Positions 1-64,000 of a stretch of 64,000 bases of DNA are shown piece after piece (positions within the stretch are counted from its first letter, which is position 1; each line of letters begins with the position of its first letter). Source of the stretch: Actinomycetota bacterium (GTDB taxonomy: Bacteria > Actinomycetota > Thermoleophilia > RBG-16-64-13); assembly GCA_018830645.1 (NCBI GenBank), contig JAHJSA010000052.1:62001-126000 (forward strand), given 5' to 3'. The notes beneath the pieces are model-generated. The model had not been told where the DNA came from. It made no database searches and worked only from the letters and a program-made list of their open reading frames with translations. Made by a program: the position numbers and the translations under genes.

Positions 1-1
1 C

Positions 2-211
2 GACGAGCTGGTGGAAGGGGGAGGATGGGAGAGTACGGAGCAGACTCTCGGGAAACGCGTTCTCCTCGTGCAGGAGCGTGGGGGTCTCGTGCTGGTGACT
101 ACAGATGCTCGCGAGCCCGCTCGAGATCTCTTCGTGGTGATCGGCGAGAGATTGCCCCGGGCCGAGGTCCTGCGGGTCGCGGCCGGCCTCAGGGAGCCGG
201 ATTCGCGGTAG
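2..211 (+). CDS. 3' end of an unidentified gene (partial)
   Basis: This frame is open from the window edge to a TAG stop at 209-211, so only the last 69 codons are visible. The tail is rich in Val, Leu, Arg and Glu and ends with AEVLRVAAGLREPDSR. I do not recognise the family. It sits 25 bases upstream of a nucleotidyltransferase-domain gene on the same strand, so it may be the partner of a toxin-antitoxin style pair or an unrelated upstream gene. A similar short tail (AEVLRVAAGLRQAD) occurs at about 25658-25699 after another nucleotidyltransferase-domain gene, which may be chance in high-GC DNA. Coding status is uncertain. Confidence 0.35.
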   Translation, partial: DELVEGGGWESTEQTLGKRVLLVQERGGLVLVTTDAREPARDLFVVIGERLPRAEVLRVAAGLREPDSR

Positions 212-235
212 CGACACCAAGGAGCGGGAGGATAC

Positions 236-526
236 GTGGGTATCACCGAAGAGGTCCTGGGGAAGCGCGCGGACATCCTCCGGATCGCCGCGGGGCATCA
301 TGCCACGGACGTACGGCTGATCGGTTCCGTCGCCCGAGGTGAAGCCGGTCCGGACAGCGACGTCGATCTGGTCGTCCGTTTCCTTCCCGCCGCCACGGCA
401 CAGGACCACACGGCGCTGGTCGATGAGCTCGAGATTCTGCTGGGGCGAAAGGTGGATGTCATATCCGAAGCCGCCCTCCGCGAGAGCACCCGTGCCCGTC
501 TGCCGCATGAGGCTGTGACCTTGTAG
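236..526 (+). CDS. MNT-type nucleotidyltransferase domain protein (putative antitoxin)
   Basis: A 96-residue minimal nucleotidyltransferase. The family signature GSVARGEAGPDSDVDLVV runs from residue 30, with the G-S pair followed by the two metal-binding aspartates D42 and D44. In MntA/HepT systems such proteins act as antitoxins that AMPylate a HEPN toxin. No HEPN gene follows here, so the role is open. The GTG start at 236 is supported by a GGGAGG ribosome-binding sequence at about 224-230. The stop is followed at once by a perfect 13-base tandem repeat. The domain assignment is firm; the antitoxin role is inference. Confidence 0.75.
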   Translation: MGITEEVLGKRADILRIAAGHHATDVRLIGSVARGEAGPDSDVDLVVRFLPAATAQDHTALVDELEILLGRKVDVISEAALRESTRARLPHEAVTL

Positions 527-527
527 G

Positions 528-553
528 AAGGTGCACTCAGAAGGTGCACTCAG
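528..553 (+). repeat. 13-bp perfect tandem duplication
   Basis: AAGGTGCACTCAG occurs at 528-540 and again at 541-553 with no mismatch, directly after the stop codon of the nucleotidyltransferase gene. It is one of many short tandem duplications in the window. Confidence 0.9.
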
Positions 554-571
554 TCGGGAACTCTCGACCGC

Positions 572-601
572 TTGACAATCGCCCCTCAGTTCGCATATGG
601 T
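572..601 (+). promoter_or_regulatory. Predicted sigma-70 type promoter of the leader-RNA/DUF2180 unit
   Basis: TTGACA at 572-577 is a perfect -35 box. After 18 bases comes TATGGT at 596-601 as a -10 box. Initiation near 608 would place the start about 12 bases before the structured leader element at 620-714, and the spacing suits a transcript made to be sensed and attenuated. Confidence 0.6.
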
Positions 602-616
602 TTGCAGACGACCGTC

Positions 617-714
617 ACGGGCTACCCTGCGGAAGGGACGGCAAGGCTGTTTGGGTTTTCCGCCTACGCACAGCCGAGCTGCCAGGAGTTTCTGGCAGCT
701 CGGCTGTTTGTTTT
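617..714 (+). ncRNA. Candidate riboswitch-like leader RNA, copy 1 (upstream of DUF2180 gene)
   Basis: The core GGCTACCCTGCGGAAGGGAC (620-639) is identical to copy 2 at 1254-1273. Visible pairings: P1, CCCT 625-628 with AGGG 634-637; P2, GGCTGT 645-650 with ACAGCC 670-675; and a loop-loop (kissing) pairing of GCGGA in the P1 loop with TCCGC at 659-663 in the P2 loop. The 3' strand of P2 overlaps the first four bases of a 14-bp terminator stem, so P2 and the full terminator compete. That is the layout of an ON-type transcriptional riboswitch. The sequence does not match the consensus of cobalamin, Moco, c-di-GMP, THF, SAM, T-box or ZTP elements as I know them. The ligand is unknown. Confidence 0.6.
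672..714 (+). terminator. Intrinsic terminator of leader RNA copy 1
   Basis: AGCCGAGCTGCCAG (672-685) pairs perfectly with CTGGCAGCTCGGCT (692-705) over 14 bp around a six-base loop and is followed by GTTTGTTTT (706-714). The next gene starts 171 bases further on, so this is a leader terminator (attenuator) rather than a gene-end terminator. Confidence 0.85.
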
Positions 715-884
715 CCCGGGTTCAGGTCGTGGCGAGGTGACGAAGGGAGGAGGTGAGGAGATATCGCGGCCGTGCCTGCGACTTGAAGAGCGCCCGGAGC
801 CCGCAGCAGGAGGCGCAGCCGGAGTGGCGGCGGTGTAGGAATCGCGTGTAGTGCACGTGGAACGCAGGGAGGAAGGGGGTAGGT

Positions 885-1088
885 ATGCAGTGTTATGTGT
901 GTGCTCAGTCGGGCAAGGAGACCGAAGCTCTTGGCATTTGTATCGTCTGTGGCATGGGTCTTTGCAAAGACCATGCGATCAGGGAAGACGTCGATCTGTG
1001 GGAAGGCGGCTACCCGTTCCCCAGCAAGAAAGCCAAGAAGAAGCTTCCGAGGATCCTGTGCGCGGAATGCGCTGAGGTGCTGACGTAG
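885..1088 (+). CDS. DUF2180 family small zinc-ribbon-like protein
   Basis: A 67-residue cysteine-rich protein. Cys3/Cys6, Cys19/Cys22, Cys27 with His30, and Cys59/Cys62 form CxxC-type metal sites, and the conserved block WEGGYPFPSKKAKKKLPRILC lies at residues 39-59. This matches the DUF2180 family, which I know mainly from methanogenic archaea. No enzymatic activity is established; metal binding and a regulatory or chaperone-like role are plausible. ATG at 885 follows a strong purine-rich ribosome-binding stretch (869-880). The gene lies behind leader RNA copy 1 and 400 bases ahead of a DUF2193 gene with its own copy of that leader, so the two are probably co-regulated. Confidence 0.8.
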   Translation: MQCYVCAQSGKETEALGICIVCGMGLCKDHAIREDVDLWEGGYPFPSKKAKKKLPRILCAECAEVLT

Positions 1089-1253
1089 GCGAACGAAGAA
1101 GGGACGCAGCGGGCGGAAACGCTCCTGGCGGGTGATTGAGGAGGTGGTGCCGACTCAAAGATACGCGCAAGTAGATGTGCCGGAATGGCCATCGCAGGTT
1201 TCGAACGGTTTCAGCAGGTTTCACTAGACGAGTGGCATTGTAGTAGAAGCACA

Positions 1254-1345
1254 GGCTACCCTGCGGAAGGGACTGCCAGGCTGTAGGTGTTCCGCTTGAA
1301 CACGGCCGAGCTGCCAAGAGGAGACTCTTTGTGGGTCGGTTTTTT
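1254..1345 (+). ncRNA. Candidate riboswitch-like leader RNA, copy 2 (upstream of DUF2193 gene)
   Basis: The 20-base core at 1254-1273 is identical to copy 1. P1 is CCCT 1259-1262 with AGGG 1268-1271. P2 is GGCTGT 1279-1284 with ACGGCC 1302-1307; the A-to-G change relative to copy 1 turns a U-A pair into U-G, so pairing is kept. The kissing pair GCGGA 1263-1267 with TCCGC 1291-1295 is also preserved. The P2 3' strand shares two bases with the start of the terminator stem. Loops and the terminator arm differ between copies while pairing persists, which argues for selection on structure. The 1089-1487 gap holds nothing else I can name; no clear promoter was recognised. Confidence 0.62.
1306..1345 (+). 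terminator. Intrinsic terminator of leader RNA copy 2
   Basis: CCGAGCTGCCAAGAG (1306-1320) pairs with CTCTTTGTGGGTCGG (1325-1339) around a GAGA loop with two mismatches, followed by six T (1340-1345). It lies 142 bases before the next start codon, so it would attenuate the downstream gene. Confidence 0.85.
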
Positions 1346-1487
1346 GCTCTCATCCCTGAGCCTGAGCACCGGGCGCCGGGGCTCGAGAGCACGACCCGGC
1401 CACTCGATGGGGAGAGCGAGCAGACGAATGTGTGGTTCCGCTTCTCCCGGAGACAGAAGTGGGTCGAAATAGGATTGGGAGGGAACA

Positions 1488-3020
1488 ATGTCGCTGTATG
1501 AGAAGATGATCAATGAGGCAGTCGGGGCAACGAGAGCTGTTTTTGGCGTGAACAAGGCGAATCGGGGCGGAACGTTCAAAGTTGCAGACGCCAAGCCCTA
1601 CGTCGACGCTGTGAACAAGATGAAGGCGGCCGACGGGCAGTCCAAGGAGGTCATCGCCCTCCACGTGGACTCGGTGAATGCCCACTTCGACATCATGACG
1701 AGTCTGTGCGAGACGGTGCGCCCCGAAGACGATCCGTTTGTGGAGCACTACCAGACTCCGCCCATCCTCGAGATTCTGTACGAGGAAGATTCGGCCTTCA
1801 AGGACTCGATGTGGAAGTTCATCGATGCCATCGGAGCCAACAAGGCTTTGGTTGGACGGGAAGCGGTGCGGCGCTACGGGGGCATGTACGGTCCGACGTG
1901 CGTGGTGGACTTCGCCATGTCCGTAGGCTCCGTGCCGAACCTGGTCAACCAGATCCTCATCGGCTTGGACATCCCGGCAGACCACAAGAAGACGATTCTG
2001 GCGTGTAAGTCGTGGGGCATGAACACGTCCTACGGCCTCGCCGGGGCTCTTCGCGGGGCCATCGAGTCTGGGAAGACGCTTGCCGAGGCCGAGCAGGCCG
2101 AGATCGACATGCTGCAGTTCATCTATCGTGAGCCGTCCGCCGCCCAGGCTCAGTTGATGGATACCCACAATCTGGGCGGACACGGAGGCCACACGTCCTT
2201 CGACACCCGCAAGTACATGCAGCAGTACAAGGACAGGATGCGGCCGACGATCGTCGCCGCCATGAAGGCGGGCGTGCACCCGGCCAACATCACCGCCGTG
2301 CCGGCGTACTGCGTGGGCGACGTCGCCCACCACATCGCCCAGTCGGCGTACAACATGTTCGCCGACGACATGGTGTTCGCGATCTACGAGGCGGTCACCG
2401 GCGTCCTGGAGAACACTCTGAACCGTGCCCTCAAGCAGGACGCGTTCAAGAGCGTGTATGACGTCCTTTCGGTGGCCACGGGGTCGACGGCCTGCGCATC
2501 TGCCTACATTCTGTGGAAAGACAGCTTCACCGTGCCCATGGTGATCGACCTGCTGAACAAGCGGTTCCACAACTACTGCGCCATGCATCCCGACCGGGGC
2601 GAGGCCGACGAGCTGCACAACGTCGATTTCATGGATATCCTCAAGCGCGGTGAGAGCATCCTCGATATCACCCCGCTGGGGTCCGGCGGCAAGATCAAGG
2701 GCGTGGAGGTCGACCTCAGCACCGTCGACAACAACGAGGTCATCAGCAACCCGCAGCGCTACACGTATCCGGCCTGCGCCATCACGCAGCGCTTCGCGGC
2801 CCTGATGACGTTGTCCGACTTCCCGTGCTTCCTGACGCCCGAGTGCACCACAGCCACCCTGATGACCAACATCGTGGCGGCGGATCCGGGCACCCCGGGT
2901 GCACCGGTGCGCGGCTGCAAGGACTGCGCCACGTGCTCCCTGATCAAGCGGAACGTGCCGATGGCGACCGGCCTGGGCACGGGCGCCAAAGGGTATTGCC
3001 AGTGGCATCTCGCCGTCTGA
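1488..3020 (+). CDS. DUF2193 family protein (methanogen-type)
   Basis: A 510-residue soluble protein matching the DUF2193 family, which I know from hydrogenotrophic and other methanogens. The conserved opening SLYEKMINEA and the blocks RPEDDPFVEHYQTP and RRYGGMYGPTCVVDF are clear. The C-terminal end has a cysteine cluster, C477-x2-C480-x2-C483 plus C504, suggesting a metal or Fe-S site. No signal peptide or membrane segment is seen and the length is close to the archaeal form. Biochemical function is unknown to me. ATG at 1488 follows a GGGAGGG ribosome-binding site at about 1478-1484. Transcription is probably controlled by leader RNA copy 2. Confidence 0.82.
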   Translation: MSLYEKMINEAVGATRAVFGVNKANRGGTFKVADAKPYVDAVNKMKAADGQSKEVIALHVDSVNAHFDIMTSLCETVRPEDDPFVEHYQTPPILEILYEEDSAFKDSMWKFIDAIGANKALVGREAVRRYGGMYGPTCVVDFAMSVGSVPNLVNQILIGLDIPADHKKTILACKSWGMNTSYGLAGALRGAIESGKTLAEAEQAEIDMLQFIYREPSAAQAQLMDTHNLGGHGGHTSFDTRKYMQQYKDRMRPTIVAAMKAGVHPANITAVPAYCVGDVAHHIAQSAYNMFADDMVFAIYEAVTGVLENTLNRALKQDAFKSVYDVLSVATGSTACASAYILWKDSFTVPMVIDLLNKRFHNYCAMHPDRGEADELHNVDFMDILKRGESILDITPLGSGGKIKGVEVDLSTVDNNEVISNPQRYTYPACAITQRFAALMTLSDFPCFLTPECTTATLMTNIVAADPGTPGAPVRGCKDCATCSLIKRNVPMATGLGTGAKGYCQWHLAV

Positions 3021-3064
3021 GCCGGGAACGTCTACCTAGACTGACCTAAGGTTCGGGTGAACAC

Positions 3065-3102
3065 GAGTGGGGATCGGGGCGACGACGCCCCGCTCCCCAC
3101 TC
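3065..3102 (+). terminator. Strong hairpin after the DUF2193 gene
   Basis: GAGTGGGGA (3065-3073) pairs with TCCCCACTC (3094-3102), and an inner GGGGCG/CGCCCC stem closes an ACGA loop. There is no T-run, so this is either a non-canonical terminator or a 3' stabilising hairpin. Confidence 0.55.
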
Positions 3103-3139
3103 GACCATCGCCACTGACTAGAACCCTGGAGGTGACACT

Positions 3140-3868
3140 GTGCCACAGCCAACTCTACTGAAACGCGCCATCGCTGAGCTGATCGGTACCTTCGTGCTCG
3201 TGTTCCTGGGCACGGGTTCCGTTGTGACTTCGGTTGTGTTTTTCGGAGGCGTCGATTCCGCGGGCCTCCTGCTGATCGGCCTTTCCTTCGGCTTCGCCGT
3301 CATGATCATGATCTACGCCTTCGGGCATATCTCGGGAACCCACATCAACCCCGCGGTGAGCATCGCGTTGTGGGCCACCGGCCGCTTTCCGTCCAAGGAC
3401 CTTGTAGCCTACGTCGCCGCTCAGCTGATCGGAGCGGTTGCGGCGTCGCTCGTGATTGTGGCCATCGTCGGTACGCGCGCGGTCGACGCCGGCCTGGGTC
3501 ATACGATGCCGGGCGACGGAGTGAGCTACTGGCAGGCCATCGCGATCGAGGCCGTGACGACCTTCTTCCTCGTGCTGGTGATCTGGGGCGCGGCCGTCGA
3601 CAAAAGGGCGGCCGGTGGATTCGCCGGTCTGGCCATAGGCCTCGTTGTGGCGGCCGACATCATCGTGACCGGACCTATCGCCGGCGCTTCGATGAACCCC
3701 GCGCGTACGTTCGGTCCACTCTTGACTGAGACGTTCTGGGGCACGACGAGCGGCTGGGAGAAGTTCCCCATCTATATCATCGGCCCGATCGTGGGAGGTC
3801 TGATCGCGGCCTTCGCGTACGACTACGTGTCGGGGATCAAGAGCGCAGGAGACAAAGACGAGTCATAG
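3140..3868 (+). CDS. Aquaporin / MIP family channel
   Basis: A 242-residue integral membrane protein with six hydrophobic segments and the two pore motifs of the MIP family: HINPAV near residue 70 and SMNPARTFGP near residue 185, the second carrying the selectivity-filter arginine. It would move water or a small neutral solute such as glycerol across the cytoplasmic membrane. The GTG start at 3140 sits behind a TGGAGGTGAC ribosome-binding site. It is flanked by hairpins on both sides and is probably monocistronic. Substrate cannot be decided from the sequence. Confidence 0.88.
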   Translation: MPQPTLLKRAIAELIGTFVLVFLGTGSVVTSVVFFGGVDSAGLLLIGLSFGFAVMIMIYAFGHISGTHINPAVSIALWATGRFPSKDLVAYVAAQLIGAVAASLVIVAIVGTRAVDAGLGHTMPGDGVSYWQAIAIEAVTTFFLVLVIWGAAVDKRAAGGFAGLAIGLVVAADIIVTGPIAGASMNPARTFGPLLTETFWGTTSGWEKFPIYIIGPIVGGLIAAFAYDYVSGIKSAGDKDES

Positions 3869-3895
3869 TCTACGGTGGCTCTCGACCCGGCGTCC

Positions 3896-3926
3896 ACGCA
3901 CCGGCCGGCAACGCCGGCCGGTGCGT
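3896..3926 (+). terminator. 14-bp hairpin terminator after aquaporin gene
   Basis: ACGCACCGGCCGGC (3896-3909) and GCCGGCCGGTGCGT (3913-3926) form a perfect stem with an AAC loop, 28 bases past the stop codon. No T-run follows. Confidence 0.65.
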
Positions 3927-4021
3927 GCGATAGACGGTACACGTGGCGAGCGGGCTGATCTCCCGATGCTCCACTACCCGGAGTCCCGTTCGGCTCCGGC
4001 CCAAGACAGAATGGTGAGCAC

Positions 4022-4633
4022 GTGAGCGAATCGGGAATACGACTACTGGGCATATCCGGGAGTCCGCGCTTCGAGTCGACGCACTACGTTGTCAACGAGG
4101 CCTTGAAATACGCTCACGAGAGCCACGGTGCTGAGGTGGACTACTTCAGCGTCCGCCGAAAGACGATCGACTTCTGCATCCACTGCGACTACTGCATCCG
4201 AAAGCAACAAGGGTGTGTCCACAAGGACGACATGGCGGAGGTCTATCCGAGAATGCAGTGGGCGCATGCATGGATTCTCGGAAGCCCCTGCTATCAAGGC
4301 CAGATCAGCGGTCAACTCAAGTCGGTGCTCGATCGCTGCCGAGCCCTGGTGGCGCAGAATCCGAAGGTCTTCGAGAACAAGATCGGAATGGGCATCGCTG
4401 TGGGTGGAGACCGGACCGGCGGTCAGGAACCGGCGTTGCACGCCATGATCGACTTCTACTTGATCAACGAGATGATCCCGGTGGGCGGCGGTTCGTTCGG
4501 TGCGAATCTCGGAGGCTCCCTGTGGTCGAGGGACAAGGGAGCGGAGGGCGCTGGGGCCGACCAGGACGGGTTGGCATCGGTGCGCCGGTGCGTGGATCGT
4601 CTGATCGAAGTCGCGCGCGTGTTCCATGGGTGA
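4022..4633 (+). CDS. Iron-sulfur flavoprotein / NADPH-dependent FMN reductase family
   Basis: A 203-residue flavodoxin-fold protein. GISGSPR at residues 10-16 is the FMN phosphate loop, and a compact cysteine cluster C52-x2-C55-x2-C58-x6-C65 resembles the 4Fe-4S site of archaeal iron-sulfur flavoproteins. GSPCYQGQISGQLK is the usual second flavin-contact region. It likely shuttles electrons between ferredoxin and a flavin partner. The gene starts a three-gene block with a dihydromethanopterin-reductase-like flavoprotein and beta-RFAP synthase, which hints that it could feed electrons to dihydromethanopterin reduction (inference). The start is GTG at 4022. Confidence 0.8.
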   Translation: MSESGIRLLGISGSPRFESTHYVVNEALKYAHESHGAEVDYFSVRRKTIDFCIHCDYCIRKQQGCVHKDDMAEVYPRMQWAHAWILGSPCYQGQISGQLKSVLDRCRALVAQNPKVFENKIGMGIAVGGDRTGGQEPALHAMIDFYLINEMIPVGGGSFGANLGGSLWSRDKGAEGAGADQDGLASVRRCVDRLIEVARVFHG

Positions 4634-4656
4634 ACGTCCGTGAGGAGGTCGGCCGC

Positions 4657-5217
4657 ATGACTTTGAAGGTGGTGTGGGGGATCACGGGCTCCGGCGATCT
4701 GATGCCGGAGACATTCGCGGCGATGTCGGCCGTCAAGGAGAAGGGGGACGTTCAGGTCACCGCGGTGCTTTCCATGGCGGCGGTGAAGGTCGTGCGTTGG
4801 TACAAGCTCTGGGAGCAGCTGGAGACCATAGCGAAAGACGTGTTGATCGAAGAGGACGCCAACACACCGTTCATTGTGGGCAGGCTACAGACCGGACGCT
4901 TCGATTGTCTGCTGGTTGCTCCTCTCACGGCGAATTCGGCAGCCAAGATCGCATGTGGGGTGGCGGACACGATCATCACCAACGCGGTGGCACAGACGAA
5001 CAAGATCGACGTACCCATCTTCTTGATGCCGGTTGATCAGCGCCCAGGAACGACTGTCACGACCCTCCCCGGCGGGGAGAAGCTCGAGCTGGCGATACGT
5101 CCGGTGGATATCGAGAATGCCCGGAAGCTGGCTGCGATGGATGGCATAGCGGTTCTATCTGGACCACAAGACATCGAGGGGGCGGTGGCGGGATGCTCAC
5201 GACGACACCCAGAGTAG
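4657..5217 (+). CDS. AfpA/DmrB-type flavoprotein, probable dihydromethanopterin reductase (acceptor)
   Basis: A 186-residue flavoprotein of the archaeoflavoprotein AfpA family. The N-terminal GITGSGDLMPET resembles the FMN site of decarboxylase-type flavoproteins, and APLTANSAAKIACGVADTI is the typical second motif. Members include dihydromethanopterin reductases that make H4MPT in methylotrophs and methanogens. No ferredoxin domain is attached, so an external donor is needed; the iron-sulfur flavoprotein 23 bases upstream is a candidate. ATG at 4657 is preceded by TGAGGAGGTC. The 3' end overlaps the beta-RFAP synthase gene by 25 bases, supporting co-translation and the pathway assignment. 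Confidence 0.8.
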   Translation: MTLKVVWGITGSGDLMPETFAAMSAVKEKGDVQVTAVLSMAAVKVVRWYKLWEQLETIAKDVLIEEDANTPFIVGRLQTGRFDCLLVAPLTANSAAKIACGVADTIITNAVAQTNKIDVPIFLMPVDQRPGTTVTTLPGGEKLELAIRPVDIENARKLAAMDGIAVLSGPQDIEGAVAGCSRRHPE

Positions 5218-6188
5218 CTACGAAAGTTGCCGTGACTACCGGCTGCAGGCTGCACATCGGCTTCACGAACCTGAGTGAGGATGTCGGCCGGTGCTACGGA
5301 AGCATAGGGGTGGCACTGGATTCCCCCAAGACCACGGTAGTGCTGCGGACCCACGACTCTCTGCGCGTAGTCGGAGAAGGGCAGGATCAGATAGAAGAGT
5401 TCCTGCGCCGCCTCTGTCGTCGCTTCGCGGTGGAGCCTCGAGTCTCCATCGAGATTCGCGAGAGGATCCCGGAGCACGTGGGTCTCGGCTCGGGCACGCA
5501 ACTCGCTTTGGCCGTGGGGATAGGACTGGCAAGAGTTCTCGGCCTGCAGGCAGACGTCTGCGACGTGGCGAGCGCCGTCGGCAGAGGTAGGCGCTCGGGG
5601 ATCGGGGTAGCGGCCTTTCGGACCGGCGGATTCATCATCGATGCCGGGCACAAGAAAGACCAGCATGGTGCCTGCGTGGCGCCAACGGTGATATTCCAGC
5701 GGGATTTTCCCTCCACGTGGCGCTTCGTGGTGGCAGTTGCAGGCGTGAAGCGAGGCCTCAATGGCCCGCGAGAAGAGAGGGTGTTCAATGCGCTCTCGCC
5801 GCCCGTCAGGATATCGGAAGAGATATGCAGACTGACTCAGCTCAAGCTCATGCCGGCCCTCATGGAAGAAGACATCGAGGAGTTCGGCGGCGCCCTAACC
5901 GCCATCGATCGGAAGACGGGGCTCTACTTCGAGAGCGCGCAGGGCGGGATCTACGGCGAAGGTGAGGCGGCCTCGACGATCGATGTGATGTTGCGCGCGG
6001 GGGCCTTCGGGGCCGGGCAGAGCTCGTGGGGACCGGCGGTGTATGGGGTGGTTGACGAGGCACGGCTTGGGCGCGTGGAAGATGAAGTGCGTCGGTTCGT
6101 GCAGGAGAGAGGTGTTGGAGGCCACGTTTTCGTGGCCCGGGGTCGCAACAGAGGAGCGCATATCGAGGTAGAGGCGCAGGAGCTATGA
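5193..6188 (+). CDS. Beta-ribofuranosylaminobenzene 5'-phosphate synthase (beta-RFAP synthase)
   Basis: A 331-residue GHMP-kinase-fold protein. The glycine-rich motif PEHVGLGSGTQLALAVG lies near residues 91-107, and RLHIGFTNL near the N-terminus is typical of beta-RFAP synthases. The enzyme condenses p-hydroxy- or p-aminobenzoate with PRPP and releases CO2, the first committed step in building the arene side of methanopterin. It overlaps the upstream AfpA/DmrB-like gene by 25 bases and converges with DUF447, overlapping its stop by 6 bases. The combination is diagnostic of H4MPT biosynthesis. Confidence 0.9.
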   Translation: MLTTTPRVATKVAVTTGCRLHIGFTNLSEDVGRCYGSIGVALDSPKTTVVLRTHDSLRVVGEGQDQIEEFLRRLCRRFAVEPRVSIEIRERIPEHVGLGSGTQLALAVGIGLARVLGLQADVCDVASAVGRGRRSGIGVAAFRTGGFIIDAGHKKDQHGACVAPTVIFQRDFPSTWRFVVAVAGVKRGLNGPREERVFNALSPPVRISEEICRLTQLKLMPALMEEDIEEFGGALTAIDRKTGLYFESAQGGIYGEGEAASTIDVMLRAGAFGAGQSSWGPAVYGVVDEARLGRVEDEVRRFVQERGVGGHVFVARGRNRGAHIEVEAQEL

Positions 6189-6770
6189 CGGTAGGTCGAT
6201 GTCTCGCAGAAGCTCCGCCATGGTCGTTTCGCAGGTGGACCCCGGGGCGACCTTGCGTATCACCCGGTAGTTCTCAGCGAGAGATTCTCGAACAGCGGCG
6301 GCGTCCAGGTATCGCAGGCGGGTGGCCAGGATGAGGCTTTCCACCAATAGACCCGCCGCCCGATTGATCAGCTTGATCTCCGCCCGCGCGCTCGCGCGCA
6401 CCACCGTTCCTGTGATGCGCACACGTTCGGCCACCGGCATTGCCTGGCGGAGCACGAGTTCCACCGTGGCGGCGGAGCCGAGCAGGACGGGCGCTGAGGC
6501 GTCCTGGGACCGTTCGAAGGACAGGAGTTCGGGGTGGAACAGGGCGGTATGGAGCGTGCCGACATCCGAGGGGAAGTTGGCCACGAATCGCCCGGTATCG
6601 AGTATGCCTCTTAGAGTCTGTGAGGAATCGAATATCTCCATGTGCAGCGTATCGAAATCCTCCGTCCAAACTCCGATCGGTGCCGCGTGTGGCTCTCCTT
6701 TGGAGAAGGTGGAGATAATTGCTTCGTAGATCCACCCCTTCTGCATGGGAAGTACTTGCAGTTGGTTCAT
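6183..6770 (-). CDS. DUF447 family protein, H4MPT-cluster associated
   Basis: A 195-residue protein with a split-barrel FMN-binding-like layout. The N-terminal block KGWIYEAIISTFSKG with AAPIGVW matches DUF447, a family I associate with archaea and with H4MPT gene clusters of methylotrophs. The precise reaction is not known. It is on the minus strand, converging on beta-RFAP synthase and divergent from mtdB, so the 120-base space 6771-6890 must hold promoters for both directions. Confidence 0.75.
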   Translation of the reverse strand: MNQLQVLPMQKGWIYEAIISTFSKGEPHAAPIGVWTEDFDTLHMEIFDSSQTLRGILDTGRFVANFPSDVGTLHTALFHPELLSFERSQDASAPVLLGSAATVELVLRQAMPVAERVRITGTVVRASARAEIKLINRAAGLLVESLILATRLRYLDAAAVRESLAENYRVIRKVAPGSTCETTMAELLRDIDLPS

Positions 6771-6890
6771 TCAGTCTCTCCCCCACGGGATGGTAGCTGG
6801 GAGAGGGAGTATACAACGCGGCCACGTGCGAAGCCGTTGTGTCGGTCGCCGGATCGGGAGGGCTCGAGGAGCCTGAGGAGGTGGCATTCG

Positions 6891-7751
6891 ATGAGGAAGA
6901 TCTTGCTTCAGCTGGACAGTGATCGAGCGCCCAGCGTGTTCGACGCCATCACAGCTTACGATGCCGGCGCGGAGGTGCTGCTCCAACATGGGGGAGTCCA
7001 GCCTGAAGAAGTCCGCGATCTCGTCTACGGCGCGATGTTCACGAGAGGAGTTGGCGATCTGAAGAACTCGGCGGTCTTCATCGGGGGGACCGATGTCGCC
7101 AAAGGAGAGGCCATGTTGCGGGAGGCTCGGAACGCCTTCTTCGGGCCCATGCGCGTATCGGTCATGCTCGATGCCAACGGGTGCAACACCACGGCTACGG
7201 CGGCCGTCGTGAAGATCCTCTCAGCAGGAGACCCGACAGCAATGAAGGTGGTGGTGCTCGCGGGAACCGGCCCGGTGGGCCAGAGGGCTGCGGCGTTGCT
7301 GGCCAACGAAGGGGCCGAAGTGATCCTGACATCCCGCACGTTGGAGCGGGCGGAGAGGGTGTGCGCGGCGCTCGCGGAACGTTTCGAGGTGCGGGTGACT
7401 CCCGCGGCGGTACCGGATGCCGATGCCACGCGGCGCGTCTTGGAGGGCGCTCACGCGGTCTTGTGCGCCGGCGCCGCCGGGGTGACTTTGGTCGAGGAGA
7501 CGGTCTGGAGGCCCCACGCTACCTTGCGGGCTGTGGCCGACGTGAACGCCGTGCCGCCCCTGGGCGCCGGGGGCGTCGAGGTCACCTGGGATGGGAAGGA
7601 GATCGAGGGCAAGAAGCTCTTCGGTGCCATCGGGATCGGCGATTTCAAGATGAAGGTGCATCGTCGGTGTATCGCCCGACTTTTCGAGCAGAACGACCTG
7701 GTGCTCGACGCGGAGGAGATTTTCGCGCTGGCCAAGGAACTGGCACGATAG
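6891..7751 (+). CDS. mtdB: NAD(P)-dependent methylene-H4MPT dehydrogenase
   Basis: A 286-residue protein of the MtdA/MtdB family. It oxidises methylene-H4MPT to methenyl-H4MPT with NAD(P)+ in the cytoplasm. The Rossmann motif VVVLAGTGPVGQ spans residues 120-131, and MLDANGCNTT near residues 92-101 is a typical substrate-side block. Neighbouring H4MPT genes favour MtdB over the H4F-specific MtdA. ATG at 6891 follows GAGGAGGT at 6875-6882; longer in-frame starts lack a ribosome-binding site. TATACA at 6810-6815 is a possible -10 box. It heads a tightly packed operon running to about 20.2 kb and overlaps the next gene by one base. Confidence 0.9.
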   Translation: MRKILLQLDSDRAPSVFDAITAYDAGAEVLLQHGGVQPEEVRDLVYGAMFTRGVGDLKNSAVFIGGTDVAKGEAMLREARNAFFGPMRVSVMLDANGCNTTATAAVVKILSAGDPTAMKVVVLAGTGPVGQRAAALLANEGAEVILTSRTLERAERVCAALAERFEVRVTPAAVPDADATRRVLEGAHAVLCAGAAGVTLVEETVWRPHATLRAVADVNAVPPLGAGGVEVTWDGKEIEGKKLFGAIGIGDFKMKVHRRCIARLFEQNDLVLDAEEIFALAKELAR

Positions 7752-8938
7752 TGCGCATCCTGCTCCTTGGAGTGAGCACCCGGGCGCCGGCCGAGTCCGC
7801 CGTCGGCGATGGGCAGGATATCGTCGCCGTGGACTATTTCGGGGATCGGGACCAGATGCGTGTCGTGGAGACCCACGCACTTCAGAGGGACCTCCACCTC
7901 CCGTTGACCGCCGAAGGGTTGGGCCAAGCCGCCAAGCTGATGCGAGCCGACGCGGTCGCCTATTCCGCGAATCTCGAGAACCATCCAGAGGTCGTGGAAG
8001 AGCTGGAAAGGGAGAGGGTGCTGCTCGGCAACGGACACGACGTCCTGAGAGAGGTGCGCGACTGGGGCACGCTACGGGAGTTCTGTCGGGAAGCGGGGAT
8101 CCCGCATCCGGTCACGCTCCTTCCGGGCGAAGAGGGGCGGGCCCTTCCGGGAGAAATGGGGCGGGCCTTCCCTGGTGGCCGTTGGCTCTCCAAGCCGGTG
8201 AGGAGTGGTGGCGGTCACGGTATCCGGCCTTGGGGCGGGGAGCCGCTCGATCAGTCACACATCCTGCAGGCCGAGGTGAAGGGTCGCGCCGCGTCGGTGG
8301 CGTTCGTGGCGAACGGCCGGGATAGCCGGGTCTTCGGCCTGACGGAGCAGCTTGTGGGGCGCGGCGAGTTCGGGGCCTCGGGGTTCACCTGGAGTGGCAA
8401 CATCCTGCCGCTTGACCTGGCTCTTCGGGATGGCGGTCTCCTTCTTCGCCGGATAGAGGAGATGGTCGCTCGGCTCACCCGCCGTTTCGGGCTGCGGGGG
8501 GTCAACGGGGCGGATCTCATCGTGGGCACGGAGCCGTCCGGCGCCCTCTGTCCCTACCTTGTGGAGGTCAATCCACGCTACAGCGCCTCCATGGAGCTGG
8601 CGGAGCGCGCATACGGGATACGCGTGTTCTCCCTCCACCTCGAGGGACTCGCCGGCCGGTTGCCGGAGATCTCTCTGGGCGGGCGTCTGCACGAGGGGTT
8701 CGTTGGCAAGGCCATCGTGTACGCGAAACATGCGGTGACCGTTGGATGCACCGACGAATGGATGGAGCAGGGGATACGCGACGTTCCCTTGTCGGGTCAA
8801 CGGATAGAAGCCGGTCACCCTGTGTGTACCGTGTTCGCCGAAGGGCACGACAAGCAGGGGTGTCTTGACGGGCTAGTCTTGCGGGCGGCTGCACGGTATC
8901 GGGTAATCGAGCATGAACGGGAGAAGTGCTATGGGTGA
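7751..8938 (+). CDS. ATP-grasp ligase of the H4MPT/methanofuran cluster
   Basis: A 395-residue ATP-grasp protein. SKPVRSGGGHGIRPW near residues 151-165 is the ATP-lid region and VEVNPRYSASMELAER holds the Mg-binding Glu/Asn. ATP-grasp proteins of this kind recur in methylotroph H4MPT islands and probably join glutamate or a similar residue to the cofactor. The exact substrate is unknown. GTG at 7751 overlaps the mtdB stop; the end overlaps the fwdD start by 8 bases. A 24-base near-perfect tandem duplication (8119-8142, 8143-8166) adds a repeated LPGE..GRA segment. Confidence 0.78.
   Translation: MRILLLGVSTRAPAESAVGDGQDIVAVDYFGDRDQMRVVETHALQRDLHLPLTAEGLGQAAKLMRADAVAYSANLENHPEVVEELERERVLLGNGHDVLREVRDWGTLREFCREAGIPHPVTLLPGEEGRALPGEMGRAFPGGRWLSKPVRSGGGHGIRPWGGEPLDQSHILQAEVKGRAASVAFVANGRDSRVFGLTEQLVGRGEFGASGFTWSGNILPLDLALRDGGLLLRRIEEMVARLTRRFGLRGVNGADLIVGTEPSGALCPYLVEVNPRYSASMELAERAYGIRVFSLHLEGLAGRLPEISLGGRLHEGFVGKAIVYAKHAVTVGCTDEWMEQGIRDVPLSGQRIEAGHPVCTVFAEGHDKQGCLDGLVLRAAARYRVIEHEREKCYG
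8119..8166 (+). repeat. 24-bp in-frame tandem duplication inside the ATP-grasp gene
   Basis: Two 24-base units (8119-8142, 8143-8166) differ at three positions, and a decayed third start follows. The duplication is a multiple of three and adds eight residues in the linker before the ATP-grasp core. Confidence 0.85.
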
Positions 8939-9263
8939 ACCTCTCACCTTGATCACGGGACGTACGCGTGAGCAGGCCATCGGCATGCACAAGGGAAAGA
9001 CCTCGCCCGAGTATCGGCAGGCAACAGCACGTGTCGAGATGAACGCGGACGATATGGCTCACTTGGGGATTCAAGAGGGGGGCATCGTCCGATTGCGCAC
9101 GGCGGCTGGAGAGGTGGATCTGTCCGCCCAAGCCGGCACCCTCCCTCGCGGGCTCGTGTTCGTTCCCCTCGGAGCTTCCGCCAACCTGCTTGTCGGCACT
9201 GAGACCCAAGGGACGGGGATGCCTTCCTTCAAGGGTGTGCCTGTCACGGCGGAGCCGGCATGA
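8931..9263 (+). CDS. fwdD: Formylmethanofuran dehydrogenase subunit D (molybdopterin-dinucleotide-binding)
   Basis: A 110-residue protein with the C-terminal molybdopterin-dinucleotide-binding beta-barrel fold. The segment TLITGRTREQAIGMHKGK and the domain ending GVPVTAEPA fit FwdD/FmdD. With FwdB it wraps the tungsto- or molybdopterin. This subunit is absent from the hydrolytic FhcABCD complex of aerobic methylotrophs (where FhcD is the formyltransferase), so its presence favours a redox formylmethanofuran dehydrogenase. I chose ATG at 8931 behind GGGAG rather than the in-frame ATG at 8913. It overlaps fwdB by 4 bases. Confidence 0.82.
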   Translation: MGEPLTLITGRTREQAIGMHKGKTSPEYRQATARVEMNADDMAHLGIQEGGIVRLRTAAGEVDLSAQAGTLPRGLVFVPLGASANLLVGTETQGTGMPSFKGVPVTAEPA

Positions 9264-10528
9264 GCACGACGATCGAACATGTCGCCTGTACCTTCTGTGG
9301 ATGCGTGTGCGACGACATCGTCGTCGAGATCGAGGGGTCTCGGATCGCGGGCGTCCGCCGCGCGTGCGCAGTTGGACGAGGGGTTCTCGACGAGTACGAC
9401 CCCGAGGTGCGGCGACCCACGCTCCGAGGGCGGGAGGTCGAGTGGGAGGCGGCTATCGAGGCGGCCGCCTCGATCCTCGATCGGGCGGACAGCCCCCTCA
9501 TCTACGGCCTCAGCTCCTCGGCCGTGGAGGCTCAGAGGAAGGCGGTCGAGCTGGCGGATCGACTCGGCGCTGTCATCGACACCACATCGTCGGTGTGTCA
9601 CGGCCCGACGGGGCTGGCGATGCAGGCGGTGGGTGAGGCTACCTGCACGTTGGGTGAGGTGCGCGATCGCGCGGATCTGATCGTCTTCTGGGGCTGTAAC
9701 CCCGCCGCCTCTCATCCCCGCCATTTTGGTCGGTTCTCGCTCACGCCGAAGGGCACCCACACGCCCAACGGCCGAAAGGACCGGACCGTCTTCGTTGTCG
9801 ACGTGCGTCCCACCGGCAGCTCCAAGCAGGCGGATCACTTCCTCCAGGTGGACGTTGGAGCGGACTACGAAGTACTCACGGCGCTTCGGTCACTGGTCAA
9901 GGGGAACGATTTGGCGCATGGATCTATCGGGGGGATCCCCGTGTCTCAGCTGAAGGACTTGGTGGAGCGCATGAAGGCGTGCCGCTACGGCGTCGTGTTC
10001 ATGGGCATGGGGCTTACGATGAGCCGGGGGCGGCACCTCAACGTGGGCGAGCTGTTCTCCCTGGTGACCGAACTCAACGACTACGCCCGGTTCTCTGTCA
10101 TTCCGATGAGGGGGCACGGGAACGTAGCAGGGGCCGACCAAGTGCTCACCTGGTCGACCGGCTACCCGTTCGCTGTGAGCTTCGCCCGCGGATATCCACA
10201 GTACGGGCCCGGCGAGTTCACCGCGGTCGACGTGTTGGCCCGCGGGGAGGCGGACGCGGCTCTCATCATCGCCTCCGACCCCGCGGCCCACTTCCCGCGC
10301 AGGGCCGCGGAGCACCTGGAGCGCATCCCCACGATTGTGTTGGACCCCTCCGAGAGTCTCACGGCGGGCATCGCTCAGGTGGTCTTCCCCACCGCGTCCT
10401 ATGGACTCGACGCGGCGGGTACGGCCTATCGCATGGACAACGTGCCCATTCCCCTCCGGCGACTGCTCACTTCGGGGCGCCCCACAGACGAGGAGGTCCT
10501 GGACCGGATCATCGAGGCGGTGAAGTGA
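9260..10528 (+). CDS. fwdB: Formylmethanofuran dehydrogenase subunit B (catalytic, Mo/W)
   Basis: A 422-residue molybdopterin oxidoreductase-fold subunit. It keeps the 4Fe-4S ligand set C10-x2-C13-x3-C17 and C36, and a Cys113 in SSVCHGPTG at the position expected to coordinate Mo/W in archaeal FwdB. Archaeal enzymes interconvert CO2 and formate at this site, and formate is condensed on methanofuran in FwdA. Retention of both the cluster and the metal ligand points to a working redox centre. Length is close to archaeal FwdB. It is translationally coupled on both sides (ATGA overlaps) to fwdD and fwdA. Confidence 0.88.
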   Translation: MSTTIEHVACTFCGCVCDDIVVEIEGSRIAGVRRACAVGRGVLDEYDPEVRRPTLRGREVEWEAAIEAAASILDRADSPLIYGLSSSAVEAQRKAVELADRLGAVIDTTSSVCHGPTGLAMQAVGEATCTLGEVRDRADLIVFWGCNPAASHPRHFGRFSLTPKGTHTPNGRKDRTVFVVDVRPTGSSKQADHFLQVDVGADYEVLTALRSLVKGNDLAHGSIGGIPVSQLKDLVERMKACRYGVVFMGMGLTMSRGRHLNVGELFSLVTELNDYARFSVIPMRGHGNVAGADQVLTWSTGYPFAVSFARGYPQYGPGEFTAVDVLARGEADAALIIASDPAAHFPRRAAEHLERIPTIVLDPSESLTAGIAQVVFPTASYGLDAAGTAYRMDNVPIPLRRLLTSGRPTDEEVLDRIIEAVK

Positions 10529-12159
10529 TGCTGGGTGTGCTCGGCGGACGTGTGTACGACCCGCGGAACGGCAGCGACGGCGAGACCCGGGACATCTGGG
10601 TGAAGGACGGTCGCGTCGTGTCACCCGAGGAAGCGGACCGGCAAGGCGCGGAGATCGTCGACGCCACCGGTTTGGTGGTCATGCCTGGTGGGGTGGACAT
10701 CCACAGCCATATCGTCGGAGCCAAGGTGAACGCCGCCCGGAAGTTCCGCCCGGAAGATCACCGCGGCGCGGAGCGCGCACGCGCCGGTGCCTTTCGCTCC
10801 GGTTCGGGACACACGGTTCCCAGCACTCATCTGACCGGATACCTCTACGCGGAGATGGGCTACACGACGGTGATGGAGGCCGCCACCGCCCCTCTGGTCG
10901 CCCGGCACGCCCACGAGGAGATGGCGGATGTGCCCATCATCGACAAGGCCACCTTCATCACCATGGGCAACAACCACTTCCTCATGAAATGCATCCGCGA
11001 CGGCCGACATGAGATGGCGCGCGATTACGTGGCCTGGCTCTTGAGGGCGAGTAAGGGATACGCCATAAAGATCGTCAATCCGGGCGGCGTGGAGAATTGG
11101 AAGTGGGGAAGCAACGTAGGCGAACTCGACGACGAGGTGATCGGATTCGGGGTCACCCCTCGGCAGATCCTCGAGACCCTGGCCCAGATCAGCGGCGAGT
11201 TGGGTCTGCCCCACCCCCCCCACATCCACGGGATCAACCTGGGAAGAAGCAGTAGCGCCCGTACCTCCATCGAGACCATGGCGGCGTTGGATGGGCTGCG
11301 GGCCCACTTCTGCCATATTCAGTTCCTGAGCTACGGCAAGGGGAAGGGCGGCGTGCACACGTCGGAGGCTGTGGCGATCGCGGAAGCGGTCAACGCCCAC
11401 CCCGACCTGACCGTCGACGTGGGGCAGCTGGTCTTCGGCTCGGCCACGACGATGACTTCCGACGGGCCGCTTCAGCACAGTCTGCACCGCACGACCGGGA
11501 GCAAGTGGATGAACGTCGATGTGGAGGGCGAAACAGGAGGCGGGATCGTCCCCGTCTTCTACAAGCGCACCAACCCCATCAACGCCGTGATGTGGCGCAC
11601 CGGGATGGAGTTGTTCCTACTCATCAAGGATCCGTGGAAGGTCTTCCTGACCACCGATCACCCGAATGCGGGATGCTTCACATCCTATCCCCACGTGATC
11701 AAGCTGTTGATGGACCGCGACTATCGGGCAGAGGTGTTCGAAGGCATCCACGCCCGGGCCCGTGAGGGCAGTGTGCTCCACGATCTGGAGCGTGAGTATT
11801 CTCTGTACGAGATCGCCGTGATCACCCGCGCAGGCCCGGCTCGGGCGCTAGGGCTTAAGAACAAAGGCCACCTGGGTGTCGGCGCGGACGCCGACATCGC
11901 GATCTACCAGGAGATGGACGACAAGGCGGAGATGTTCGCCCGTCCCCGGTACGTCTTCAAAGGAGGGACGCTCGTGGCGCGGGATGGAACGGTCGTCGCG
12001 GATCCTCCGGGGCGCACGTTCTACGTGGCCCCTTCATACGATCCGGGGGTAGAGAAGGATATTCGAAGACACTTCGAGGCGACTTACACCGTGTCGTTCG
12101 AGAACTACTCGATGTTGTCGCAACCTGTGACCCATGAAGAGGTGATCGCGTGCGGGTGA
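10528..12159 (+). CDS. fwdA: Formylmethanofuran dehydrogenase subunit A (amidohydrolase)
   Basis: A 543-residue amidohydrolase-superfamily protein. The dinuclear metal site is visible: H59-x-H61 (DIHSHIVG), a candidate carboxylated lysine K181 in YAIKIVNPGG, and H232/H234 in PPHIHGINLG. FwdA forms or hydrolyses N-formylmethanofuran. The ATG overlaps the fwdB stop. The 3' end overlaps mptA by 10 bases. It belongs to the core mtdB-fwdDBA-mptA operon. Confidence 0.9.
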   Translation: MLGVLGGRVYDPRNGSDGETRDIWVKDGRVVSPEEADRQGAEIVDATGLVVMPGGVDIHSHIVGAKVNAARKFRPEDHRGAERARAGAFRSGSGHTVPSTHLTGYLYAEMGYTTVMEAATAPLVARHAHEEMADVPIIDKATFITMGNNHFLMKCIRDGRHEMARDYVAWLLRASKGYAIKIVNPGGVENWKWGSNVGELDDEVIGFGVTPRQILETLAQISGELGLPHPPHIHGINLGRSSSARTSIETMAALDGLRAHFCHIQFLSYGKGKGGVHTSEAVAIAEAVNAHPDLTVDVGQLVFGSATTMTSDGPLQHSLHRTTGSKWMNVDVEGETGGGIVPVFYKRTNPINAVMWRTGMELFLLIKDPWKVFLTTDHPNAGCFTSYPHVIKLLMDRDYRAEVFEGIHARAREGSVLHDLEREYSLYEIAVITRAGPARALGLKNKGHLGVGADADIAIYQEMDDKAEMFARPRYVFKGGTLVARDGTVVADPPGRTFYVAPSYDPGVEKDIRRHFEATYTVSFENYSMLSQPVTHEEVIACG

Positions 12160-13187
12160 ATGCCCCGGCCGGAACGAATGCCCCGGCCGAAAAAGGGGCA
12201 GCGCCGTTTGCGAACCGGAATCCAGCACCCAGGATCGAGCGCGATGTCCAGAAGGACAGGCCCGCGGTCCCTGCCGCCCTGAGCCGGGCGGGAGTGACCA
12301 ATCTGCGCCGGATTATCCGCATCTCGGATGGAGGCGAAGCTCAGCTCTTCTACGCCACGATGGATCTTTTCGCCGATCTCAATCCCGAGCAGGCCGGCGT
12401 GCACATGTCTCGGTTCAACGAGGTCGTGGAGAGGCTCGCGGGAGAGCTGGCCTGGGAGCCGTCCCCGGACATAGAGTCCCTGGCGGGCCGCATGGCGCAG
12501 CAGGTGGTTGAGACTCAGGGTGCGATGCGCTCCGAGGTCCGCATCCGCGCGCATTTCCCGATCATCAAGCGGACTCCGATCACCGGCCTGCCTACGGAAG
12601 AGCTCTACACGCTTCTGGGAATAGCGGCCTCCACTCCCGAGCGCACCCGCCGCCTGGTAGGTGTGGAGGTAGAAGGGTTGACCGTCTGTCCGTGCGCGCA
12701 GGACATCATGAGGAGCCACTCGGAAGACCTCCTTCAGGAGAGCGGCTTCACCGAAGAGCAGGTCGAGCGGATACTGAACGTTCTGCCCATGGCTTCGCAC
12801 AATCAGCGGGGCAGGGGGATGCTGCTCATCGGATCGGAGAAGCGACTGCGCGCCGAGGATCTCGTCGACCTCGTGGAGCGATCGATGAGCTCCGAGACCT
12901 ACGAGCTGCTCAAGCGCCCCGACGAGTTCTACGTTGTGGACAAAGCGCACCGTAACCCGCGGTTCGTGGAGGATGTGGTACGCGAGATGCTGCGCAACGT
13001 CGTGGAGGCGTATCCCGACCTGCCCGGCGACGCGTTCCTCCTGGCGCGACAGGAGAACTTCGAAGGCATACATGAGCACAACGCCTTCGCCGAACGCTGC
13101 GGAACGCTGGGCGAGATCCGCCCGGAGATCGCGGGGGAGGCTCACGCGCCCCGGCACACGACGCTGGAAGGCTGGCTCACGACCTAG
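12150..13187 (+). CDS. mptA: GTP cyclohydrolase MptA/FolE2 family
   Basis: A 345-residue FolE2/MptA-type GTP cyclohydrolase. The metal-binding cysteine lies in GLTVCPCAQDIM, followed by RSHSEDLL. MptA converts GTP to dihydroneopterin 2',3'-cyclic phosphate, the first step of the methanopterin pterin. FolE2 makes dihydroneopterin triphosphate for folate; context favours MptA. The GTG start at 12150 lies inside fwdA; the low-complexity N-terminus (repeated NAPAGTNAPAEKGA) makes a later start possible. Confidence 0.82.
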   Translation: MRVNAPAGTNAPAEKGAAPFANRNPAPRIERDVQKDRPAVPAALSRAGVTNLRRIIRISDGGEAQLFYATMDLFADLNPEQAGVHMSRFNEVVERLAGELAWEPSPDIESLAGRMAQQVVETQGAMRSEVRIRAHFPIIKRTPITGLPTEELYTLLGIAASTPERTRRLVGVEVEGLTVCPCAQDIMRSHSEDLLQESGFTEEQVERILNVLPMASHNQRGRGMLLIGSEKRLRAEDLVDLVERSMSSETYELLKRPDEFYVVDKAHRNPRFVEDVVREMLRNVVEAYPDLPGDAFLLARQENFEGIHEHNAFAERCGTLGEIRPEIAGEAHAPRHTTLEGWLTT

Positions 13188-13206
13188 GAGCGCGGAGGGT
13201 TTGTAG

Positions 13207-14541
13207 ATGCCCGAGTATCTGTTCGTTACCGGCCGGTTGGCGGCCGCTGCACTGCGGAGCACCCTGGACAGGTTGGAGCTGGACTTCGACTATGAGGTGG
13301 CCGTGCTCGACATCTCGGTGGCCGCTTTGATGCGCGCCGAATGGGTCGCCCGTCGGCTGTCGGATGCCCGCGGGTGTCGGCAGGTCATGGTGCCGGGCCT
13401 GTGCCGCGGGGATCTGGCCGCTATCGAGAGGAAGCTTGGCATCCCTGCTGTTCGCGGTCCCAAGGACCAGAAGGATCTGCCACCCTTCTTCGGCAAGGAG
13501 CGGGTCCTGGAGGGATACGGCGAGTACCACACGAAGATCTTGGCGGAGATCGTGGAAGCCTACCAGATGCCCTGGGAGGCGATCTTAGACGTGGCCGAGT
13601 ACTACCGGCAGAGCGGCGCCGACATCATCGATTTGGGCTGCCCCCCGATGGAGGGTTTTCCGGGGGTAGGAGATGTGGTGACCGGCCTGAAAGAGCGGGG
13701 TTTCGCGGTCAGCGTGGACACCTTCGACCCCGAGACCATCCGGGAAGCCGACGCCGCCGGCGTCGATCTGCTGTTGAGCGTGAACTCAGAGAACATGGAC
13801 ATGGTTCCAGAGCTACGGTGCAAGGTAGTGGTGATCCCCGACTTCGGCGAGGGACTGGACTCGCTGGAGGGGAACATCGCCCGGGTGGAATCGTTGGGGG
13901 CTTCCTACGTGGTCGACCCGATTCTCGACCCGCTCAGTTTCGGCTTCACGGAATCCCTCCTGCGCTACCACGAGACGCGGCGGCGTCATCCCGAAGCGGA
14001 GATCCTCATGGGCCTGGGCAACCTCACGGAGCTCACCGACGCGGACAGCACCGGCATCAACGCCGTGATGGCCGGTGTGATGGCCGAACTCGAGATCGAC
14101 TACGTGCTCACCACCGAGGTGATCAGCTGGGCTCGAGGATCGGTGCGCGAGTTGGACCTGGCCCGCAGGCTGATGCACTACGCCAACAAGAACCGGATGC
14201 TCCCCAAGTCGATCGAAGACAGCCTGATCGCGTTGAAGGATCCCCCCTTCGAGACCTACTCCGAGGAGGAGCTGCGCGAGATCCAGCGCCTGGTGCGCGA
14301 TACGCACTACCGGATCTTCGCAGACCGCGAGTGGGTGTACGTGTTCAACCGGGACACGTTTCTGCGGGGCGTCGATCCGTACGATCTCTTCAGCAGTCTC
14401 GACGTGACCGATCCCGGCCACGCCTTCTACCTGGGGCGGGAGCTGGAGCGGGCCGCTCTCGCGGTGCTACTGCGCAAGAAGTACACGCAGGAGTCGGAGC
14501 TTCGGTGGGGGTATCTGAGCCCGGAGCCGGCGGGACGATGA
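13207..14541 (+). CDS. Dihydropteroate-synthase-like pterin-binding protein (DUF6513-type)
   Basis: A 444-residue two-part protein. The N-terminal ~130 residues resemble DUF6513. The C-terminal TIM barrel carries pterin-binding-family motifs such as ADIIDLGCPPMEG, FAVSVDTFDPETI and PILDPLSFGF. The family includes archaeal proteins proposed to couple the pterin with the beta-RFAP-derived arene during methanopterin synthesis. It lies 19 bases after mptA and overlaps the DUF1464 gene by 4 bases, so it is part of the same operon. The coupling role is family-based inference. Confidence 0.8.
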   Translation: MPEYLFVTGRLAAAALRSTLDRLELDFDYEVAVLDISVAALMRAEWVARRLSDARGCRQVMVPGLCRGDLAAIERKLGIPAVRGPKDQKDLPPFFGKERVLEGYGEYHTKILAEIVEAYQMPWEAILDVAEYYRQSGADIIDLGCPPMEGFPGVGDVVTGLKERGFAVSVDTFDPETIREADAAGVDLLLSVNSENMDMVPELRCKVVVIPDFGEGLDSLEGNIARVESLGASYVVDPILDPLSFGFTESLLRYHETRRRHPEAEILMGLGNLTELTDADSTGINAVMAGVMAELEIDYVLTTEVISWARGSVRELDLARRLMHYANKNRMLPKSIEDSLIALKDPPFETYSEEELREIQRLVRDTHYRIFADREWVYVFNRDTFLRGVDPYDLFSSLDVTDPGHAFYLGRELERAALAVLLRKKYTQESELRWGYLSPEPAGR

Positions 14542-15668
14542 CGCGGGCGATCGGCATAGATCCCGGGACGGTGAGTTTCGACGTGTGCGGCCGCGACGGG
14601 GACCGCCTCCTCCTCGACAGGACCTTCTCCACCGTGGAGGCCGGGGCCGATCCGGGACGGTTGGTGGACGTTCTTCGCTCGGTCGGCCCGGTGGACATCA
14701 TCGTCGGCCCGTCGGGTTATGGGTTGCCGTGGGTGGGTGTGGAAGACCTGGGCCCCCGCGAGATCGACCTCATGCTGCTTGGCGACAAGCGAGAAGGTTC
14801 GCTTGGGACGATCGTGGCGGGGATGGGCGGGATCCTACAGGCTCTGAAAGAGAGCGGGTTGCCGCTGTGCTTCGCTCCGGGGGTGATCCACCTCCCCACT
14901 GTGCCGGCCCACCGCAAGGCCAACCGCATCGACATGGGCACGGCCGACAAGCTGTGTGCGGTTGCGCTGGGTATCTGGGACCAGGCGCGCCGTCTTGGAG
15001 TACCCTATGACGAGGTCTCATTCGTCTACATGGAGATGGGAGGCGCCTTTACGGCCGTAACAGCCGTGGAGGACGGCCGGATCGTGGACGGGTCGGGCGG
15101 CACGTCCGGGGCCATGGGATACCAGGCCCTCGGGGCTATGGATGGTGAGGTGGCATATCTGCTCGGAGGCTTCTCCAAGGGGAACCTCGCCACAGGCGGC
15201 ATGGCCTGGATCGCCGGCACTCCCGACCGTTCCCCCGAGGAGATCGTGTCCGTGGTGGACGCCGATTGCCAGGCCGCTCTGGCATGGGAGGCCTTCCTGG
15301 AGGGCGTGGTGAAACAGGTGGCCGCGCAGATGACGGTGCTGGCCCACCCCAGGGAGATTATGCTGTCCGGACGTCTCAGCCGCGTGCCGGAGCTCTTCCA
15401 AGAGATCACGCGGCGCCTTGCTCCCTTCGCCCCCGTGCGGAAGGTGGAAGGCTTCGCCTCTGTCTCGGCGGAAGCGGCGCAAGGGGCGGCGTTGCTGGGC
15501 CAGGGGTTGGCAGGCGACCCGACCCTGGAGGGTTTGGTGGAGACTATGGAGCTGCGTGGAGCACATGGCTCCGTGCTGGACCATCTATACGTGGGTGAGG
15601 CCGAAGAACTGAGACGGAGGTACGCGATGCCCGAGTCCAGGCCGGCGCCTTTCTGTAAAGGGAGCTGA
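14538..15668 (+). CDS. DUF1464 family kinase-like protein (acetate/sugar-kinase fold)
   Basis: A 376-residue protein opening with AIGIDPGTVSFDVCG, an ASKHA-type phosphate-1 loop, with VYMEMGGAFTAV and MLSGRLSRVPEL as later ATP-binding segments. It matches DUF1464, an archaeal family once annotated as possible butyrate kinase. Its place between the DHPS-like gene and ftr argues for phosphorylation or activation of an H4MPT or methanofuran intermediate rather than butyrate use. The substrate is unknown. Confidence 0.75.
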   Translation: MTRAIGIDPGTVSFDVCGRDGDRLLLDRTFSTVEAGADPGRLVDVLRSVGPVDIIVGPSGYGLPWVGVEDLGPREIDLMLLGDKREGSLGTIVAGMGGILQALKESGLPLCFAPGVIHLPTVPAHRKANRIDMGTADKLCAVALGIWDQARRLGVPYDEVSFVYMEMGGAFTAVTAVEDGRIVDGSGGTSGAMGYQALGAMDGEVAYLLGGFSKGNLATGGMAWIAGTPDRSPEEIVSVVDADCQAALAWEAFLEGVVKQVAAQMTVLAHPREIMLSGRLSRVPELFQEITRRLAPFAPVRKVEGFASVSAEAAQGAALLGQGLAGDPTLEGLVETMELRGAHGSVLDHLYVGEAEELRRRYAMPESRPAPFCKGS

Positions 15669-15674
15669 CTTCTC

Positions 15675-16562
15675 ATGCGCATCAACGGAGTGGAGATCGA
15701 AGACACGTTCGCCGAGGCGTTCGAGATGTGGGGCGCACGCCTGATCATCACCGCGCACAACGAGCGCTGGGCCTTGACGGCGGCCCAGGCCGCCACCGGC
15801 TTCGCCACGTCGATCATCGGATGCGGTTGCGAGGCGGGCACGAACGACCTGCCGGCTGACGAGCGAACGCCCGATGGCCGTCCCGGTGTGGCCGCGCTCT
15901 TCTTCACCACCTCCCGCCAGAACATGGAGGCGCAGCTGCTGCAGCGGGTGGGGCAGGGCGTGATGACGTCTCCCACTTCGGCCTGCTACAACGGCCTCGA
16001 CGCCGGCGACACGATCAAGGTGGGCGGCAAGCTCCGCTTCTTCGGTGACGGGTTTCAGAGCAGCAAGTTGCTGGACGGGCGCCGGCTGTGGCGGGTGCCC
16101 GTGATGGACGGGGAATTCGTCGTGGAGGAGAACTTCGGCGTGAGCAAGGCCGTGGGAGGTGGCAACTTCTTCATCATGGCCGAGGATCTTGAGGCCGCTC
16201 TGGCAGCGGCCGAGGCCGCCGTGACCGCCATGCGCGCGGTGCCGGGCGTGATTATGCCGTTCCCCGGGGGCATCGTACGCAGCGGGAGCAAGGTCTCGTC
16301 CAGGTACAAGGGCCAGCACGTCTCCAGCAACACTCCCTACTGCCCGACTATCCGGCCCCTCGTCGAAAGCGCCCTGCCCGACGGGGTGGAGGCTGTCCTG
16401 GAGATCGTCATCGACGGGCTGGAGGAGGAAGCGGTGGGCGAGGCGATGCGGGTCGGCGTCGGGGCGTCCTGTCTCCCGGGCGTGGTGCGCATCACGGCCG
16501 GGAACTACGGAGGCTCGCTGGGGCGATACCAGTTCCATCTCCGGGATCTGGTTGACGCCTGA
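15675..16562 (+). CDS. ftr: Formylmethanofuran:H4MPT formyltransferase
   Basis: A 295-residue protein matching Ftr/FhcD along its length. MRINGVEIEDTFAEAFEMW is the conserved start, and ATSIIGCGCEAG and QLLQRVGQGVMTSPTSACYN are diagnostic. It moves the formyl group between N-formylmethanofuran and H4MPT in the cytosol. It starts 6 bases after the DUF1464 gene and is followed by fwdC after 48 bases. Length equals the archaeal enzyme. Confidence 0.92.
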   Translation: MRINGVEIEDTFAEAFEMWGARLIITAHNERWALTAAQAATGFATSIIGCGCEAGTNDLPADERTPDGRPGVAALFFTTSRQNMEAQLLQRVGQGVMTSPTSACYNGLDAGDTIKVGGKLRFFGDGFQSSKLLDGRRLWRVPVMDGEFVVEENFGVSKAVGGGNFFIMAEDLEAALAAAEAAVTAMRAVPGVIMPFPGGIVRSGSKVSSRYKGQHVSSNTPYCPTIRPLVESALPDGVEAVLEIVIDGLEEEAVGEAMRVGVGASCLPGVVRITAGNYGGSLGRYQFHLRDLVDA

Positions 16563-16610
16563 AGCCGACATGACTCGTTTCGCCAGACCTCGAGGAAGGA
16601 GGCTTCATTC

Positions 16611-17468
16611 ATGGGGTGCTTAGCATGTGCGGCGCTTATGCTGGACCGGGGTGGCGTGACGCTGTACCGGAAGGAATCGAGTCCTATCCCCGTGGAGGCC
16701 GACAGCATCTGCCCGGATCGCTTCCTGGGCCGTGGACCGGCTGAGATCGCGGCACTTCCCGCCTTCTACGGCCGCCGCCGCGTGACCCTCGGCGATCTGT
16801 TCGAGGTGGAGGGGGCGGGCGCCGACAACATCACCGTCTCTGGAGATCTTCGCCACGTCAAGAAGATCGGGCTTGGGATGTCGATGGGCCGGATCACCGT
16901 GACGGGCGACGTGGGGCCTCACCTTGGCGCCTACATGTCGGGCGGTGAGATATCGGCGGAGGGGACTGCCGGGGATTGGGTCGGGGCTCACATGAAGGGT
17001 GGCCGCATCGTGGTGCAGGGCGATGCCGGACATTTCGTGGGCGCCGCCTACCCCGGTGAGACGCGGGGCGTCACCGGCGGCACCATCGTCGTCGGCGGAA
17101 AGGTAGGGGGGGAGGTCGGAGCCCGGATGCGCCGCGGGCTGATCGTTGTCTTGGGAGACACAGGGGAGTTCGCCGGCGCCCACATGATCGCCGGCTCCAT
17201 CCTGGTCTTCGGTCGCTTGGGCGCTCGACCCGGAGCGGGGATGAAGCGGGGCACCATCGTTGCTTTCGGTGACGCTCCTGATCTCCTACCCACCTTCCGC
17301 TACGCGTGCCGGTTTCAGCCCGCCTTCCTGCGCTTCCACCTGCGCCGCCTCGGGGAATCGGGTCTTTCGATAGACTCGGAGCCGGCGGACGGCCATTTCC
17401 GGCGCTACCTGGGCGATATGAACGAGTTGGGGAAAGGAGAGATTCTCGTCCGTGATCAGCCTCAATGA
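16611..17468 (+). CDS. fwdC: Formylmethanofuran dehydrogenase subunit C
   Basis: A 285-residue right-handed beta-helix protein of the glutamate-synthase alpha-C family. Repeats of the type G-x4-G-x-x-M/A-x-G are plain from about residue 75 to 220, for example MSMGRITVTGDVG and HMKGGRIVVQGDAG. FwdC scaffolds FwdA and FwdB. It is separated from fwdDBA by about 4.4 kb of biosynthetic genes in the same operon. Its end overlaps mch by 17 bases. The cysteine-rich start MGCLACAALML is unusual. Confidence 0.88.
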   Translation: MGCLACAALMLDRGGVTLYRKESSPIPVEADSICPDRFLGRGPAEIAALPAFYGRRRVTLGDLFEVEGAGADNITVSGDLRHVKKIGLGMSMGRITVTGDVGPHLGAYMSGGEISAEGTAGDWVGAHMKGGRIVVQGDAGHFVGAAYPGETRGVTGGTIVVGGKVGGEVGARMRRGLIVVLGDTGEFAGAHMIAGSILVFGRLGARPGAGMKRGTIVAFGDAPDLLPTFRYACRFQPAFLRFHLRRLGESGLSIDSEPADGHFRRYLGDMNELGKGEILVRDQPQ

Positions 17469-18417
17469 CATAGCGGTTGGGATCGTGCGTCGGATGGTCG
17501 CCGAGGCGGAATCCTTGGGGGTGGCGGTCTCCCGCCTCTCCAACGGTACCCAGATCGTCGATGCCGGGGTGGAGGTGCCCGGGTCCCTCGAAGCCGGCCG
17601 CCTGTTCTCCGAGGCCTGCATGGGTGGGTTGGGGGAGGTTCGCTTCAGCATGGTGCAGCTGGAAGGGCTCACCCTCCCCGGCGTCGAGGTCAACGTGCAC
17701 CGGCCGCTGTTGGCCTGCATGGCGGCGCAGTATGCGGGATGGGCGGTCAACGTGCCGGAGAGCGCGATGTCGCCGTCGTACTTCGCCATGGGCTCCGGCC
17801 CGGCGCGGGCGCTGTATCGGGGAGACCCGATCTTCGAGATCATCGACTACCGTGACCCAGGAGAGATGGCGGTGCTGACCCTGGAATCCCGCCAGCTTCC
17901 CACCCCGGAGGTCGCCGGCTGGATCGCCGAGAAGTGCGGCGTATCTCCCGACCGCCTCCATCTCCTGGTGGCGCCGACGGCCAGTCTGGTCGGGTCCGTG
18001 CAGATAGCCGCCAGGATCGTCGAGACCGGATTGCACAAGATGCACGAGGTCGGCTTCGATATCTCCACGGTGCTGTCGGGCTTCGGTGCGTGCCCGCTCG
18101 CTCCCGTAGCGGGTGACGACCTGCAGGCCATCGGCCGCACGAACGACGCCGTGCTCTACGGCGGGCGCGCCTGGTACACGGTGCGCACGGACGATGCGGA
18201 GATCGAACGGGTCATCGAGGATCTGCCGTCGATGGCGTCGCGAGACTACGGCGTCCCGTTCGCCGAGCTCTTTCAGCGGTACGGAGGAGACTTCTACCAG
18301 ATCGACCCCCTCCTCTTCAGTCCTGCCGAACTCGCCCTCGTGAACGTCGCCAGCGGCCGCACCTTCCGAGCGGGCAGGGTCGACGTCGCCATGGTGGAAA
18401 GGGTCTTGCTCGGTTGA
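17452..18417 (+). CDS. mch: Methenyl-H4MPT cyclohydrolase
   Basis: A 321-residue Mch. The conserved blocks SEACMGGLGEVRF, GWAVNVPESAMSPSYFAMGSG-type segment and CPLAPVAGDDLQAIGRTNDA are present. Mch interconverts methenyl-H4MPT and N5-formyl-H4MPT. The GTG start at 17452 lies inside fwdC behind GGAAAGGAGA. The stop overlaps the TTG start of the next ATP-grasp gene. With MtdB, Ftr and Fwd it completes the methylene-to-CO2 branch. Confidence 0.92.
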   Translation: MISLNDIAVGIVRRMVAEAESLGVAVSRLSNGTQIVDAGVEVPGSLEAGRLFSEACMGGLGEVRFSMVQLEGLTLPGVEVNVHRPLLACMAAQYAGWAVNVPESAMSPSYFAMGSGPARALYRGDPIFEIIDYRDPGEMAVLTLESRQLPTPEVAGWIAEKCGVSPDRLHLLVAPTASLVGSVQIAARIVETGLHKMHEVGFDISTVLSGFGACPLAPVAGDDLQAIGRTNDAVLYGGRAWYTVRTDDAEIERVIEDLPSMASRDYGVPFAELFQRYGGDFYQIDPLLFSPAELALVNVASGRTFRAGRVDVAMVERVLLG

Positions 18418-19286
18418 GGGTCGGGATACTCGGGCAGAAGGGGGGATGGCACACTGAGGCCCTCGTCGCGGCGCTGGCCCGCCGGAGTATCGCGGCCGAG
18501 TGCTTCCCCGTCACTCAGCTGACGGCCCGGGTGACGGCGCGGCCTCGGCTGACGGCCGCCGCGACCTCTCTGGACGAGTTCGACGTGGTCTTCGTGCGGG
18601 CGATCCCAGCGGGATCCCTGGAGCAGATCATCTTCCGTGTGGACGCGCTGCACCGCCTCGAGGCCGCCGGTGTACGGGTGGTCAATTCGGCTGCGGCCAT
18701 CGAACGCGGGGTGGACAAGTACTACACCGCGGCGCTCCTGGAAGACGCCGGTCTACCGACTCCGCGCACCATCGTCACGGAACGGTGGGAGGATGCGCTT
18801 GCCGCCTTCCAGGAGCTGGGTGGCGATGTGGTGGTGAAACCTCTGTTTGGGTCCGAGGGCAGGGGTATGACCCGCGTATCGGACGCGGATACCCTCTATC
18901 GTGTGCTGCGCGCGCTCGAGCTGGGGCGGTACGTGTTCTGCGTGCAGGAGTTCGTGCCTCACGGATGCGCGGATATCCGCACCTTCGTCGTGGGAGGGCG
19001 GGTGGTCGCAGCCATGTTGCGTCGGGGAAACGGCTGGAAGACCAACACGGCTCAGGGGGCGAAGGGGGAGCCGTACGACATGGACGACCATGTGGTCGAG
19101 ATGAGCCTGCGCTCCGCGGAGGTGTTGGGGGCCGAGCACGCGGGCGTGGACATCCTGCCCTGCGAGAGCGGCGGGTACTCCGTTCTCGAGGTCAACACCA
19201 TCCCGGGCTGGCGTTCACTGCTGTCGGCGACCGGGGTGGATGCGGCAGAGTGTCTGGTGGACCATGTTCTCGAGGGGTCGGGGTGA
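18414..19286 (+). CDS. RimK-like ATP-grasp ligase (MptN-type candidate)
   Basis: A 290-residue RimK/GshB-type ATP-grasp enzyme. VVVKPLFGSEGRGM is the P-loop-like lid and SVLEVNTIPGWRSL contains the Mg ligand. RimK-like ligases such as MptN add glutamate to H4MPT in archaea, so a gamma- or alpha-glutamylation role on the C1 carrier is plausible. TTG at 18414 overlaps the mch stop. The C-terminal stop lies in the first unit of a 23-base repeat. Confidence 0.78.
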   Translation: MRVGILGQKGGWHTEALVAALARRSIAAECFPVTQLTARVTARPRLTAAATSLDEFDVVFVRAIPAGSLEQIIFRVDALHRLEAAGVRVVNSAAAIERGVDKYYTAALLEDAGLPTPRTIVTERWEDALAAFQELGGDVVVKPLFGSEGRGMTRVSDADTLYRVLRALELGRYVFCVQEFVPHGCADIRTFVVGGRVVAAMLRRGNGWKTNTAQGAKGEPYDMDDHVVEMSLRSAEVLGAEHAGVDILPCESGGYSVLEVNTIPGWRSLLSATGVDAAECLVDHVLEGSG

Positions 19287-19353
19287 ACCCGCTGGACGGG
19301 TCGAAGTGAGCCGGCTGGATGGGTCGAGATGAGGTCGCTGGACGGAATCGAGA
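19284..19353 (+). repeat. Three tandem 23-24 bp units at a stop/start junction
   Basis: Units at 19284-19306, 19307-19329 and 19330-19353 share the pattern TGA-N5-GCTGGAYGG-N2-TCGA-N2. The first TGA is the stop of the ATP-grasp gene, and the third copy provides the ATG (19329-19331) of the CitG-like gene. The duplication has pulled apart what was probably a stop-start overlap like those elsewhere in this operon. Confidence 0.85.
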
Positions 19354-20216
19354 TCGGTTGGGCCGCACAGATAGCGTGCCTGTTCGAGGTGAACGCTGAC
19401 AAGCCGGGCAACGTATCGCGGCACGCGGACTTCCACGACACTCGGTTCGAGGATTTTGTGGCAAGCGCCGTTGCCATCGGCCCGGCGTTCCAGGACGCGG
19501 CCCGCGCTACGGTTGGCGAGACCGTTCTGCGGGCCGTGCGCGACACCAGGCGATTCGTCCGCACGAACACCAACCTGGGGATCGTCCTTCTCCTCGCCCC
19601 CCTGGCGAAGGCGGCATGTGGCGAGGGATCAGAAGGGTTGCGGCCGAAGGTGGCTCGGGTGCTGGGTGAGTTGACGGCGGACGACTCCGGCAAGGTCTAC
19701 ACTGCCATCCGCCTCGCCGCACCAGCCGGACTGGGGGAAGTGGAGCAGTACGATGTGAACGAGGGCACCGTTGACACGACCCTGCGTTACGCGATGGAGT
19801 TGGCTCAGGACCGCGACTCCGTGGCTCGGGAGTACGTCTCGGACTTCGAGATCACGTTCGGGTTGGGGTATGAGACCCTTCGCCGAGCCTGGGAGGAGGG
19901 CCGCGACTTCTCGGATGCCATCGTCCATGCCTTCTTGACGGTGCTCGCGCAGGTGCCCGACACGCTTATTGCCCGCAAGGGGGGGCGGGCGGCCGCTGAG
20001 GCGGTCTCGCGGCGAGCAGGGGATGTGCTGGCAGCCGGAGGATCCCTCTCCCCCCGGGGACGCGAGGAACTGGTGCGGTTCGATCGCGATCTGCGGGACG
20101 ATTCGCACCGGCTGAATCCCGGCACCACCGCCGATCTGGTAGCCGCTTCCATCTTCGTCTTCCTTACGGAGGGCGGGATGCTCAAGGGTGTTTCCGACCT
20201 CATCACGCGACGGTGA
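19329..20216 (+). CDS. CitG-like triphosphoribosyl-dephospho-CoA synthase family protein
   Basis: A 295-residue all-alpha protein of the CitG/MdcB superfamily. EVNADKPGNVSRHADF at residues 19-34 and the TNTNLGIVLLLAPLAKA block match. In H4MPT islands this family is a standard member and is thought to act in cofactor assembly, by analogy with ribosylation from a nucleotide donor; the reaction is not settled. The ATG is in the third unit of the tandem repeat. It is the last gene of the mtdB operon and is followed by a convergent HisA-like gene 34 bases on. Confidence 0.78.
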   Translation: MRSLDGIEIGWAAQIACLFEVNADKPGNVSRHADFHDTRFEDFVASAVAIGPAFQDAARATVGETVLRAVRDTRRFVRTNTNLGIVLLLAPLAKAACGEGSEGLRPKVARVLGELTADDSGKVYTAIRLAAPAGLGEVEQYDVNEGTVDTTLRYAMELAQDRDSVAREYVSDFEITFGLGYETLRRAWEEGRDFSDAIVHAFLTVLAQVPDTLIARKGGRAAAEAVSRRAGDVLAAGGSLSPRGREELVRFDRDLRDDSHRLNPGTTADLVAASIFVFLTEGGMLKGVSDLITRR

Positions 20217-20250
20217 GGAGTAACGGGCCGCGCGGTGGGTCGGTGAGGAG

Positions 20251-20991
20251 CTACGAGCCGGGCCGCAGCCCGCGGAGGTCCGCTCCGGTGATCCACCCTC
20301 GGTGGAGGGAGGTGGCGACCAGCGCTCCCGCCACGCCTAGCTCCGCCAGCCTCCGTAGGTCGTCTGGGGTCCGCACCCCGCCTCCCGCGATGAGAGCGAG
20401 GTGCGGGAATTCGGCCCGCGCGGCCTCCAGAGCCGACCAGTCCGGGCCTCTACCAGTGCCCACCTGGTCGAGGGTCAGGAGTATCACCTGCGACAACCCC
20501 TCGCCGGAGAGGACATCGAGAGCGGCCGGCGGGGCCAAGCCTCGGAGGGCGGGGCACCTGCTGAGGACGCCGTCGACACCCACGTCCAGGCTGAGGAGCA
20601 GCTGTCCCGGAAGGAGCGCGTCCCGTATCTCGCGCAGGGCCTCCAGGCTCGGAAGCGTTTCCGAGCCCACGATCGCACGCGCCGCCCCGGCGCCGACGAT
20701 CCGTAGGGCGGAAGCCGTGTCGGTGATTGCGGCATCCACCCAGAGATCGACTCCGAGCCGATCAGTCAGAGTGCGCACCACCTCGTCGTGATGCCCTGTG
20801 CCCTGAATAGCGTCCAGATCGGCGATGTAGAACGCCCGGCAACTCGTCTCCCGCTGGAGGGCCTGAGCTACGGCAACCGGCTCGGAGCTGGGAGTCAAGA
20901 CGCTCTCGATAGGGCGATAGTGGTCGCGGTCGCCTTGTACACCGTGGACCACTTGACCCTTCATCAGGTCTAGTACGGGGATGACGTCCAT
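20251..20991 (-). CDS. HisA-like TIM-barrel protein (COG1411-type)
   Basis: A 246-residue TIM barrel related to ProFAR isomerase. MDVIPVLDLMKGQVVHG carries the first catalytic-type aspartate (D8), and LLLSLDVGVDGV carries a second. HisA-related proteins of this group occur in archaea and in H4MPT gene clusters, where an Amadori-type isomerisation in cofactor synthesis has been suspected; the function is unproven. No his genes are nearby. Its ATG (20989-20991 on the plus strand) shares the bases CATG with the start of the divergent ATP-grasp gene. Confidence 0.72.
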   Translation of the reverse strand: MDVIPVLDLMKGQVVHGVQGDRDHYRPIESVLTPSSEPVAVAQALQRETSCRAFYIADLDAIQGTGHHDEVVRTLTDRLGVDLWVDAAITDTASALRIVGAGAARAIVGSETLPSLEALREIRDALLPGQLLLSLDVGVDGVLSRCPALRGLAPPAALDVLSGEGLSQVILLTLDQVGTGRGPDWSALEAARAEFPHLALIAGGGVRTPDDLRRLAELGVAGALVATSLHRGWITGADLRGLRPGS

Positions 20992-22066
20992 GCGGTCCTT
21001 CCCTTCCTTTCCCTCGCCGTGTCCCTCGCCGTGTCCCCCGCCGATCCTCGTCCATGAGTTCGTGACCGGCGGCGGTTGGGCCGATCCAGAACTGCCGAAT
21101 TCGTTGGCGAGGGAAGGGCTGGCCATGCTGAAGGCCGTGCTTGCCGACTTCCGGGCATGGGGGGAATTCCCAGTCCTGACCACACTCGACCGTCGTCTTG
21201 GCGGCGTATCCCTTCCCGCGGATCGGGTCGTCGTCCTCGACGCTGAAGTATATCCCGCCTCTCTGGTCGAGTTGGCCGACTCGTGCGCCGCGGTGCTGAT
21301 GATCGCCCCGGAGACCGGGGGCACCCTGGAGCGTCTGAGCACTCTTATGCTCGATACGGGTGTGTGCCTGTTGGGGAGCCGGCCCGAGGCGGTGGCCGTG
21401 GCGGCGGATAAATGGGAGTGCCATCGGCTCTTCCAGTCGGCCGGCCTCCCGACCCCTGAGACGGTGAGGACCACCCCGGCCGCCGCCGCCGGCGCGGCCG
21501 AGGAGCTGGGCTTTCCGTTGGTGGTCAAGCCGATTCACGGCGCAGGGTGCGAGGGAGTCGGTTTGGTCCGCGGGGCGGGCATGCTCGAGCGGGCCCTTGA
21601 CCAGCCCTCCCTCCGGCGGGTGGAGTCCCTTCTTCTTCAACGATATATTGACGGCACCCACGCGAGTGTCTCCCTGCTTGTCTCCGGGAGTGATTCGGTT
21701 CCCCTCAGCCTCAACGAGCAGCGGGTGCGGGCCGACATCCCATTCGTGTATGAAGGTGGAGTGGCCGCCGTTTCTCACAGCAGGCGCTCGCAGGCCCTGG
21801 ACCTGGCTCGGCAGGCAGTGGCCCTGGTGCCCGGCCTGCAAGGGTACGTGGGTGTGGACTTGATGCTGACCGAGGAGGGGTGTTGGCTGATAGAGATCAA
21901 TCCAAGACTCACGACCTCCTACATCGGAGTGCGTAGGGTCGTCGATATCAATCTGGCTGAAGCGACCTGGCGCGCCTGTCGAGAGGGAGTCCTTCCGAAG
22001 GTGGTAGTGACGGCGGCAGCGGCCTCGTTCGGGAAGGAGGAACTCGATGGCCACGGAGACGCGTGA
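20990..22066 (+). CDS. ATP-grasp enzyme, MfnD-like (tyramine-glutamate ligase type)
   Basis: A 358-residue ATP-grasp protein. ILVHEFVTGGGWADPELP near residue 19 is typical of the COG1821/MfnD group, GFPLVVKPIHGAGCEGVG is the ATP lid, and CWLIEINPRLTTSYIG holds the Mg ligands. MfnD joins glutamate to tyramine in methanofuran synthesis. The start is uncertain: ATG 20990 gives a Pro/Ser-rich leader from a doubled CCGTGTCCCTCG run before the conserved domain. It overlaps the downstream hydantoinase-like gene by 20 bases. Confidence 0.76.
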   Translation: MRSFPSFPSPCPSPCPPPILVHEFVTGGGWADPELPNSLAREGLAMLKAVLADFRAWGEFPVLTTLDRRLGGVSLPADRVVVLDAEVYPASLVELADSCAAVLMIAPETGGTLERLSTLMLDTGVCLLGSRPEAVAVAADKWECHRLFQSAGLPTPETVRTTPAAAAGAAEELGFPLVVKPIHGAGCEGVGLVRGAGMLERALDQPSLRRVESLLLQRYIDGTHASVSLLVSGSDSVPLSLNEQRVRADIPFVYEGGVAAVSHSRRSQALDLARQAVALVPGLQGYVGVDLMLTEEGCWLIEINPRLTTSYIGVRRVVDINLAEATWRACREGVLPKVVVTAAAASFGKEELDGHGDA

Positions 22067-23105
22067 GTTCGCAGGCTGGGACGTCGGTGGAGCCCACGTC
22101 AAAGCGGCGCGCGTGGTCTGGGGGGTCGGGGGGATCGAAGACACACAGATCGCCGTCCGCCCGTTCGAGATCTGGCGTGGGCCCGACGAACTCCCTTCGG
22201 TCTTGGCTGAGGTCGGAGACGAGCTCGGACTTCAGGACGCGCACGCCGCGGCCGTCACCATGACCGCCGAGCTCTCGGATGCCTTCCGGACCAAGCGAGA
22301 GGGGGTGCTCTTCGTCCTCGCCGGCATGGAGCAGGCCTTCCCTCACACGCCTCTGTACCTCCTGAGCGTCACCGGCGACTTCGTGCCCGCGGAGTCGGCC
22401 CGTCGCCGGCCGTTGGATTTCGCCGCGACGAACTGGGTGGCCTCCGCCCTCTTCGTGGCCGAGCGCCATCCGGAGTGCATCATGATCGATGTGGGGAGCA
22501 CCACCACAGACATCATCCCCATCAGGGGCGGGAGGATCGTCGCCGAGGGGCGGACCGACCCCTCCCGCCTCACCACGGGCGAGCTGATCTACACCGGAGT
22601 GCTGCGTACCAACCCGAACACGTTGACCGAGACGGTGCCGGTTCGGGGGCGGATGTGCCGAGTGGCGGCCGAGTACTTCACGGTGATGGCCGACGCGTAC
22701 CTTCTGTTGGGCCGGTTGTCGCCCGAAGAGTACACGTGCCCCACGCCTGACGGCAGGGCCGCGTCGCGTGAGGCGGCGGCGGAGCGCCTCGCCCGGCTCG
22801 TCTGCGCGGATAGAGAGATGCTGAGGGATGAGGAGATCCGCACAATCGCCTCGTACCTTTTCGAGCTGCAGCTCCATCAGATCTCGATAGGGCTTCTCCA
22901 GGTGCTCTCGGGGCTCGAGGGCGCCCACGATCTTCCCCTTGTGGTGGCGGGCGCCGGCTCGTTCCTGGCCGTTGAAGTGGGGCGGAGGCTGGGGCTTGGA
23001 GTCGTGGAGCCGGCGGAGATGCTGCCTGGTTTGGGGTCGACGGCGCTTCCCGCCGCCGCCGCGGCCTACTTGTTGGCTAGGAGGTTGGGGGAACGCGAGC
23101 CGTGA
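22047..23105 (+). CDS. H4MPT-linked C1 transfer pathway protein (hydantoinase/kinase fold)
   Basis: A 352-residue protein with an ASKHA-like layout: GWDVGGAHVKAA at the N-terminus, MIDVGSTTTDIIPI near residue 147 and VVAGAGSFLAVEVG near residue 300. It matches the H4MPT-linked C1 transfer pathway family seen in methylotrophs and methanogens. A kinase role in methanofuran assembly has been suggested for the family. The ATG overlaps the upstream gene by 20 bases, and the end overlaps the kinase gene by 4. Confidence 0.8.
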   Translation: MATETREFAGWDVGGAHVKAARVVWGVGGIEDTQIAVRPFEIWRGPDELPSVLAEVGDELGLQDAHAAAVTMTAELSDAFRTKREGVLFVLAGMEQAFPHTPLYLLSVTGDFVPAESARRRPLDFAATNWVASALFVAERHPECIMIDVGSTTTDIIPIRGGRIVAEGRTDPSRLTTGELIYTGVLRTNPNTLTETVPVRGRMCRVAAEYFTVMADAYLLLGRLSPEEYTCPTPDGRAASREAAAERLARLVCADREMLRDEEIRTIASYLFELQLHQISIGLLQVLSGLEGAHDLPLVVAGAGSFLAVEVGRRLGLGVVEPAEMLPGLGSTALPAAAAAYLLARRLGEREP

Positions 23106-23875
23106 CGGACGCCGTGGTCAAGATGGACGCCGTGGTCAAGATGGACGCCGTGGTCAAGATCGGGGGGCGACTGGGCCGCGGGACGTACCTGCGCGCCTTG
23201 TGCGAACGCGTGGCTGTGCTCGGGCGCCGACATCGCCTGCTGATCGTGCCGGGAGGGGGCGTCTTCGCCGACACCGTGCGACGGTGTGACGAGCGCGTCG
23301 GTCTGAGCGACACGGCGGCGCACTGGATGGCCATCCTGGCGATGGATCAGTACGGCTACCTGTTGGCCGACCTGATCCCGGGAAGCAGGGCCGTGCGCTC
23401 CCTTGAGGAAGCCCAGGGCCTCGTGGAGGAAGGCAGGGTCCCTGTAGTTCTGCCCTTTGACCTCGTGAAGCGGGCGGACGCCCTTCCTCACAGCTGGAGC
23501 GTGACGGCGGACTCGATCGCGGCGTGGGTGGCCGGGCTGGTCGAGGCAGGCACGCTGGTGCTTCTGAAGGACCGAAAGGGGTTCAGCAGCCCCATAGAGG
23601 GTAAGGGCGGTTCATCTCCACGCACGGTGACCCTCGACGAGCTGGCCGGCTGGGAGGGGGTAGACGGCTATTGTTCTCAACTACTCCAGGGCGCCGGTTT
23701 CGACCTCTGGATCGTCAACGGGGAACGGCCGGACCGTCTGACCGAGCTGCTCGAGACGGGCCGGACGGAAGGGATCCGCATGCTGCGATCCGATTCTTCA
23801 GACTGCGCACCGCGTCACGGTCCACCCGGCCGGTCAGACGATCTCCCCGACACGCCGCTGTCCGGACACCTATGA
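23102..23875 (+). CDS. Amino acid kinase family protein, MfnE-like
   Basis: A 257-residue protein with the amino-acid-kinase fold. VVKIGGRLG near residues 16-24 and LLIVPGGGVFADTVR near residue 48 are the ATP-binding glycine loops. MfnE phosphorylates an aminomethylfuran phosphate in methanofuran synthesis. The N-terminus is lengthened by a perfect triplicated DAVVKM unit. The last ~54 codons overlap the convergent mfnB gene by 161 bases, so the C-terminal tail is longer than expected for the fold. Confidence 0.75.
   Translation: MTDAVVKMDAVVKMDAVVKIGGRLGRGTYLRALCERVAVLGRRHRLLIVPGGGVFADTVRRCDERVGLSDTAAHWMAILAMDQYGYLLADLIPGSRAVRSLEEAQGLVEEGRVPVVLPFDLVKRADALPHSWSVTADSIAAWVAGLVEAGTLVLLKDRKGFSSPIEGKGGSSPRTVTLDELAGWEGVDGYCSQLLQGAGFDLWIVNGERPDRLTELLETGRTEGIRMLRSDSSDCAPRHGPPGRSDDLPDTPLSGHL
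23107..23160 (+). repeat. Perfect 18-bp repeat x3 at the 5' end of the kinase gene
   Basis: Units GGACGCCGTGGTCAAGAT at 23107-23124, 23125-23142 and 23143-23160 are identical. They keep the frame and add DAVVKM repeats before the first ATP-binding loop, consistent with recent slippage. Confidence 0.95.
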
Positions 23876-24485
23876 TGTCCGGACCAAGCATGTGGATCCG
23901 TGGCACATCTTGCTCCCGTAGGGAACCCGCCAAGGCGCAGATGAGCCCGTTGCCGCGGCAACGGGCCACGAACTCTGCCAACTCCGCCGCGCCGAGCTCG
24001 GACAGTAGGGTCGCGCCGCTCTTGGAAGCCGTGTCCAGCATGCATCCATCCGCCCCCGCTTCCGCGGCCACCGCGGGTAGATCCAGCGGGGGGAACGAGC
24101 CGATTCTGCGCGCGTCGGCGTACGCCGTCGCCATGATCCGGACTGTCGGATCCTGTTCGCGTGCGGCTCGGCAGACCTCGGTGAGCATCAGCAGGGCGTC
24201 GCGCGGTTCCCGAGGACCCAACAGGCCGACCTTGACGTATTGCACACCGCATGTCGCCGCCCCCGCCGCGGCGAGGGCGACCATCCCAGGTAGGTTGGGC
24301 GCGTCTCCGATCGCGGCACTCACCGGCACGGCGGGCGGCGTGAGCTCCCGCACCCGGCGAATCACGTGGGGGAAGTTGGCTCCGAGGGACCCCTCTCTGG
24401 GGTTCTTGACGTCGATGATGTCGGCCCCTCCGGCAACGGCTGGAGCCACCTCCTCGTCATGCACCACGCTCACCAGCAACTGCAC
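23715..24485 (-). CDS. mfnB: (5-formylfuran-3-yl)methyl phosphate synthase
   Basis: A 256-residue TIM-barrel protein. QLLVSVVHDEEVAPA then GGADIIDVKNPREGSLGANF is the DUF556/MfnB signature, including the Schiff-base lysine in DVKNP. MfnB condenses two glyceraldehyde-3-phosphates into the furan core of methanofuran. I chose GTG at 24485 behind a GAAGGG sequence; ATG at 24542 is an in-frame alternative. It is on the minus strand, and its last 161 bases overlap the MfnE-like gene tail to tail. Confidence 0.85.
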   Translation of the reverse strand: MQLLVSVVHDEEVAPAVAGGADIIDVKNPREGSLGANFPHVIRRVRELTPPAVPVSAAIGDAPNLPGMVALAAAGAATCGVQYVKVGLLGPREPRDALLMLTEVCRAAREQDPTVRIMATAYADARRIGSFPPLDLPAVAAEAGADGCMLDTASKSGATLLSELGAAELAEFVARCRGNGLICALAGSLREQDVPRIHMLGPDIIGVRTAACRGDRLTGRVDRDAVRSLKNRIAACGSLPSGPSRAARSDGPAVPR

Positions 24486-24524
24486 GTTGGCCACCCTTCG
24501 CGGCGTCTTCCGAAGCTCGCCCAC

Positions 24525-24570
24525 TACACTACACGGGGTCATGAGCGTTCCACAAGCCGAGATCTGAAGA
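24525..24570 (+). promoter_or_regulatory. Possible leaderless promoter with an 8-codon leader ORF
   Basis: TACACT at 24525-24530 could be a -10 box. The first ATG after the predicted start (24541) opens an eight-codon frame (MSVPQAEI, stop 24565-24567) that ends two bases before the ATG of the next gene at 24570, which has no clear ribosome-binding site. Termination-reinitiation is possible. Confidence 0.3.
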
Positions 24571-25613
24571 TGGCACCACGCCCACCTTTGGAGGCGGGGC
24601 CGGCGATCGAGGGATTCGCTGTGGAAACACACGACGGCCTCGTCTTCACGGTCAAAGGCCTGTTTCATCCCGCAGGCCGGGTCATCGCCTACCTTCGCTA
24701 TGCCCCCGACCCGACCGGCGATCGAAAGCGCGGCGGCAGACGCTACCGGCGGGTGTATCGCTTCGAGGAGCAGGAAGCCATCCTGCGGGCGCGCCGCCCG
24801 GCGTATCTCGTGGACGATCCGATGTTGGGCGTACCGGTGCAGGCTGTTCCGGAGGAGGATATAGGCTTCATCTACGATCCCCGCTTGAGGCTTCAGCACC
24901 TCGCGGAGAGGGGGCCGGAAGATCCACTGGAGGAGACGGCCCTTGCCCTGACCCAGTTGTTACGGACAGCGGCCGGTGTTCCACCGGGGGGCCTTGGTTT
25001 GACTGGATCTCTTCTCGTGGGGCTTCATCGGCCCTCGTCAGACATCGATATCGTCGCGTACGGCGAGCACGAGAGCCGAGCCATCCACGGCGCCCTGTCC
25101 GCCCTACTCGACGACCCGACGGCTCCCGTGCGCCGCCCTGAGGGGGAGGAGCTTGCCGCGATCCATGACACGCATCGCGCGGACACCCCTCTCTCCGCAG
25201 CCGATTTCGTGCGACTGCAGGCACGCAAGGTGAACGAAGGGTACTTCGCCGATCGGTCGTACTTCGTGCGCTTCGTCAAGCGTCCCGATGAAGTAGGGGA
25301 AGCGTATGGGGATCCTCGGTACGAATCGCTGGGGTCGGCATTGATCCGGGCTCGGGTGCACGATGATCGGGAGGCGATGTTCACTCCCTGCCGGTACCTC
25401 GTCGACGGGGTGACCTATCTGGAAGGGAAGCCAGTGGAGGATCTGCTCCAGATCGTCTCGTTCCGCGGTCGGTTCGCCGACCAAGCGAAGGCGGGAGATT
25501 GGGTCATCGCGCGAGGTGAGCTGGAGTTGGTTGTCCCTCGGCGGCGTTCCCGCTTCTGTCGGCTGACGGTCGGTGGGCAATCGGGCGACTACCTGCTGGG
25601 TTCGGTGGCGTGA
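24570..25613 (+). CDS. Nucleotidyltransferase-domain protein
   Basis: A 347-residue protein. GLTGSLLVGLHRPSSDIDIV at about residues 144-163 is a pol-beta-type nucleotidyltransferase signature with both metal aspartates. The N-terminal ~110 residues (FHPAGRVIAYLRYAPDP, YRFEEQEAIL) form a separate domain I know from archaeal predicted nucleotidyltransferases. The substrate is unknown. ATG at 24570 was chosen because upstream in-frame codons lie in the antisense of mfnB. It is the last plus-strand gene before the hdr operon. Confidence 0.68.
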   Translation: MAPRPPLEAGPAIEGFAVETHDGLVFTVKGLFHPAGRVIAYLRYAPDPTGDRKRGGRRYRRVYRFEEQEAILRARRPAYLVDDPMLGVPVQAVPEEDIGFIYDPRLRLQHLAERGPEDPLEETALALTQLLRTAAGVPPGGLGLTGSLLVGLHRPSSDIDIVAYGEHESRAIHGALSALLDDPTAPVRRPEGEELAAIHDTHRADTPLSAADFVRLQARKVNEGYFADRSYFVRFVKRPDEVGEAYGDPRYESLGSALIRARVHDDREAMFTPCRYLVDGVTYLEGKPVEDLLQIVSFRGRFADQAKAGDWVIARGELELVVPRRRSRFCRLTVGGQSGDYLLGSVA

Positions 25614-25948
25614 CGGTGGGTGAGGACGCACCGCTCGAACGGGCGGGGAGCGGCTCGAACACGCGGAAGTGCTGCGGGTCGCCGCGGGGCTGCGGCAGGC
25701 GGACGAACTCTCGCAGTGATGAAGTACGGGTATCTTGACCGAATGATCCGAAAAAAGACCTGCTCAAGGGGATGTTTTCGATGAGGTTCCGCGTGTCTTC
25801 TTGCTTGTGACGTCTTTCCCAGGGTGCTATACTGGCCGCCGTTGCCGTGCCATACGGCCGCTGCACCCACCCTGTGGATGGTTTGAGCACACTCGGGAGC
25901 ACCAGTCGCTCGAGCAGCTCGGTCGTCCTATGCAATCAGGAGGCTGGC
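25614..25948 (+). other. Intergenic region with gene fragment and hdr promoter
   Basis: The first 105 bases hold a 31-codon open fragment ending at a TGA at 25717-25719 (tail HAEVLRVAAGLRQADELSQ) with no start codon after the preceding in-frame stop. I read it as a remnant or chance. The remainder carries the hdr promoter at 25805-25833 and a 5' leader of about 110 bases. An in-frame upstream extension of hdrC to 25847 is open but unlike HdrC. Confidence 0.5.
25805..25833 (+). promoter_or_regulatory. Promoter of the hdr-flx operon
   Basis: TTGTGA (25805-25810), 17 bases, then TATACT (25828-25833), with an extended -10 TGC immediately before the hexamer. The same TGC-TAYACT arrangement appears upstream of the DUF3870 gene, and a related TGC-TATCCT upstream of the arginine decarboxylase gene. 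Confidence 0.7.
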
Positions 25949-26500
25949 TTGATCCGGTACAACGCTGAGGGAGCTGCGTCAATACGCAAGAAGTTGCTCG
26001 AACGGGTCGAGGCCGATGTAGCCGACTGCTACCAGTGCGGCAACTGCACGGCCGGCTGCCCTTCGGCGTTCACCTTCGACTACATGCCCAACCAGGTCAT
26101 GCGCATGCTGCAGGTAGGCATGGTGGATGAGGTGCTGTCTTCGAAGAGCGTGCAGCTCTGTATCCAGTGCCTCACCTGCACCGCCCGCTGCCCGCGCAAC
26201 ATCGACATCGCCGGCATCTTCGAAGACTTGAAGACCATCGCCGTCGCCCAGAACATCGATGTGCCCGAGGACGCGGCCACCTTCAACCGTCTCTTCCTCG
26301 AGAATATCGCCAAGTATGGGCGGCTCACCGAGGCCATGTTCCTGGTGCGCTTCAATATCGCCGCCATGAAGCCGATGAACGACACCGACCTCGGGTTGCC
26401 GATGATGTCCAAGGGCAAGATCGAGGTCATACCCAGGAAGTCCAAGGGCGCCGGCGAGGTGGGCCGCATCTACCGTAAGGCGATGGAGAAGGTGCGATGA
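25949..26500 (+). CDS. hdrC: Heterodisulfide reductase subunit C
   Basis: A 183-residue ferredoxin-like subunit with two classical 4Fe-4S motifs: C27, C30, C33, C37 and C71, C74, C77, C81. HdrC passes electrons from HdrA to HdrB. TTG at 25949 is favoured by AGGAGG at 25938-25943 with a five-base spacer; the longer ORF from 25847 has a non-conserved N-terminus. It overlaps hdrB by 4 bases. First gene of the hdrCBA-flxDCBA operon. Confidence 0.88.
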   Translation: MIRYNAEGAASIRKKLLERVEADVADCYQCGNCTAGCPSAFTFDYMPNQVMRMLQVGMVDEVLSSKSVQLCIQCLTCTARCPRNIDIAGIFEDLKTIAVAQNIDVPEDAATFNRLFLENIAKYGRLTEAMFLVRFNIAAMKPMNDTDLGLPMMSKGKIEVIPRKSKGAGEVGRIYRKAMEKVR

Positions 26501-27570
26501 CCAAACTTGCCTACTATCCAGGGTGCTCGTTGCGGCACTCCGCGGTCGAGTTCGACAGCACCAGCCGCACCATCATGCAGGCTCTCGGTCTCGACCTCGA
26601 GGTCGTTCCCGATTGGACCTGTTGCGGCGCTTCGCCGGCGCACATGACCGACCACCTGCTGGCCCAGTCGCTCTCCACCCGGAACCTGAGGCAGGCCGCC
26701 ACGATCTCCGAGGAGCTCGTGGCTCCATGCCCGGCTTGTTACCAGCGCGAGAAGAGCGCCGAGATCGAAGTGCACGCAGACGATCACTTGCGCGCCGAGA
26801 TCAACGCCATCATGGACGCGCCTTACACCGGCACGGTGCGGGTGTACAACCTCCCCGAACTCCTTCTCGAGAAGGTGGGCGCCGAGACGATCGCCGGGTT
26901 GGTGAAGGTGGATCTCTCGCAGCTCAAGGTGGTGCCGTACTACGGGTGCCTGCTGGGCCGTCCTTCCGAACTCACCGGCGAGGCCGACAACGAGCAACCC
27001 ATGCGTATGGACGTACTGCTCGAAGCAGTGGGTGCCGACGTCAAGTGGTGGAACTTCAAGACCGAGTGCTGCGGAGCCAGCGTGGGCGTGCCGAAGAAGA
27101 TCATCCAGCAGCAGCTCACGCGCAAGATCCTGGAGCAGGCCGTGGCGGCCGGCGCCGACGCCATCGTGACGGCGTGTCCGCTCTGCCACCAGAACCTCGA
27201 CATGCGCCAGGCGCAGACGAACGCCGCCCTGGGCACGAGCTTCGACATCCCGGTGCTCTACCTGACGCAGGTGATGGGTCTGGCCCTTGGCTTCAGTGCC
27301 GACGAGATGATGCTCGAGAAGCACCGTGTCGACCCGCGCCCCCTGGTGAAGAGCGCGATCGAAAGCGCCGTCGCGCTGAAGGCAGAGGAAGAGCGCAAGG
27401 CTGCGGAGAAGGCCGCCAAGGCGAAGGCCAAGGCTGCGGCCGACGCCGAGAAGGTAGCGCAGGAAACGGCGCCGAAGACGACGCAGGAAGCGACGCAGGA
27501 AGCGATGCAGGAAGCGACGCAGGAAGCGACCGGCGCCGGCGCCGGAGAGACCCCGGGGGCGACATCATGA
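26497..27570 (+). CDS. hdrB: Heterodisulfide reductase subunit B with C-terminal tail
   Basis: A 357-residue HdrB. Two CCG-type motifs (WTCCGASPAH near residue 41, TECCGASVG near residue 189) bind the noncubane 4Fe-4S clusters that reduce a disulfide. The last ~70 residues form an Ala/Lys/Glu-rich helical stretch followed by four TQEA-type repeats from a 12-base tandem repeat (27481-27528). This extension is not part of typical HdrB and may be a flexible linker. Because the host need not use CoM-S-S-CoB, the physiological disulfide is open. It overlaps hdrA. Confidence 0.86.
   Translation: MTKLAYYPGCSLRHSAVEFDSTSRTIMQALGLDLEVVPDWTCCGASPAHMTDHLLAQSLSTRNLRQAATISEELVAPCPACYQREKSAEIEVHADDHLRAEINAIMDAPYTGTVRVYNLPELLLEKVGAETIAGLVKVDLSQLKVVPYYGCLLGRPSELTGEADNEQPMRMDVLLEAVGADVKWWNFKTECCGASVGVPKKIIQQQLTRKILEQAVAAGADAIVTACPLCHQNLDMRQAQTNAALGTSFDIPVLYLTQVMGLALGFSADEMMLEKHRVDPRPLVKSAIESAVALKAEEERKAAEKAAKAKAKAAADAEKVAQETAPKTTQEATQEAMQEATQEATGAGAGETPGATS
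27481..27528 (+). repeat. 12-bp repeat x4 in the hdrB tail
   Basis: Four units of ACGCAGGAAGCG (the third with one change) in frame encode TQEA, TQEA, MQEA, TQEA just before the stop of hdrB. Confidence 0.92.
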
Positions 27571-29564
27571 GGATAGGGGTGTTCGTCTGCCATTGCGGCA
27601 CCAATATCGCGGGCACGGTCGACAGCAGGGGCATCGCCGCCCGCGCCGCCGAGCTCAAAGACGTGGTGCACACGGAAGACCTCCTCTACACGTGCTCCGA
27701 GCCGGGCCAGTCTGCCATCCAGAAGGCGATCATCGAGAAGGGTCTCACCCGCGTGGTCGTAGCGGCCTGTTCGCCGCACATGCACGAGGTCACCTTCCGG
27801 CGCACCGTGGAAGGGGCGGGGCTGAACCCCTTCCTCTTCGAGATGGCCAACATCCGCGAGCACTGCTCCTGGATCCACGACGACTACGGCCTCGCCACCG
27901 AGAAGGCCTACGAGATCCTCAAGATGTCGGTGGCCAAGGTGCGCCAGCTCGAGGCGCTCGTGCCGAACGAGGTGAGCGTCAACAAGGACGTCCTCGTCAT
28001 CGGGGGAGGGGTGGCCGGCATCCAGACCGCCCTCGACTTGGCCGACGCCGGGCTCAAGGTCACCATCGTCGAACGCGAGACCACCATCGGCGGCACCATG
28101 GCCCGCCTCGACAAGACCTTCCCCACCATCGACTGCTCGGCCTGCATCCTCACGCCACGCATGGTCGACGCCGCCCAGCACGAGAACATCGAGATCATGG
28201 CCTACTGCGAGGTCGACAAGGTGCAGGGCTACGTGGGCAACTTCACCGTCGACATCCGCAAGAAGGCCGCGATGGTCGACTGGGTGAAGTGCATCGGTTG
28301 CGAGATCTGCATGCAGAAGTGCCCGGCCAAGGCTCCTGACGTGTTCAACGTGGGCCTGGCCGAGACCAAAGCTATCTACATCCCGTTCCCACAGGCGGTG
28401 CCCAAGCGGGCCGCCATCCAGGTGGAGCACTGCCGCTGGTTTCAGCAAGGCAAGTGCAAGGTGTGCGAGCGGGTGTGCCCGGCCGACGCCATCGACTACG
28501 AGCAGCAGGACGAATACGTGCAGAAGGAGTTCGGGGCGATCGTCATGGCCACCGGCCTCGACGTGTTCCCCTGGGAGCAGCACTACCACGAGTACGGGTC
28601 GGGCAACATCCCCGACGTGATCTCGGGTCTGCAGTACGAGCGCATGCTGAACGCCTCCGGCCCTACGAGCGGCCACGTGGTGCGGCCCTCGACGCAGGGC
28701 ATCAAGGGCCAGGAGCCCGAGGAGCCCAAGACGGTGGTGTTCATCCAGTGCGTCGGTTCGCGCGATGAATCCGTAGGGCGGCCCTACTGCTCGAGCGTGT
28801 GCTGCATGTACACGGCGAAGCAGGCCATCCTCACCAAGAGTCACGCGGGCATGGACACCGAGGTGTACGTCTTCTACATCGATATCCGGGCTACGGGCAA
28901 GGGCTACGAAGAGTTCGTCAAGCGGGCCCAGACCGAGTTCAACGTGAAGTACGTGCGCGGCCGGGTCTCCAAGCTCTACGAGGACGTCATCGACGGCAGC
29001 CGCAAGGTCATGGTGCGCGGCGTGGACACGCTCCTCGGCAAGCAGGTGGAGGTAGCCGCCGACCTGGTGGTGCTCGCCTCGGGCATCACCGCGGCCGACG
29101 GCGCCGCGCAGCTCGCCCAGAAACTCAACATCTCCTACGATGAGTACGGCTTCTTCAAGGAGTCGCACCCGAAGCTCCGCCCCTTGGAGACGAACACCGC
29201 CGGCGTGTTCCTGGCCGGCGCCTGTCAGTCTCCCAAAGACATCCCCACCGCGGTGGCCCAGGCTTCAGGCACGGCTGCCAAAGTGCTGGGCCTTCTGTCG
29301 CGTGACAAGCTCAAGACCAGCCCGCAGATAGCCATAGTGGAGCAGAATCGGTGCGTCTCCTGCTGGAAGTGCGTAGAGGTGTGCCCGTTCAGTGCTCCGC
29401 AGAAGCAGGAGCAGCGCGACGGTACCTATCTGAGCCACATCATCGAGACCGTATGCCAAGGCTGCGGTATCTGCGTGGCCACGTGTCCCGTGAACTGCAT
29501 CACGCTGAAAGGGTTCACGACGGATGCGATCATCGACCAGATCGAAGAGCTGCTCCTAGCGTAG
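27567..29564 (+). CDS. hdrA: Heterodisulfide reductase subunit A (FAD, multiple Fe-S)
   Basis: A 665-residue HdrA. VLVIGGGVAGIQTALDLADAG is the FAD dinucleotide fold near residue 142. Fe-S motifs include CIGCEICMQKCPAK, CKVCERVCPADA, CVSCWKCVEVCP and CQGCGICVATCPVNCI. HdrA is the bifurcation site in HdrABC complexes, splitting an electron pair between ferredoxin and the heterodisulfide. The start is ATG 27567, overlapping the hdrB stop. No selenocysteine and no fused MvhD are seen; the MvhD-like gene follows separately. Confidence 0.9.
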   Translation: MRIGVFVCHCGTNIAGTVDSRGIAARAAELKDVVHTEDLLYTCSEPGQSAIQKAIIEKGLTRVVVAACSPHMHEVTFRRTVEGAGLNPFLFEMANIREHCSWIHDDYGLATEKAYEILKMSVAKVRQLEALVPNEVSVNKDVLVIGGGVAGIQTALDLADAGLKVTIVERETTIGGTMARLDKTFPTIDCSACILTPRMVDAAQHENIEIMAYCEVDKVQGYVGNFTVDIRKKAAMVDWVKCIGCEICMQKCPAKAPDVFNVGLAETKAIYIPFPQAVPKRAAIQVEHCRWFQQGKCKVCERVCPADAIDYEQQDEYVQKEFGAIVMATGLDVFPWEQHYHEYGSGNIPDVISGLQYERMLNASGPTSGHVVRPSTQGIKGQEPEEPKTVVFIQCVGSRDESVGRPYCSSVCCMYTAKQAILTKSHAGMDTEVYVFYIDIRATGKGYEEFVKRAQTEFNVKYVRGRVSKLYEDVIDGSRKVMVRGVDTLLGKQVEVAADLVVLASGITAADGAAQLAQKLNISYDEYGFFKESHPKLRPLETNTAGVFLAGACQSPKDIPTAVAQASGTAAKVLGLLSRDKLKTSPQIAIVEQNRCVSCWKCVEVCPFSAPQKQEQRDGTYLSHIIETVCQGCGICVATCPVNCITLKGFTTDAIIDQIEELLLA

Positions 29565-29577
29565 AGAGGTGGTGACG

Positions 29578-30039
29578 ATGGCTCAAGCGACAGACATGAG
29601 ACAGGCTGCGGGCACCACCCCTCCCGACGCCGAAGATGAAGTGAAGGTGGTCGGCATCGTTTGCAACTGGTGTAGCTACGCCGGTGCGGACGGAGCTGGG
29701 ACGGCGCGACTGAAACAGGAGTTCGAGATGCGGCTGCTGCGGGTGCCCTGCACCGGCCGCATCGACCCGCTCTTTGCCATCAAGGCCTTCGAGAAGGGGG
29801 CCGACGGCGTGCTCATAAGCGGGTGTCACCCCGGTGACTGCCACTACTCTGAGGGCAACTACTACGCCCGCCGGAAATTCGAACTGCTCGACCGCATGCT
29901 GCCCTTCCTGGGCGTCGAGTCCGACCGGTTCGAGTACACGTGGGTCTCGGCTTCGGAGGCCGCCCGCTGGCAGAAAGTGGTGAACGAGTTCGTGGGTAAG
30001 GTCAAGGCTTTGGGGCCGCGCGAGGGGAGAGCCCTGTGA
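29578..30039 (+). CDS. flxD: MvhD/FlxD-like 2Fe-2S electron-transfer subunit
   Basis: A 153-residue MvhD-family protein. VGIVCNWCSYAGADGAG and GVLISGCHPGDCHYSEGN hold the conserved cysteines. In MvhADG/HdrABC and in FlxABCD/HdrABC it links the electron-input module to HdrA. I chose ATG 29578 over the GTG at 29569 because AGAGGTGG gives better spacing. It overlaps the next gene by 4 bases (GTGA). Confidence 0.86.
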   Translation: MAQATDMRQAAGTTPPDAEDEVKVVGIVCNWCSYAGADGAGTARLKQEFEMRLLRVPCTGRIDPLFAIKAFEKGADGVLISGCHPGDCHYSEGNYYARRKFELLDRMLPFLGVESDRFEYTWVSASEAARWQKVVNEFVGKVKALGPREGRAL

Positions 30040-31004
30040 GCGACCGTCAGGCGAAGATCCGGGAGTTGGCCGGCGCCGCCCTCGCCGAGGACCGGGTCGA
30101 CTACTTCATCGGCTGGAAGCAGGGCATCAACTCGTCGGAGGCGATCCCGGCCTTCGTGCGCAACGCGGACGAAGTGGATCAGCTGGTGTGGAACCCCCTT
30201 TCGCACCACAACCTCACCGCCTTCCTCAAGCGCAAGATGCCCGATCCGCCGAACGCCCGCATCGGCGTGTGCGTGAAGGGCTGCGACAGCCGTACGCTGG
30301 TGGCTTTGCTGCAGGAAGACCTCGTCGACAAGGAGCGCATCTACGTGGTGGGCGTGCCCTGCGACGGCATCATCGACCGCCGCCGGGTCGAGAAGGAGTT
30401 CGCCGACGAAGTGGTAAGCATCTCGTTCTCGGGCGACACCGTCACGGCCACGACACGCTGCGGCGACTCGAAGGATTTCGCCAAGGGCGACATCACCTTC
30501 GACCACTGCAACACCTGCCGCTACCCGAACCCCTTCTACGCCGACGACATGGCGGCGGACCCTGTCCCCGAACCCGAAGACCGCACCCCCATGTGGGGCA
30601 CGATCGAGGAGTTCGAGGCGCTCTCGCCGGCGGAGAAGGACGCCAAGCTGGCCGACGCCTTCGAGACCTGCATCCGCTGCTTCGCCTGCATCCACGCCTG
30701 CCCGGTGTGCGTGTGCTGGGACCAGTGCGTGAACCGATCTCGCCGGCCCGCGCTCGTGGGCCAGCGGGTGGACACCAAAGAGAACCTCATGTTCCAGATG
30801 GTGCACATGTTCCACGTTGCCGGGCGTTGCCCGTCGTGTGGGGCCTGCGACAGGGCCTGCCCCGTGGAGATCCCGCTCTACCTACTACACCGCAAGATGA
30901 ACAAGGAGCTCTACGACATGCTTGGCTTCGAGCCGGGGGTCAGCCTCGACGAGAAGCCGGCGTTCCAGACGTTCAAGCTCGATGACCCGTTCGGCGAGCA
31001 CTAG
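30036..31004 (+). CDS. flxC: FlxC-like Fe-S protein with FrhB-type N-terminus
   Basis: A 322-residue protein. The N-terminal part (GVCVKGCDSRTLVALLQE, VGVPCDGII, HCNTCRYPNP) resembles the FrhB/F420-dehydrogenase beta family. The C-terminal part has two 4Fe-4S motifs (CIRCFACIHACPVCVC and CPSCGACDRACPVEIP). It fits the FlxC position between FlxD and FlxB. It probably relays electrons from FlxA/FlxB to FlxD-HdrA. GTG start at 30036 overlaps flxD. Confidence 0.78.
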   Translation: MSDRQAKIRELAGAALAEDRVDYFIGWKQGINSSEAIPAFVRNADEVDQLVWNPLSHHNLTAFLKRKMPDPPNARIGVCVKGCDSRTLVALLQEDLVDKERIYVVGVPCDGIIDRRRVEKEFADEVVSISFSGDTVTATTRCGDSKDFAKGDITFDHCNTCRYPNPFYADDMAADPVPEPEDRTPMWGTIEEFEALSPAEKDAKLADAFETCIRCFACIHACPVCVCWDQCVNRSRRPALVGQRVDTKENLMFQMVHMFHVAGRCPSCGACDRACPVEIPLYLLHRKMNKELYDMLGFEPGVSLDEKPAFQTFKLDDPFGEH

Positions 31005-31013
31005 AGAGGAGGG

Positions 31014-32192
31014 ATGACCATGAAGTTCCTGGCACAGGACCAGCTGCAGGCCTTCCTCGGGCATCTCGCCGGGGAGTCACGGGTGGTTGCGCCGGTGAAG
31101 GGCGACGACGGAGTGGTGTTGTTCCGTCCGTGGAGCCCGGGCACCGAGGTGGAGCTCGACGTCCTCCTGGCCAAGCAGTCGGCCAAGGAGTTCGTGCTCA
31201 GGCAATCGGAGACGTATCTGCGCTACGGGTACGCGATGGAGGGTGAGGCGGCCGCCCAGGTGGACGACTCCCACGAGGCGAAGGTCGCGCTCGAAGACCC
31301 CGCCGAGCGCAAAGCCGCTCAGGATGCCGCGGTCACCGCGCACGCCGTGCTTGTGGTGGAGCCGGTGAACGACGCACCGGCTCAGGTGATCTTCGGCCTG
31401 CGCCCTTGCGATGCGCGCGGTTTCGTCCAGATGGACAACGTGTTCGGCGGCTACGGCGGCTTCTACTTCGACCCCTACTACAACGCCAAGCGGGAGGCGA
31501 CTACGCTGGTGGCCGTCACCTGTCGCGACCCCCGCTCCACGTGCTTCTGCACGTCGGTGCAGGGCGGCCCGGCCGCCACCGAAGGAGCCGACGTGCTCCT
31601 CACCCAGGTGGAGGGTGGCTTCGCCGTCGAGGTGGTCACCGAGAGGGGTGAGACGCTGCTGGCTTCCGCCGATCTCGCCGACGCCGGCCAGGCCCAGGTG
31701 CTCTACGCCGAGACGGTGAAGGAGACGGCCGAGGCCCGGGTCGACGCCGCCTTCGACCTCGAGGGCGTGCGTGAGCACCTGCGCGCCAACATCGAGGACT
31801 CGGGGTGGCACGATCTCAGCATGCGCTGCATCTCCTGCGGCACGTGCACCTACGTCTGCCCCAACTGCTACTGCTTCAACATCACCGACGAGATGGTCGA
31901 GGGGCAGGGCGAGCGCATCCGTACCTGGGACAACTGCTTCAACCCGTCCTACACCCTGGAAACCTCGGGGCATAACCCCCGCGACATCAAGTCGAACCGC
32001 TTCCGCAACCGCTTCAGCCACAAGTTCTGGTACTACCCCGAGAAGTACGACAGCCTGCTGTGCTCGGGATGCGGCCGCTGCATCACCCATTGCCCCACCC
32101 GCATCGACATCCGCGAGGTGCTCGGTGTGATGGGCTCGGAGCGCACGGCCGTATCGGCCACGACACCGGCGACGAGCGGAGGGGAGGCGTAG
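31014..32192 (+). CDS. flxB: FlxB-like 4Fe-4S dicluster subunit (sulfite reductase AsrA/HydB-like)
   Basis: A 392-residue subunit with the layout of anaerobic sulfite reductase subunit A and hydrogenase HydB. VIFGLRPCDARGF is the characteristic mid-domain block. Two C-terminal 4Fe-4S motifs follow: CISCGTCTYVCPNCYCF and CSGCGRCITHCPTRID. It partners the NAD-binding FlxA. ATG 31014 sits right behind GAGAGGAGGG; ATG 31020 is an alternative. It abuts flxA with no gap. Confidence 0.82.
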   Translation: MTMKFLAQDQLQAFLGHLAGESRVVAPVKGDDGVVLFRPWSPGTEVELDVLLAKQSAKEFVLRQSETYLRYGYAMEGEAAAQVDDSHEAKVALEDPAERKAAQDAAVTAHAVLVVEPVNDAPAQVIFGLRPCDARGFVQMDNVFGGYGGFYFDPYYNAKREATTLVAVTCRDPRSTCFCTSVQGGPAATEGADVLLTQVEGGFAVEVVTERGETLLASADLADAGQAQVLYAETVKETAEARVDAAFDLEGVREHLRANIEDSGWHDLSMRCISCGTCTYVCPNCYCFNITDEMVEGQGERIRTWDNCFNPSYTLETSGHNPRDIKSNRFRNRFSHKFWYYPEKYDSLLCSGCGRCITHCPTRIDIREVLGVMGSERTAVSATTPATSGGEA

Positions 32193-33119
32193 ATGACAGC
32201 CACGCAGAACATCGCCGCGGGCAACGGCAAATCGCGTCTCACCTTCGCCGACGTCAAGGCCGGAGCCACGACGGCCGCCGCCGGCACGCTGGCCGGCAAC
32301 CCCTATCTGCCGCAGATCGCCACCGTCATCGACATCATCGACGAGACGCCGAACATCAAGTCGTTCCGCGTGCGCTTCGACGATGAGGCGGTGATGGACG
32401 CCCTTGCGTTCGATCCCGGCCAAGTCGGCCAGCTCGGCATCTTCGGGGTGGGCGAGTCCACCTTTGCCATCAACTCCAGCTGCAGCGAGAAGCGTTACCT
32501 GCAGTTCTCGGTGATGAAGGCCGGCGAGGTCACCTCGGCTCTGCACGAGTTGAACGTGGGCGACAAGGTGGGTGTGCGTGCCCCGATGGGGTGCGGGTTC
32601 CCGGTCGAGGCGTGGAAGGGCAAGAACATCCTGTACATCATGGGCGGCATCGGTTCGGCCGCTCTGCGCGCCACCATCAGCTACACGCTCGAACACCGCG
32701 AGGACTACGGCGACATCACCATCCTCTACGGCGCCCGCACCCCTCTCGACCTCACGTACAAGTACGACGTCGAGGATTGGCAGGTGCGCAAGGATATCGA
32801 GGCGGTGATCACCGTCGACCGCGACTTCCCGGGGTGGGAAGGCAGGGTGGGTTTCGTGCCCACCGTGCTCGAAGAGATGGCGCCGAAGCCGGCCAACACC
32901 ATCGCCATCACCTGCGGCCCGCCCATCATGATCAAGTTCGTGCTGCAGGGCCTGCAGAAGCTGCAGTTCACCGACGAACAGACCTACACGACGCTCGAGA
33001 AGCGCATGAAGTGCGGCATCGGCATCTGCGGTCGCTGCAACATCGGCCCGCGGTACGTGTGCGTGGACGGACCGGTCTTCTCGATGGCGGAGCTGCGCGA
33101 GTTGCCCGACGAGATGTAG
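32193..33119 (+). CDS. flxA: FlxA-like FAD/NAD(P)H oxidoreductase subunit
   Basis: A 308-residue ferredoxin-NADP reductase-like protein. NILYIMGGIGSAALRATISY is the pyridine-nucleotide loop. CGPPIMIKFVLQGL and a C-terminal 2Fe-2S-type set (MKCGIGICGRCNIGPRYVC) match AsrB/HydG and FlxA. It would take electrons from NADH into the Hdr complex or run in reverse. Last gene of the operon; a GC-rich hairpin follows 32 bases after the stop. Confidence 0.84.
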   Translation: MTATQNIAAGNGKSRLTFADVKAGATTAAAGTLAGNPYLPQIATVIDIIDETPNIKSFRVRFDDEAVMDALAFDPGQVGQLGIFGVGESTFAINSSCSEKRYLQFSVMKAGEVTSALHELNVGDKVGVRAPMGCGFPVEAWKGKNILYIMGGIGSAALRATISYTLEHREDYGDITILYGARTPLDLTYKYDVEDWQVRKDIEAVITVDRDFPGWEGRVGFVPTVLEEMAPKPANTIAITCGPPIMIKFVLQGLQKLQFTDEQTYTTLEKRMKCGIGICGRCNIGPRYVCVDGPVFSMAELRELPDEM

Positions 33120-33151
33120 GCCGCCCGGACCGACAGCATCAGCTTGACCTG

Positions 33152-33177
33152 GGAGGGGGCGCCACGGCGCCCCCTCC
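33152..33177 (+). terminator. Hairpin terminator of the hdr-flx operon
   Basis: GGAGGGGGCGCC (152-163) and GGCGCCCCCTCC (166-177) of this stretch form an 11-12 bp stem, followed by GTT without a long T-run. It lies 32 bases past the flxA stop. Confidence 0.65.
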
Positions 33178-33223
33178 GTTCATCTCCGCAAGCCATGCCG
33201 GGACGCGTGCCCGGCCTCGCCCT

Positions 33224-33616
33224 CTACCCGATGTTCAGCGGCACCAATTCGAGGTCGGTGTGCGGGAAGCCGTCCCCCACGAAGAGCAGGGGCTCGTGCG
33301 CCAGGCGGGCGACGGCCTAGGTGAGGCAGTCCCCGAAGTTGAGTCCCGCCCGGTGCCGGCCCTTTCCGAAGCGCTGAAAGGCGTCCATGGCTTCCCACCA
33401 GTGAGACTCGCCGAAGGGGATCACTTCCACGCCGTACTCTTGTACGAAGCGGCCGAGGAGGGGAGTGGGGTCCACGGAGAGACGCGCAGCCAGCACGATC
33501 CCCGTCTCCGTGAGGGTCGGCGCACCCATCCCGATGACGGTGGCACCGGCGAGGGCGTCGAAGATCTCCTTGTGGCCCGGATGCCGGAGTAGGAGGGCCA
33601 CGACCGCGGGTTGGAG
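33224..33616 (-). pseudogene. Broken VapC-type PIN-domain ribonuclease toxin
   Basis: Read on the minus strand, the frame gives AVVALLLRHPGHKEIFDAL, then ...LTETGIVLAARL, ...GLNFGDCLT, an in-frame TAG, then AVARLAHEPLLFVGDGF and LELVPLNIG to a stop at 33224. PIN toxins normally have Tyr or a similar residue where the TAG falls (FGDCLxYAxA). The N-terminal MIVVDTS with the first catalytic Asp is missing upstream. Two independent lesions and no adjacent VapB indicate a decayed gene. Confidence 0.75.
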
Positions 33617-33681
33617 CGGGCGACGCGCGTTGTGCCGCCCGGCGGGCCGGCGACGCCGGGGCTCGCGCTACACGCGCCGGC

Positions 33682-34923
33682 TCAGAAGTGGGTGGAGCAC
33701 CAGGGCGCGCGTTCCGTGCGGAACAGCGCGTCCGCCCGAGCGGCGGCGCCAGCGGTGTGCTCGATCACGCGCCCGCTCCACGCCAGCGTCGCGAACGAGA
33801 CGCCGCCCAGGTACACCTCACCCAGGTCGGCGATGTCGAGCGAGAGGTCGGCCGCGCGAGTGGTGCGCGCACACTCCGCCCCGTCCGGCCCGGCCTCCAG
33901 AAGGTAGTCACCTGCCAGGTCCGGCAGGAACCGGTCCTCGATGTGGAACACCAGGGCGTTGTCGCGGGGCGCGAGGTGGTAGGCGCGCGCCGCGAGGGCG
34001 GTCGCGACGTCCAGGACGCGCAGGTAGAGGGAGTCGTTGATCTGGCTCACTCGGAACCGGCGACTGTCGGTCAACAGCCAGCGTAGCGGCTCGTCAACGG
34101 GGGAGTCGGACGTGGTGACGGTGGCGGCAAGATCCATGTCGAGGCAGTAGCGCCAGAGAGCGGCATGCGCCTGGGGGTCGCGCGCCATGAGTTCTTGCAC
34201 CGTCAGGGTGTCCTGCGGGATGTCGCCGCTCCGGTCGTTGGTCACGCGGTAGGTCACGTATCCGTCGATCTGTCCGGCAGAGTCGCGGTGCGCGGCGTGG
34301 AAGTAGCCGCTGGCTCCTTCTCTATGGTGTTCGGGATCGCCCAGATAGGTCTTCCAGAGGCCGGCGGAGCGTCCCACCGAGCCGGGACGAGCGTGGCGGA
34401 ATCGTTCGAAGACCGGCGGCAGGGTTTCTTGCGCAGCCGCCTTGTCCAACGCCACGAGCCCGCCCTGGGATCGTGGGGCCGCAGCCCGGAAGGCTGCGTG
34501 GGGAGTCGAAAGGGAGAACCCGAGGCTGTACGTGGCGGCTCCGTATCCGAAGCGGCCGTAGATGGTGCTCTGGGAGGCTTGTAGGATGCTCACCGACTCA
34601 GCCCGTTCACGCGACCCCTCCAGCTGCCGGGCCATCATCGCGCTCAGAATGCCCTGGCGCCGGTGAGTCGGGATCACCCCGGTCCAGGTGAGCCCTCCCG
34701 CGGGCATCGTCCGCCCTCCGGGCAGGCCGACGTCAAGCGAGAGGACGGCCGTGCCGCCCACGAAGCGCCCTTCGTCCAGCGCCGCGACCGTGCGGTCGAA
34801 CTCGAGCGCTTCGCCCTCGAGTTCGACGTCCCCGGCGCGCATGTCCGCCCCGAAGGCCAGCATGTCCGCGCGGGCGAATTCGGGGAACTCCTCGGGGGCG
34901 ATCGGGCGATACTCCACGGTCAT
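33682..34923 (-). CDS. Eis-family GNAT N-acetyltransferase
   Basis: A 413-residue protein with the three-part Eis layout: an N-terminal GNAT domain with VIPTHRRQGILSAMM (acetyl-CoA loop, near residues 84-98), a second GNAT-like domain, and a C-terminal SCP2-like domain ending in the free carboxylate Phe (STHF). Eis proteins acetylate amines on aminoglycosides, peptides or proteins. The family is widespread in Actinobacteria. The local substrate is unknown. Upstream, 34924-35086 is GC-rich with short GTGGCG/GTTGGCGC repetitions and no gene. Confidence 0.85.
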   Translation of the reverse strand: MTVEYRPIAPEEFPEFARADMLAFGADMRAGDVELEGEALEFDRTVAALDEGRFVGGTAVLSLDVGLPGGRTMPAGGLTWTGVIPTHRRQGILSAMMARQLEGSRERAESVSILQASQSTIYGRFGYGAATYSLGFSLSTPHAAFRAAAPRSQGGLVALDKAAAQETLPPVFERFRHARPGSVGRSAGLWKTYLGDPEHHREGASGYFHAAHRDSAGQIDGYVTYRVTNDRSGDIPQDTLTVQELMARDPQAHAALWRYCLDMDLAATVTTSDSPVDEPLRWLLTDSRRFRVSQINDSLYLRVLDVATALAARAYHLAPRDNALVFHIEDRFLPDLAGDYLLEAGPDGAECARTTRAADLSLDIADLGEVYLGGVSFATLAWSGRVIEHTAGAAARADALFRTERAPWCSTHF

Positions 34924-35086
34924 GACGGCCGCTCCGGATGCTTCGAAGTGCCTGGCTTCGTGAGGGTATCACGACGGCAGGATCACGGCTGAGGTAGCGG
35001 CTGCCGCGGCGGCGGCCATAGCGGTGCGACCGTGCCGGCGCGACCGTGGCGCCGTTGGCGCGTTGGCGGCGCGGTTGTGGCGGAGA

Positions 35087-35120
35087 AGCAGAAGGGGCGC
35101 GTTGCCGCGCCCCTTCTGCT
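35087..35120 (-). terminator. 15-bp hairpin terminator of the symporter operon
   Basis: AGCAGAAGGGGCGCG (35087-35101) pairs perfectly with CGCGCCCCTTCTGCT (35106-35120) around TTGC. It lies about 40 bases beyond the symporter stop on the minus strand. Confidence 0.75.
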
Positions 35121-35160
35121 GTGTGACTGGTGTGACGCTTCGGGAGCGTCGCTCCTTGTT

Positions 35161-36849
35161 CTACTCGTAGTGCTCCGCGTAGTGGTCGGCCCCACGCGGG
35201 ATGCGTACCGACTCCACCATCGCCTGGATCTCCGCCGGCGGGGGCGGGGTCAAGCGGGACACGACGAGCGCGGAAACGAAGTTCAACAAGGCGCCGAACG
35301 TACCGATGCCTTCAGCGGTGATGCCGAAGAACCACGCGTCCATGCCGAAGAACTTGTTGCCCACGATGTAGATGGCGGTGAAGCCCATGCCCAGGACCAT
35401 GCCGACGATGGCTCCCTCCCGGTTCATCCTCTTGTCGAAGATACCGAGGATGATGATCGGGAAGAAGCTCGCCGCCGCGAGGCCGAAGGCGAAGGCCACC
35501 ACCTGAGCCACGAAACCCGGCGGGTTGATGCCGAAGTATCCGGCGATCAAGACGGCGACGAAGATCATGATGCGGCCTACCATGAGGCGCTGACTTTCGG
35601 TGGCGTTCGGGCGTATCAGACGGTAGTAGATGTCGTGCGAGATCGAACTCGAGATCACCAGCAGTAGACCGGCCGCCGTCGAGAGGGCGGCCGCCAGACC
35701 ACCGGCCGCGACCAGCGCGATCACGATCGGTGAGAGCTTGGCCACCTCGGGCGTGGACAGTACGATGATGTCGCGGTCGATGGTGATCTCGGTCTCGTCC
35801 GGCGTGGCCTTCAGAGACATGACCCCGTCGCCGTCCTTGTCCTCGAACTTGAGGAGACCCGTCTCGGCCCACTTGGTCGCCCAATCAAGTGTCTCGATCT
35901 GCTCCATCGACTTGCCGTGGAGCTCGTTGATCAGGTTGTACTTGGCGAACACGGCGAGAGCCGGAGCCGTCGTGTACAGGAGGGCGATGAAGAGCAGGGC
36001 CCAGCCGGCGGAGTAGCGGGCCGCACGCACACTCGGCACGGTGTAGAACCGGATGATGATGTGCGGGAGTCCGGCGGTGCCGATCATAAGGGCCACGGTG
36101 ATCATGAACACGTTGAGCATGCTCAAGCCTTGGAAGGGCTTGGCGTACTCGATGAGTCCGAGATCGATCTGGAGCTGGTTCAGCTTCGGCACGATGTCCG
36201 AGAAGGTGAGGGCCAGCTGCGGGATCGGGATGCCCGTGACGATCCAGGCGATGGCGACCGCCGGAATCATGTAGGCGATGATGAGCACGCTGTACTGGGC
36301 CACCTGGGTCCAGGTGATGCCCTTCATACCGCCGAGTACGGCGAAGAAGGCCACGATCGCCATACCGACGATGACGCCGGCGGTGATCGGCAGGCCAAGG
36401 AAGCGGCTGAACACGATACCTACACCGCGCATCTGTCCGGCGACGTAGACCACCGAGATGAAGACCGCGCAGACGGCGGCGACCACCCGGGCGCTCTGGC
36501 TATAGTATCGGTCGCCGACGAAGTCGGGCACCGTGTACTTGCCGAACTTGCGGAGGTAGGGCGCGAGCAGAAGAGCCAGGAGTACGTAGCCGCCGGTCCA
36601 TCCCAGAAGATAGATCGTGCCGTTGTACCCGAGGAACGAGATCATGCCCGCCATTGAGATGAACGAGGCGGCCGACATCCAGTCGGCTGCGGTCGCCATA
36701 CCGTTGGCGACCGGTGGGATCCCGTGGCCGGCAACGTAGAAGCCGCTGGTCGTACGAACGCGGTTCTGGTAGCCGATGAAGATATAGGCCACGAATGTGA
36801 GGCCGACAATAATGTAAGTAATAACTTCTACTGACATATCACACCTCAC
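35161..36849 (-). CDS. Sodium:solute symporter, large subunit (acetate/monocarboxylate type)
   Basis: A 562-residue SSS-family transporter with about 13 hydrophobic segments. Motifs such as GMATAADWMSAASFISMAG and SLFGLAAASFF-like helix SAGLLLVISSSISHDIYY match the VC_2705/ActP-like branch, which takes up acetate or similar acids with Na+. A soluble insert near residue 310 contains DKDGDGVMSL, an EF-hand-like loop. Its start overlaps the small DUF4212 subunit by 4 bases, the usual two-gene arrangement. Substrate is inferred only from family. Confidence 0.85.
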   Translation of the reverse strand: MRCDMSVEVITYIIVGLTFVAYIFIGYQNRVRTTSGFYVAGHGIPPVANGMATAADWMSAASFISMAGMISFLGYNGTIYLLGWTGGYVLLALLLAPYLRKFGKYTVPDFVGDRYYSQSARVVAAVCAVFISVVYVAGQMRGVGIVFSRFLGLPITAGVIVGMAIVAFFAVLGGMKGITWTQVAQYSVLIIAYMIPAVAIAWIVTGIPIPQLALTFSDIVPKLNQLQIDLGLIEYAKPFQGLSMLNVFMITVALMIGTAGLPHIIIRFYTVPSVRAARYSAGWALLFIALLYTTAPALAVFAKYNLINELHGKSMEQIETLDWATKWAETGLLKFEDKDGDGVMSLKATPDETEITIDRDIIVLSTPEVAKLSPIVIALVAAGGLAAALSTAAGLLLVISSSISHDIYYRLIRPNATESQRLMVGRIMIFVAVLIAGYFGINPPGFVAQVVAFAFGLAAASFFPIIILGIFDKRMNREGAIVGMVLGMGFTAIYIVGNKFFGMDAWFFGITAEGIGTFGALLNFVSALVVSRLTPPPPAEIQAMVESVRIPRGADHYAEHYE

Positions 36850-37118
36850 TCATGGACGTCGTAGTCACGGTCGATTTTGTCCATCGTCTTGGCGTACACG
36901 AAGATCAAGACAACGAACACAATCATTGCACCCTGATGGGCGAACCAAAAAGCAAGATTGATTTGGAAGAACGGAATGTTGTAGAGTGGATTGGCCAAGA
37001 AAATAGCGGCACCGTACGATACTGCTGCCCAGATGGCGAGCAGGATGATGATCAGCCGTAGATTGGCCTTCCAGTATCCTACTCCGTCGCCAGCTTTGGA
37101 TTGGGGTTCGTCTGCCAC
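36846..37118 (-). CDS. DUF4212 small subunit of sodium:solute symporter
   Basis: A 90-residue membrane protein with two transmembrane segments (LIIILLAIWAAVSYGAAIF and AMIVFVVLIFVYAKTMDK). DUF4212 proteins are the small partner of VC_2705-type symporters. The GTG start at 37118 sits behind GGGGGGATGAA. It is the first gene of the minus-strand pair. Confidence 0.85.
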   Translation of the reverse strand: MADEPQSKAGDGVGYWKANLRLIIILLAIWAAVSYGAAIFLANPLYNIPFFQINLAFWFAHQGAMIVFVVLIFVYAKTMDKIDRDYDVHE

Positions 37119-37532
37119 TTCATCCCCCCTTTACTCTCGTGATCCGATTCGATCCGACTTGAACGACTGCTGCTTCACTACCGACATTCATACGACATTC
37201 ATACGCGCGGTTCCCCCTTTTCCCCGTTGGATGCTCCCCCTTCATCAAGTCCGAAGGAGACCCAGGATGCGTGGAATCCCGGGTCGAGCCTCCGAATGAG
37301 TCTAGAAGAGGCTCCTAGTCAAGGGGAAGCACGCACGCGGGGTATTCCTCCAGCGGCGGGCGATGAGTGATGAAAGGTCGAGGTCGGGGGGTGGGCGGCG
37401 GGCGGCGCTCCCGCTGGGCGGTCGATTGCGGGGCCTGAGAGGTCGGCGGCGGGGGGAGACGCGCCTCGACCGGCAAGAAACACGAACGCGCGGCGCGTGA
37501 GACCGCCCAGCGCGGTACGCTGGTTGGACCGC
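37119..37532. other. Intergenic region with 11-bp tandem repeat
   Basis: This 414-base gap separates the symporter pair from the VWA gene. A perfect tandem repeat of GACATTCATAC lies at 37183-37193 and 37194-37204, about 65 bases upstream of the symporter start, where a regulator could bind. GATCCGATTC and GATCCGACTT are neighbouring near-repeats. I recognise no gene or clear promoter hexamers. The ORF-like stretches are low-complexity Pro/Arg. Confidence 0.5.
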
Positions 37533-38741
37533 CTACCGTCGCACCATCAGGTTCTTCACCGCGGCGGTCAAGCCGTCTACCGTGAGCTCGAACATGGGGA
37601 AGACGGTTCGCACGAGCGCGATGGTGTCCCGCCCGTAGATGGTGTCCCAGTGGCGCTCGTGCACCGGGTTCATCCAGGCACACCGATGGAAGTGCCGGTC
37701 GAGCCGGCGGAGCCACTCCATGCCCGGTTCCTCGTTGGCCATGCTCCACCAGATGATGCCGTTCGGCTCCAACAGCTCCGAAGGGGCCATCGAGGCGTCG
37801 CCCACGAGCACCAGCTTGTAGTCGCGGGAGAGCTCCTGCAGCACCCTGGCCGTGGGCACGGAGTTACGGGGGTGGCAGGTGGGATCGAGGTAGAGGTGGT
37901 CGTAGACGCAGTTGTGGAAGTAGTAGCGCCGGAGGTCCTTGAGGTGGGTGGCCCGGTCGAGCGCGGTGAAGAGTCGGTTGCACACGTTGATGTGGGGGTG
38001 CATCGAGCCGCCCGCGTCCATGAGCAGCGCCACCCTGGTCTGGTTGCGTCGCGGCCGGCGCCACTCCAGGTGAAGGAGTCCCGCATGGTCGGCGGTGGAG
38101 TCGATCGTGGCGTCGAGGTCGAGCTCGTCGAAGGGGCCGTCGTTCCGGCTCGATAGCTGACGGAGCCGACGGAGTGCGGTCTCGAGCTGGCGGACACCAA
38201 CGGTGGCGTCCGTGCGGTACCCTTTGTACCTGCGTTCGGCGGCCACCTTCACCGCGGTGGAGTTGCGGCTCTGACCGCCTATCCTGATGCCACCCGGATG
38301 TGCACCCGAATGGCCGAGCGGCGAGGTGCCGAGGGTGCCGATCCAGTGGGACCCCCCGTGGTGCTCTTCCTTCTGCTCGCGGAGCCGCTCTTCGAAGAGA
38401 CGCTGGAGTTCGTCGAGGTCCATGCCGTCGAGCCCGGCGGCGAGCGCTGCGCGCTCGGCCGCCGTCAGTCCGGGCAGGTCGAAGTCACCGCTGAGCCAGT
38501 CCCACACTTGGTCGGTGATCTCGGCGACCGACTCCACCTCGCCGAAGGCTTCCTGGAAAGCCTGGTCGTACTGGTCGTAGTAGGCCTCCGACTTCACCAG
38601 GACCGCGCGGGCCAGCGCGTAGAACACCGAGAGATCGGAGAGCGCGAGGCCTTTGGCCAGCGCCTCGGTAAGCGCGAGCCACTCCGTGAGCGACACGGGC
38701 ACCTTGCGGGCTCTCAGTAGGAAGAAGAAGTGGGTGAACAC
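37533..38741 (-). CDS. CoxE-like VWA domain protein
   Basis: A 402-residue protein of the CoxE/COG3552 type. The N-terminal part (HFFFLLRARKVPVSLTEWLA) and a C-terminal von Willebrand A domain are present. The MIDAS-like motif reads LLMDAGGSMHPH, a variant of DxSxS in which the first serine is glycine. With the MoxR ATPase gene 83 bases upstream on the same strand it forms a typical MoxR-VWA chaperone pair, which helps insert metals or cofactors into partner enzymes such as CO dehydrogenase. No cox structural genes are in the window. Confidence 0.83.
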   Translation of the reverse strand: MFTHFFFLLRARKVPVSLTEWLALTEALAKGLALSDLSVFYALARAVLVKSEAYYDQYDQAFQEAFGEVESVAEITDQVWDWLSGDFDLPGLTAAERAALAAGLDGMDLDELQRLFEERLREQKEEHHGGSHWIGTLGTSPLGHSGAHPGGIRIGGQSRNSTAVKVAAERRYKGYRTDATVGVRQLETALRRLRQLSSRNDGPFDELDLDATIDSTADHAGLLHLEWRRPRRNQTRVALLMDAGGSMHPHINVCNRLFTALDRATHLKDLRRYYFHNCVYDHLYLDPTCHPRNSVPTARVLQELSRDYKLVLVGDASMAPSELLEPNGIIWWSMANEEPGMEWLRRLDRHFHRCAWMNPVHERHWDTIYGRDTIALVRTVFPMFELTVDGLTAAVKNLMVRR

Positions 38742-38824
38742 GGTCGCCGTTTCTTCGCGTCTAGGTTGTGTGCTCGGCCGGGCGAGCGCCGCGCACCTTG
38801 CCGGCGCGCCGGGGGTCTGACCGT

Positions 38825-39676
38825 CTAGCGTCCGCCGGCCCGCGTGACGCCCTTGTTGCGCAGTGCGAATCCGGCCGCCTCGATGTCGCGGTCCTTCTTG
38901 AGCAGTACGCCCAGGAAGGGGAGGCGCCGGGATATCTCATCGGGGTCTATTCCGCCGATCGCCAACGCCTGGATCCAATCGATGAGCTCGCTGGTGGAAG
39001 GCTTCTTCTGTATACCCGGGATCTCCCGCAGCCAATAGAAGGTCTCCATGGCCAGGTCGAGGAGGCGCTCCTCGAGATTGGGGTGGTGCACCAGGACGAT
39101 GCGCCGCATGTGCTCCTCGCTGGGGAACTCGATGTAGTGGAACACGCAGCGGCGGAGGAAGGCGTCGGGCAGCTCCTTCTCGGCGTTCGAGGTGATCACC
39201 ACGACGGGCCGCTGCCGGGCCTTTACGGTCTCCCTGGTCTCAGCGACGGTGAAGTCCATCTGGTCGAGCTCCCACAGGAGGTCGTTGGGGAACTCGAGGT
39301 CGGCCTTGTCGATCTCGTCGATGAGCAGCACCACTCGCTCCTCGGCGGCCAAGGCGCTGCCAAGTTGGCCGAACCGGATGTAGCGGCTGATGTCGGCCAC
39401 GTCGCCGTCGCCGAACTGGCTGTCGTAGAGACGCTGCACGGTGTCGTACACGTAGAGCCCGTCCTGTGCCTTGCTCGTGGACTTCACGTTCCAGCTGATC
39501 AGCGGCATGCCCAAGCCCTGCGCGATGCTCTGGGCGAGCATGGTCTTGCCGGTGCCCGGTTCCCCCTTGATGAGGAGGGGGCGCGCCAGGACCACCGCCA
39601 CGTTCACCGTCTGCATGAGCTCCGGCGAGGCGATGTAGTCGCTCGTGCCCGCGTACGTGCTCGCTGTATCGGTCAA
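38825..39676 (-). CDS. MoxR-type AAA+ ATPase
   Basis: A 283-residue AAA+ protein. GEPGTGKTMLAQ (Walker A, near residue 38), VVLLIDEIDKAD (Walker B) and a sensor-1 segment VVITSNAEKELPDAFLRRC are clear. It works with VWA proteins in enzyme maturation. It heads the minus-strand moxR-VWA pair. The 222 bases up to the divergent ThDP gene hold that gene's promoter and operator. Confidence 0.88.
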   Translation of the reverse strand: MTDTASTYAGTSDYIASPELMQTVNVAVVLARPLLIKGEPGTGKTMLAQSIAQGLGMPLISWNVKSTSKAQDGLYVYDTVQRLYDSQFGDGDVADISRYIRFGQLGSALAAEERVVLLIDEIDKADLEFPNDLLWELDQMDFTVAETRETVKARQRPVVVITSNAEKELPDAFLRRCVFHYIEFPSEEHMRRIVLVHHPNLEERLLDLAMETFYWLREIPGIQKKPSTSELIDWIQALAIGGIDPDEISRRLPFLGVLLKKDRDIEAAGFALRNKGVTRAGGR

Positions 39677-39784
39677 GGTGACCTCCGCTGGTGGGGCGTA
39701 GGAAGGGTCGCCTTCGACCCATGCGCCCGGAGACGTTCGGACCGGTATTGTCCCACACGCTCCGTCTCTCCTCCACTGCGCCCA

Positions 39785-39813
39785 TTGACAAGGGGCTCCG
39801 GCTCTTGTAATAC
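39785..39813 (+). promoter_or_regulatory. Near-consensus sigma-70 promoter of the ThDP-enzyme operon
   Basis: TTGACA (39785-39790), 17 bases, then TAATAC (39808-39813). This is the strongest promoter in the window. Transcription would start near 39820, directly before the inverted-repeat operator. Confidence 0.85.
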
Positions 39814-39826
39814 TACTGCATTACGG

Positions 39827-39868
39827 TTGTTCACTACGACGGTAGTGAACAATGGTGGTGAACAATCG
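39827..39868 (+). promoter_or_regulatory. Perfect inverted-repeat operator with third half-site
   Basis: TTGTTCACTAC (39827-39837) and GTAGTGAACAA (39842-39852) are perfect 11-bp arms around GACG. A further half-site GGTGAACAATC follows at 39858-39868. A repressor here would block the promoter at 39785-39813. The TrmB-family regulator at 46340 and the GntR protein at 53040 are local candidates. Confidence 0.75.
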
Positions 39869-39898
39869 TGGGGATGGCTACGCGCCGGGGGGGGGTCC

Positions 39899-41686
39899 GT
39901 GCGGGGCAGCGATATCATCGTACAGATGCTCATCGAGTACGACGTGGAGCACGTCTTCGGCGTCTCGGGAGACTCAAGCATCAGTTTGTATGAATCTCTG
40001 TACGAGCACCGCGATCGGATCACGCATGTCCTGTGCCGTGACGAGCGCTCGGCCTCCTTCGCCGCCGACGCCTACGCGCGCCTCAGTTTCAAGCCGGGCG
40101 TGTGCGAGAGTCCTTCCGGCGCCGGCGCCCTCTACACGGTGCCCGGCGTGGCCGAAGCCAACGCCTCCTCGGTGCCGGTGATCGCCTTTACGTCGGGCAT
40201 CGACCTCGCCTCCGAGGGCAAGGGCACGATCACCGAGCTCGACCACCACGTACTCTACAAAAGCATCACGAAGTGGAGCCATTTCGTGAAGCGCTACGAC
40301 AGGATCCCCGACGCCCTCAGGCGGGCTTTCAGGGTGGCCACCACCGGCCGCCCGGGAGCCGTGCACGTAGCCTTCCCACAGGAAGTGTTGAACAGCGAGG
40401 TGCCGGGCGGCGAGCGCGACATTTACGCCGAGGCGGCATGCCGCGGGTATCCCGCCTACCGCGGGCGCGCCGAACGTTCCCTTCTCGAGCAGGCCGCGGA
40501 CCTCCTGCTCGCGGCCGAGCGCCCGGTCATCATCGCCGGTGGCGGGGTCATCAACGCCCGGGCCTGGGACGCGTTGATCGCCCTGGCCGAGATGCTCTCC
40601 GCTCCTGTCGGCACCAGCATCACCGGAAAGGGCGCCATCCCCGAAGATCACCCCCTGGCCATCGGTGTGGTTGGCGACAACGGCTACCGCGATTACGCGA
40701 ACCGCATGGTGGCGGAGGCGGACCTCCTCTTCTACATCGGCTGCAAGACCGGGTCTGTCACCACGATCAAGTGGAGCCTCCCGGACCCTCGCAACGCCCC
40801 TCGCGTGATCCATCTCGACATCGATCCACAACTCATCGGCAATAACTACCCCACCGACGTGGGGCTGGTGGGCGACGCTCAGCTCGTACTTGCCGACCTG
40901 GTGGCCGTGCTTGGGCCGCGCGAACCGCAGGCCCACGCAGGCGTGACCGAGCGGATCGCTTCCCTGCGGGCCGAGTGGTGGGCGTCGGTGGCCGAGAAGG
41001 CCGCCGGCGACCAGGTGCCGCTGAAGCCCCACCGGGTGATGGCCGCGCTGAGCCGAGTGCTCCCCGAGGACGCCATCGTCATTGCCGACGCGGGCACGCC
41101 AACCCCCTACACCGCCGCCTACTACGACGTGCGCCGTCCCGGCCGGCAGGTGATCATCCCCCGGGCATACGGCGGTCTGGGTTACGCGATTCCTGCGACA
41201 ATCGGGGCGAAGATAGCCCGACCCGATCAGCTGGTGGTGGGCCTCTCCGGCGACGGTAGCTTCGGCATGTGCGCCGGGGAGCTGGAGACCCTGGCGCGTC
41301 TGGGGCTTCCGGTGTTGATCGTGAACTTCAATAACTCATGTTTCGGTTGGATCAAGGCCATCCAGTCCATCCATTCCGGCGGGCGGTATCTCGGGGTGGA
41401 CTTCTCCACCATCGACCACGGCGCCGTGGCCCGAGCCTTCGGCATGGACGGGGTGCGTGTGGAGCGGGCCTCCGACCTCGAGGGCGCGCTGGAGGACGCC
41501 GTCCGGTCGGGCCGGCCCACCTTGGTGGACCTTCTCACGGAGTCGGAGGAGAAAGACCTGCCTCAGGTGCGCACGTGGCGCGCGGCGGCGGAGCGGGCCG
41601 CCGGACGGCCGCTGGGAACGGAGTCCGCCTCCGCCGCCGCTCCCGACCCTTTTGTTGACGCCGTCCCCGCCGGAGGAGGAGCATGA
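39899..41686 (+). CDS. Thiamine-diphosphate-dependent enzyme (acetolactate synthase-like)
   Basis: A 595-residue ThDP enzyme with the three domains of the POX/ALS family. HVFGVSGDSSISLYE near residue 19, catalytic Glu in RDERSASFAADAYAR, and the ThDP-Mg motif starting GDGSFGMCAGE at residue 451 and ending NFNNS. It should decarboxylate a 2-oxoacid or join aldehydes; the substrate is unknown, and it lacks sequence features I expect of sulfoacetaldehyde acetyltransferase. The GTG start at 39899 was chosen because the longer in-frame extension to 38768 lies over the MoxR gene. Confidence 0.8.
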   Translation: MRGSDIIVQMLIEYDVEHVFGVSGDSSISLYESLYEHRDRITHVLCRDERSASFAADAYARLSFKPGVCESPSGAGALYTVPGVAEANASSVPVIAFTSGIDLASEGKGTITELDHHVLYKSITKWSHFVKRYDRIPDALRRAFRVATTGRPGAVHVAFPQEVLNSEVPGGERDIYAEAACRGYPAYRGRAERSLLEQAADLLLAAERPVIIAGGGVINARAWDALIALAEMLSAPVGTSITGKGAIPEDHPLAIGVVGDNGYRDYANRMVAEADLLFYIGCKTGSVTTIKWSLPDPRNAPRVIHLDIDPQLIGNNYPTDVGLVGDAQLVLADLVAVLGPREPQAHAGVTERIASLRAEWWASVAEKAAGDQVPLKPHRVMAALSRVLPEDAIVIADAGTPTPYTAAYYDVRRPGRQVIIPRAYGGLGYAIPATIGAKIARPDQLVVGLSGDGSFGMCAGELETLARLGLPVLIVNFNNSCFGWIKAIQSIHSGGRYLGVDFSTIDHGAVARAFGMDGVRVERASDLEGALEDAVRSGRPTLVDLLTESEEKDLPQVRTWRAAAERAAGRPLGTESASAAAPDPFVDAVPAGGGA

Positions 41687-41805
41687 GCGAGCAGGCTTTC
41701 GACTTCATAGCCGGTAGGAGCGGCTCCAGGGGCACAAACAGACGAGAACAGCAGCGGCTCCCGCGGAGCCGGGAGAGGAGCGTAGCGGCATGGCGCGAGT
41801 GGTAG
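41683..41805 (+). CDS. Possible 40-residue small ORF
   Basis: The ATG overlaps the ThDP gene stop (ATGA) behind GGAGGAGG, an excellent ribosome-binding site, and reads 40 codons (MSEQAFDFIAGRSGSRG...) into the start of the FAD oxidoreductase gene. It may be a real small protein, or a coupling ORF for the next start at 41790. The Arg-rich composition is unconvincing. Confidence 0.3.
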   Translation: MSEQAFDFIAGRSGSRGTNRREQQRLPRSRERSVAAWREW

Positions 41806-43076
41806 TGATCGGAGGTGGCTGGGCGGGCGCGGGTGCCGCACTGGCAGCCCGCATGGCCGGGGCCGACGTGACGCTTCTCGAGCGCACCGACATGCTCTTG
41901 GGCACCGGTCTGGTGGGTGGGATCATGCGCAACAACGGACGTTTCACGGCCACCGAGGAACACATCGCAATGGGCATGGGCCGCCTATGGGGCACCATCG
42001 ACGCCAACCTGCGCCATCGCAACGTGGCGTTCCCCGGCCACAACCACGCCGACCTCTACGACGTGTCCATCACCGAGCCGGCGATCAGAGCCCTGCTCGA
42101 GGGAGAGGGCATCGACGTGCGCACCCAGGCTCGAGTCACCGACGCGGTACGGTCGGGAGACACGCTGGCGGCGGTGAAGCTCGGCGACGAGCTGGTTGAG
42201 GCCGACGTCTTCGTGGAGACCACCGGATCGGCGGGCCCTCAGAACAACTGCACGAAGTACGGCAACGGCTGCGCCATGTGCGCGCTGCGTTGTCCCACCT
42301 TTGGCGGCCGGGTGAGCGTGGCCGCCAAGGCCGGGATCGAAGAATTGCGGGCCACCCGCATGGACGGCTCGGTGGGCGTGATGAGCGGCTCCTGCAAGCT
42401 GCACACCGACTCGGTGAGCCCTGAGCTGCGCAGGCGGCTCGCGGAGACCGGCGTGGCTGTGGTGCCTCTCCCCGACGAGCTGAAAGTGGGCGGTGCGAAG
42501 GCGGAGCTGCTCGGCACCAAGGCCTGCCAGCAGTACGCGCTGCCCGCGTTCGCCGAGAACGTGGTGCTGCTCGACACGGGTCACGTGAAGCTCATGAGCC
42601 CCTTCTTCCCGTTGGCCCAGCTGCGCACGGTCCCGGGTCTCGAGAACGCCCGGTTCGAGGACCCCTACTCCGGCGGTGTGGGGAACTCCATCAGGTACCT
42701 CTCCATGACGCCGCGCTCCGACGCCCTCCAGGCGGACGGGCTCTCCAACCTGTTTGTGGGGGGCGAGAAGACGGGTCCGCTCGTGGGTCACACGGAAGCG
42801 ATTGTGAGCGGTTCGCTGGCGGGTGCGAACGCCGTCCGCTGGGCGGCGGGACGAGAGCTTGTGACGCTGCCCCGGAGCTTGGCCTGCGGCGATATCATCG
42901 CGAGCGCGGGAGAGGTGTTGCGCGACGGCGACCTCTCTCAGAAGCTCACATTCTCAGGTGCCTCGTTCTTCGAGCGCATGAAGGCCGCCGACCTGTATAC
43001 CACCGATGCTCAGACGGTCCGCGACCGCGTCGCGGCCGCGGGCCTGACGGACGTGTTCCGGAGCTCGAGCAAGTGA
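41790..43076 (+). CDS. FAD-dependent oxidoreductase (GidA/TrmFO-like fold)
   Basis: A 428-residue flavoprotein. VVVIGGGWAGAGAALAARMAG is the N-terminal FAD loop. TGSAGPQNNC..GNGCAMCALRCPTFGG holds five cysteines in a short space, and FVGGEKTGPLVGHTEAIVSG near residue 328 is the C-terminal FAD motif of GidA-type proteins. The cysteine cluster may bind Fe-S or act in redox catalysis. It lies between a ThDP enzyme and an ABC importer, so it probably acts in the same catabolic route rather than in tRNA modification. Confidence 0.75.
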   Translation: MARVVVIGGGWAGAGAALAARMAGADVTLLERTDMLLGTGLVGGIMRNNGRFTATEEHIAMGMGRLWGTIDANLRHRNVAFPGHNHADLYDVSITEPAIRALLEGEGIDVRTQARVTDAVRSGDTLAAVKLGDELVEADVFVETTGSAGPQNNCTKYGNGCAMCALRCPTFGGRVSVAAKAGIEELRATRMDGSVGVMSGSCKLHTDSVSPELRRRLAETGVAVVPLPDELKVGGAKAELLGTKACQQYALPAFAENVVLLDTGHVKLMSPFFPLAQLRTVPGLENARFEDPYSGGVGNSIRYLSMTPRSDALQADGLSNLFVGGEKTGPLVGHTEAIVSGSLAGANAVRWAAGRELVTLPRSLACGDIIASAGEVLRDGDLSQKLTFSGASFFERMKAADLYTTDAQTVRDRVAAAGLTDVFRSSSK

Positions 43077-43219
43077 GCATTCTCACGCGGATACGGATGA
43101 AGAAGTCGAGTGGAGGAGGTGCTGATCCGAGGACGTCAAGGTTTCCCGGTCGGAACGCGGGTCGGGCAGGATGCTCGGCCGCCGCGGAAGAAAACAGAAT
43201 GGGAAGCGTAGGGGGTACC

Positions 43220-44305
43220 ATGAGAAGGATCGTTGTATTGAGTCTGCTGGCGGCGCTGGCCGTGTTCGGGATTGTTGCCTTGGTGGGCTGCGGCGACGAT
43301 GCCACCACCACCACGACGGCGGCTGCGGCTGAGGAAGTCACACCGCTCGACCCGCCGGTGACCGTGAAGGTGGCGTACGACAACGCGCCGGGCACCGCCG
43401 GCATCATCCTCGCCGACAAGATGGGCTACTTCGCCGATGTCGGCATCAACATCGAGTACGTCGAATTCGCCTCGGGCGCTCAGATGTACACCTCGTTGGC
43501 CGCCAACCAGGTGGACGTGGGCCGGGGCATCATCACCGCTTCGCTCTTCAACGGCGCGGCACAGGATGTGCGGGTGTGGGTCGTTGCCGATAGCGGCACC
43601 AACGTCCCGGGTAAGGGCTCGTACTTCACAGTCGTCATCCGCAAGGATCTGGAGAACGAGATCAAGGATTACGCCGACCTCAAGGGTCGCAAGATCGGCA
43701 TCGTGTCTGTGGGCAGCATCAACGAGTACTTCTTGCGCAAGGCGTTGGAGAAGGGCGGCCTCACCATCGATGACGTGGAGCCCACGATCATCGCCGAGTT
43801 CCCCGACCTGAACACCGGTCTCGCGAACGGCGCCATCGACGCCGCCGTGCAGATCGAATCGCTCATCACCGGCGGTGAAGAGGCTGGGATCCTTTCGTAC
43901 TTCAAGGACGCCGAGGACTACGCTCCCGGCGAGCAGGTGGCAGTGCTCCTCTACAGCGACGACTTCGCCAAGAACACCGAGGTCGCCAACCTCTTCATGT
44001 ACGCCCACCTGCAAGGCGTGCGCGCCTACAACGACGCCATCGTGCAGGGCAGCAAGGACCGCGACGCAGTCCTCGCCATCCTCACCGAGAACACGTTCAT
44101 CGACGATCCGGCCATGTGGACGAAGATGCGTCCCACGGGTCTGAACGTCGACGGCTCCGTCCTCGAAGACGCGGTCGCCGGCCAGCAGGACTACTACGCC
44201 GAGATCGGCCAGGTGGACACGAAGGTCACCATGGACAAGGTCCTCGACATGTCGTTCGCAACATGGGCGGTCGATCAACTCGGCCCGTACTCGGTGCCGC
44301 AGTAA
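43220..44305 (+). CDS. ABC transporter substrate-binding lipoprotein (NitT/TauT/NMT1 type)
   Basis: A 361-residue lipoprotein. The signal peptide (LSLLAALAVFGIVALVGC) ends in an LVGC lipobox with a lipid-modifiable cysteine, followed by a Thr-rich linker. VKVAYDNAPGTAGIILADKMGYF and the NMT1-like fold match NitT/TauT binding proteins for anions, sulfonates or pyrimidine precursors. ATG 43220 was chosen over 43073 because only it yields a signal peptide. Confidence 0.86.
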   Translation: MRRIVVLSLLAALAVFGIVALVGCGDDATTTTTAAAAEEVTPLDPPVTVKVAYDNAPGTAGIILADKMGYFADVGINIEYVEFASGAQMYTSLAANQVDVGRGIITASLFNGAAQDVRVWVVADSGTNVPGKGSYFTVVIRKDLENEIKDYADLKGRKIGIVSVGSINEYFLRKALEKGGLTIDDVEPTIIAEFPDLNTGLANGAIDAAVQIESLITGGEEAGILSYFKDAEDYAPGEQVAVLLYSDDFAKNTEVANLFMYAHLQGVRAYNDAIVQGSKDRDAVLAILTENTFIDDPAMWTKMRPTGLNVDGSVLEDAVAGQQDYYAEIGQVDTKVTMDKVLDMSFATWAVDQLGPYSVPQ

Positions 44306-44322
44306 CGCAAGGGGTCAGCACG

Positions 44323-45210
44323 ATGGCGGAAAAAGAACCTGCCGTGACACAGGCGTCCGGCGAGGACCTGGCCGCGCGGGCTGTGGCAGACGGCGCGGGT
44401 GACTACGGCGATCTGGCACGGACCTCGGATAGGATGCCGCGCAAGCGCCGGGACTCCGGCACGCGCTGGGGGGGTCTTCTCGGCTTCTTGTCGCCGGCTG
44501 TGGTCCTCATCCTGTGGGAGATCGCTGTGCCGCTCGGCCTTGTCGACGGCAGGTTCTTCCCGCCGCCCCACGCGATCGCGGGCACCTTCTGGAAGCTGAC
44601 ACTTGACGGCACGCTCTTCTCGGACGTGTGGGTGAGCCTCGTACGCATCGTCCTCGGCTTCCTGGCCGGCGCGATCCCGGGGTTGATCGTCGGTCTGTCG
44701 ATGGGCCTGTTCCGGCCCGTGCGTTGGCTCCTGCGGCCGGTGGTCTCGGCCACGTATCCCATACCGAAGCTGGCGCTCATGCCGCTGATCATCCTGATCT
44801 TCGGCTTCGGCGAGACGCAGAAGGTGATCACCATCGCCCTTGGGACGTTCTTCATGGTGCTGATCAACACGATGGCGGGCGTGCTCAACTTGGACAAGAT
44901 CTACCTGGACGTGGCCAAGAACTACGGCGCCAACCGCAGAGACTTCTACACGCGCATCGCGCTGCCCGGCGCGATGCCGCTCATCTTCACCGGCCTGGAG
45001 CTCGGTATGGGCATGGCGTTGCTCCTCATCGTGGCCGCCGAGATGACCGGGGCCGTCTCCGGCATCGGGTACCGCATCTGGGCCGCGCAGGCGGTGTTCA
45101 AGACAAAAGAGATGTTCGTGGCGTTCATCATGATCTCGCTGCTCGGCTACCTGTTCGCCGAAGGTCTGAGCTCGCTCCAGAGGAGGGTCATCCCATGGAA
45201 GCAGCTCTAG
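44323..45210 (+). CDS. ABC transporter permease (NitT/TauT family)
   Basis: A 295-residue permease. About 50 N-terminal residues are hydrophilic, then six membrane segments. The EAA-like loop KNYGANRRDFYTRIALPGAMP is the contact site for the ATPase. ATG 44323 follows the substrate-binding gene by 17 bases. The unusually long hydrophilic start could be regulatory or mis-started. Confidence 0.86.
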   Translation: MAEKEPAVTQASGEDLAARAVADGAGDYGDLARTSDRMPRKRRDSGTRWGGLLGFLSPAVVLILWEIAVPLGLVDGRFFPPPHAIAGTFWKLTLDGTLFSDVWVSLVRIVLGFLAGAIPGLIVGLSMGLFRPVRWLLRPVVSATYPIPKLALMPLIILIFGFGETQKVITIALGTFFMVLINTMAGVLNLDKIYLDVAKNYGANRRDFYTRIALPGAMPLIFTGLELGMGMALLLIVAAEMTGAVSGIGYRIWAAQAVFKTKEMFVAFIMISLLGYLFAEGLSSLQRRVIPWKQL

Positions 45211-45225
45211 GAGAGAGGGGCCCGA

Positions 45226-46080
45226 GTGGCTGAGAAGATCGTGATCAAGGGGCTCACCAAGGAGTTCGTCACCAAGGACCGCATCGTCACCGCGGTGAAA
45301 GACGTGGACCTCACCATCAACGAGGGCGAGTTCGTGTGCATCGTGGGCCCGAGCGGCTGCGGCAAGACCACGCTCCTGCGCATCCTAGCCGATCTGGAGA
45401 CCGAGACCCGGGGCGAGATACGCATCACCCACAGCGATCCGTCGAAACCGCTCAACTCCATGGTGTTCCAGGAGCAGTCCATCTTCCCCTGGATGAACGT
45501 GCGCAAGAACATCGGCTTCGGACTCCGATGTAGGCGGGTGGGCAAGAAGATCATCGACCAGACCGTCGACCAGTACATCCAGATGATCGGGCTGCAGAAG
45601 TTCGCCGACGCCTATCCGTACCAGCTCTCGGGCGGTATGAAGCAGCGGGTGTCGGTGGCCCGGGCCTTCGCGAACGACCCCGAGATCCTGCTGATGGACG
45701 AACCCTTCGCCGCGCTCGACGAGCAGAACAAGATCATGCTGCAGGAGGAGTTGCTCAAGATCTGGGAGGCCGAGCGCAAGACGGTGGTCTTCATCACTCA
45801 CTCCATCGACGAAGCACTCATCCTCGCCGACCGGGTGATCATCATGACCTCGCACCCGGGCACCTTCAAGATGAGCGTCGACGTGGATCTACCGCGGCCA
45901 CGCCGGATTGCCGAGTTGCGGAGTGACCCTCACTTCAACCGGCTCTTCACCGAGTTGTGGGGCGTGCTTCGCGAGGAGGTCTACAAGGCCAAAGCCAGCG
46001 AGGGCCTCACCGTGAGCGACGACGAGTTCCACGACGACCACAGCCGGACCCTCGCCGACGAATCCAGGCTGGTGCTCTGA
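45226..46080 (+). CDS. ABC transporter ATP-binding protein (NitT/TauT family)
   Basis: A 284-residue ATPase with Walker A GPSGCGKTTLL, signature LSGGMKQRVS and Walker B ILLMDEPFAALD. It energises the importer formed with the two upstream proteins. GTG 45226 follows GAGAGAGGGG. The stop overlaps the next ATG. Confidence 0.9.
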   Translation: MAEKIVIKGLTKEFVTKDRIVTAVKDVDLTINEGEFVCIVGPSGCGKTTLLRILADLETETRGEIRITHSDPSKPLNSMVFQEQSIFPWMNVRKNIGFGLRCRRVGKKIIDQTVDQYIQMIGLQKFADAYPYQLSGGMKQRVSVARAFANDPEILLMDEPFAALDEQNKIMLQEELLKIWEAERKTVVFITHSIDEALILADRVIIMTSHPGTFKMSVDVDLPRPRRIAELRSDPHFNRLFTELWGVLREEVYKAKASEGLTVSDDEFHDDHSRTLADESRLVL

Positions 46081-46343
46081 TGTCCGAGACGGGTCGCGTG
46101 GCCCTCATGGCGGGCATCCGCGTGCTGGTGGGTCTGGCGAACCTCCTGGCGGCCTACCTCATGTACCGTTCCATGAGCACCCGCACTTCCACGGCCATCA
46201 ACGGGGTGCTTGGGGCGGTGCTTCCCATCGTCTTCATGATCGTGATGGCCATCGGCGTCAGCGGGTTCGCGTCGAAGATCCCGGCCTACAAGGTGGTGCT
46301 GCTCGTGACGGGGGCGGCCATGATCCTGGTGGGATCCCGTTGA
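46080..46343 (+). CDS. DUF2619/YqhV-like membrane protein
   Basis: An 87-residue protein with three hydrophobic stretches (GIRVLVGLANLLAAYLMYR, NGVLGAVLPIVFMIVMAIGV, VVLLVTGAAMILVG). It matches the DUF2619/YqhV family. Role unknown; translational coupling with the ATPase and the regulator suggests it belongs to the importer unit. Confidence 0.65.
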   Translation: MSETGRVALMAGIRVLVGLANLLAAYLMYRSMSTRTSTAINGVLGAVLPIVFMIVMAIGVSGFASKIPAYKVVLLVTGAAMILVGSR

Positions 46344-47188
46344 AGGAGGTGCTGGGCAGCCTTCAGAAGCTGGGCTTGTCGCAGTACGAGTCGCAGGCCT
46401 ACGTCGCCCTGCTGCGTAGCCCGAAGGTGACGGCCTACGAGCTTGCGAAGCAGTCGACCATACCGCCGAGCAAGGTGTACGAGGTACTCGAACGCCTGAG
46501 GGTCAAGCAGCTGGTGGGCGTGGTGGAGACCGGAGGGTCGGCCCGCTACGTGCCCTTGGAGCCGCGGGAAGCGATGTCCCGCTACCGACGCACCTACGAC
46601 GACATCCTCGATCGGCTCGAAGACCGGCTCGATCACATCTACTCGTCGGGGCACGAGCGTGACGGTCAGGTCTGGAACCTGCAGGGCCGCGAGGCTGTCC
46701 TGGCGAAAGCGGAGGCGATGATCGACGCGGCCCAGGGTGAGTTGCTGCTGGCGCTGTGGCCGGAAGAGCTCCCGCGGTTGGAGCCGCACCTCGTCGGTGC
46801 CGACCACCGGGGCGCGGCGATCGCGGTGTGCCTGTATGGGGAAGGCGATCCGGGCGTGGGGGTGGTGTACCATCACCCCACCGACCAGGTGGTCATCCGG
46901 GATCAGGGATCGAAGCGCATGGTGCTGGTGGCGGACACTTCTGAGGCATTGGTGGGCTATTTTCCCGACACGGCGGCCGTCGATGGGGCCTGGAGCGCCA
47001 ACCTGGGTTTCGTGCAGATGGCTAAAGACTATATCCGGCACGACATGTGGGTGATCAAGCTCGTGCGTCGTTTCGAAGAGAAGGTCGACGAGGTGTATGG
47101 TGCCGACAGGGCCAAGCTACGCGACATCTTCAACCCCGAGTATCCGGAGGTGGTGGTGGTCCGCCGCACTCCCCGCGACGAAGCGTGA
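46340..47188 (+). CDS. TrmB-family transcriptional regulator
   Basis: A 282-residue regulator. The N-terminal winged helix (LGLSQYESQAYVALLRS, PPSKVYEVLERLRVK) is typical TrmB, followed by a C-terminal effector-binding domain from about residue 105. TrmB proteins sense sugars or other metabolites and are far commoner in archaea. TTG start at 46340 overlaps the upstream stop. A likely regulator of this operon; the inverted repeat at 39827-39852 is the candidate site. Confidence 0.82.
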   Translation: MKEVLGSLQKLGLSQYESQAYVALLRSPKVTAYELAKQSTIPPSKVYEVLERLRVKQLVGVVETGGSARYVPLEPREAMSRYRRTYDDILDRLEDRLDHIYSSGHERDGQVWNLQGREAVLAKAEAMIDAAQGELLLALWPEELPRLEPHLVGADHRGAAIAVCLYGEGDPGVGVVYHHPTDQVVIRDQGSKRMVLVADTSEALVGYFPDTAAVDGAWSANLGFVQMAKDYIRHDMWVIKLVRRFEEKVDEVYGADRAKLRDIFNPEYPEVVVVRRTPRDEA

Positions 47189-47239
47189 CCGGCCCAAGAC
47201 GGGAGCGGCGCTGGGCCGACCAGTGAGAGGCTGCATCGA

Positions 47240-48364
47240 ATGATCGAGTTCCTCGAAGGCAACGACGCCGTGGTGCGTGGCGCCCTGGACGCCGGTTGCC
47301 GGTTCTTCGCCGGCTACCCCATAACGCCGGCCACCTCCATCCTCACCGGGATGATGCGCGCTATGCCCGAGGTGGGGGGCGTGGCCGTGCAGTGCGAAGA
47401 CGAGATCGCCTCCATCGGCATGTGCATCGGGGCGGCCATGACCGGCCAGAAGGCACTCACCGCCACCAGCGGACCGGGCATGAGTCTCTACTCCGAGAAC
47501 ATCGGTCTCGCCATCATGGGGGAGACTCCTCTCGTGATCGTGAACGTGCAGCGTCAGGGCCCGGCAACGGGCTCGGCCACCAAAGGGGCCGACGGCGACA
47601 TCCTCTTCATGCGCTGGGGCACCTCCGGGGGTCTTCCCTTGATCGTGCTTTCGCCCGAGTCGGTCGCCGAGTGCTACACCTTGACCCGGGAGGCCTTCGA
47701 CCTGGCCGAGCGCTTCCGGGTGCCCGTGATCCTGGCCAGTCAGAAGGAGGTGGGCCTCACGCGCGAGCGGGTGGATCTCGACGAGGCCCGTGACGCCTAC
47801 CCGCCGCCGCGGCCCCGCGACGTCGCTCCGGCCGACCGGCCCTACGTTCCTCACGCCTTCGACCAGCCCGACGACGTGGCCCCGCTCTCGCCCATCGGAG
47901 GGCCCCACCTCGTGCGCTACACCACCAGCATGCACGACGAACGGGCTTGGCTCACCGGCGACCCGGCCGTCATCGCCCGCATGATGGAGCACCTGCGCCG
48001 GAAGATCGACGACCACGCGGACGAGATCGCCCGCTTCGACTTCGACCCGGACGAAGGGGCGGAGACCCTCGTCGTCTCGTACGGAGTCTCGGCGCGCTCG
48101 GCTCGGGAGGCCGTGGCGCGGGTGCGCGCGGCCGGCGGCCGGGTCTCCTTGCTGGTGCTGAAGACCCTGTTCCCCGTGCCCGAGGCGGCCATCCGCGCAG
48201 CCCTCATCGGCATCGAGCGGGTGGTGGTACCCGAGATGAACCTGGGTCAGTACGCGCGTGAGGTGCAGCTGCTCGCCGACGGCAGGGAGGTCCGCTCCGT
48301 CACGCGCATGGACACCGAACTGGTGAGTCCAGACGACGTGATCCGGGAAGGAGGCCTGCTGTGA
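47240..48364 (+). CDS. 2-oxoacid:ferredoxin oxidoreductase subunit alpha
   Basis: A 374-residue alpha subunit (pyrimidine domain plus transketolase C-like domain). FAGYPITPATSI and TATSGPGMSLYSENIGLA are signatures of the KorA/VorA group. With the next gene it oxidatively decarboxylates a 2-oxoacid to acyl-CoA and reduces ferredoxin. No ferredoxin subunit is adjacent. Confidence 0.88.
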   Translation: MIEFLEGNDAVVRGALDAGCRFFAGYPITPATSILTGMMRAMPEVGGVAVQCEDEIASIGMCIGAAMTGQKALTATSGPGMSLYSENIGLAIMGETPLVIVNVQRQGPATGSATKGADGDILFMRWGTSGGLPLIVLSPESVAECYTLTREAFDLAERFRVPVILASQKEVGLTRERVDLDEARDAYPPPRPRDVAPADRPYVPHAFDQPDDVAPLSPIGGPHLVRYTTSMHDERAWLTGDPAVIARMMEHLRRKIDDHADEIARFDFDPDEGAETLVVSYGVSARSAREAVARVRAAGGRVSLLVLKTLFPVPEAAIRAALIGIERVVVPEMNLGQYAREVQLLADGREVRSVTRMDTELVSPDDVIREGGLL

Positions 48365-49731
48365 CGCTGGGTCCGAAGTCCGGCGCCGGCGCGGGCCCCC
48401 TCTCGTATCTCGACGAGGCCTCCCTGCCCCTGCCGTTCTGCCCGGGCTGCGGGCACGCCAAGGTGACCCACGCCATCGACGGGGCCCTCCAGATCCTCGG
48501 GCGCCCGAAAGAGCGGGTGGTGGTGGTGACCGACATCGGCTGTGTCGGTCTCACCGACCGCCACTTCGACACGAACGCCTTCCACGGGCTGCACGGACGT
48601 TCGATCACCTACGCCTCGGGCATCAAGTTGGCCGACCCAGACCTCACCGTGCTCGTGGTGATGGGCGACGGAGGCGCGGGCATAGGCGGTGCACACCTTC
48701 TGGCCGCCGCCCGCCGCAACATCGGCATCTGCGTGGTCGTGGCCAACAACTTCAACTACGGCATGACCGGCGGCCAGCACAGCTGCACCACCCCCTTCGG
48801 TGGCGTCACCGCCACGTGTCACCTGGGGAACCTCGAGGCTCCGCTCGATCTGATGGGCACGTTGCGGCCGTCGAAGCCCGGCTTCCTGGCGCGTACGAGC
48901 GTCTTCGCCGACGACGTGCCGGCGCTGATCGCGAGGGGTCTTGCCACGCAGGGCTTCTCGCTCGTGGACATCTGGGATCTCTGCGTCGCCTACTACGCCG
49001 GCCAGAACACGCTGACCCGGAACACCATCGGCGACCTCATGGCCGAGCTCGAGATGCCCGCGGGCGTGCACTTCGAGGGCACGCGGCCGGAGTTCGCCCG
49101 CGCCTGGCGCGACCTCTACCACCCGGTGGAGACCGTAGACGACGAAGGCATGTGCCTGCCGCCGCCCGACGTCGGGCTCGCTCCGGTGGCGCAGAGCGCC
49201 CTGGCGGCGCGCACGGGCATCCTGATCGCGGGGGCCGCCGGGCAGAAGATCCGCTCGCTTGCGACCATCCTTGGAGCCGGAGCGATCATGAGCGGCCTGC
49301 ACGCCACTCAGAAGGACGACTACCCCATCACCGTGTTGACCGGCCATTCGGCGGCCGAGGTGTTGATCTCACCGGAGCCCATCGTGTACACGGGCATCGA
49401 GGTTCCCGATGTCGTGCTCATCCTCTCGGAGGAGGGCCGGACGCGGGTGGCCCGCAAGCTGGCCAAGCTCCCGCCGGAGTCGCGCGTGTACGTGGAGGCG
49501 AGTCTCGGGCCGGTAGAGACTCCGGCCAGGGTGATCCCCCTCGATCTGAAGGGCGCGGCCAAGGAGGTTCACCGTCTGGCCGTGGGCGCTGTGGGCGTGG
49601 GCGCCATCCTCGCCGCGGAGGGCATCTACGCGCTCGAGGCCTTCGAGGCGGCCGCTCGGAGCCTCCAGAAGCAGAAGGTCGCCGACACCAACATCGCGGG
49701 GTTGCGGGCGGGCGCGGCCCTGGCCGGCTGA
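48361..49731 (+). CDS. 2-oxoacid:ferredoxin oxidoreductase, fused beta-gamma subunit
   Basis: A 456-residue fusion. The N-terminal beta part has FCPGCGHAKV and the ThDP motif starting GDGGAGIGG near residue 102. From about residue 285 a gamma (catalytic-coupling) domain begins with GILIAGAAGQKIRSLATIL. In many archaea and bacteria gamma is a separate gene. GTG 48361 overlaps the alpha stop. The residues around the beta-domain 2-oxoacid site do not by themselves decide between 2-oxoglutarate, branched-chain or aryl substrates. Confidence 0.86.
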   Translation: MTLGPKSGAGAGPLSYLDEASLPLPFCPGCGHAKVTHAIDGALQILGRPKERVVVVTDIGCVGLTDRHFDTNAFHGLHGRSITYASGIKLADPDLTVLVVMGDGGAGIGGAHLLAAARRNIGICVVVANNFNYGMTGGQHSCTTPFGGVTATCHLGNLEAPLDLMGTLRPSKPGFLARTSVFADDVPALIARGLATQGFSLVDIWDLCVAYYAGQNTLTRNTIGDLMAELEMPAGVHFEGTRPEFARAWRDLYHPVETVDDEGMCLPPPDVGLAPVAQSALAARTGILIAGAAGQKIRSLATILGAGAIMSGLHATQKDDYPITVLTGHSAAEVLISPEPIVYTGIEVPDVVLILSEEGRTRVARKLAKLPPESRVYVEASLGPVETPARVIPLDLKGAAKEVHRLAVGAVGVGAILAAEGIYALEAFEAAARSLQKQKVADTNIAGLRAGAALAG

Positions 49732-49860
49732 TCGACCGGGTCTTCGGTTGCCGCGCCGGCCGGCTGATCGGCCGGGTGCGAGGGCGGCGGCGCGGATCGC
49801 GGCCGAGCGGCCGGGTCCGGCGGCGCCAGCGCGGATCGCGGCTGAGCGGCCACCGGTCAC
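49732..49860 (+). repeat. GC-rich imperfect repeats after the oxidoreductase genes
   Basis: GGCCGGCTGATC(G/A)GCCGGGT-like units and two GCGCGGATCGCGGCYGAGCGG units fill the spacer. No T-run hairpin is obvious; the repeats may act as a 3' structural barrier. Confidence 0.65.
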
Positions 49861-49883
49861 CGGTCACCCTCCGACGTGGCCTC

Positions 49884-49892
49884 TGCTATCCT
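49884..49892 (+). promoter_or_regulatory. Extended -10 promoter of the arginine decarboxylase gene
   Basis: TGC-TATCCT (49884-49892), 42 bases before the start codon, without a good -35 box. It resembles the TGC-TAYACT boxes at hdrC and DUF3870. Confidence 0.4.
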
Positions 49893-49933
49893 GTGCCATC
49901 GCGCTCTTCTGGCCCTGCAAGGAGGTTGGCGTC

Positions 49934-50530
49934 ATGTCGGTTGATCGGACCATCGAGTCCGGGGCGGAGTCTTCGCTCGCGGTCCCCATTCCCAAGAAGG
50001 TGTTCCTCACCAGCGGGGTCGGCGTCTCCAGTCGCAAGCTCACCTCCTTCGAGTTCGCGCTGCGAGAGGCCGGCATCGAGAGATGCAACCTCGTGCGCGT
50101 GTCGAGCATCTTCCCCCCGCACTGCCGGCTGATCGAGCGTGAAGAAGGCGTTGCTTCGATCCAGGCGGGTGCCATCACGTTCTGCGTGGTGGCCGAGATA
50201 TCCACCAACGAGCCTGGCCGGCTCGTAGCCTCCTCCATCGGTCTTGCTCTGCCCACCGACGCTTCTCACTACGGATACCTCAGCGAGCACGAGGGTCACG
50301 GTGAGACGGCGCAGCAGGCCGGCGACTACGCGGAAGACCTGGCCGCGAGCATGCTTGCCAGCACCCTGGGCGTGGAGTGCGATGAGAAGGTACGCTGGGA
50401 CGAACGCCGTCGACAGCTGGTGATCGGGGGGAAGATCTTCGCGACCACCAACATGACAGCCGCGGCGGCCGGGGATACCGACGGCCGCTGGACCACCGCT
50501 GTGGCGGCGGCGGTCTTCGTGGGCTTCTAG
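49934..50530 (+). CDS. pdaD: Pyruvoyl-dependent arginine decarboxylase
   Basis: A 198-residue PvlArgDC. The self-cleavage site is the Ser57-Ser58 pair in NLVRVSSIFPPHC; Ser58 would become the pyruvoyl group on the alpha chain. GHGETAQQAGDYAEDLAASML and the C-terminal FATTNMTAAA-like block match the family. It makes agmatine for polyamine or acid-resistance use. The family is best known in archaea and chlamydiae. ATG 49934 follows AAGGAGGT at 49919-49926. Confidence 0.88.
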   Translation: MSVDRTIESGAESSLAVPIPKKVFLTSGVGVSSRKLTSFEFALREAGIERCNLVRVSSIFPPHCRLIEREEGVASIQAGAITFCVVAEISTNEPGRLVASSIGLALPTDASHYGYLSEHEGHGETAQQAGDYAEDLAASMLASTLGVECDEKVRWDERRRQLVIGGKIFATTNMTAAAAGDTDGRWTTAVAAAVFVGF

Positions 50531-50564
50531 CCCCCCAGGGCACCCCGGGAGACTGTTCCAGGGC

Positions 50565-52658
50565 ATGCAGGCGTTCCTTGATTTCTTCGTGCGCGTCGCG
50601 GGCGATTGGGGCCTGTGGATCGTCTTCGCCATCGTGTTCCTGGAGACCTCGGCGATGGTCGGTCTCTTGGTCCCCGGGGAGACCACCGTCATCCTGGCGG
50701 GGGCGCTCGCCTCTCAAGGGGTTCTGGATCTCGGTGACCTCGTTGTAGTGGTGTGCGTCGCGGCGGTCCTCGGCGATACGGTCGGGTACCTCTTGGGGAG
50801 GCGGCTCGGCCGTGATTTCCTGCTTCGGCACGGCCGCATCTTCCGTATCAAGCCCCGTCACGTCGAACGTACCGAGGGTTTCTTCGAGCGCCACGGGGGC
50901 AAGACCGTTCTCTTTGGCCGGTGGGTGGGCTTCCTGCGGTCTCTCGCTCCCTTCATCGCCGGTTCGGCGCGCATGCGCTACTCGCGTTTCGCCGTGTACG
51001 ATCTGGCCGGAGTCCTGAGTTGGGGTCTTGCCGTTACTCTGCTCGGGTACGGTTTCGGCCGAAGCTACCATCTGGCGGAGCAGTGGCTCGGCCGGATAGC
51101 GCTCTTCCTGGTGCTTCTGGTGGTCTCGGGATTTCTGTTGACCATGCTGGGCCGCTGGTTGTGGGCCCGGCGCGAGGGACTCGGGCGGCTGGCCTTCGAA
51201 CTCACCGACCGCATCGTGGGGACACGCGCCGTCGCCGCCTTCGGCCGCCGATTCTCGCCCCAGGTACTCTGGGTGTCGCAGCGCTTCTCGCCTCGCCGCA
51301 CTTTCGGCCTCGGTCTGACGCTAGGGCTCTTGATCTCGCTGCTCTTGGGCTGGGCGTTTGGTGCCATCCTCGAGGACGTGCTGGCCCGCGAGCCACTGAC
51401 TCTGCTCGACCGGACGGTGGCCCAGACCCTCCACGATCACGCCATACCCTGGGTCACGTCGGTGATGATCGTGGCGACCACTCTGGGCAGTGCGTGGGTG
51501 CTGGTGTCCACGGCCCTCGTGGTGGGTGCGTATCTGGTCGTGCGCCGGCGGTGGGGCGAGGCCCTGGTGCTCCTCACGGCCACGTCTGGGGCGGCATTGC
51601 TGAACGCGGCGCTGAAGCTGCTCATCCAGCGGCCGCGCCCTGACTTTCTGGTGCCGCTGGTGGATGTGACCGGCTACTCGTTCCCGAGCGGGCACGCATC
51701 GGCCGCCGCCGCCTTCTACATGACCCTCGCGCTCCTTGCGACCGGCTGGGTGCGTCATTGGGAGACGCGCGTGTACGTCCTACTGGCCGCGATCGCCGTT
51801 GTGGTGATCGTGGGTTTCAGTCGTATGTACCTTGGAGTGCACTACCTGAGCGACGTGTTGGCCGGCTTCGCCTTGGGCGCGTTCTGGTCGACTCTGTCTA
51901 TCACGGCCTCGACGGTCTTCGTGAGGGCCCACTCGGCCCGCGGCGCTCCGCCGGCGGGGCGCCATCCTGTCGCGCCGGCAGAACGTCATGCCGCCGCCTC
52001 GGAGCAGTCCCCGACCCCGACCGGGCCTTCGCCCGAGTCCTCCCAAGAACAGGAGGTTGTCGATCCGATGAGTGAAGAGAAGCATCACGCCAAGACGCAC
52101 GCCAAGGTGTTCTCGCCGAAGAAGGCGGCGGTTCTGGACGACGTGGGCCGGCTCGAGTGGCTGGGCGAGGAGACCCTGGCCCGGCTACTGCGTCTTGACG
52201 GCCACGAAGACGTCGCCGACCTCGGCAGCGGCACCGGCTTCTGGGCGAACCGGGTAGCCTCATGGACCACCGGCCGGCTGTACGCGATCGAGCTACAGCA
52301 GGAGATGCTCGACATACACCGCAGGAACGGGGCGCCGGACAACGTGGAACTGATACTCGCCGACGCCGGCGCGCTCCCCCTGCCCGGGGGATCGATCGAC
52401 CGGGCCTTCAGCGTCAACACGTTCCACGAATCCCACGGGAGCGAGGGTCTGGAGTTGCTGGCCCGCGCCCTACGCCCCGGCGGACTCTTTGTGATCGTCG
52501 ATTGGCGATGCGATCCGGAGGCGGCTGTGCAGGGGCCGCCGCTGGAGCACCGCCTTTCGGGGGAGCAGGTGCGGGAGGCTCTCGACCCTTGGTTCGAGGT
52601 CCTGGAGGAGGAAGTCGTGAGCGTGCCCTTCTTCGCGGTAGTCGCGCGGCGAAAGTAA
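50565..52658 (+). CDS. DedA - PAP2 phosphatase - SAM methyltransferase fusion protein
   Basis: A 697-residue single frame. Residues 1-~200 are a DedA/SNARE-associated membrane domain (LLVPGETTVILAGALASQG). Residues ~255-460 are a PAP2 domain with K-x6-RP near 350, PSGHASAAA near 373 and SRMYLGVHYLSDV near 418. After a Pro/Ser linker, residues ~502-697 are a class I SAM methyltransferase with VADLGSGTGFWA. DedA-PAP2 fusions are known; the added methyltransferase is unusual. An internal Shine-Dalgarno suggests the last part may also be made alone. Confidence 0.82.
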   Translation: MQAFLDFFVRVAGDWGLWIVFAIVFLETSAMVGLLVPGETTVILAGALASQGVLDLGDLVVVVCVAAVLGDTVGYLLGRRLGRDFLLRHGRIFRIKPRHVERTEGFFERHGGKTVLFGRWVGFLRSLAPFIAGSARMRYSRFAVYDLAGVLSWGLAVTLLGYGFGRSYHLAEQWLGRIALFLVLLVVSGFLLTMLGRWLWARREGLGRLAFELTDRIVGTRAVAAFGRRFSPQVLWVSQRFSPRRTFGLGLTLGLLISLLLGWAFGAILEDVLAREPLTLLDRTVAQTLHDHAIPWVTSVMIVATTLGSAWVLVSTALVVGAYLVVRRRWGEALVLLTATSGAALLNAALKLLIQRPRPDFLVPLVDVTGYSFPSGHASAAAAFYMTLALLATGWVRHWETRVYVLLAAIAVVVIVGFSRMYLGVHYLSDVLAGFALGAFWSTLSITASTVFVRAHSARGAPPAGRHPVAPAERHAAASEQSPTPTGPSPESSQEQEVVDPMSEEKHHAKTHAKVFSPKKAAVLDDVGRLEWLGEETLARLLRLDGHEDVADLGSGTGFWANRVASWTTGRLYAIELQQEMLDIHRRNGAPDNVELILADAGALPLPGGSIDRAFSVNTFHESHGSEGLELLARALRPGGLFVIVDWRCDPEAAVQGPPLEHRLSGEQVREALDPWFEVLEEEVVSVPFFAVVARRK
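52051..52070 (+). promoter_or_regulatory. Internal ribosome-binding site and ATG within the fusion
   Basis: AGGAGGT (52051-52057) precedes an in-frame ATG at 52068 with a ten-base spacer, exactly where the methyltransferase domain starts (MSEEKHHAKTHAK). Independent translation of 52068-52658 (196 residues) is plausible. Confidence 0.55.
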
Positions 52659-52722
52659 CCGCACATCCCCGCGGCGCCATGGGACGGGCCGGGAGTCGGC
52701 TCCGTCCACGAGAAGGGAAGAG

Positions 52723-52950
52723 ATGACATCACCCACGAGCGATCTTGGCGATCTTGCCAAGGGCCAGATCGAGGAGCGCATCGCGTCTCTCGAAGATGAG
52801 CTCGAGGACATCGCCATGGAGCGGAGCATGACTCTGCGCGGCACGGGAGTGCACATCGGAGGCGCCGAGGCCGAGCGACTGCGGAACGAGTTCGAGCGCG
52901 ACGAGCGTCGCGTCACGGCCAAGCTCGAGGTGCTTCGCTCCCGGCTCTAG
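52723..52950 (+). CDS. Small charged coiled-coil protein
   Basis: A 75-residue Glu/Arg-rich protein with a probable helical coiled coil (IEERIASLEDELEDIAMERS and ERLRNEFERDERRVTAKLE). ATG 52723 sits behind GAAGGGAAGAG. Function unknown. It lies between the methyltransferase fusion and the convergent GntR-HAD gene. Confidence 0.55.
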   Translation: MTSPTSDLGDLAKGQIEERIASLEDELEDIAMERSMTLRGTGVHIGGAEAERLRNEFERDERRVTAKLEVLRSRL

Positions 52951-53039
52951 CCCGGATCGACGCCGCTGGGGCGCGGATGGCCGGCGCGCTCCCAGTCGCG
53001 ATCGTCACGCCACGGAGGATAACCCTCGCTGAAGGGCGG

Positions 53040-54560
53040 TCAGGCGGATGCCGTGCCGGGCAGCACCCAGCGCTCGATCGCCTCAGCCACCCCATCGCGG
53101 AAGCTCGACGAGGTCACCAGATCGGCCACCGCCTTCGCACCGGGGGTCGCGTTGCCCATTGCGACGCCCACCCCGGCCCAACTGAGCAGGTCGATGTCGT
53201 TGTCGTGGTCGCCGATGGCGAGCACTTGGTCGGCTGAGAGGCCCCTGGATCGCGCGAACCTCTGAGCCATCACCGCCTTGGAGGCGCGCCTGGCGACGAT
53301 ATCAACCAGCCCGTCCACCGACTCCGAGATGTTGGTTCGCTCGTCAAGAGCTGTCAGTATCGTGTCGCGGGCTTCGGCCCGCGCCTGCTGGGGGAGGTCT
53401 CGGAGGTCGAGGAACACCTTGTCGACGGGGTCGTCGCCGTCGAGGATGTCGTCGAGTGGTCCGACGCGATGAGGCGGTTCGACACCGTAGGTGCTCAGAT
53501 TGCGTATGACGCGGTCTGTCACCCGCTCGGCGAACCACTCGTCGTCACTCTCGATGTTGGGGATCGCCCCGAGAGCCCTCCCGAGTTCGACCGCCTCCCT
53601 CGCCAGCCGCAGGTCAAGTGACTCGCGCGATAGCGGGATGGACGTGCCGAGGTCCCAGAGCAGGGCTCCGTTCCCGGCGATCACGGGGGTCGTGAGGCCG
53701 AGTGCCGAGTGGTACGCCCGCATCGATCGCGGCGGTCGGGCCGACGCCAGCACGAAGACGACCCCCGCCTCGCGCGACGCGGAGACTGCCGCCTTTGTGC
53801 GGGCGGTGATCAAGCGCGGACCGCTGAGCAACGTGCCGTCGATATCGCTCACCACCATGCGGATCTCGGGAAGGGCGCCGATCGAACGACGAAGGGCGCG
53901 GGCCACGTAGGAAAGGTGTGCCCGCATCGCCCGCCGCGCCCCCTCTTCGTCGCCGCGGCGCACCGCGTCGAGCACCGCTTCGTGCTGGCTCGCGACCATG
54001 GCGTTGTGGGGCTGCACGTAGAGCCCGGCGAGCTCCGGCTCCCGGAGGGCGTGGAGGTGGGCGAGCAGATCGCCGGAGGCACGCTCCATCAGAGGGTTAC
54101 CCGCCACGAGAGCTAATGTCCGATGGAACATGCTGTCTCCGTCCGCGTCCAACTGGTCAACAGACACGGTGGCCTCGGCGAGCTCCTCCAGCCCAGGCCG
54201 GTCGGCTCGGCGCGCGGCCAGCGCAGCTGTCTCCGTCTCTATGGCCATGCGCAGTTCCATAAGGTGGATCACCGCCGCCTGCGCGTCGACTCCCCGGTGG
54301 AGGGACAGGCCTGGAAGTGGCCGGAAGTGGGCGTCTTCGGTGCGTGTTGCCGCTCGGGTTCCCTGGCGCCCGCGTCCGATGGTGACGTGACCCTGCGCTG
54401 CAAGCTCGCGCAGCGCTTCGCGCACGGCCGGCCTGCCGGCCTCGAACCTGCGGCCGAGTTCTCGCTCGGAGGGCAGCCTGTCTCCCGGTGCGATCTCGCC
54501 CTTGAGGATGAGGTGCCTCAGTCGGTAGGCGATCTCGTCGGAGATCCGGCGTGGCGTCAC
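53040..54560 (-). CDS. GntR/FCD regulator fused to a Cof-type HAD phosphatase
   Basis: A 506-residue fusion. Residues ~5-72 are a GntR winged helix (LPSERELGRRFEAGRPAVREAL). Residues ~95-225 are an FCD ligand domain with metal-type His (H146, H193, H215). From residue ~233 a Cof/SPP-type HAD phosphatase begins with the nucleophile motif DIDGT (D239, D241) and ends with motif IV AIGDHDNDIDLL. A sugar-phosphate or similar compound could be both effector and substrate. A palindromic TGGTAATACCA upstream is a fitting autoregulatory site. Confidence 0.82.
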   Translation of the reverse strand: MTPRRISDEIAYRLRHLILKGEIAPGDRLPSERELGRRFEAGRPAVREALRELAAQGHVTIGRGRQGTRAATRTEDAHFRPLPGLSLHRGVDAQAAVIHLMELRMAIETETAALAARRADRPGLEELAEATVSVDQLDADGDSMFHRTLALVAGNPLMERASGDLLAHLHALREPELAGLYVQPHNAMVASQHEAVLDAVRRGDEEGARRAMRAHLSYVARALRRSIGALPEIRMVVSDIDGTLLSGPRLITARTKAAVSASREAGVVFVLASARPPRSMRAYHSALGLTTPVIAGNGALLWDLGTSIPLSRESLDLRLAREAVELGRALGAIPNIESDDEWFAERVTDRVIRNLSTYGVEPPHRVGPLDDILDGDDPVDKVFLDLRDLPQQARAEARDTILTALDERTNISESVDGLVDIVARRASKAVMAQRFARSRGLSADQVLAIGDHDNDIDLLSWAGVGVAMGNATPGAKAVADLVTSSSFRDGVAEAIERWVLPGTASA

Positions 54561-54643
54561 GGGCCTGTAGTCATCGGGGCTCAGGTCTTCCTCCTGTCCG
54601 TGCCCGGTTGGACGAGCGGGTGACCGTCCACTTCTTGGTCATA

Positions 54644-54654
54644 TGGTAATACCA
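54644..54654 (-). promoter_or_regulatory. FadR-type GntR operator
   Basis: TGGTAATACCA is a perfect TGGT-N3-ACCA palindrome, the consensus form for FCD-type GntR regulators. It lies 83 bases upstream of the GntR-HAD start and 146 bases upstream of the DUF3870 start, so it could serve both. Confidence 0.65.
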
Positions 54655-54771
54655 ATAGCTCGCTGAACGCAAGAGACCATGGCTCGAGAAGCGCGTGGTC
54701 GGGCGGCCGACAGCGCGAGTGGTCTCAGGATCGACCCTGCGGGTGGTTTCAGGGTCGACCCTTCGGTCTGG

Positions 54772-54780
54772 TGCTACACT
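54772..54780 (+). promoter_or_regulatory. Extended -10 promoter, leaderless DUF3870 start
   Basis: TGC-TACACT (the TG at 772-773 and TACACT at 54775-54780) ends nine bases before the GTG at 54790, so the message would be nearly leaderless. No good -35 box is present. Confidence 0.4.
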
Positions 54781-54789
54781 GAGGCGGTC

Positions 54790-55152
54790 GTGGGAGCATC
54801 GATCACATACCTCTTCTCAGGCTACGCCCGTCTGCCGCAGAACGTCTCGCATCAGGCGGTCTACAAGCGGGTGGGAGTGGTGGCGGAGGTGGACGCCGCG
54901 GGTGTGATCGTGCGGTGCTCCTCCACGCTTGTGACCGAGCTGGCGCGCGACTACCTTGCGGGCCTGCTCACCGGGCGCTCGGTGCTCGCCGATCGTGAGG
55001 AGATGGAATCGCTCATACGCGTGCGCTACCGCGGGCACTCGCAAGGCGCCCTCATCTATGCCCTGCACAAGGTCTTCGAGGCAGTCGATGTATCCCCCCT
55101 CGTGCTGGCTGAGGACTCCGAGGCCGTCTCGGCGCCTGCCGACTGGGAATGA
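54790..55152 (+). CDS. DUF3870 family protein
   Basis: A 120-residue protein. TYLFSGYARLPQNVSHQAVY and the block TLVTELARDYLAGLL match DUF3870, a family of unknown function. The GTG at 54790 fits a leaderless transcript; ATG at 54679 would add 37 residues read through an imperfect repeat (GGTCTCAGGATCGACCCT / GGTTTCAGGGTCGACCCT), which looks non-coding. The 324-base gap after it (55153-55476) holds no gene I recognise; an in-frame extension of the CoA-transferase ORF to 55273 is probably non-coding. Confidence 0.7.
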   Translation: MGASITYLFSGYARLPQNVSHQAVYKRVGVVAEVDAAGVIVRCSSTLVTELARDYLAGLLTGRSVLADREEMESLIRVRYRGHSQGALIYALHKVFEAVDVSPLVLAEDSEAVSAPADWE

Positions 55153-55476
55153 TCCGGTCAACACCGCCGCACGCCTGACTACCTCCGCGCCAACGCTTTC
55201 GGGGCTCGGCGGGGGGTTCTCACCCGGTGGCGGGCCGAGGCTTGCACGCACTGACACGAAGTGCGATAGTGGGTGGGTAACGCTGCTCGCATGGCCCGGG
55301 ATCATGGCACCGTCTCTGCCGTCCCACCCAACGGCTATGAGCCTCCAGCGAACCAAAGAGTCCTGCCCGGACGGCCGTGGCCGTCGTGTGGCGGACTGCA
55401 CCTTCCCGCGTCCGGGCTGCCGGACGGCGCTTCATGGGGAGACGGTCGCGGACCAGGACACGGTGGAGGATCGAGT

Positions 55477-56664
55477 ATGGCCGGAGCACTCGAAGGGATA
55501 CGGGTACTAGACCTGTCGCGGGTCCTTGCGGGTCCGCTCTGCGCGATGATGCTCGCGGACTTGGGCGCCGATGTGATCAAGGTGGAGCGTCCGGGCGGGG
55601 GCGACGAGACGCGTGAATGGGGCCCCCCGTGGGCCGGCACCGAGTCCGCCTACTACCTGTGCGTGAACCGCAACAAGCGCAGCGTCACCGTCGACATGAA
55701 GAGCGACGAAGGGCGCGCGCTGGTGCGGCGCCTGGCCGCCGACGCCGATATCCTGGTGGAGAACTTCAAGACCGGCACCCTCGACCGCATGGGCCTGGGC
55801 TATGAGGCGCTGAAGGCCGAGAACCCCGGTCTCATCTACTGCTCCATCACCGGCTTCGGCCAGACCGGCCCCGACGCCGACCAGCCCGGGTACGACTTCG
55901 CCATCCAGGGTCGCGGCGGCGTCATGAGCATCACCGGCGAGATAGACGGTCCTCCCATGAAGGTGGGCCTCGCCATCGTCGACGTGACCGCCGCCATGAA
56001 CGCGGCCATCGCCATCCTCGCGGCGCTCGAATCGCGGCACCGCACCGGGGTGGGCCAGTCCATCGACATCTCACTGCTCGACTCGCAAGTGGCGTGGCTG
56101 ATCAATCGGGCGAGCAACTACCTGGTGGGCGGGGCCACGCCCAAGCGCTACGGCAACGCGCATCCGAACATCGTCCCCTACGAGACCTTCCGCGGGAGCG
56201 ACAAGTGGTTCAACGTGGCGGTGGGCAACGATTCGCAGTTCCGCCGGTTCACGCAGCTCATCGACGCTCCCGAGTTGGCGTCGGAACCCCGTTTCGCCAC
56301 GAACCCCATGCGGGTGGAGAACCGTGGCGAGCTCATCGCGACGCTGGCGGGATACCTCGAGCGGCGACCGGCCGACGAGTGGCTGGCGCTGTTCCACCGC
56401 GAGAAGATACCGGCCGGCCCGATCAACTCCATCCCCGAGGTGTTCGAGGATCCGCAGGTGATCGCGCGCGAGATGATGGTCGAGATGCAGCATCCCACGG
56501 CCGGCACGATCAAGCTGGTGGGCAGCCCGCTGAAGATGAGTGAGACCCCGGCCGCCTACTACCGTCACCCTCCCCTACTGGGCGAGCACACCGACGAGGT
56601 GCTGGCGGAACTCGGTTACGACGAGAGCGAGGTCGCGGCGTTGCGCGCCTCAGGTACGGTCTAA
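55477..56664 (+). CDS. CaiB/BaiF family (type III) CoA-transferase
   Basis: A 395-residue family III CoA-transferase. GIRVLDLSRVLAGPLCAMML is the conserved start, ADLGADVIKVERPGGGDETR follows, and VEN FKTGTLDRMG precedes the nucleophile-region aspartate. It moves CoA between carboxylic acids. ATG 55477 follows GGTGGAGGA. The neighbouring acyl-CoA dehydrogenase and Fix/Etf genes suggest it activates an acid for reduction or oxidation, as in the carnitine cai/fix system. Confidence 0.86.
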   Translation: MAGALEGIRVLDLSRVLAGPLCAMMLADLGADVIKVERPGGGDETREWGPPWAGTESAYYLCVNRNKRSVTVDMKSDEGRALVRRLAADADILVENFKTGTLDRMGLGYEALKAENPGLIYCSITGFGQTGPDADQPGYDFAIQGRGGVMSITGEIDGPPMKVGLAIVDVTAAMNAAIAILAALESRHRTGVGQSIDISLLDSQVAWLINRASNYLVGGATPKRYGNAHPNIVPYETFRGSDKWFNVAVGNDSQFRRFTQLIDAPELASEPRFATNPMRVENRGELIATLAGYLERRPADEWLALFHREKIPAGPINSIPEVFEDPQVIAREMMVEMQHPTAGTIKLVGSPLKMSETPAAYYRHPPLLGEHTDEVLAELGYDESEVAALRASGTV

Positions 56665-56815
56665 CCGGCTCGAACAAGGAGGGTCAGGAGCGGGAGAAGC
56701 GGATGGGGAAGACGGGCGTCAGGAGGAGCCCGACTCGGAGGCCAAGGCCGTCTCGTATCCGGGGAACAGCCGGGAGGCACTTGGAGTGAACGGTCCACAA
56801 GGAGGAGTCAGAGGA

Positions 56816-58045
56816 ATGGATTTCAGATACAGCACGGAGCAGGAGCTGTTCAGGCAGGGTGTCCGCGAGTGGGCCACCAAGAACCTCGAGCCTCGGGCAC
56901 GGCAGATCGACAAGGATGAGGACGGCATCCCGGAGGATATCGTCCAAGGCCTTGTGGATCTGGGTGTCTTCGGCGTGACCATCCCCGAGGAACTCGGCGG
57001 CTGCGCCGTCCCCGGTGAAGAACTGATCTACGCGATGATCGCGGTCCACGAGATCGCCCGTGCCGACCTCTCCATGTCGACCCCGGTGTACACGCTGCTC
57101 ACCATCGGCTGGTCGTACATCGTCAACAAGTTCGGCACCCAACAGCTGCGTGAGGAAGTGCTTCCCGCCGCGGCCGCCGGCAAGGCCTTCGTGGGTATCA
57201 ACACCACCGAGCCCGGTGGCGGTTCCGACCTGGCCCGCATCAAGACCACCGGCTTCAAGAGCGACGGCCACTACGTCCTGAACGGCGAGAAGGCGTACGT
57301 CTCCGGCCCGAAGGAATGTATGAAGCTGGGCGCTCCGAGCGGTCACTGCTCGCTCGTGGTCACCGACCCGAGCACCGGCCACAAGGGCCTCACGTTCATC
57401 TACATCCCGGCGCACCTCGACGGCATCAGCTGGACCGTCTACGAGGACATGGGTCGCATGGGTCTCTCCACCGGCGGTTGGTTGTACAAGGACGCCAAAG
57501 TGCCCGAGTACTGCCTGCTCGGTGAAGAGGGCAAGGGCTTCTACCACGTGATGGAGGGCTTCAACGCCGCCCGTGTGCTCGTGGCCGCGGCTTGCCTCGG
57601 CGGTGCCGAGAAGGGTCTCGAGATCAGCGCCGAGTACAGCACGCAGCGCAAGATGTTCGGCCGTCCGCTCATCAAGTACGAGGCGACCTCGTTCGAGATG
57701 GTGAACGACTGGATGCAGCTCGACATGCTCAAGTTGAACCTACTGCGCGGCGCCTGGATGATCGGCTACGAGAGCCAGAACCCCGGCACCTTCAGCCGCA
57801 AGGACATCAACAAGGTCATCGCCACCGTCAAGTGCCTCTCGCCGACGCTCGGCCACGAAGTGGCCCGCCACGGCATGATGTACCACGGTGCCTTCGGCTA
57901 CACGAAGGAGACCCCACTGGAGATGATGCTCCGCGGCATCATGTCGTACGAAGTGGGCGCCGAGGGCGGCCTCAACGTCATGCGTGGCATCATCGCCCGC
58001 GACCTGTGGGGCGAAGCCGCCAACCCGTTCCGCGCGGACGACTGA
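56816..58045 (+). CDS. Acyl-CoA dehydrogenase
   Basis: A 409-residue acyl-CoA dehydrogenase. AFVGINTTEPGGGSDLARIK is the FAD/substrate signature, and Glu379 in SYEVGAEGG lies at the catalytic base position. ATG 56816 was chosen over 56540 because of GGAGGAGTCAGAGG just upstream and conservation from MDFRYSTEQE on. It sits between CoA-transferase and FixC-like genes, so its electrons should pass to the EtfAB/FixCX proteins encoded downstream. Confidence 0.88.
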   Translation: MDFRYSTEQELFRQGVREWATKNLEPRARQIDKDEDGIPEDIVQGLVDLGVFGVTIPEELGGCAVPGEELIYAMIAVHEIARADLSMSTPVYTLLTIGWSYIVNKFGTQQLREEVLPAAAAGKAFVGINTTEPGGGSDLARIKTTGFKSDGHYVLNGEKAYVSGPKECMKLGAPSGHCSLVVTDPSTGHKGLTFIYIPAHLDGISWTVYEDMGRMGLSTGGWLYKDAKVPEYCLLGEEGKGFYHVMEGFNAARVLVAAACLGGAEKGLEISAEYSTQRKMFGRPLIKYEATSFEMVNDWMQLDMLKLNLLRGAWMIGYESQNPGTFSRKDINKVIATVKCLSPTLGHEVARHGMMYHGAFGYTKETPLEMMLRGIMSYEVGAEGGLNVMRGIIARDLWGEAANPFRADD

Positions 58046-58069
58046 TCTAGTCAGGCGTTCGAGTGTGGG

Positions 58070-58094
58070 GGCGCCGCCGCCGGGCGGCGGCGCC
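58070..58094 (+). terminator. GC-only hairpin between acyl-CoA dehydrogenase and fixC
   Basis: GGCGCCGCCGC (58070-58080) pairs with GCGGCGGCGCC (58084-58094) over 11 bp. There is no T-run, so partial termination or an mRNA-processing barrier is more likely than a full stop. Confidence 0.5.
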
Positions 58095-58123
58095 TCCACC
58101 GGTATCCCACGAGGAAAGGTCGC

Positions 58124-59413
58124 ATGGAAAAAGTCGATTGCATCATCGTAGGTGGGGGTCTGGCCGGTCTCTCGGCTGCGTACGGCCTCGCCTCGGAGGG
58201 GCTCGAAGTGATGGTGGTGGAGAGGGGCGACTACTCGGGCGCCAAGAACGTCACGGGCGGCCGGCTCTACCTGAGCCCCATCCGCGACATCTACCCCGAG
58301 CTCTGGGAGTCGGCTCCGTTCGAGCGGCCGGTCACGCGGGAGCTTGTTACCCTCATGGGCGACGGTGCATCCACCACTCTCGAGTTGGCCTCCGACTGCT
58401 TCGCCACCGCTCCGTACCAGTCGTACACCGTGTTGCGGGCTCGCCTCGACCAGTGGCTGGCCGACCAGGTGATGGAGAAGGGCGGCATGGTCATCACCAA
58501 GAACCGGGTGGACGAGATCCTGGTGGAGGGTAGTAAGGTCATCGGCATCCGCGCCGGCGCCGACGACATCGGCGCCGACGTGACCATCATCGCCGAAGGA
58601 GTGCTCGGTCTTCTCTCGTCGAAGGTCGGGCTGCGGGAGGAGCCTTTGGCGCGCGACCACGCCCTGGGCTACAAGGAGATCCTCGAGCTGCCTTCGAGCG
58701 TGATCCAGGATCGCTGGCACCTGAACGAGGGAGAGGGCGCCGCACACCTGTTCATGGGCGAGGTCACCAAGGGGATGATGGGCGGCGGCTTCCTCTACAC
58801 CAACAAGGATTCGATCTCGCTGGGCATCGTGGTGGGCATGTCGGCGATGAGGGAGCGGAAAGAGAAGATCGAGTCGCACACGCTGCTCGACGCGTTCAAG
58901 GAACTGCCCCAGATCAGGCCGCTGGTCGAGGGCGGCACTCTGGTGGAGTACTCAGCGCACGCCATCCCCGAGGGCGGCATCGCCAAGGTGCCAAAGCTGT
59001 TCGGCGACGGGTACCTGATGGTGGGCGACGCGGCGGGCCTCGCTCTGAACGCCCTACTGACCGTGCGCGGCATGGACTTCGCCATCGCCTCGGGCTTCTA
59101 CGCGGCCCGCGCCGTCGCCGACGCCAAGAGCCGAGGCGATTGCTCGGCCGCCGGCCTGGCGCAGTACGAGCAGTCGCTGCGCAGCAGCTTCGTGCTCAAG
59201 GACCTCGAGACCGCGAAGGACATCCCTCACATCATGGAGAACCCACGTCTCTTCACCCACTATCCCCAGGCGGTCTCCGGACTCCTGGAGAAGTTGTACA
59301 CCATCGGCCCGCACCCCTCGCAGAAGCTCTCCAGCACGGTGATCGGTGGAGTCCGCAAGGACTTCATGAACGCCCGCACGCTGAAAGAGCTGTACGCGAT
59401 GCGGAAGATCTGA
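58124..59413 (+). CDS. fixC: FixC-like electron-transfer flavoprotein:quinone oxidoreductase
   Basis: A 429-residue flavoprotein. IIVGGGLAGLSAAYGLASEG is the FAD loop, and GGRLYLSPIRDIYPELWE and GDAAGLALNALLTVRGMDFAI match FixC. It accepts electrons from EtfAB and passes them to FixX/quinone. ATG 58124 follows GAGGAAAGG. Followed after 10 bases by fixX. Confidence 0.86.
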   Translation: MEKVDCIIVGGGLAGLSAAYGLASEGLEVMVVERGDYSGAKNVTGGRLYLSPIRDIYPELWESAPFERPVTRELVTLMGDGASTTLELASDCFATAPYQSYTVLRARLDQWLADQVMEKGGMVITKNRVDEILVEGSKVIGIRAGADDIGADVTIIAEGVLGLLSSKVGLREEPLARDHALGYKEILELPSSVIQDRWHLNEGEGAAHLFMGEVTKGMMGGGFLYTNKDSISLGIVVGMSAMRERKEKIESHTLLDAFKELPQIRPLVEGGTLVEYSAHAIPEGGIAKVPKLFGDGYLMVGDAAGLALNALLTVRGMDFAIASGFYAARAVADAKSRGDCSAAGLAQYEQSLRSSFVLKDLETAKDIPHIMENPRLFTHYPQAVSGLLEKLYTIGPHPSQKLSSTVIGGVRKDFMNARTLKELYAMRKI

Positions 59414-59423
59414 AAGGGGCGCG

Positions 59424-59699
59424 ATGAACATCGAAGCGAAACTCGGGCTCGACGTCTTCAAGATCGACAAGGAGCGTCACATCACCATCGATGTCGAGGT
59501 GTGCAACAGGGTCTGTACCGACAAGGCCTGCCTCTACGTCTGCCCGGCGCACCTGTACGAGATCGACGACCAAGGTAACAACACGGTGAACTTCGAAGGC
59601 TGTCTGGAGTGCGGCACCTGTCTGATCTCCTGCGATCATCGAGCCCTCGAATGGCACTACCCGCGGGGCGAGTATGGGGTGCAGTACCGCATGGGGTAG
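59424..59699 (+). CDS. fixX: FixX-like ferredoxin
   Basis: A 91-residue ferredoxin-like protein. CLYVCPAHLYEIDDQGN and EGCLECGTCLISC carry the Fe-S ligands. FixX works with FixC as the quinone-facing Fe-S subunit. Confidence 0.85.
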   Translation: MNIEAKLGLDVFKIDKERHITIDVEVCNRVCTDKACLYVCPAHLYEIDDQGNNTVNFEGCLECGTCLISCDHRALEWHYPRGEYGVQYRMG

Positions 59700-59760
59700 A
59701 CATCCCACGGGGAGGCGCCGCACGGCAGGTGCTCTATCTACGAGAGAAGGGTGAGGAACG

Positions 59761-60543
59761 TTGGACATCGTCGTTAGCGTGAAGACCAACCTGGATCTGC
59801 AGATGATCCGGATCAAGAACCGGGAGCCGGTCCTCGAGGCCATCCCGTACAAGACGGGCGATCTGGATAAGAACGCGGTCGAGGCCGCGCTCCAGCTGCG
59901 CGATGCCGTGGGCGACAGCAAGGTGATCGCGCTGACCGTCGCCGAGAGCAACCGCAAAGTGCGCGAAACGATCAAAGAGGTGCTCGCCATGGGCGCCGAC
60001 GAGGCCGTGCTGATCGTGGACCCGGCGTTGGAGTCCACGGATCAAGCGGGGGTAGCCCGCACTCTGGCCGCTGCCCTCCAGAAGATAGGCAGCTACGACC
60101 TCGTGCTCTTCGGTGAAGGGTCGAGCGACGACTACTCGGGGCAGGTGGGCCCCAGGGTGGCCGAGCTTCTCGGGGTGCCGCAGATCGGCTACGCCCGGAA
60201 GATCACGGCCGGCGGCGCCGGAGTGCTGGTCGAGCGGAGCATGGACGAGTTCATCGAGACCCTCGAGGCTCCGTTGCCCGCCGTGCTCACCGTGGTGAGC
60301 GAGATCAACGAGCCGCGCATCCCGTCGCTCATGAACATCATGAAGGCCGGCAAGAAGCCCACCGAGGAGTGGAGCCTCGCCGACCTCGGCCTCGACCCGG
60401 CAGCGGTGGCATCGTCGTGCGAGACGCTGTCGAATCTCGCCGAGGAGCAGGATCGCAAGCACGTCATGCTGGAAGGCGGCGCGGTGGACCAGGCTGCTGG
60501 GCTCGTGAACGCCTTGCTCAAAGAAGGGATCCTGGGGAGATAA
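59761..60543 (+). CDS. etfB: Electron-transfer flavoprotein beta subunit
   Basis: A 260-residue EtfB/FixA-family protein. DLDKNAVEAALQLRD and MGADEAVLIVDPALE are typical. Together with FixC/FixX it could be a bifurcating (Bf-ETF) type, oxidising NADH to reduce ferredoxin and quinone. TTG 59761 follows GAGAAGGGTGAGG. It abuts etfA with a 2-base gap. Confidence 0.86.
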   Translation: MDIVVSVKTNLDLQMIRIKNREPVLEAIPYKTGDLDKNAVEAALQLRDAVGDSKVIALTVAESNRKVRETIKEVLAMGADEAVLIVDPALESTDQAGVARTLAAALQKIGSYDLVLFGEGSSDDYSGQVGPRVAELLGVPQIGYARKITAGGAGVLVERSMDEFIETLEAPLPAVLTVVSEINEPRIPSLMNIMKAGKKPTEEWSLADLGLDPAAVASSCETLSNLAEEQDRKHVMLEGGAVDQAAGLVNALLKEGILGR

Positions 60544-60545
60544 CC

Positions 60546-61496
60546 ATGGCCGATATCCTTGTATATTCAGAAAAGCAGGCCGCGGCCCTGGAACTCGTCT
60601 TCAAGGGCAAGGAGCTGGGCACAGCGCTGGGAATGGGTCTGAGCGCCGCCGCCTTCGGCCCCGCCGTCGCCGATTCGGCGGGCGCCTTCGGTGCCCACGG
60701 TGCCGACCGCCTGTTCGTGAGCGAAGACCCCGCCCTCGAGGGCCTGAGCGTCGATGTGGTGGCCGAAGCTTTGGCCCAGGTTGCCCGCGAAGCCGGAGCC
60801 ACGATGGTACTGATCGCCTCGACGCGCCGCGGCAAGGAGCTGGCGCCGCGGCTCGCCCAGAAGCTCGGCGCGGGCTGCGTCACCGATGTGAGCTCCCTGG
60901 TGCTCACCGATGGTTCGCTGGTGGCGAGCCGGTACGCGTTTGGAGGCAACACGGTCGCCCGCGAGAATCTCACCACCGAGCTCAAGGTGTTCGCGGTCAT
61001 GCCGAAGACGTTCGAGATCGATGGGCCGGTGGCAGGAGCCGGCGCGGTCGTGCAGGCCGCTCTCACACTGCAGCCCTCCGCCGCCAAGATGGTCTCGCGT
61101 CGGCCCAAAGAGGGCGACGCCGTCAACCTCGATGCGGCCGAGCGCATCCTCGGCGTGGGCCGGGGGTTCGCGAAGCGCGACGACGTGGGTCTGGGCGAGG
61201 AGTTGGCAGCGGTATTAGGCGCCGAGTTGGCCTGCACCAAAGGCCTCTCCGACTTCGGGTGGCTGCCCGAGGATCGCGTCATCGGTCTCTCCGGAGCCAA
61301 GACGAAGCCCGACTTCTACCTCGCGGTGGGAGTATCCGGACAGATCCAGCACACGGTGGGCATCAGCTCGGCCAAGCTGATCGCCGCGATCAACACCGAC
61401 AAAGACGCTCCGATCTTCCAACTGGCCGACTACGGCATAGTGGGAGATCTGTACGAGGTCCTGCCTGCTCTGGTGGAGAAGCTGAAGGCCCTCTAG
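60546..61496 (+). CDS. etfA: Electron-transfer flavoprotein alpha subunit
   Basis: A 316-residue EtfA. The FAD-binding region GLSDFGWLPEDRVIGLSGAKTKPDFYLAVGVSG-type segment and SGQIQHTVGISSAKLIAAIN are diagnostic. It completes the caiB-caiA-fixC-fixX-etfB-etfA unit. The C-terminal AINTDKDAPIFQLADYGIVGDL is well kept. Ends with a strong hairpin after 121 bases. Confidence 0.88.
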   Translation: MADILVYSEKQAAALELVFKGKELGTALGMGLSAAAFGPAVADSAGAFGAHGADRLFVSEDPALEGLSVDVVAEALAQVAREAGATMVLIASTRRGKELAPRLAQKLGAGCVTDVSSLVLTDGSLVASRYAFGGNTVARENLTTELKVFAVMPKTFEIDGPVAGAGAVVQAALTLQPSAAKMVSRRPKEGDAVNLDAAERILGVGRGFAKRDDVGLGEELAAVLGAELACTKGLSDFGWLPEDRVIGLSGAKTKPDFYLAVGVSGQIQHTVGISSAKLIAAINTDKDAPIFQLADYGIVGDLYEVLPALVEKLKAL

Positions 61497-61617
61497 CTGT
61501 GGTCTTCGGCACGCTCCAGCGTGGCCGGCACCGCTCCGCCGCCCGCGTCCTTCGGACGCGCGTGCGGCGTGGCGTGACGCTCCCTCGGTGGTGAGAGACG
61601 GCGCCGCCGAGGGTTCC

Positions 61618-61646
61618 GGCCGGGGCCGCCGCTGGCGGCCCCGGCC
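61618..61646 (+). terminator. 13-bp GC hairpin after etfA
   Basis: GGCCGGGGCCGCC (61618-61630) pairs perfectly with GGCGGCCCCGGCC (61634-61646) around GCT. Likely terminator of the caiBA-fixCX-etfBA unit. The 61497-61804 gap otherwise holds an 18-bp repeat and no supported gene. Confidence 0.65.
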
Positions 61647-61731
61647 CCCGCTCTTCAGTACTGAGACTCGATCCCCGTTCCTGTGCGCTGAGATCCTGCG
61701 GGCGCGGCTCGCCCCCATGTGCGGCGTGTTC

Positions 61732-61785
61732 GTCGCCGAGGAGGCGCCGGTCGCCGAGGAGGCGCCGGTCGCCGAGGACGCGCCG
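61732..61785 (+). repeat. 18-bp repeat x3
   Basis: GTCGCCGAGGAGGCGCCG at 61732-61749 and 61750-61767, and a one-base variant at 61768-61785. It lies between etfA and the convergent hydrogenase-protease gene and is best read as a slippage array. Confidence 0.9.
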
Positions 61786-61804
61786 GTCGCCGCCGCGCGG
61801 CGCC

Positions 61805-62317
61805 CTACTCGCCGATCGCGTCCGGCTGCTCCAGCCGCACCGGCCGCACTTCGTAGCGGGCGAGCTCCTCGAACACCAACTCCTCGATGTCGGGCAGGCG
61901 CGCGCTTATGGTCTGGGTGAGACCCACGTGCGGGGTCGCCATGTCTTCCGGTTCCACGCCGATGATCACGATGTCCGGTGCTGGGCCGAGAAGGCGCGTC
62001 ATGTTCCACGCGTCGATGAACGACACCTGGTGTATCGACGTGCGGTAGCGCACCTCGGTGGGCACGTCGTCGGGGTGGAACCGGTAGAGGGCTCCCGGCT
62101 CGGCGCCGCCAAGAACCGTGTCGACCACGATGATGTGGCCGGCGGACTGGAATACGTTGATCAACTCGAGGCCGGCGGTGGCGCCGTCGACGAGTTCCAC
62201 GCGCTCGGGGAACTCCCAGCGTTCGAGCAGGTAGGCTATCGTGTGGGGGCCGACCCCCTCATCGGTGAGTAGCAGGTTGCCCACACCCAGCACGATGATC
62301 CTGTCCTGCGAATCCAT
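61805..62317 (-). CDS. Hydrogenase maturation protease (HyaD/HybD family)
   Basis: A 170-residue peptidase M52. VLGVGNLLLTDEGVG holds the first nickel-sensing acid, D-V-V-D-T (VVDTVLGG) the second, and H-Q-V-S (SIHQVSFID) the histidine. It clips the C-terminal peptide of a [NiFe]-hydrogenase large subunit after nickel insertion. The gene is 3 bases downstream of tatC on the same strand. No hydrogenase structural gene is in the window. Confidence 0.88.
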   Translation of the reverse strand: MDSQDRIIVLGVGNLLLTDEGVGPHTIAYLLERWEFPERVELVDGATAGLELINVFQSAGHIIVVDTVLGGAEPGALYRFHPDDVPTEVRYRTSIHQVSFIDAWNMTRLLGPAPDIVIIGVEPEDMATPHVGLTQTISARLPDIEELVFEELARYEVRPVRLEQPDAIGE

Positions 62318-62320
62318 GCG

Positions 62321-63091
62321 CTACGCGTCCTTTGCCGCTTGCTTCGCCCGCTTCTTGGCTCTTCGACGCGAGGCGTACTGCGATAGCAGGATGCCCAGCT
62401 CGTAGAGCCCGATGAGGGGCCCCATCATCAACAGCATGCTGAGCGGATCCCCGCCCGGTGTGAGCACCATGGCGGCTACCGCGATACCGATGACCGCGTA
62501 CTTCCGCACGCGTCGCAGAGAGACGTGGTCCACGAGTTCGGCGGCGGTCAGCATGAGCATGATGGCAGGCACCTCGAACACAACTCCGAACGCGAGCAAG
62601 AACAGGGTGACGAAACTGATGTAGTCGGCGGCCCTCAACTGCTGCACGAAGATGTCGCCGCCGTAGCCCACCAGGAAGCTGAGTCCGATCGGTAGCACCA
62701 GGAAGTATGCGAAGACGATGCCGGTCAGGAAGAGAACGGTGGTGAAAAGGACGTAGGGCAGCACGCTCCTCTTCTCGCTCTCGTACAGAGCAGGCATGAT
62801 GAAGGCCCAGAGCTGCCAGAGGACGATGGGCAGCGCAAGGACCAAGCCGGCGTAGATCGAGACCCGGAGGACGGTCATGAAGGGCTCGGTGGGGCTGAAT
62901 GTGGTCAGGTCGGCGTTGACGCCGTCCATGTTCAGCAGCGGTCGCTTCAGCACCGCGAAGACCCAGTCTTTGGCGATGAAGGCCACCACCATCCCCACCA
63001 CGATGGACGAGATGGCGATGACGAGCCGCTTGCGCAGCTCGCCCAGGTGGTCTACCACGTTCATGCGTTCCTGATCACCGATGGTCGTCAA
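62321..63091 (-). CDS. tatC: Sec-independent protein translocase TatC
   Basis: A 256-residue TatC with six transmembrane segments. VDHLGELRKRLVIAI is the conserved N-terminus that binds the twin-arginine signal, and FSPTEPFMTVLRVSIYAG and FEVPAIMLML are family motifs. With TatA/B it exports folded, cofactor-bearing proteins. Coupled to the hydrogenase protease gene (3-base gap). TatA is not in the window. The 63092-63317 gap upstream carries no gene I recognise. Confidence 0.9.
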   Translation of the reverse strand: MTTIGDQERMNVVDHLGELRKRLVIAISSIVVGMVVAFIAKDWVFAVLKRPLLNMDGVNADLTTFSPTEPFMTVLRVSIYAGLVLALPIVLWQLWAFIMPALYESEKRSVLPYVLFTTVLFLTGIVFAYFLVLPIGLSFLVGYGGDIFVQQLRAADYISFVTLFLLAFGVVFEVPAIMLMLTAAELVDHVSLRRVRKYAVIGIAVAAMVLTPGGDPLSMLLMMGPLIGLYELGILLSQYASRRRAKKRAKQAAKDA

Positions 63092-63317
63092 ACGAGGTCC
63101 TCTTCGGTAGAGATGGTGGACTCGGTCGCACGGCGCAGTCGAGGTTGTCCAGCTGCGTGGCCAGCCTGCTGCGGAGCGCGGTCGCTAGTATAGCAACGGG
63201 GGTCGAATGCTGGCGCCCCTGAGCGGGCGCGGCGGGCGTGGGGGTGACCGGACGTCTTCCCGGTCAACGTGTTGCAGTCGAGCAGCACTGCGAAGCGGCG
63301 TGTGCTCGAACTGCTGG

Positions 63318-63485
63318 TTATCCGCCCACCACGTCATCCGGGGGCTCGACGAGCTGCGCGCCATGCCACACCGCAACGATCCATACAGCGTCGACCTTCG
63401 CTTGGTAGAAGAACCGATACGGCCCCACGATGACCTCGCGGAAAGGGAGGGCGGGATACTCAGGCAAGGTTGCCCAGAAGCTCAT
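63318..63485 (-). pseudogene. RelE/ParE-type toxin, N-terminal half missing
   Basis: The frame encodes only the C-terminal half of a ParE-like fold: EYPALPFREVIVGPYRFFYQ followed by WIVAVWHGAQL. Complete toxins are about 90-100 residues; here, from ATG 63485, only 55 residues are available and the first half overlaps the antitoxin in another frame. Either a deletion fused the antitoxin end to the toxin core, or translation starts without the N-terminal helices. I favour an inactive remnant. Confidence 0.6.
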
Positions 63486-63738
63486 CCGCGTCGGCGAACA
63501 CCGCGTCCATGTCGCGACCGACGCCGGCCTCGATCTCCACGGTGCCGCGGGCGAGGAGCTGCAGAATCTGGAGCGCGTTCTGCGTGCGCTCATAGGTCTT
63601 CGTGTCCACCATGACCGCGGTCGGTCGGCCGCGTTGCGTGATGAATACCGGCTCGTGTGAGAGTGCCGCCCGCTTGATGACGCCCGCTGCGTCCTGACGT
63701 AAGTCCGAGATGGGGATGATGGTGGGGAGTGCGCTCAT
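63460..63738 (-). CDS. Phd/YefM-family antitoxin
   Basis: A 92-residue antitoxin. TIIPISDLRQDAAGVIKRA and PVFITQRGRPTAVMVDTKTY match the Phd/YefM DNA-binding domain. It normally binds and silences a RelE/ParE toxin and represses its own operon. ATG 63738 is behind a perfect AGGAGGT. The C-terminal end overlaps the truncated toxin frame by 26 bases. Confidence 0.85.
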   Translation of the reverse strand: MSALPTIIPISDLRQDAAGVIKRAALSHEPVFITQRGRPTAVMVDTKTYERTQNALQILQLLARGTVEIEAGVGRDMDAVFADADELLGNLA

Positions 63739-63759
63739 GTGTGGTACCTCCTAGAGTAC

Positions 63760-63789
63760 AGTCTACGATACCGCCCAAGGGGGATTCAA
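63760..63789 (-). promoter_or_regulatory. Promoter of the antitoxin gene
   Basis: On the minus strand TTGAAT (plus 63784-63789), 18 bases, then TAGACT (plus 63760-63765), about 22 bases before the ATG. The Phd-type protein probably represses at this site. Confidence 0.5.
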
Positions 63790-63821
63790 GGTGTGGATAC
63801 GATCCTGCGGTTAGCGTGTTG

Positions 63822-64000
63822 TTAGACAGCTTCGTCACTCCTCGCGGCTGGTCTGCCTTCGATCTCGAGCAGAACGGTCTCCAAATGGGCGAGCGCATGC
63901 GTAAGCGCGTTTATGGCCAGGACGCCTCCGAGAAGCCAGTCGCTCTCGGCGAACACGATAGTCCAGGGTCTCCCCTCTGGAAACTTTTCCGCAAAGGCGA
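63822..64000 (-). CDS. 3' end of an unidentified gene (partial at window edge)
   Basis: On the minus strand the frame is open from the window edge for 58 codons, to a TAA at 63822-63824. It reads AEKFPEGRPWTIVFAESDWL then LGGVLAINALTHALAHLETV and LLEIEGRPAARSDEAV. The helical C-terminal part is amphipathic. I do not recognise the family. It was not seen as a complete ORF because its start is outside the window. Confidence 0.5.
   Translation of the reverse strand, partial: AFAEKFPEGRPWTIVFAESDWLLGGVLAINALTHALAHLETVLLEIEGRPAARSDEAV

Follow-up and report, generated by a model that had tools for sequence, protein, structure and literature searches.

The window, a stretch of 64,000 nucleotides from contig JAHJSA010000052.1 of an Actinomycetota genome, carries a tight operon in which the genes for formylmethanofuran dehydrogenase (Fwd) lie together with those for Ftr, Mch and MtdB and with genes for methanopterin and methanofuran synthesis. 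All four subunits A, B, C and D of the dehydrogenase were found, and the genes for FwdD, FwdB, FwdA, FwdC, Ftr, Mch and MtdB are intact, lie on a single strand and are mostly joined by short overlaps or gaps. The features, with the profile scores that support them, are as follows.

1488..3020, plus strand: DUF2193 protein, candidate enzyme at the methylene-H4MPT end (PF09959, 751 bits; context)
3140..3868, plus strand: AqpM-like aquaporin, neighbour of DUF2193 as in archaea (MIP, PF00230; best PDB matches AqpM 3ne2 and 2evu)
4022..4633, plus strand: NADPH-FMN-reductase-like flavoprotein, which in some archaea joins DUF2193 and AqpM as a third group member (PF03358)
4657..5217, plus strand: AfpA flavoprotein (TIGR02699, 215 bits, over cut-off)
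5193..6188, plus strand: beta-RFAP synthase, methanopterin synthesis (TIGR00144, 189 bits, over cut-off)
6891..7751, plus strand: MtdB-type methylene-H4MPT dehydrogenase (Mpt_N, PF09176)
7748..8938, plus strand: ATP-grasp protein, its placement between mtdB and fwdD conserved across phyla (PF02655; synteny)
8931..9263, plus strand: FwdD, molybdopterin-dinucleotide-binding subunit (PF01568 Molydop_binding, 62.7 bits, over cut-off; NF042908, 81 bits, below cut-off; PDB FwdD 2ki8, 8rja and 5t5i_D)
9260..10528, plus strand: FwdB, catalytic subunit, with 4Fe-4S cysteines, Mo/W ligand C113, H114 and R284 (TIGR03129, 548 bits, cut-off 328; residues mapped to 5t5i)
10528..12159, true start 10528, plus strand: FwdA, amidohydrolase subunit with HxH, Lys and Asp motifs kept (TIGR03121, 667 bits; alignment to solved FwdA)
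12150..13187, plus strand: MptA GTP cyclohydrolase (TIGR00294, 293 bits)
13207..14541, plus strand: dihydropteroate-synthase-like protein, H4MPT synthesis (TIGR00284, 188 bits, below cut-off)
14538..15668, plus strand: DUF1464, kinase-like H4MPT cluster protein (PF07318, 284 bits)
15675..16562, plus strand: Ftr, formylmethanofuran:H4MPT formyltransferase (TIGR03119, 415 bits)
16611..17468, plus strand: FwdC (TIGR03122, 266 bits)
17452..18417, plus strand: Mch, methenyl-H4MPT cyclohydrolase (TIGR03120, 398 bits)
18414..19286, plus strand: RimK/MptN-like ligase (PF08443)
19329..20216, plus strand: CitG-like protein of H4MPT clusters (PF01874, 255 bits)
20981..22066, plus strand: MfnD-like tyramine-glutamate ligase, methanofuran synthesis (NF040722, 108 bits, below cut-off)
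22047..23105, plus strand: MfnF-like/TIGR03123 H4MPT-linked protein (TIGR03123, 331 bits, over cut-off)
23102..23875, plus strand: MfnE-like kinase (NF040622, 113 bits, below cut-off)
23715..24485, start approximate, minus strand: MfnB, (5-formylfuran-3-yl)methyl phosphate synthase (NF002573, 262 bits, below the cut-off of 341)
25847..33119, plus strand: HdrC-HdrB-HdrA-MvhD and AsrA/AsrB-like flavoprotein module, possible electron partner

These matches confirm the positions that an earlier sequence-only reading had given for the four Fwd subunits and, with MtdB, Mch and Ftr in the same operon, the methylene-H4MPT to CO2 gene set that it described. The presence of a FwdD subunit is likewise upheld by the PF01568 score and the matches to solved FwdD structures; the 175-bit cut-off of NF042908, under which this protein falls, was set for the archaeal W enzyme.

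Alignment of FwdB with the Methanothermobacter enzyme (5t5i) showed that C10, C13, C17 and C36 correspond to Cys9, Cys12, Cys16 and Cys35, and that C113, H114 and R284 make up a complete triad equivalent to Cys118, His119 and Arg288 of the archaeal protein. Both the retention of the 4Fe-4S cysteine set and the assignment of Cys113 to the Mo/W site, rather than to a place displaced from it, are thus borne out. What did not hold is the use of the four cysteines to tell Fwd from the hydrolytic Fhc complex, since most Fhc-type paralogues keep them, and they were rejected as evidence against Fhc for this reason. The accompanying claim that FhcB has lost a redox centre fits Methylorubrum, where the alignment to 6s6y_B begins only at query residue 56, but fails as a rule for bacteria. 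The Cys, His and Arg of the triad, on the other hand, are all lost in 13 of the 13 Fhc-type paralogues examined, which have A, G or S at the metal-ligand position and form a clade separate from Fwd-type FwdB in the tree. Judged from these alignments, the discriminator between Fwd and Fhc is the triad plus FwdD and not the Fe-S cysteines, and its value lies in separating the redox enzyme from the hydrolytic one when genomes of bacteria are read. By a published structural rule, complexes that have lost the D subunit and remodelled the loops of B have lost the metallopterin too (PMC11656701). The Fhc complex of aerobic methylotrophs (6s6y) resembles the window in Ftr and in its homologues of FwdA, FwdB and FwdC but is without FwdD and without metallopterin (PMC11656701), whereas the window has FwdD at 8931-9263 and the metal ligand C113. 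With archaeal W/Mo FwdABCDFG (5t5i; also 8rja and 7bkb) it shares FwdA, FwdB, FwdC and FwdD, the 4Fe-4S cysteines, the triad and the FwdA active-site motifs; it differs in having no FwdF or FwdG, in the DUF2193-AqpM pair of its operon, and in a host that is a bacterium also possessing a folate Wood-Ljungdahl pathway.

The Mo/W-bis-PGD synthesis genes are also present, with TupA (tungstate uptake), a MobA-MobB fusion, MoaA, MoaC and MoaB encoded on contig C20 of the source genome, in which the molybdopterin oxidoreductase family PF00384 has 15 matching places. Together with the triad and FwdD, these genes support the earlier designation of a redox-type FwdABCD. We therefore put at roughly 0.78 the probability that FwdABCD is a competent Mo/W-dependent formylmethanofuran dehydrogenase forming a CO2/methylene-H4MPT branch. 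It would interconvert CO2 and formyl-methanofuran, with FwdB and FwdD performing the redox step on formate and FwdA the condensation with, or hydrolysis from, methanofuran. Combined with Ftr, Mch and MtdB, the complex would make up a reversible branch from CO2 to methylene-H4MPT, for which the cell is predicted to make both carriers itself. The opposing idea is that the complex acts as Fhc does, such that FwdA releases free formate, separate selenocysteine formate dehydrogenases oxidise it and the FwdB/FwdD site is a remnant. Hydrolysis in Fhc is indeed catalysed by FwdA, FwdF and FwdG are missing here, and any free formate could be dealt with by a candidate selenocysteine formate dehydrogenase that contig C106 encodes together with NuoE/NuoF-like partners. 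A remnant would be expected to drift, however, and FwdD and the catalytic and cluster residues of FwdB are all kept, including the triad that every Fhc-type paralogue examined has lost, which makes this idea quite improbable.

The absence of FwdF and FwdG from the window had been noted before, and for FwdF it extends to the whole genome, where the profile search gave nothing over cut-off (best 41 bits). We kept the complex filed as Fwd because these are accessory electron-transfer subunits outside the catalytic core. The operon has no dedicated electron partner. The HdrABC-MvhD module can be considered only a possible partner, and was rejected as a conserved one, because it does not lie near fwd in related bacterial loci. 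The proposal that low-potential electrons drive or balance the branch is also unsupported; modules linked to NADP(H) accompany fwd in several of the other bacterial operons. FwdD matches at four related loci (L093, L108, L113 and L118), considered as misplaced genes, proved to be FwdD-CysJ fusions.

A redox Fwd is not exceptional in bacteria, contrary to what had been supposed. Among 80 related loci, the metal-ligand position is Cys in 77 and an in-frame TGA in 3, and FwdD, as a subunit or as a domain, is encoded at 76. The gene set recurs in Synergistota, Desulfobacterota, Planctomycetota, Chloroflexota and numerous Gammaproteobacteria. While fwdD has been noted in Synergistetes and Firmicutes (PMC5020050) and was said in 2016 to be absent from planctomycetes and proteobacteria, the sequences indicate that a putatively redox-active Fwd is common in bacterial H4MPT operons, those two groups included. 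The FwdB of the window falls in a strongly supported clade of bacteria (SH-aLRT 99), mostly anaerobic lineages by their named taxa, with matching operon gene order. The H4MPT operons of Synergistota, Desulfocapsa and Halanaerobium follow the order seen here (DUF2193, mtdB, ATP-grasp, fwdDBA, ftr, fwdC, mch), but most have no AqpM-like gene beside DUF2193, and the Synergistota and Halanaerobium genomes searched are without ACS, unlike the source genome. Candidatus Hakubella thermalkaliphila, for which the same gene set was published in 2020 (PMC7325909), is also an actinomycetote and shares the fwdBA-ftr-fwdC order, the Fe-S domain and Cys118 of FwdB, and the lack of FwdF, FwdEFG being reported absent. 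It differs in that dihydromethanopterin reductase and H4MPT glutamate ligase are reported absent (PMC7325909), whereas the window has a near-complete H4MPT synthesis set; a search of a Hakubella genome turned up no DUF2193, and the Hakubella FwdB lies outside the clade of the window. That the contig and its operon were mis-binned from another organism is extremely unlikely. The source genome is in 112 contigs and the gene set is rare in the phylum (3 genomes out of the 296 searched scored over cut-off), but in a different MAG of the same family (G043, Soudan_30) the operon matches closely from DUF2193 through MfnD, the nearest FwdB by tree path is from Actinomycetota, and contamination of the genome is 2.9%.

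Family searches, on which all genome-wide statements of presence and absence are based, found FTHFS, FolD, MetF, CODH and ACS in the source genome and thus a complete folate-type Wood-Ljungdahl pathway, but no methylene-H4MPT reductase (Mer, TIGR03555). For both reasons the Fwd branch was rejected as the methyl branch of that pathway and is taken to be a second C1 route. We consider that it probably runs oxidatively, oxidising a formaldehyde-level C1 unit to CO2, with NAD(P)H and reduced ferredoxin as the reduced products. The chemistry of Fwd is reversible, and the closest-lying electron module of the window resembles HdrABC-MvhD, as might suit a ferredoxin-driven reduction of CO2 to methylene-H4MPT for biosynthesis, for example of serine and glycine via an H4MPT-using hydroxymethyltransferase. 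FTHFS was moreover not found in an Acetomicrobium genome (G305) and only as short fragments in Halanaerobium (G307), so Fwd-dependent CO2 reduction could be their C1 source. The source genome, however, with its own FTHFS, FolD and MetF, needs no second such source, and the NADP(H) modules tied to other bacterial Fwd operons would, indirectly and by analogy, favour oxidation; we regard the reductive direction as unlikely here.

Fae (PF08714), like Mer, was absent from the source genome, leaving no known enzyme for the methylene-H4MPT end. A complete archaeal-type C1 gene set is already known from some other bacteria; the unexpected feature here is that the usual entry enzyme is missing and conserved DUF2193 is found instead. 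In several phyla the operon would oxidise or make C1 units with no known methylene-end enzyme and with one conserved unknown protein at that place, whose function could be tested directly in a methanogen amenable to genetics. Bacterial DUF2193 lies inside an H4MPT operon in all 24 readable contexts, with no other bacterial setting found, and archaeal DUF2193 adjoins an AqpM-type channel in 10 of 10 contexts, the same pairing as in the window. Its AlphaFold model (pTM 0.84) matched no fold in the PDB, the best TM-scores being below 0.2. Methanosarcina acetivorans, used as a search control, has both DUF2193 and Fae, so DUF2193 does not just substitute for Fae. The oxidative branch may be entered by a step that involves DUF2193, with its substrate supplied through the AqpM-like channel. 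We tentatively suggest that DUF2193, this channel and the flavoprotein could form an unrecognised system acting at the methylene-H4MPT end, where it would load or unload C1 units derived from a small uncharged molecule, for instance methanol or hydrated formaldehyde. An H4MPT-using serine hydroxymethyltransferase could equally act at this end, in either direction. If the DUF2193 system is real, bacteria that have neither Fae nor Mer would gain from it a way of oxidising C1 units to CO2 via Fwd that delivers reduced ferredoxin or NAD(P)H, and it would also be at work in methanogens and Archaeoglobi. In Desulfobacteraceae, a protein of about 591 aa, whose structure model is of poor quality (mean pLDDT 39), stands in the place of DUF2193.

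Reading frames and family scans placed the following genes of the C1 branch in the window, all on a single strand and none disrupted:

6891-7751, MtdB
8931-9263, FwdD
9260-10528, FwdB
10528-12159, FwdA
15675-16562, Ftr
16611-17468, FwdC
17452-18417, Mch

From mtdB to rimK neighboring genes are separated by at most 48 bases or overlap by a few, and the FwdD to FwdC coordinates of the sequence-only reading were reproduced exactly. The host genome, an actinomycetote MAG (3.87 Mb, 99.8% complete), belongs to a phylum in which only 3 of 296 sampled genomes had FwdB above cut-off.

We next aligned the subunits with the solved Methanothermobacter enzyme (5t5i). FwdB residues C10, C13, C17 and C36 correspond to its Cys9, 12, 16 and 35, while H114 and R284 correspond to His119 and Arg288, and C113 falls on Cys118, bearing out its earlier assignment as the Mo/W ligand. 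FwdA retains the HxH, lysine and aspartate motifs. For FwdD, solved FwdD chains were matched, as was the molybdopterin dinucleotide-binding domain; its score in the strict FwdD family model is below cut-off. Cofactor synthesis, which the sequence-only reading had wanted checked in the rest of the genome, is represented on contig C20 by a MobA-MobB fusion, MoaA, MoaC and MoaB together with a TupA-like tungstate-binding protein, and the genome has PF00384 matches at 15 places. On the window's own contig, C47, the stretch L042:1834-12441 carries three genes of the AOR family (aldehyde:ferredoxin oxidoreductases), which are tungsten enzymes, plus an alcohol dehydrogenase of the iron type, all less than 20 kb upstream of the window. 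The cell also appears to make both carriers, as judged from homologues for H4MPT synthesis (beta-RFAP synthase, MptA, DHPS-like, DUF1464, RimK-like, CitG-like) and methanofuran synthesis (MfnB-, MfnD-, MfnE- and MfnF-like), several of which score below curated cut-offs.

Related bacterial loci were compared using the best 80 of at least 386 relatives from a GTDB genome scan, so that all counts are lower bounds. The four Fe-S cysteines occur in 80/80, which is partly selection given that one search pattern included three of them. Position 113, absent from the search patterns, is Cys in 77 and an in-frame TGA in the remaining three, all planctomycete. FwdD or its domain is present in 76 loci, and in two of the four without a match (L057 and L080) the contig starts shortly upstream of fwdB. 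A published survey listed fwdD for Synergistetes, Firmicutes and NC10 and not for Planctomycetes or Proteobacteria (Chistoserdova 2016, PMC5020050). The predicted FwdD proteins in loci of the latter two groups contradict this absence, and spot-checked planctomycete, proteobacterial and gemmatimonadete copies have the expected domain. Thirteen second FwdB copies in proteobacterial loci (26-35% identity) have all lost the Cys, His and Arg, mostly keep the Fe-S cysteines and form a separate clade; by sequence, these are of the hydrolytic Fhc type. In the tree, the window's FwdB groups with Actinomycetota, Chloroflexi SpSt-1225, Desulfobacterota and Synergistota in a clade of 13 rows (SH-aLRT 99).

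In the planctomycete genes (L102:4524, L110:10331, L116:1459) the TGA lies exactly at the Mo/W-ligand codon, is followed by HGP and probably encodes selenocysteine. A similar 6-7 bp hairpin occurs ~21 nt past it, with folding energy not below that of shuffles. The FwdB at L103:9950-11293, on a contig filed as Euryarchaeota (SP207), nests within Pirellulaceae in the tree, and this is probably a mislabelled planctomycete bin.

Hakubella was reported to carry fwdDBA-ftr-fwdC, in which catalytic Cys118 and the Fe-S domain are present, and to lack FwdEFG (Merino et al. 2020, PMC7325909). H4MPT genes are known from Actinomycetes, Synergistetes and Chloroflexi (Chistoserdova 2016, PMC5020050), and 149 bacterial FwdB were counted with transfer from archaea inferred (Wells et al. 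2023, PMC10100899). The window's Fwd enzyme itself is therefore of an already known kind, and what is new about the system rests on the pathway around it. Contig C94 carries CODH, ACS, CdhD, FolD, FTHFS and RACo, and contig C106 carries MetF/MetV-like and AcsE-like genes with formate dehydrogenase, several of these Wood-Ljungdahl genes being named by eye from sequence. Family searches of the genome returned no Fae, no Mer and no FwdF over cut-off, which extends the reported lack of FwdF in the window to the whole genome. With folate-route genes present and Fae and Mer missing, Fwd-Ftr-Mch-MtdB would hence constitute a second C1 route, ending at methylene-H4MPT. Among 15 related genomes, Fae is missing in 14 and Mer in all.

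Regarding electron partners, 21 proteobacterial loci (e.g. L064:14879-16677) have, next to the fwd genes and in most cases right after fwdC, a ferredoxin and an NADPH-ferredoxin reductase of the FprA type; several have an additional Fhc-type set downstream. Four Methylothermaceae/Methylococcaceae loci encode, beside a Fwd-type fwdB, a fusion of FwdD to a CysJ-type NADPH flavoprotein with flavodoxin, FAD and NAD domains:

L118:7706-9898 (-), FwdD-CysJ fusion
L108:7512-9794 (-), FwdD-CysJ fusion
L113:1562-3829 (-), FwdD-CysJ fusion
L093:1-1431 (-), FwdD-CysJ fusion

Both modules are possible electron partners of proteobacterial Fwd. The window's operon has neither, and the electron module nearest to it is HdrABC-MvhD with AsrA/AsrB-like flavoproteins (25847-33119).

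The cluster opens with a gene of a family that the single paper found to mention it describes only as methanogen-conserved, with a possible Fe-S motif (PMC9431491):

1488-3020, DUF2193 (PF09959, 751 bits)

Mean column identity is 79% among 11 bacterial copies, and comparing 23 bacterial with 10 archaeal sequences leaves 109 invariant positions. All 24 bacterial copies with readable context, from related sampled genomes, lie in H4MPT operons; among them is every one of the 13 copies that 121 Synergistota genomes yielded. In the cases of Desulfocapsa and the same-family MAG Soudan_30, L044 and L053 supplied the connection to mtdB. In the archaeal main group a same-strand AqpM-related aquaporin follows in 10/10, a ratio from related genomes of one phylum that is not a probability, and the window repeats this pairing (aquaporin at 3140-3868). 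The AlphaFold model (pTM 0.84) had no fold match in the PDB. By guilt by association, we infer that DUF2193 may act at the methylene end of the H4MPT branch. A second archaeal group (L194:1462-2958, L195, L196) is ~33% identical and has no AqpM neighbor, with HdrA adjoining it in L194. Finally, in two Desulfobacteraceae loci (L046:3145-7662, L048:3263-7368) the position before mtdB is taken by a ~591-aa protein, unmatched in Pfam and NCBIfam, with nickel-insertion genes (LarB-like and split LarC-like) on its flanks.
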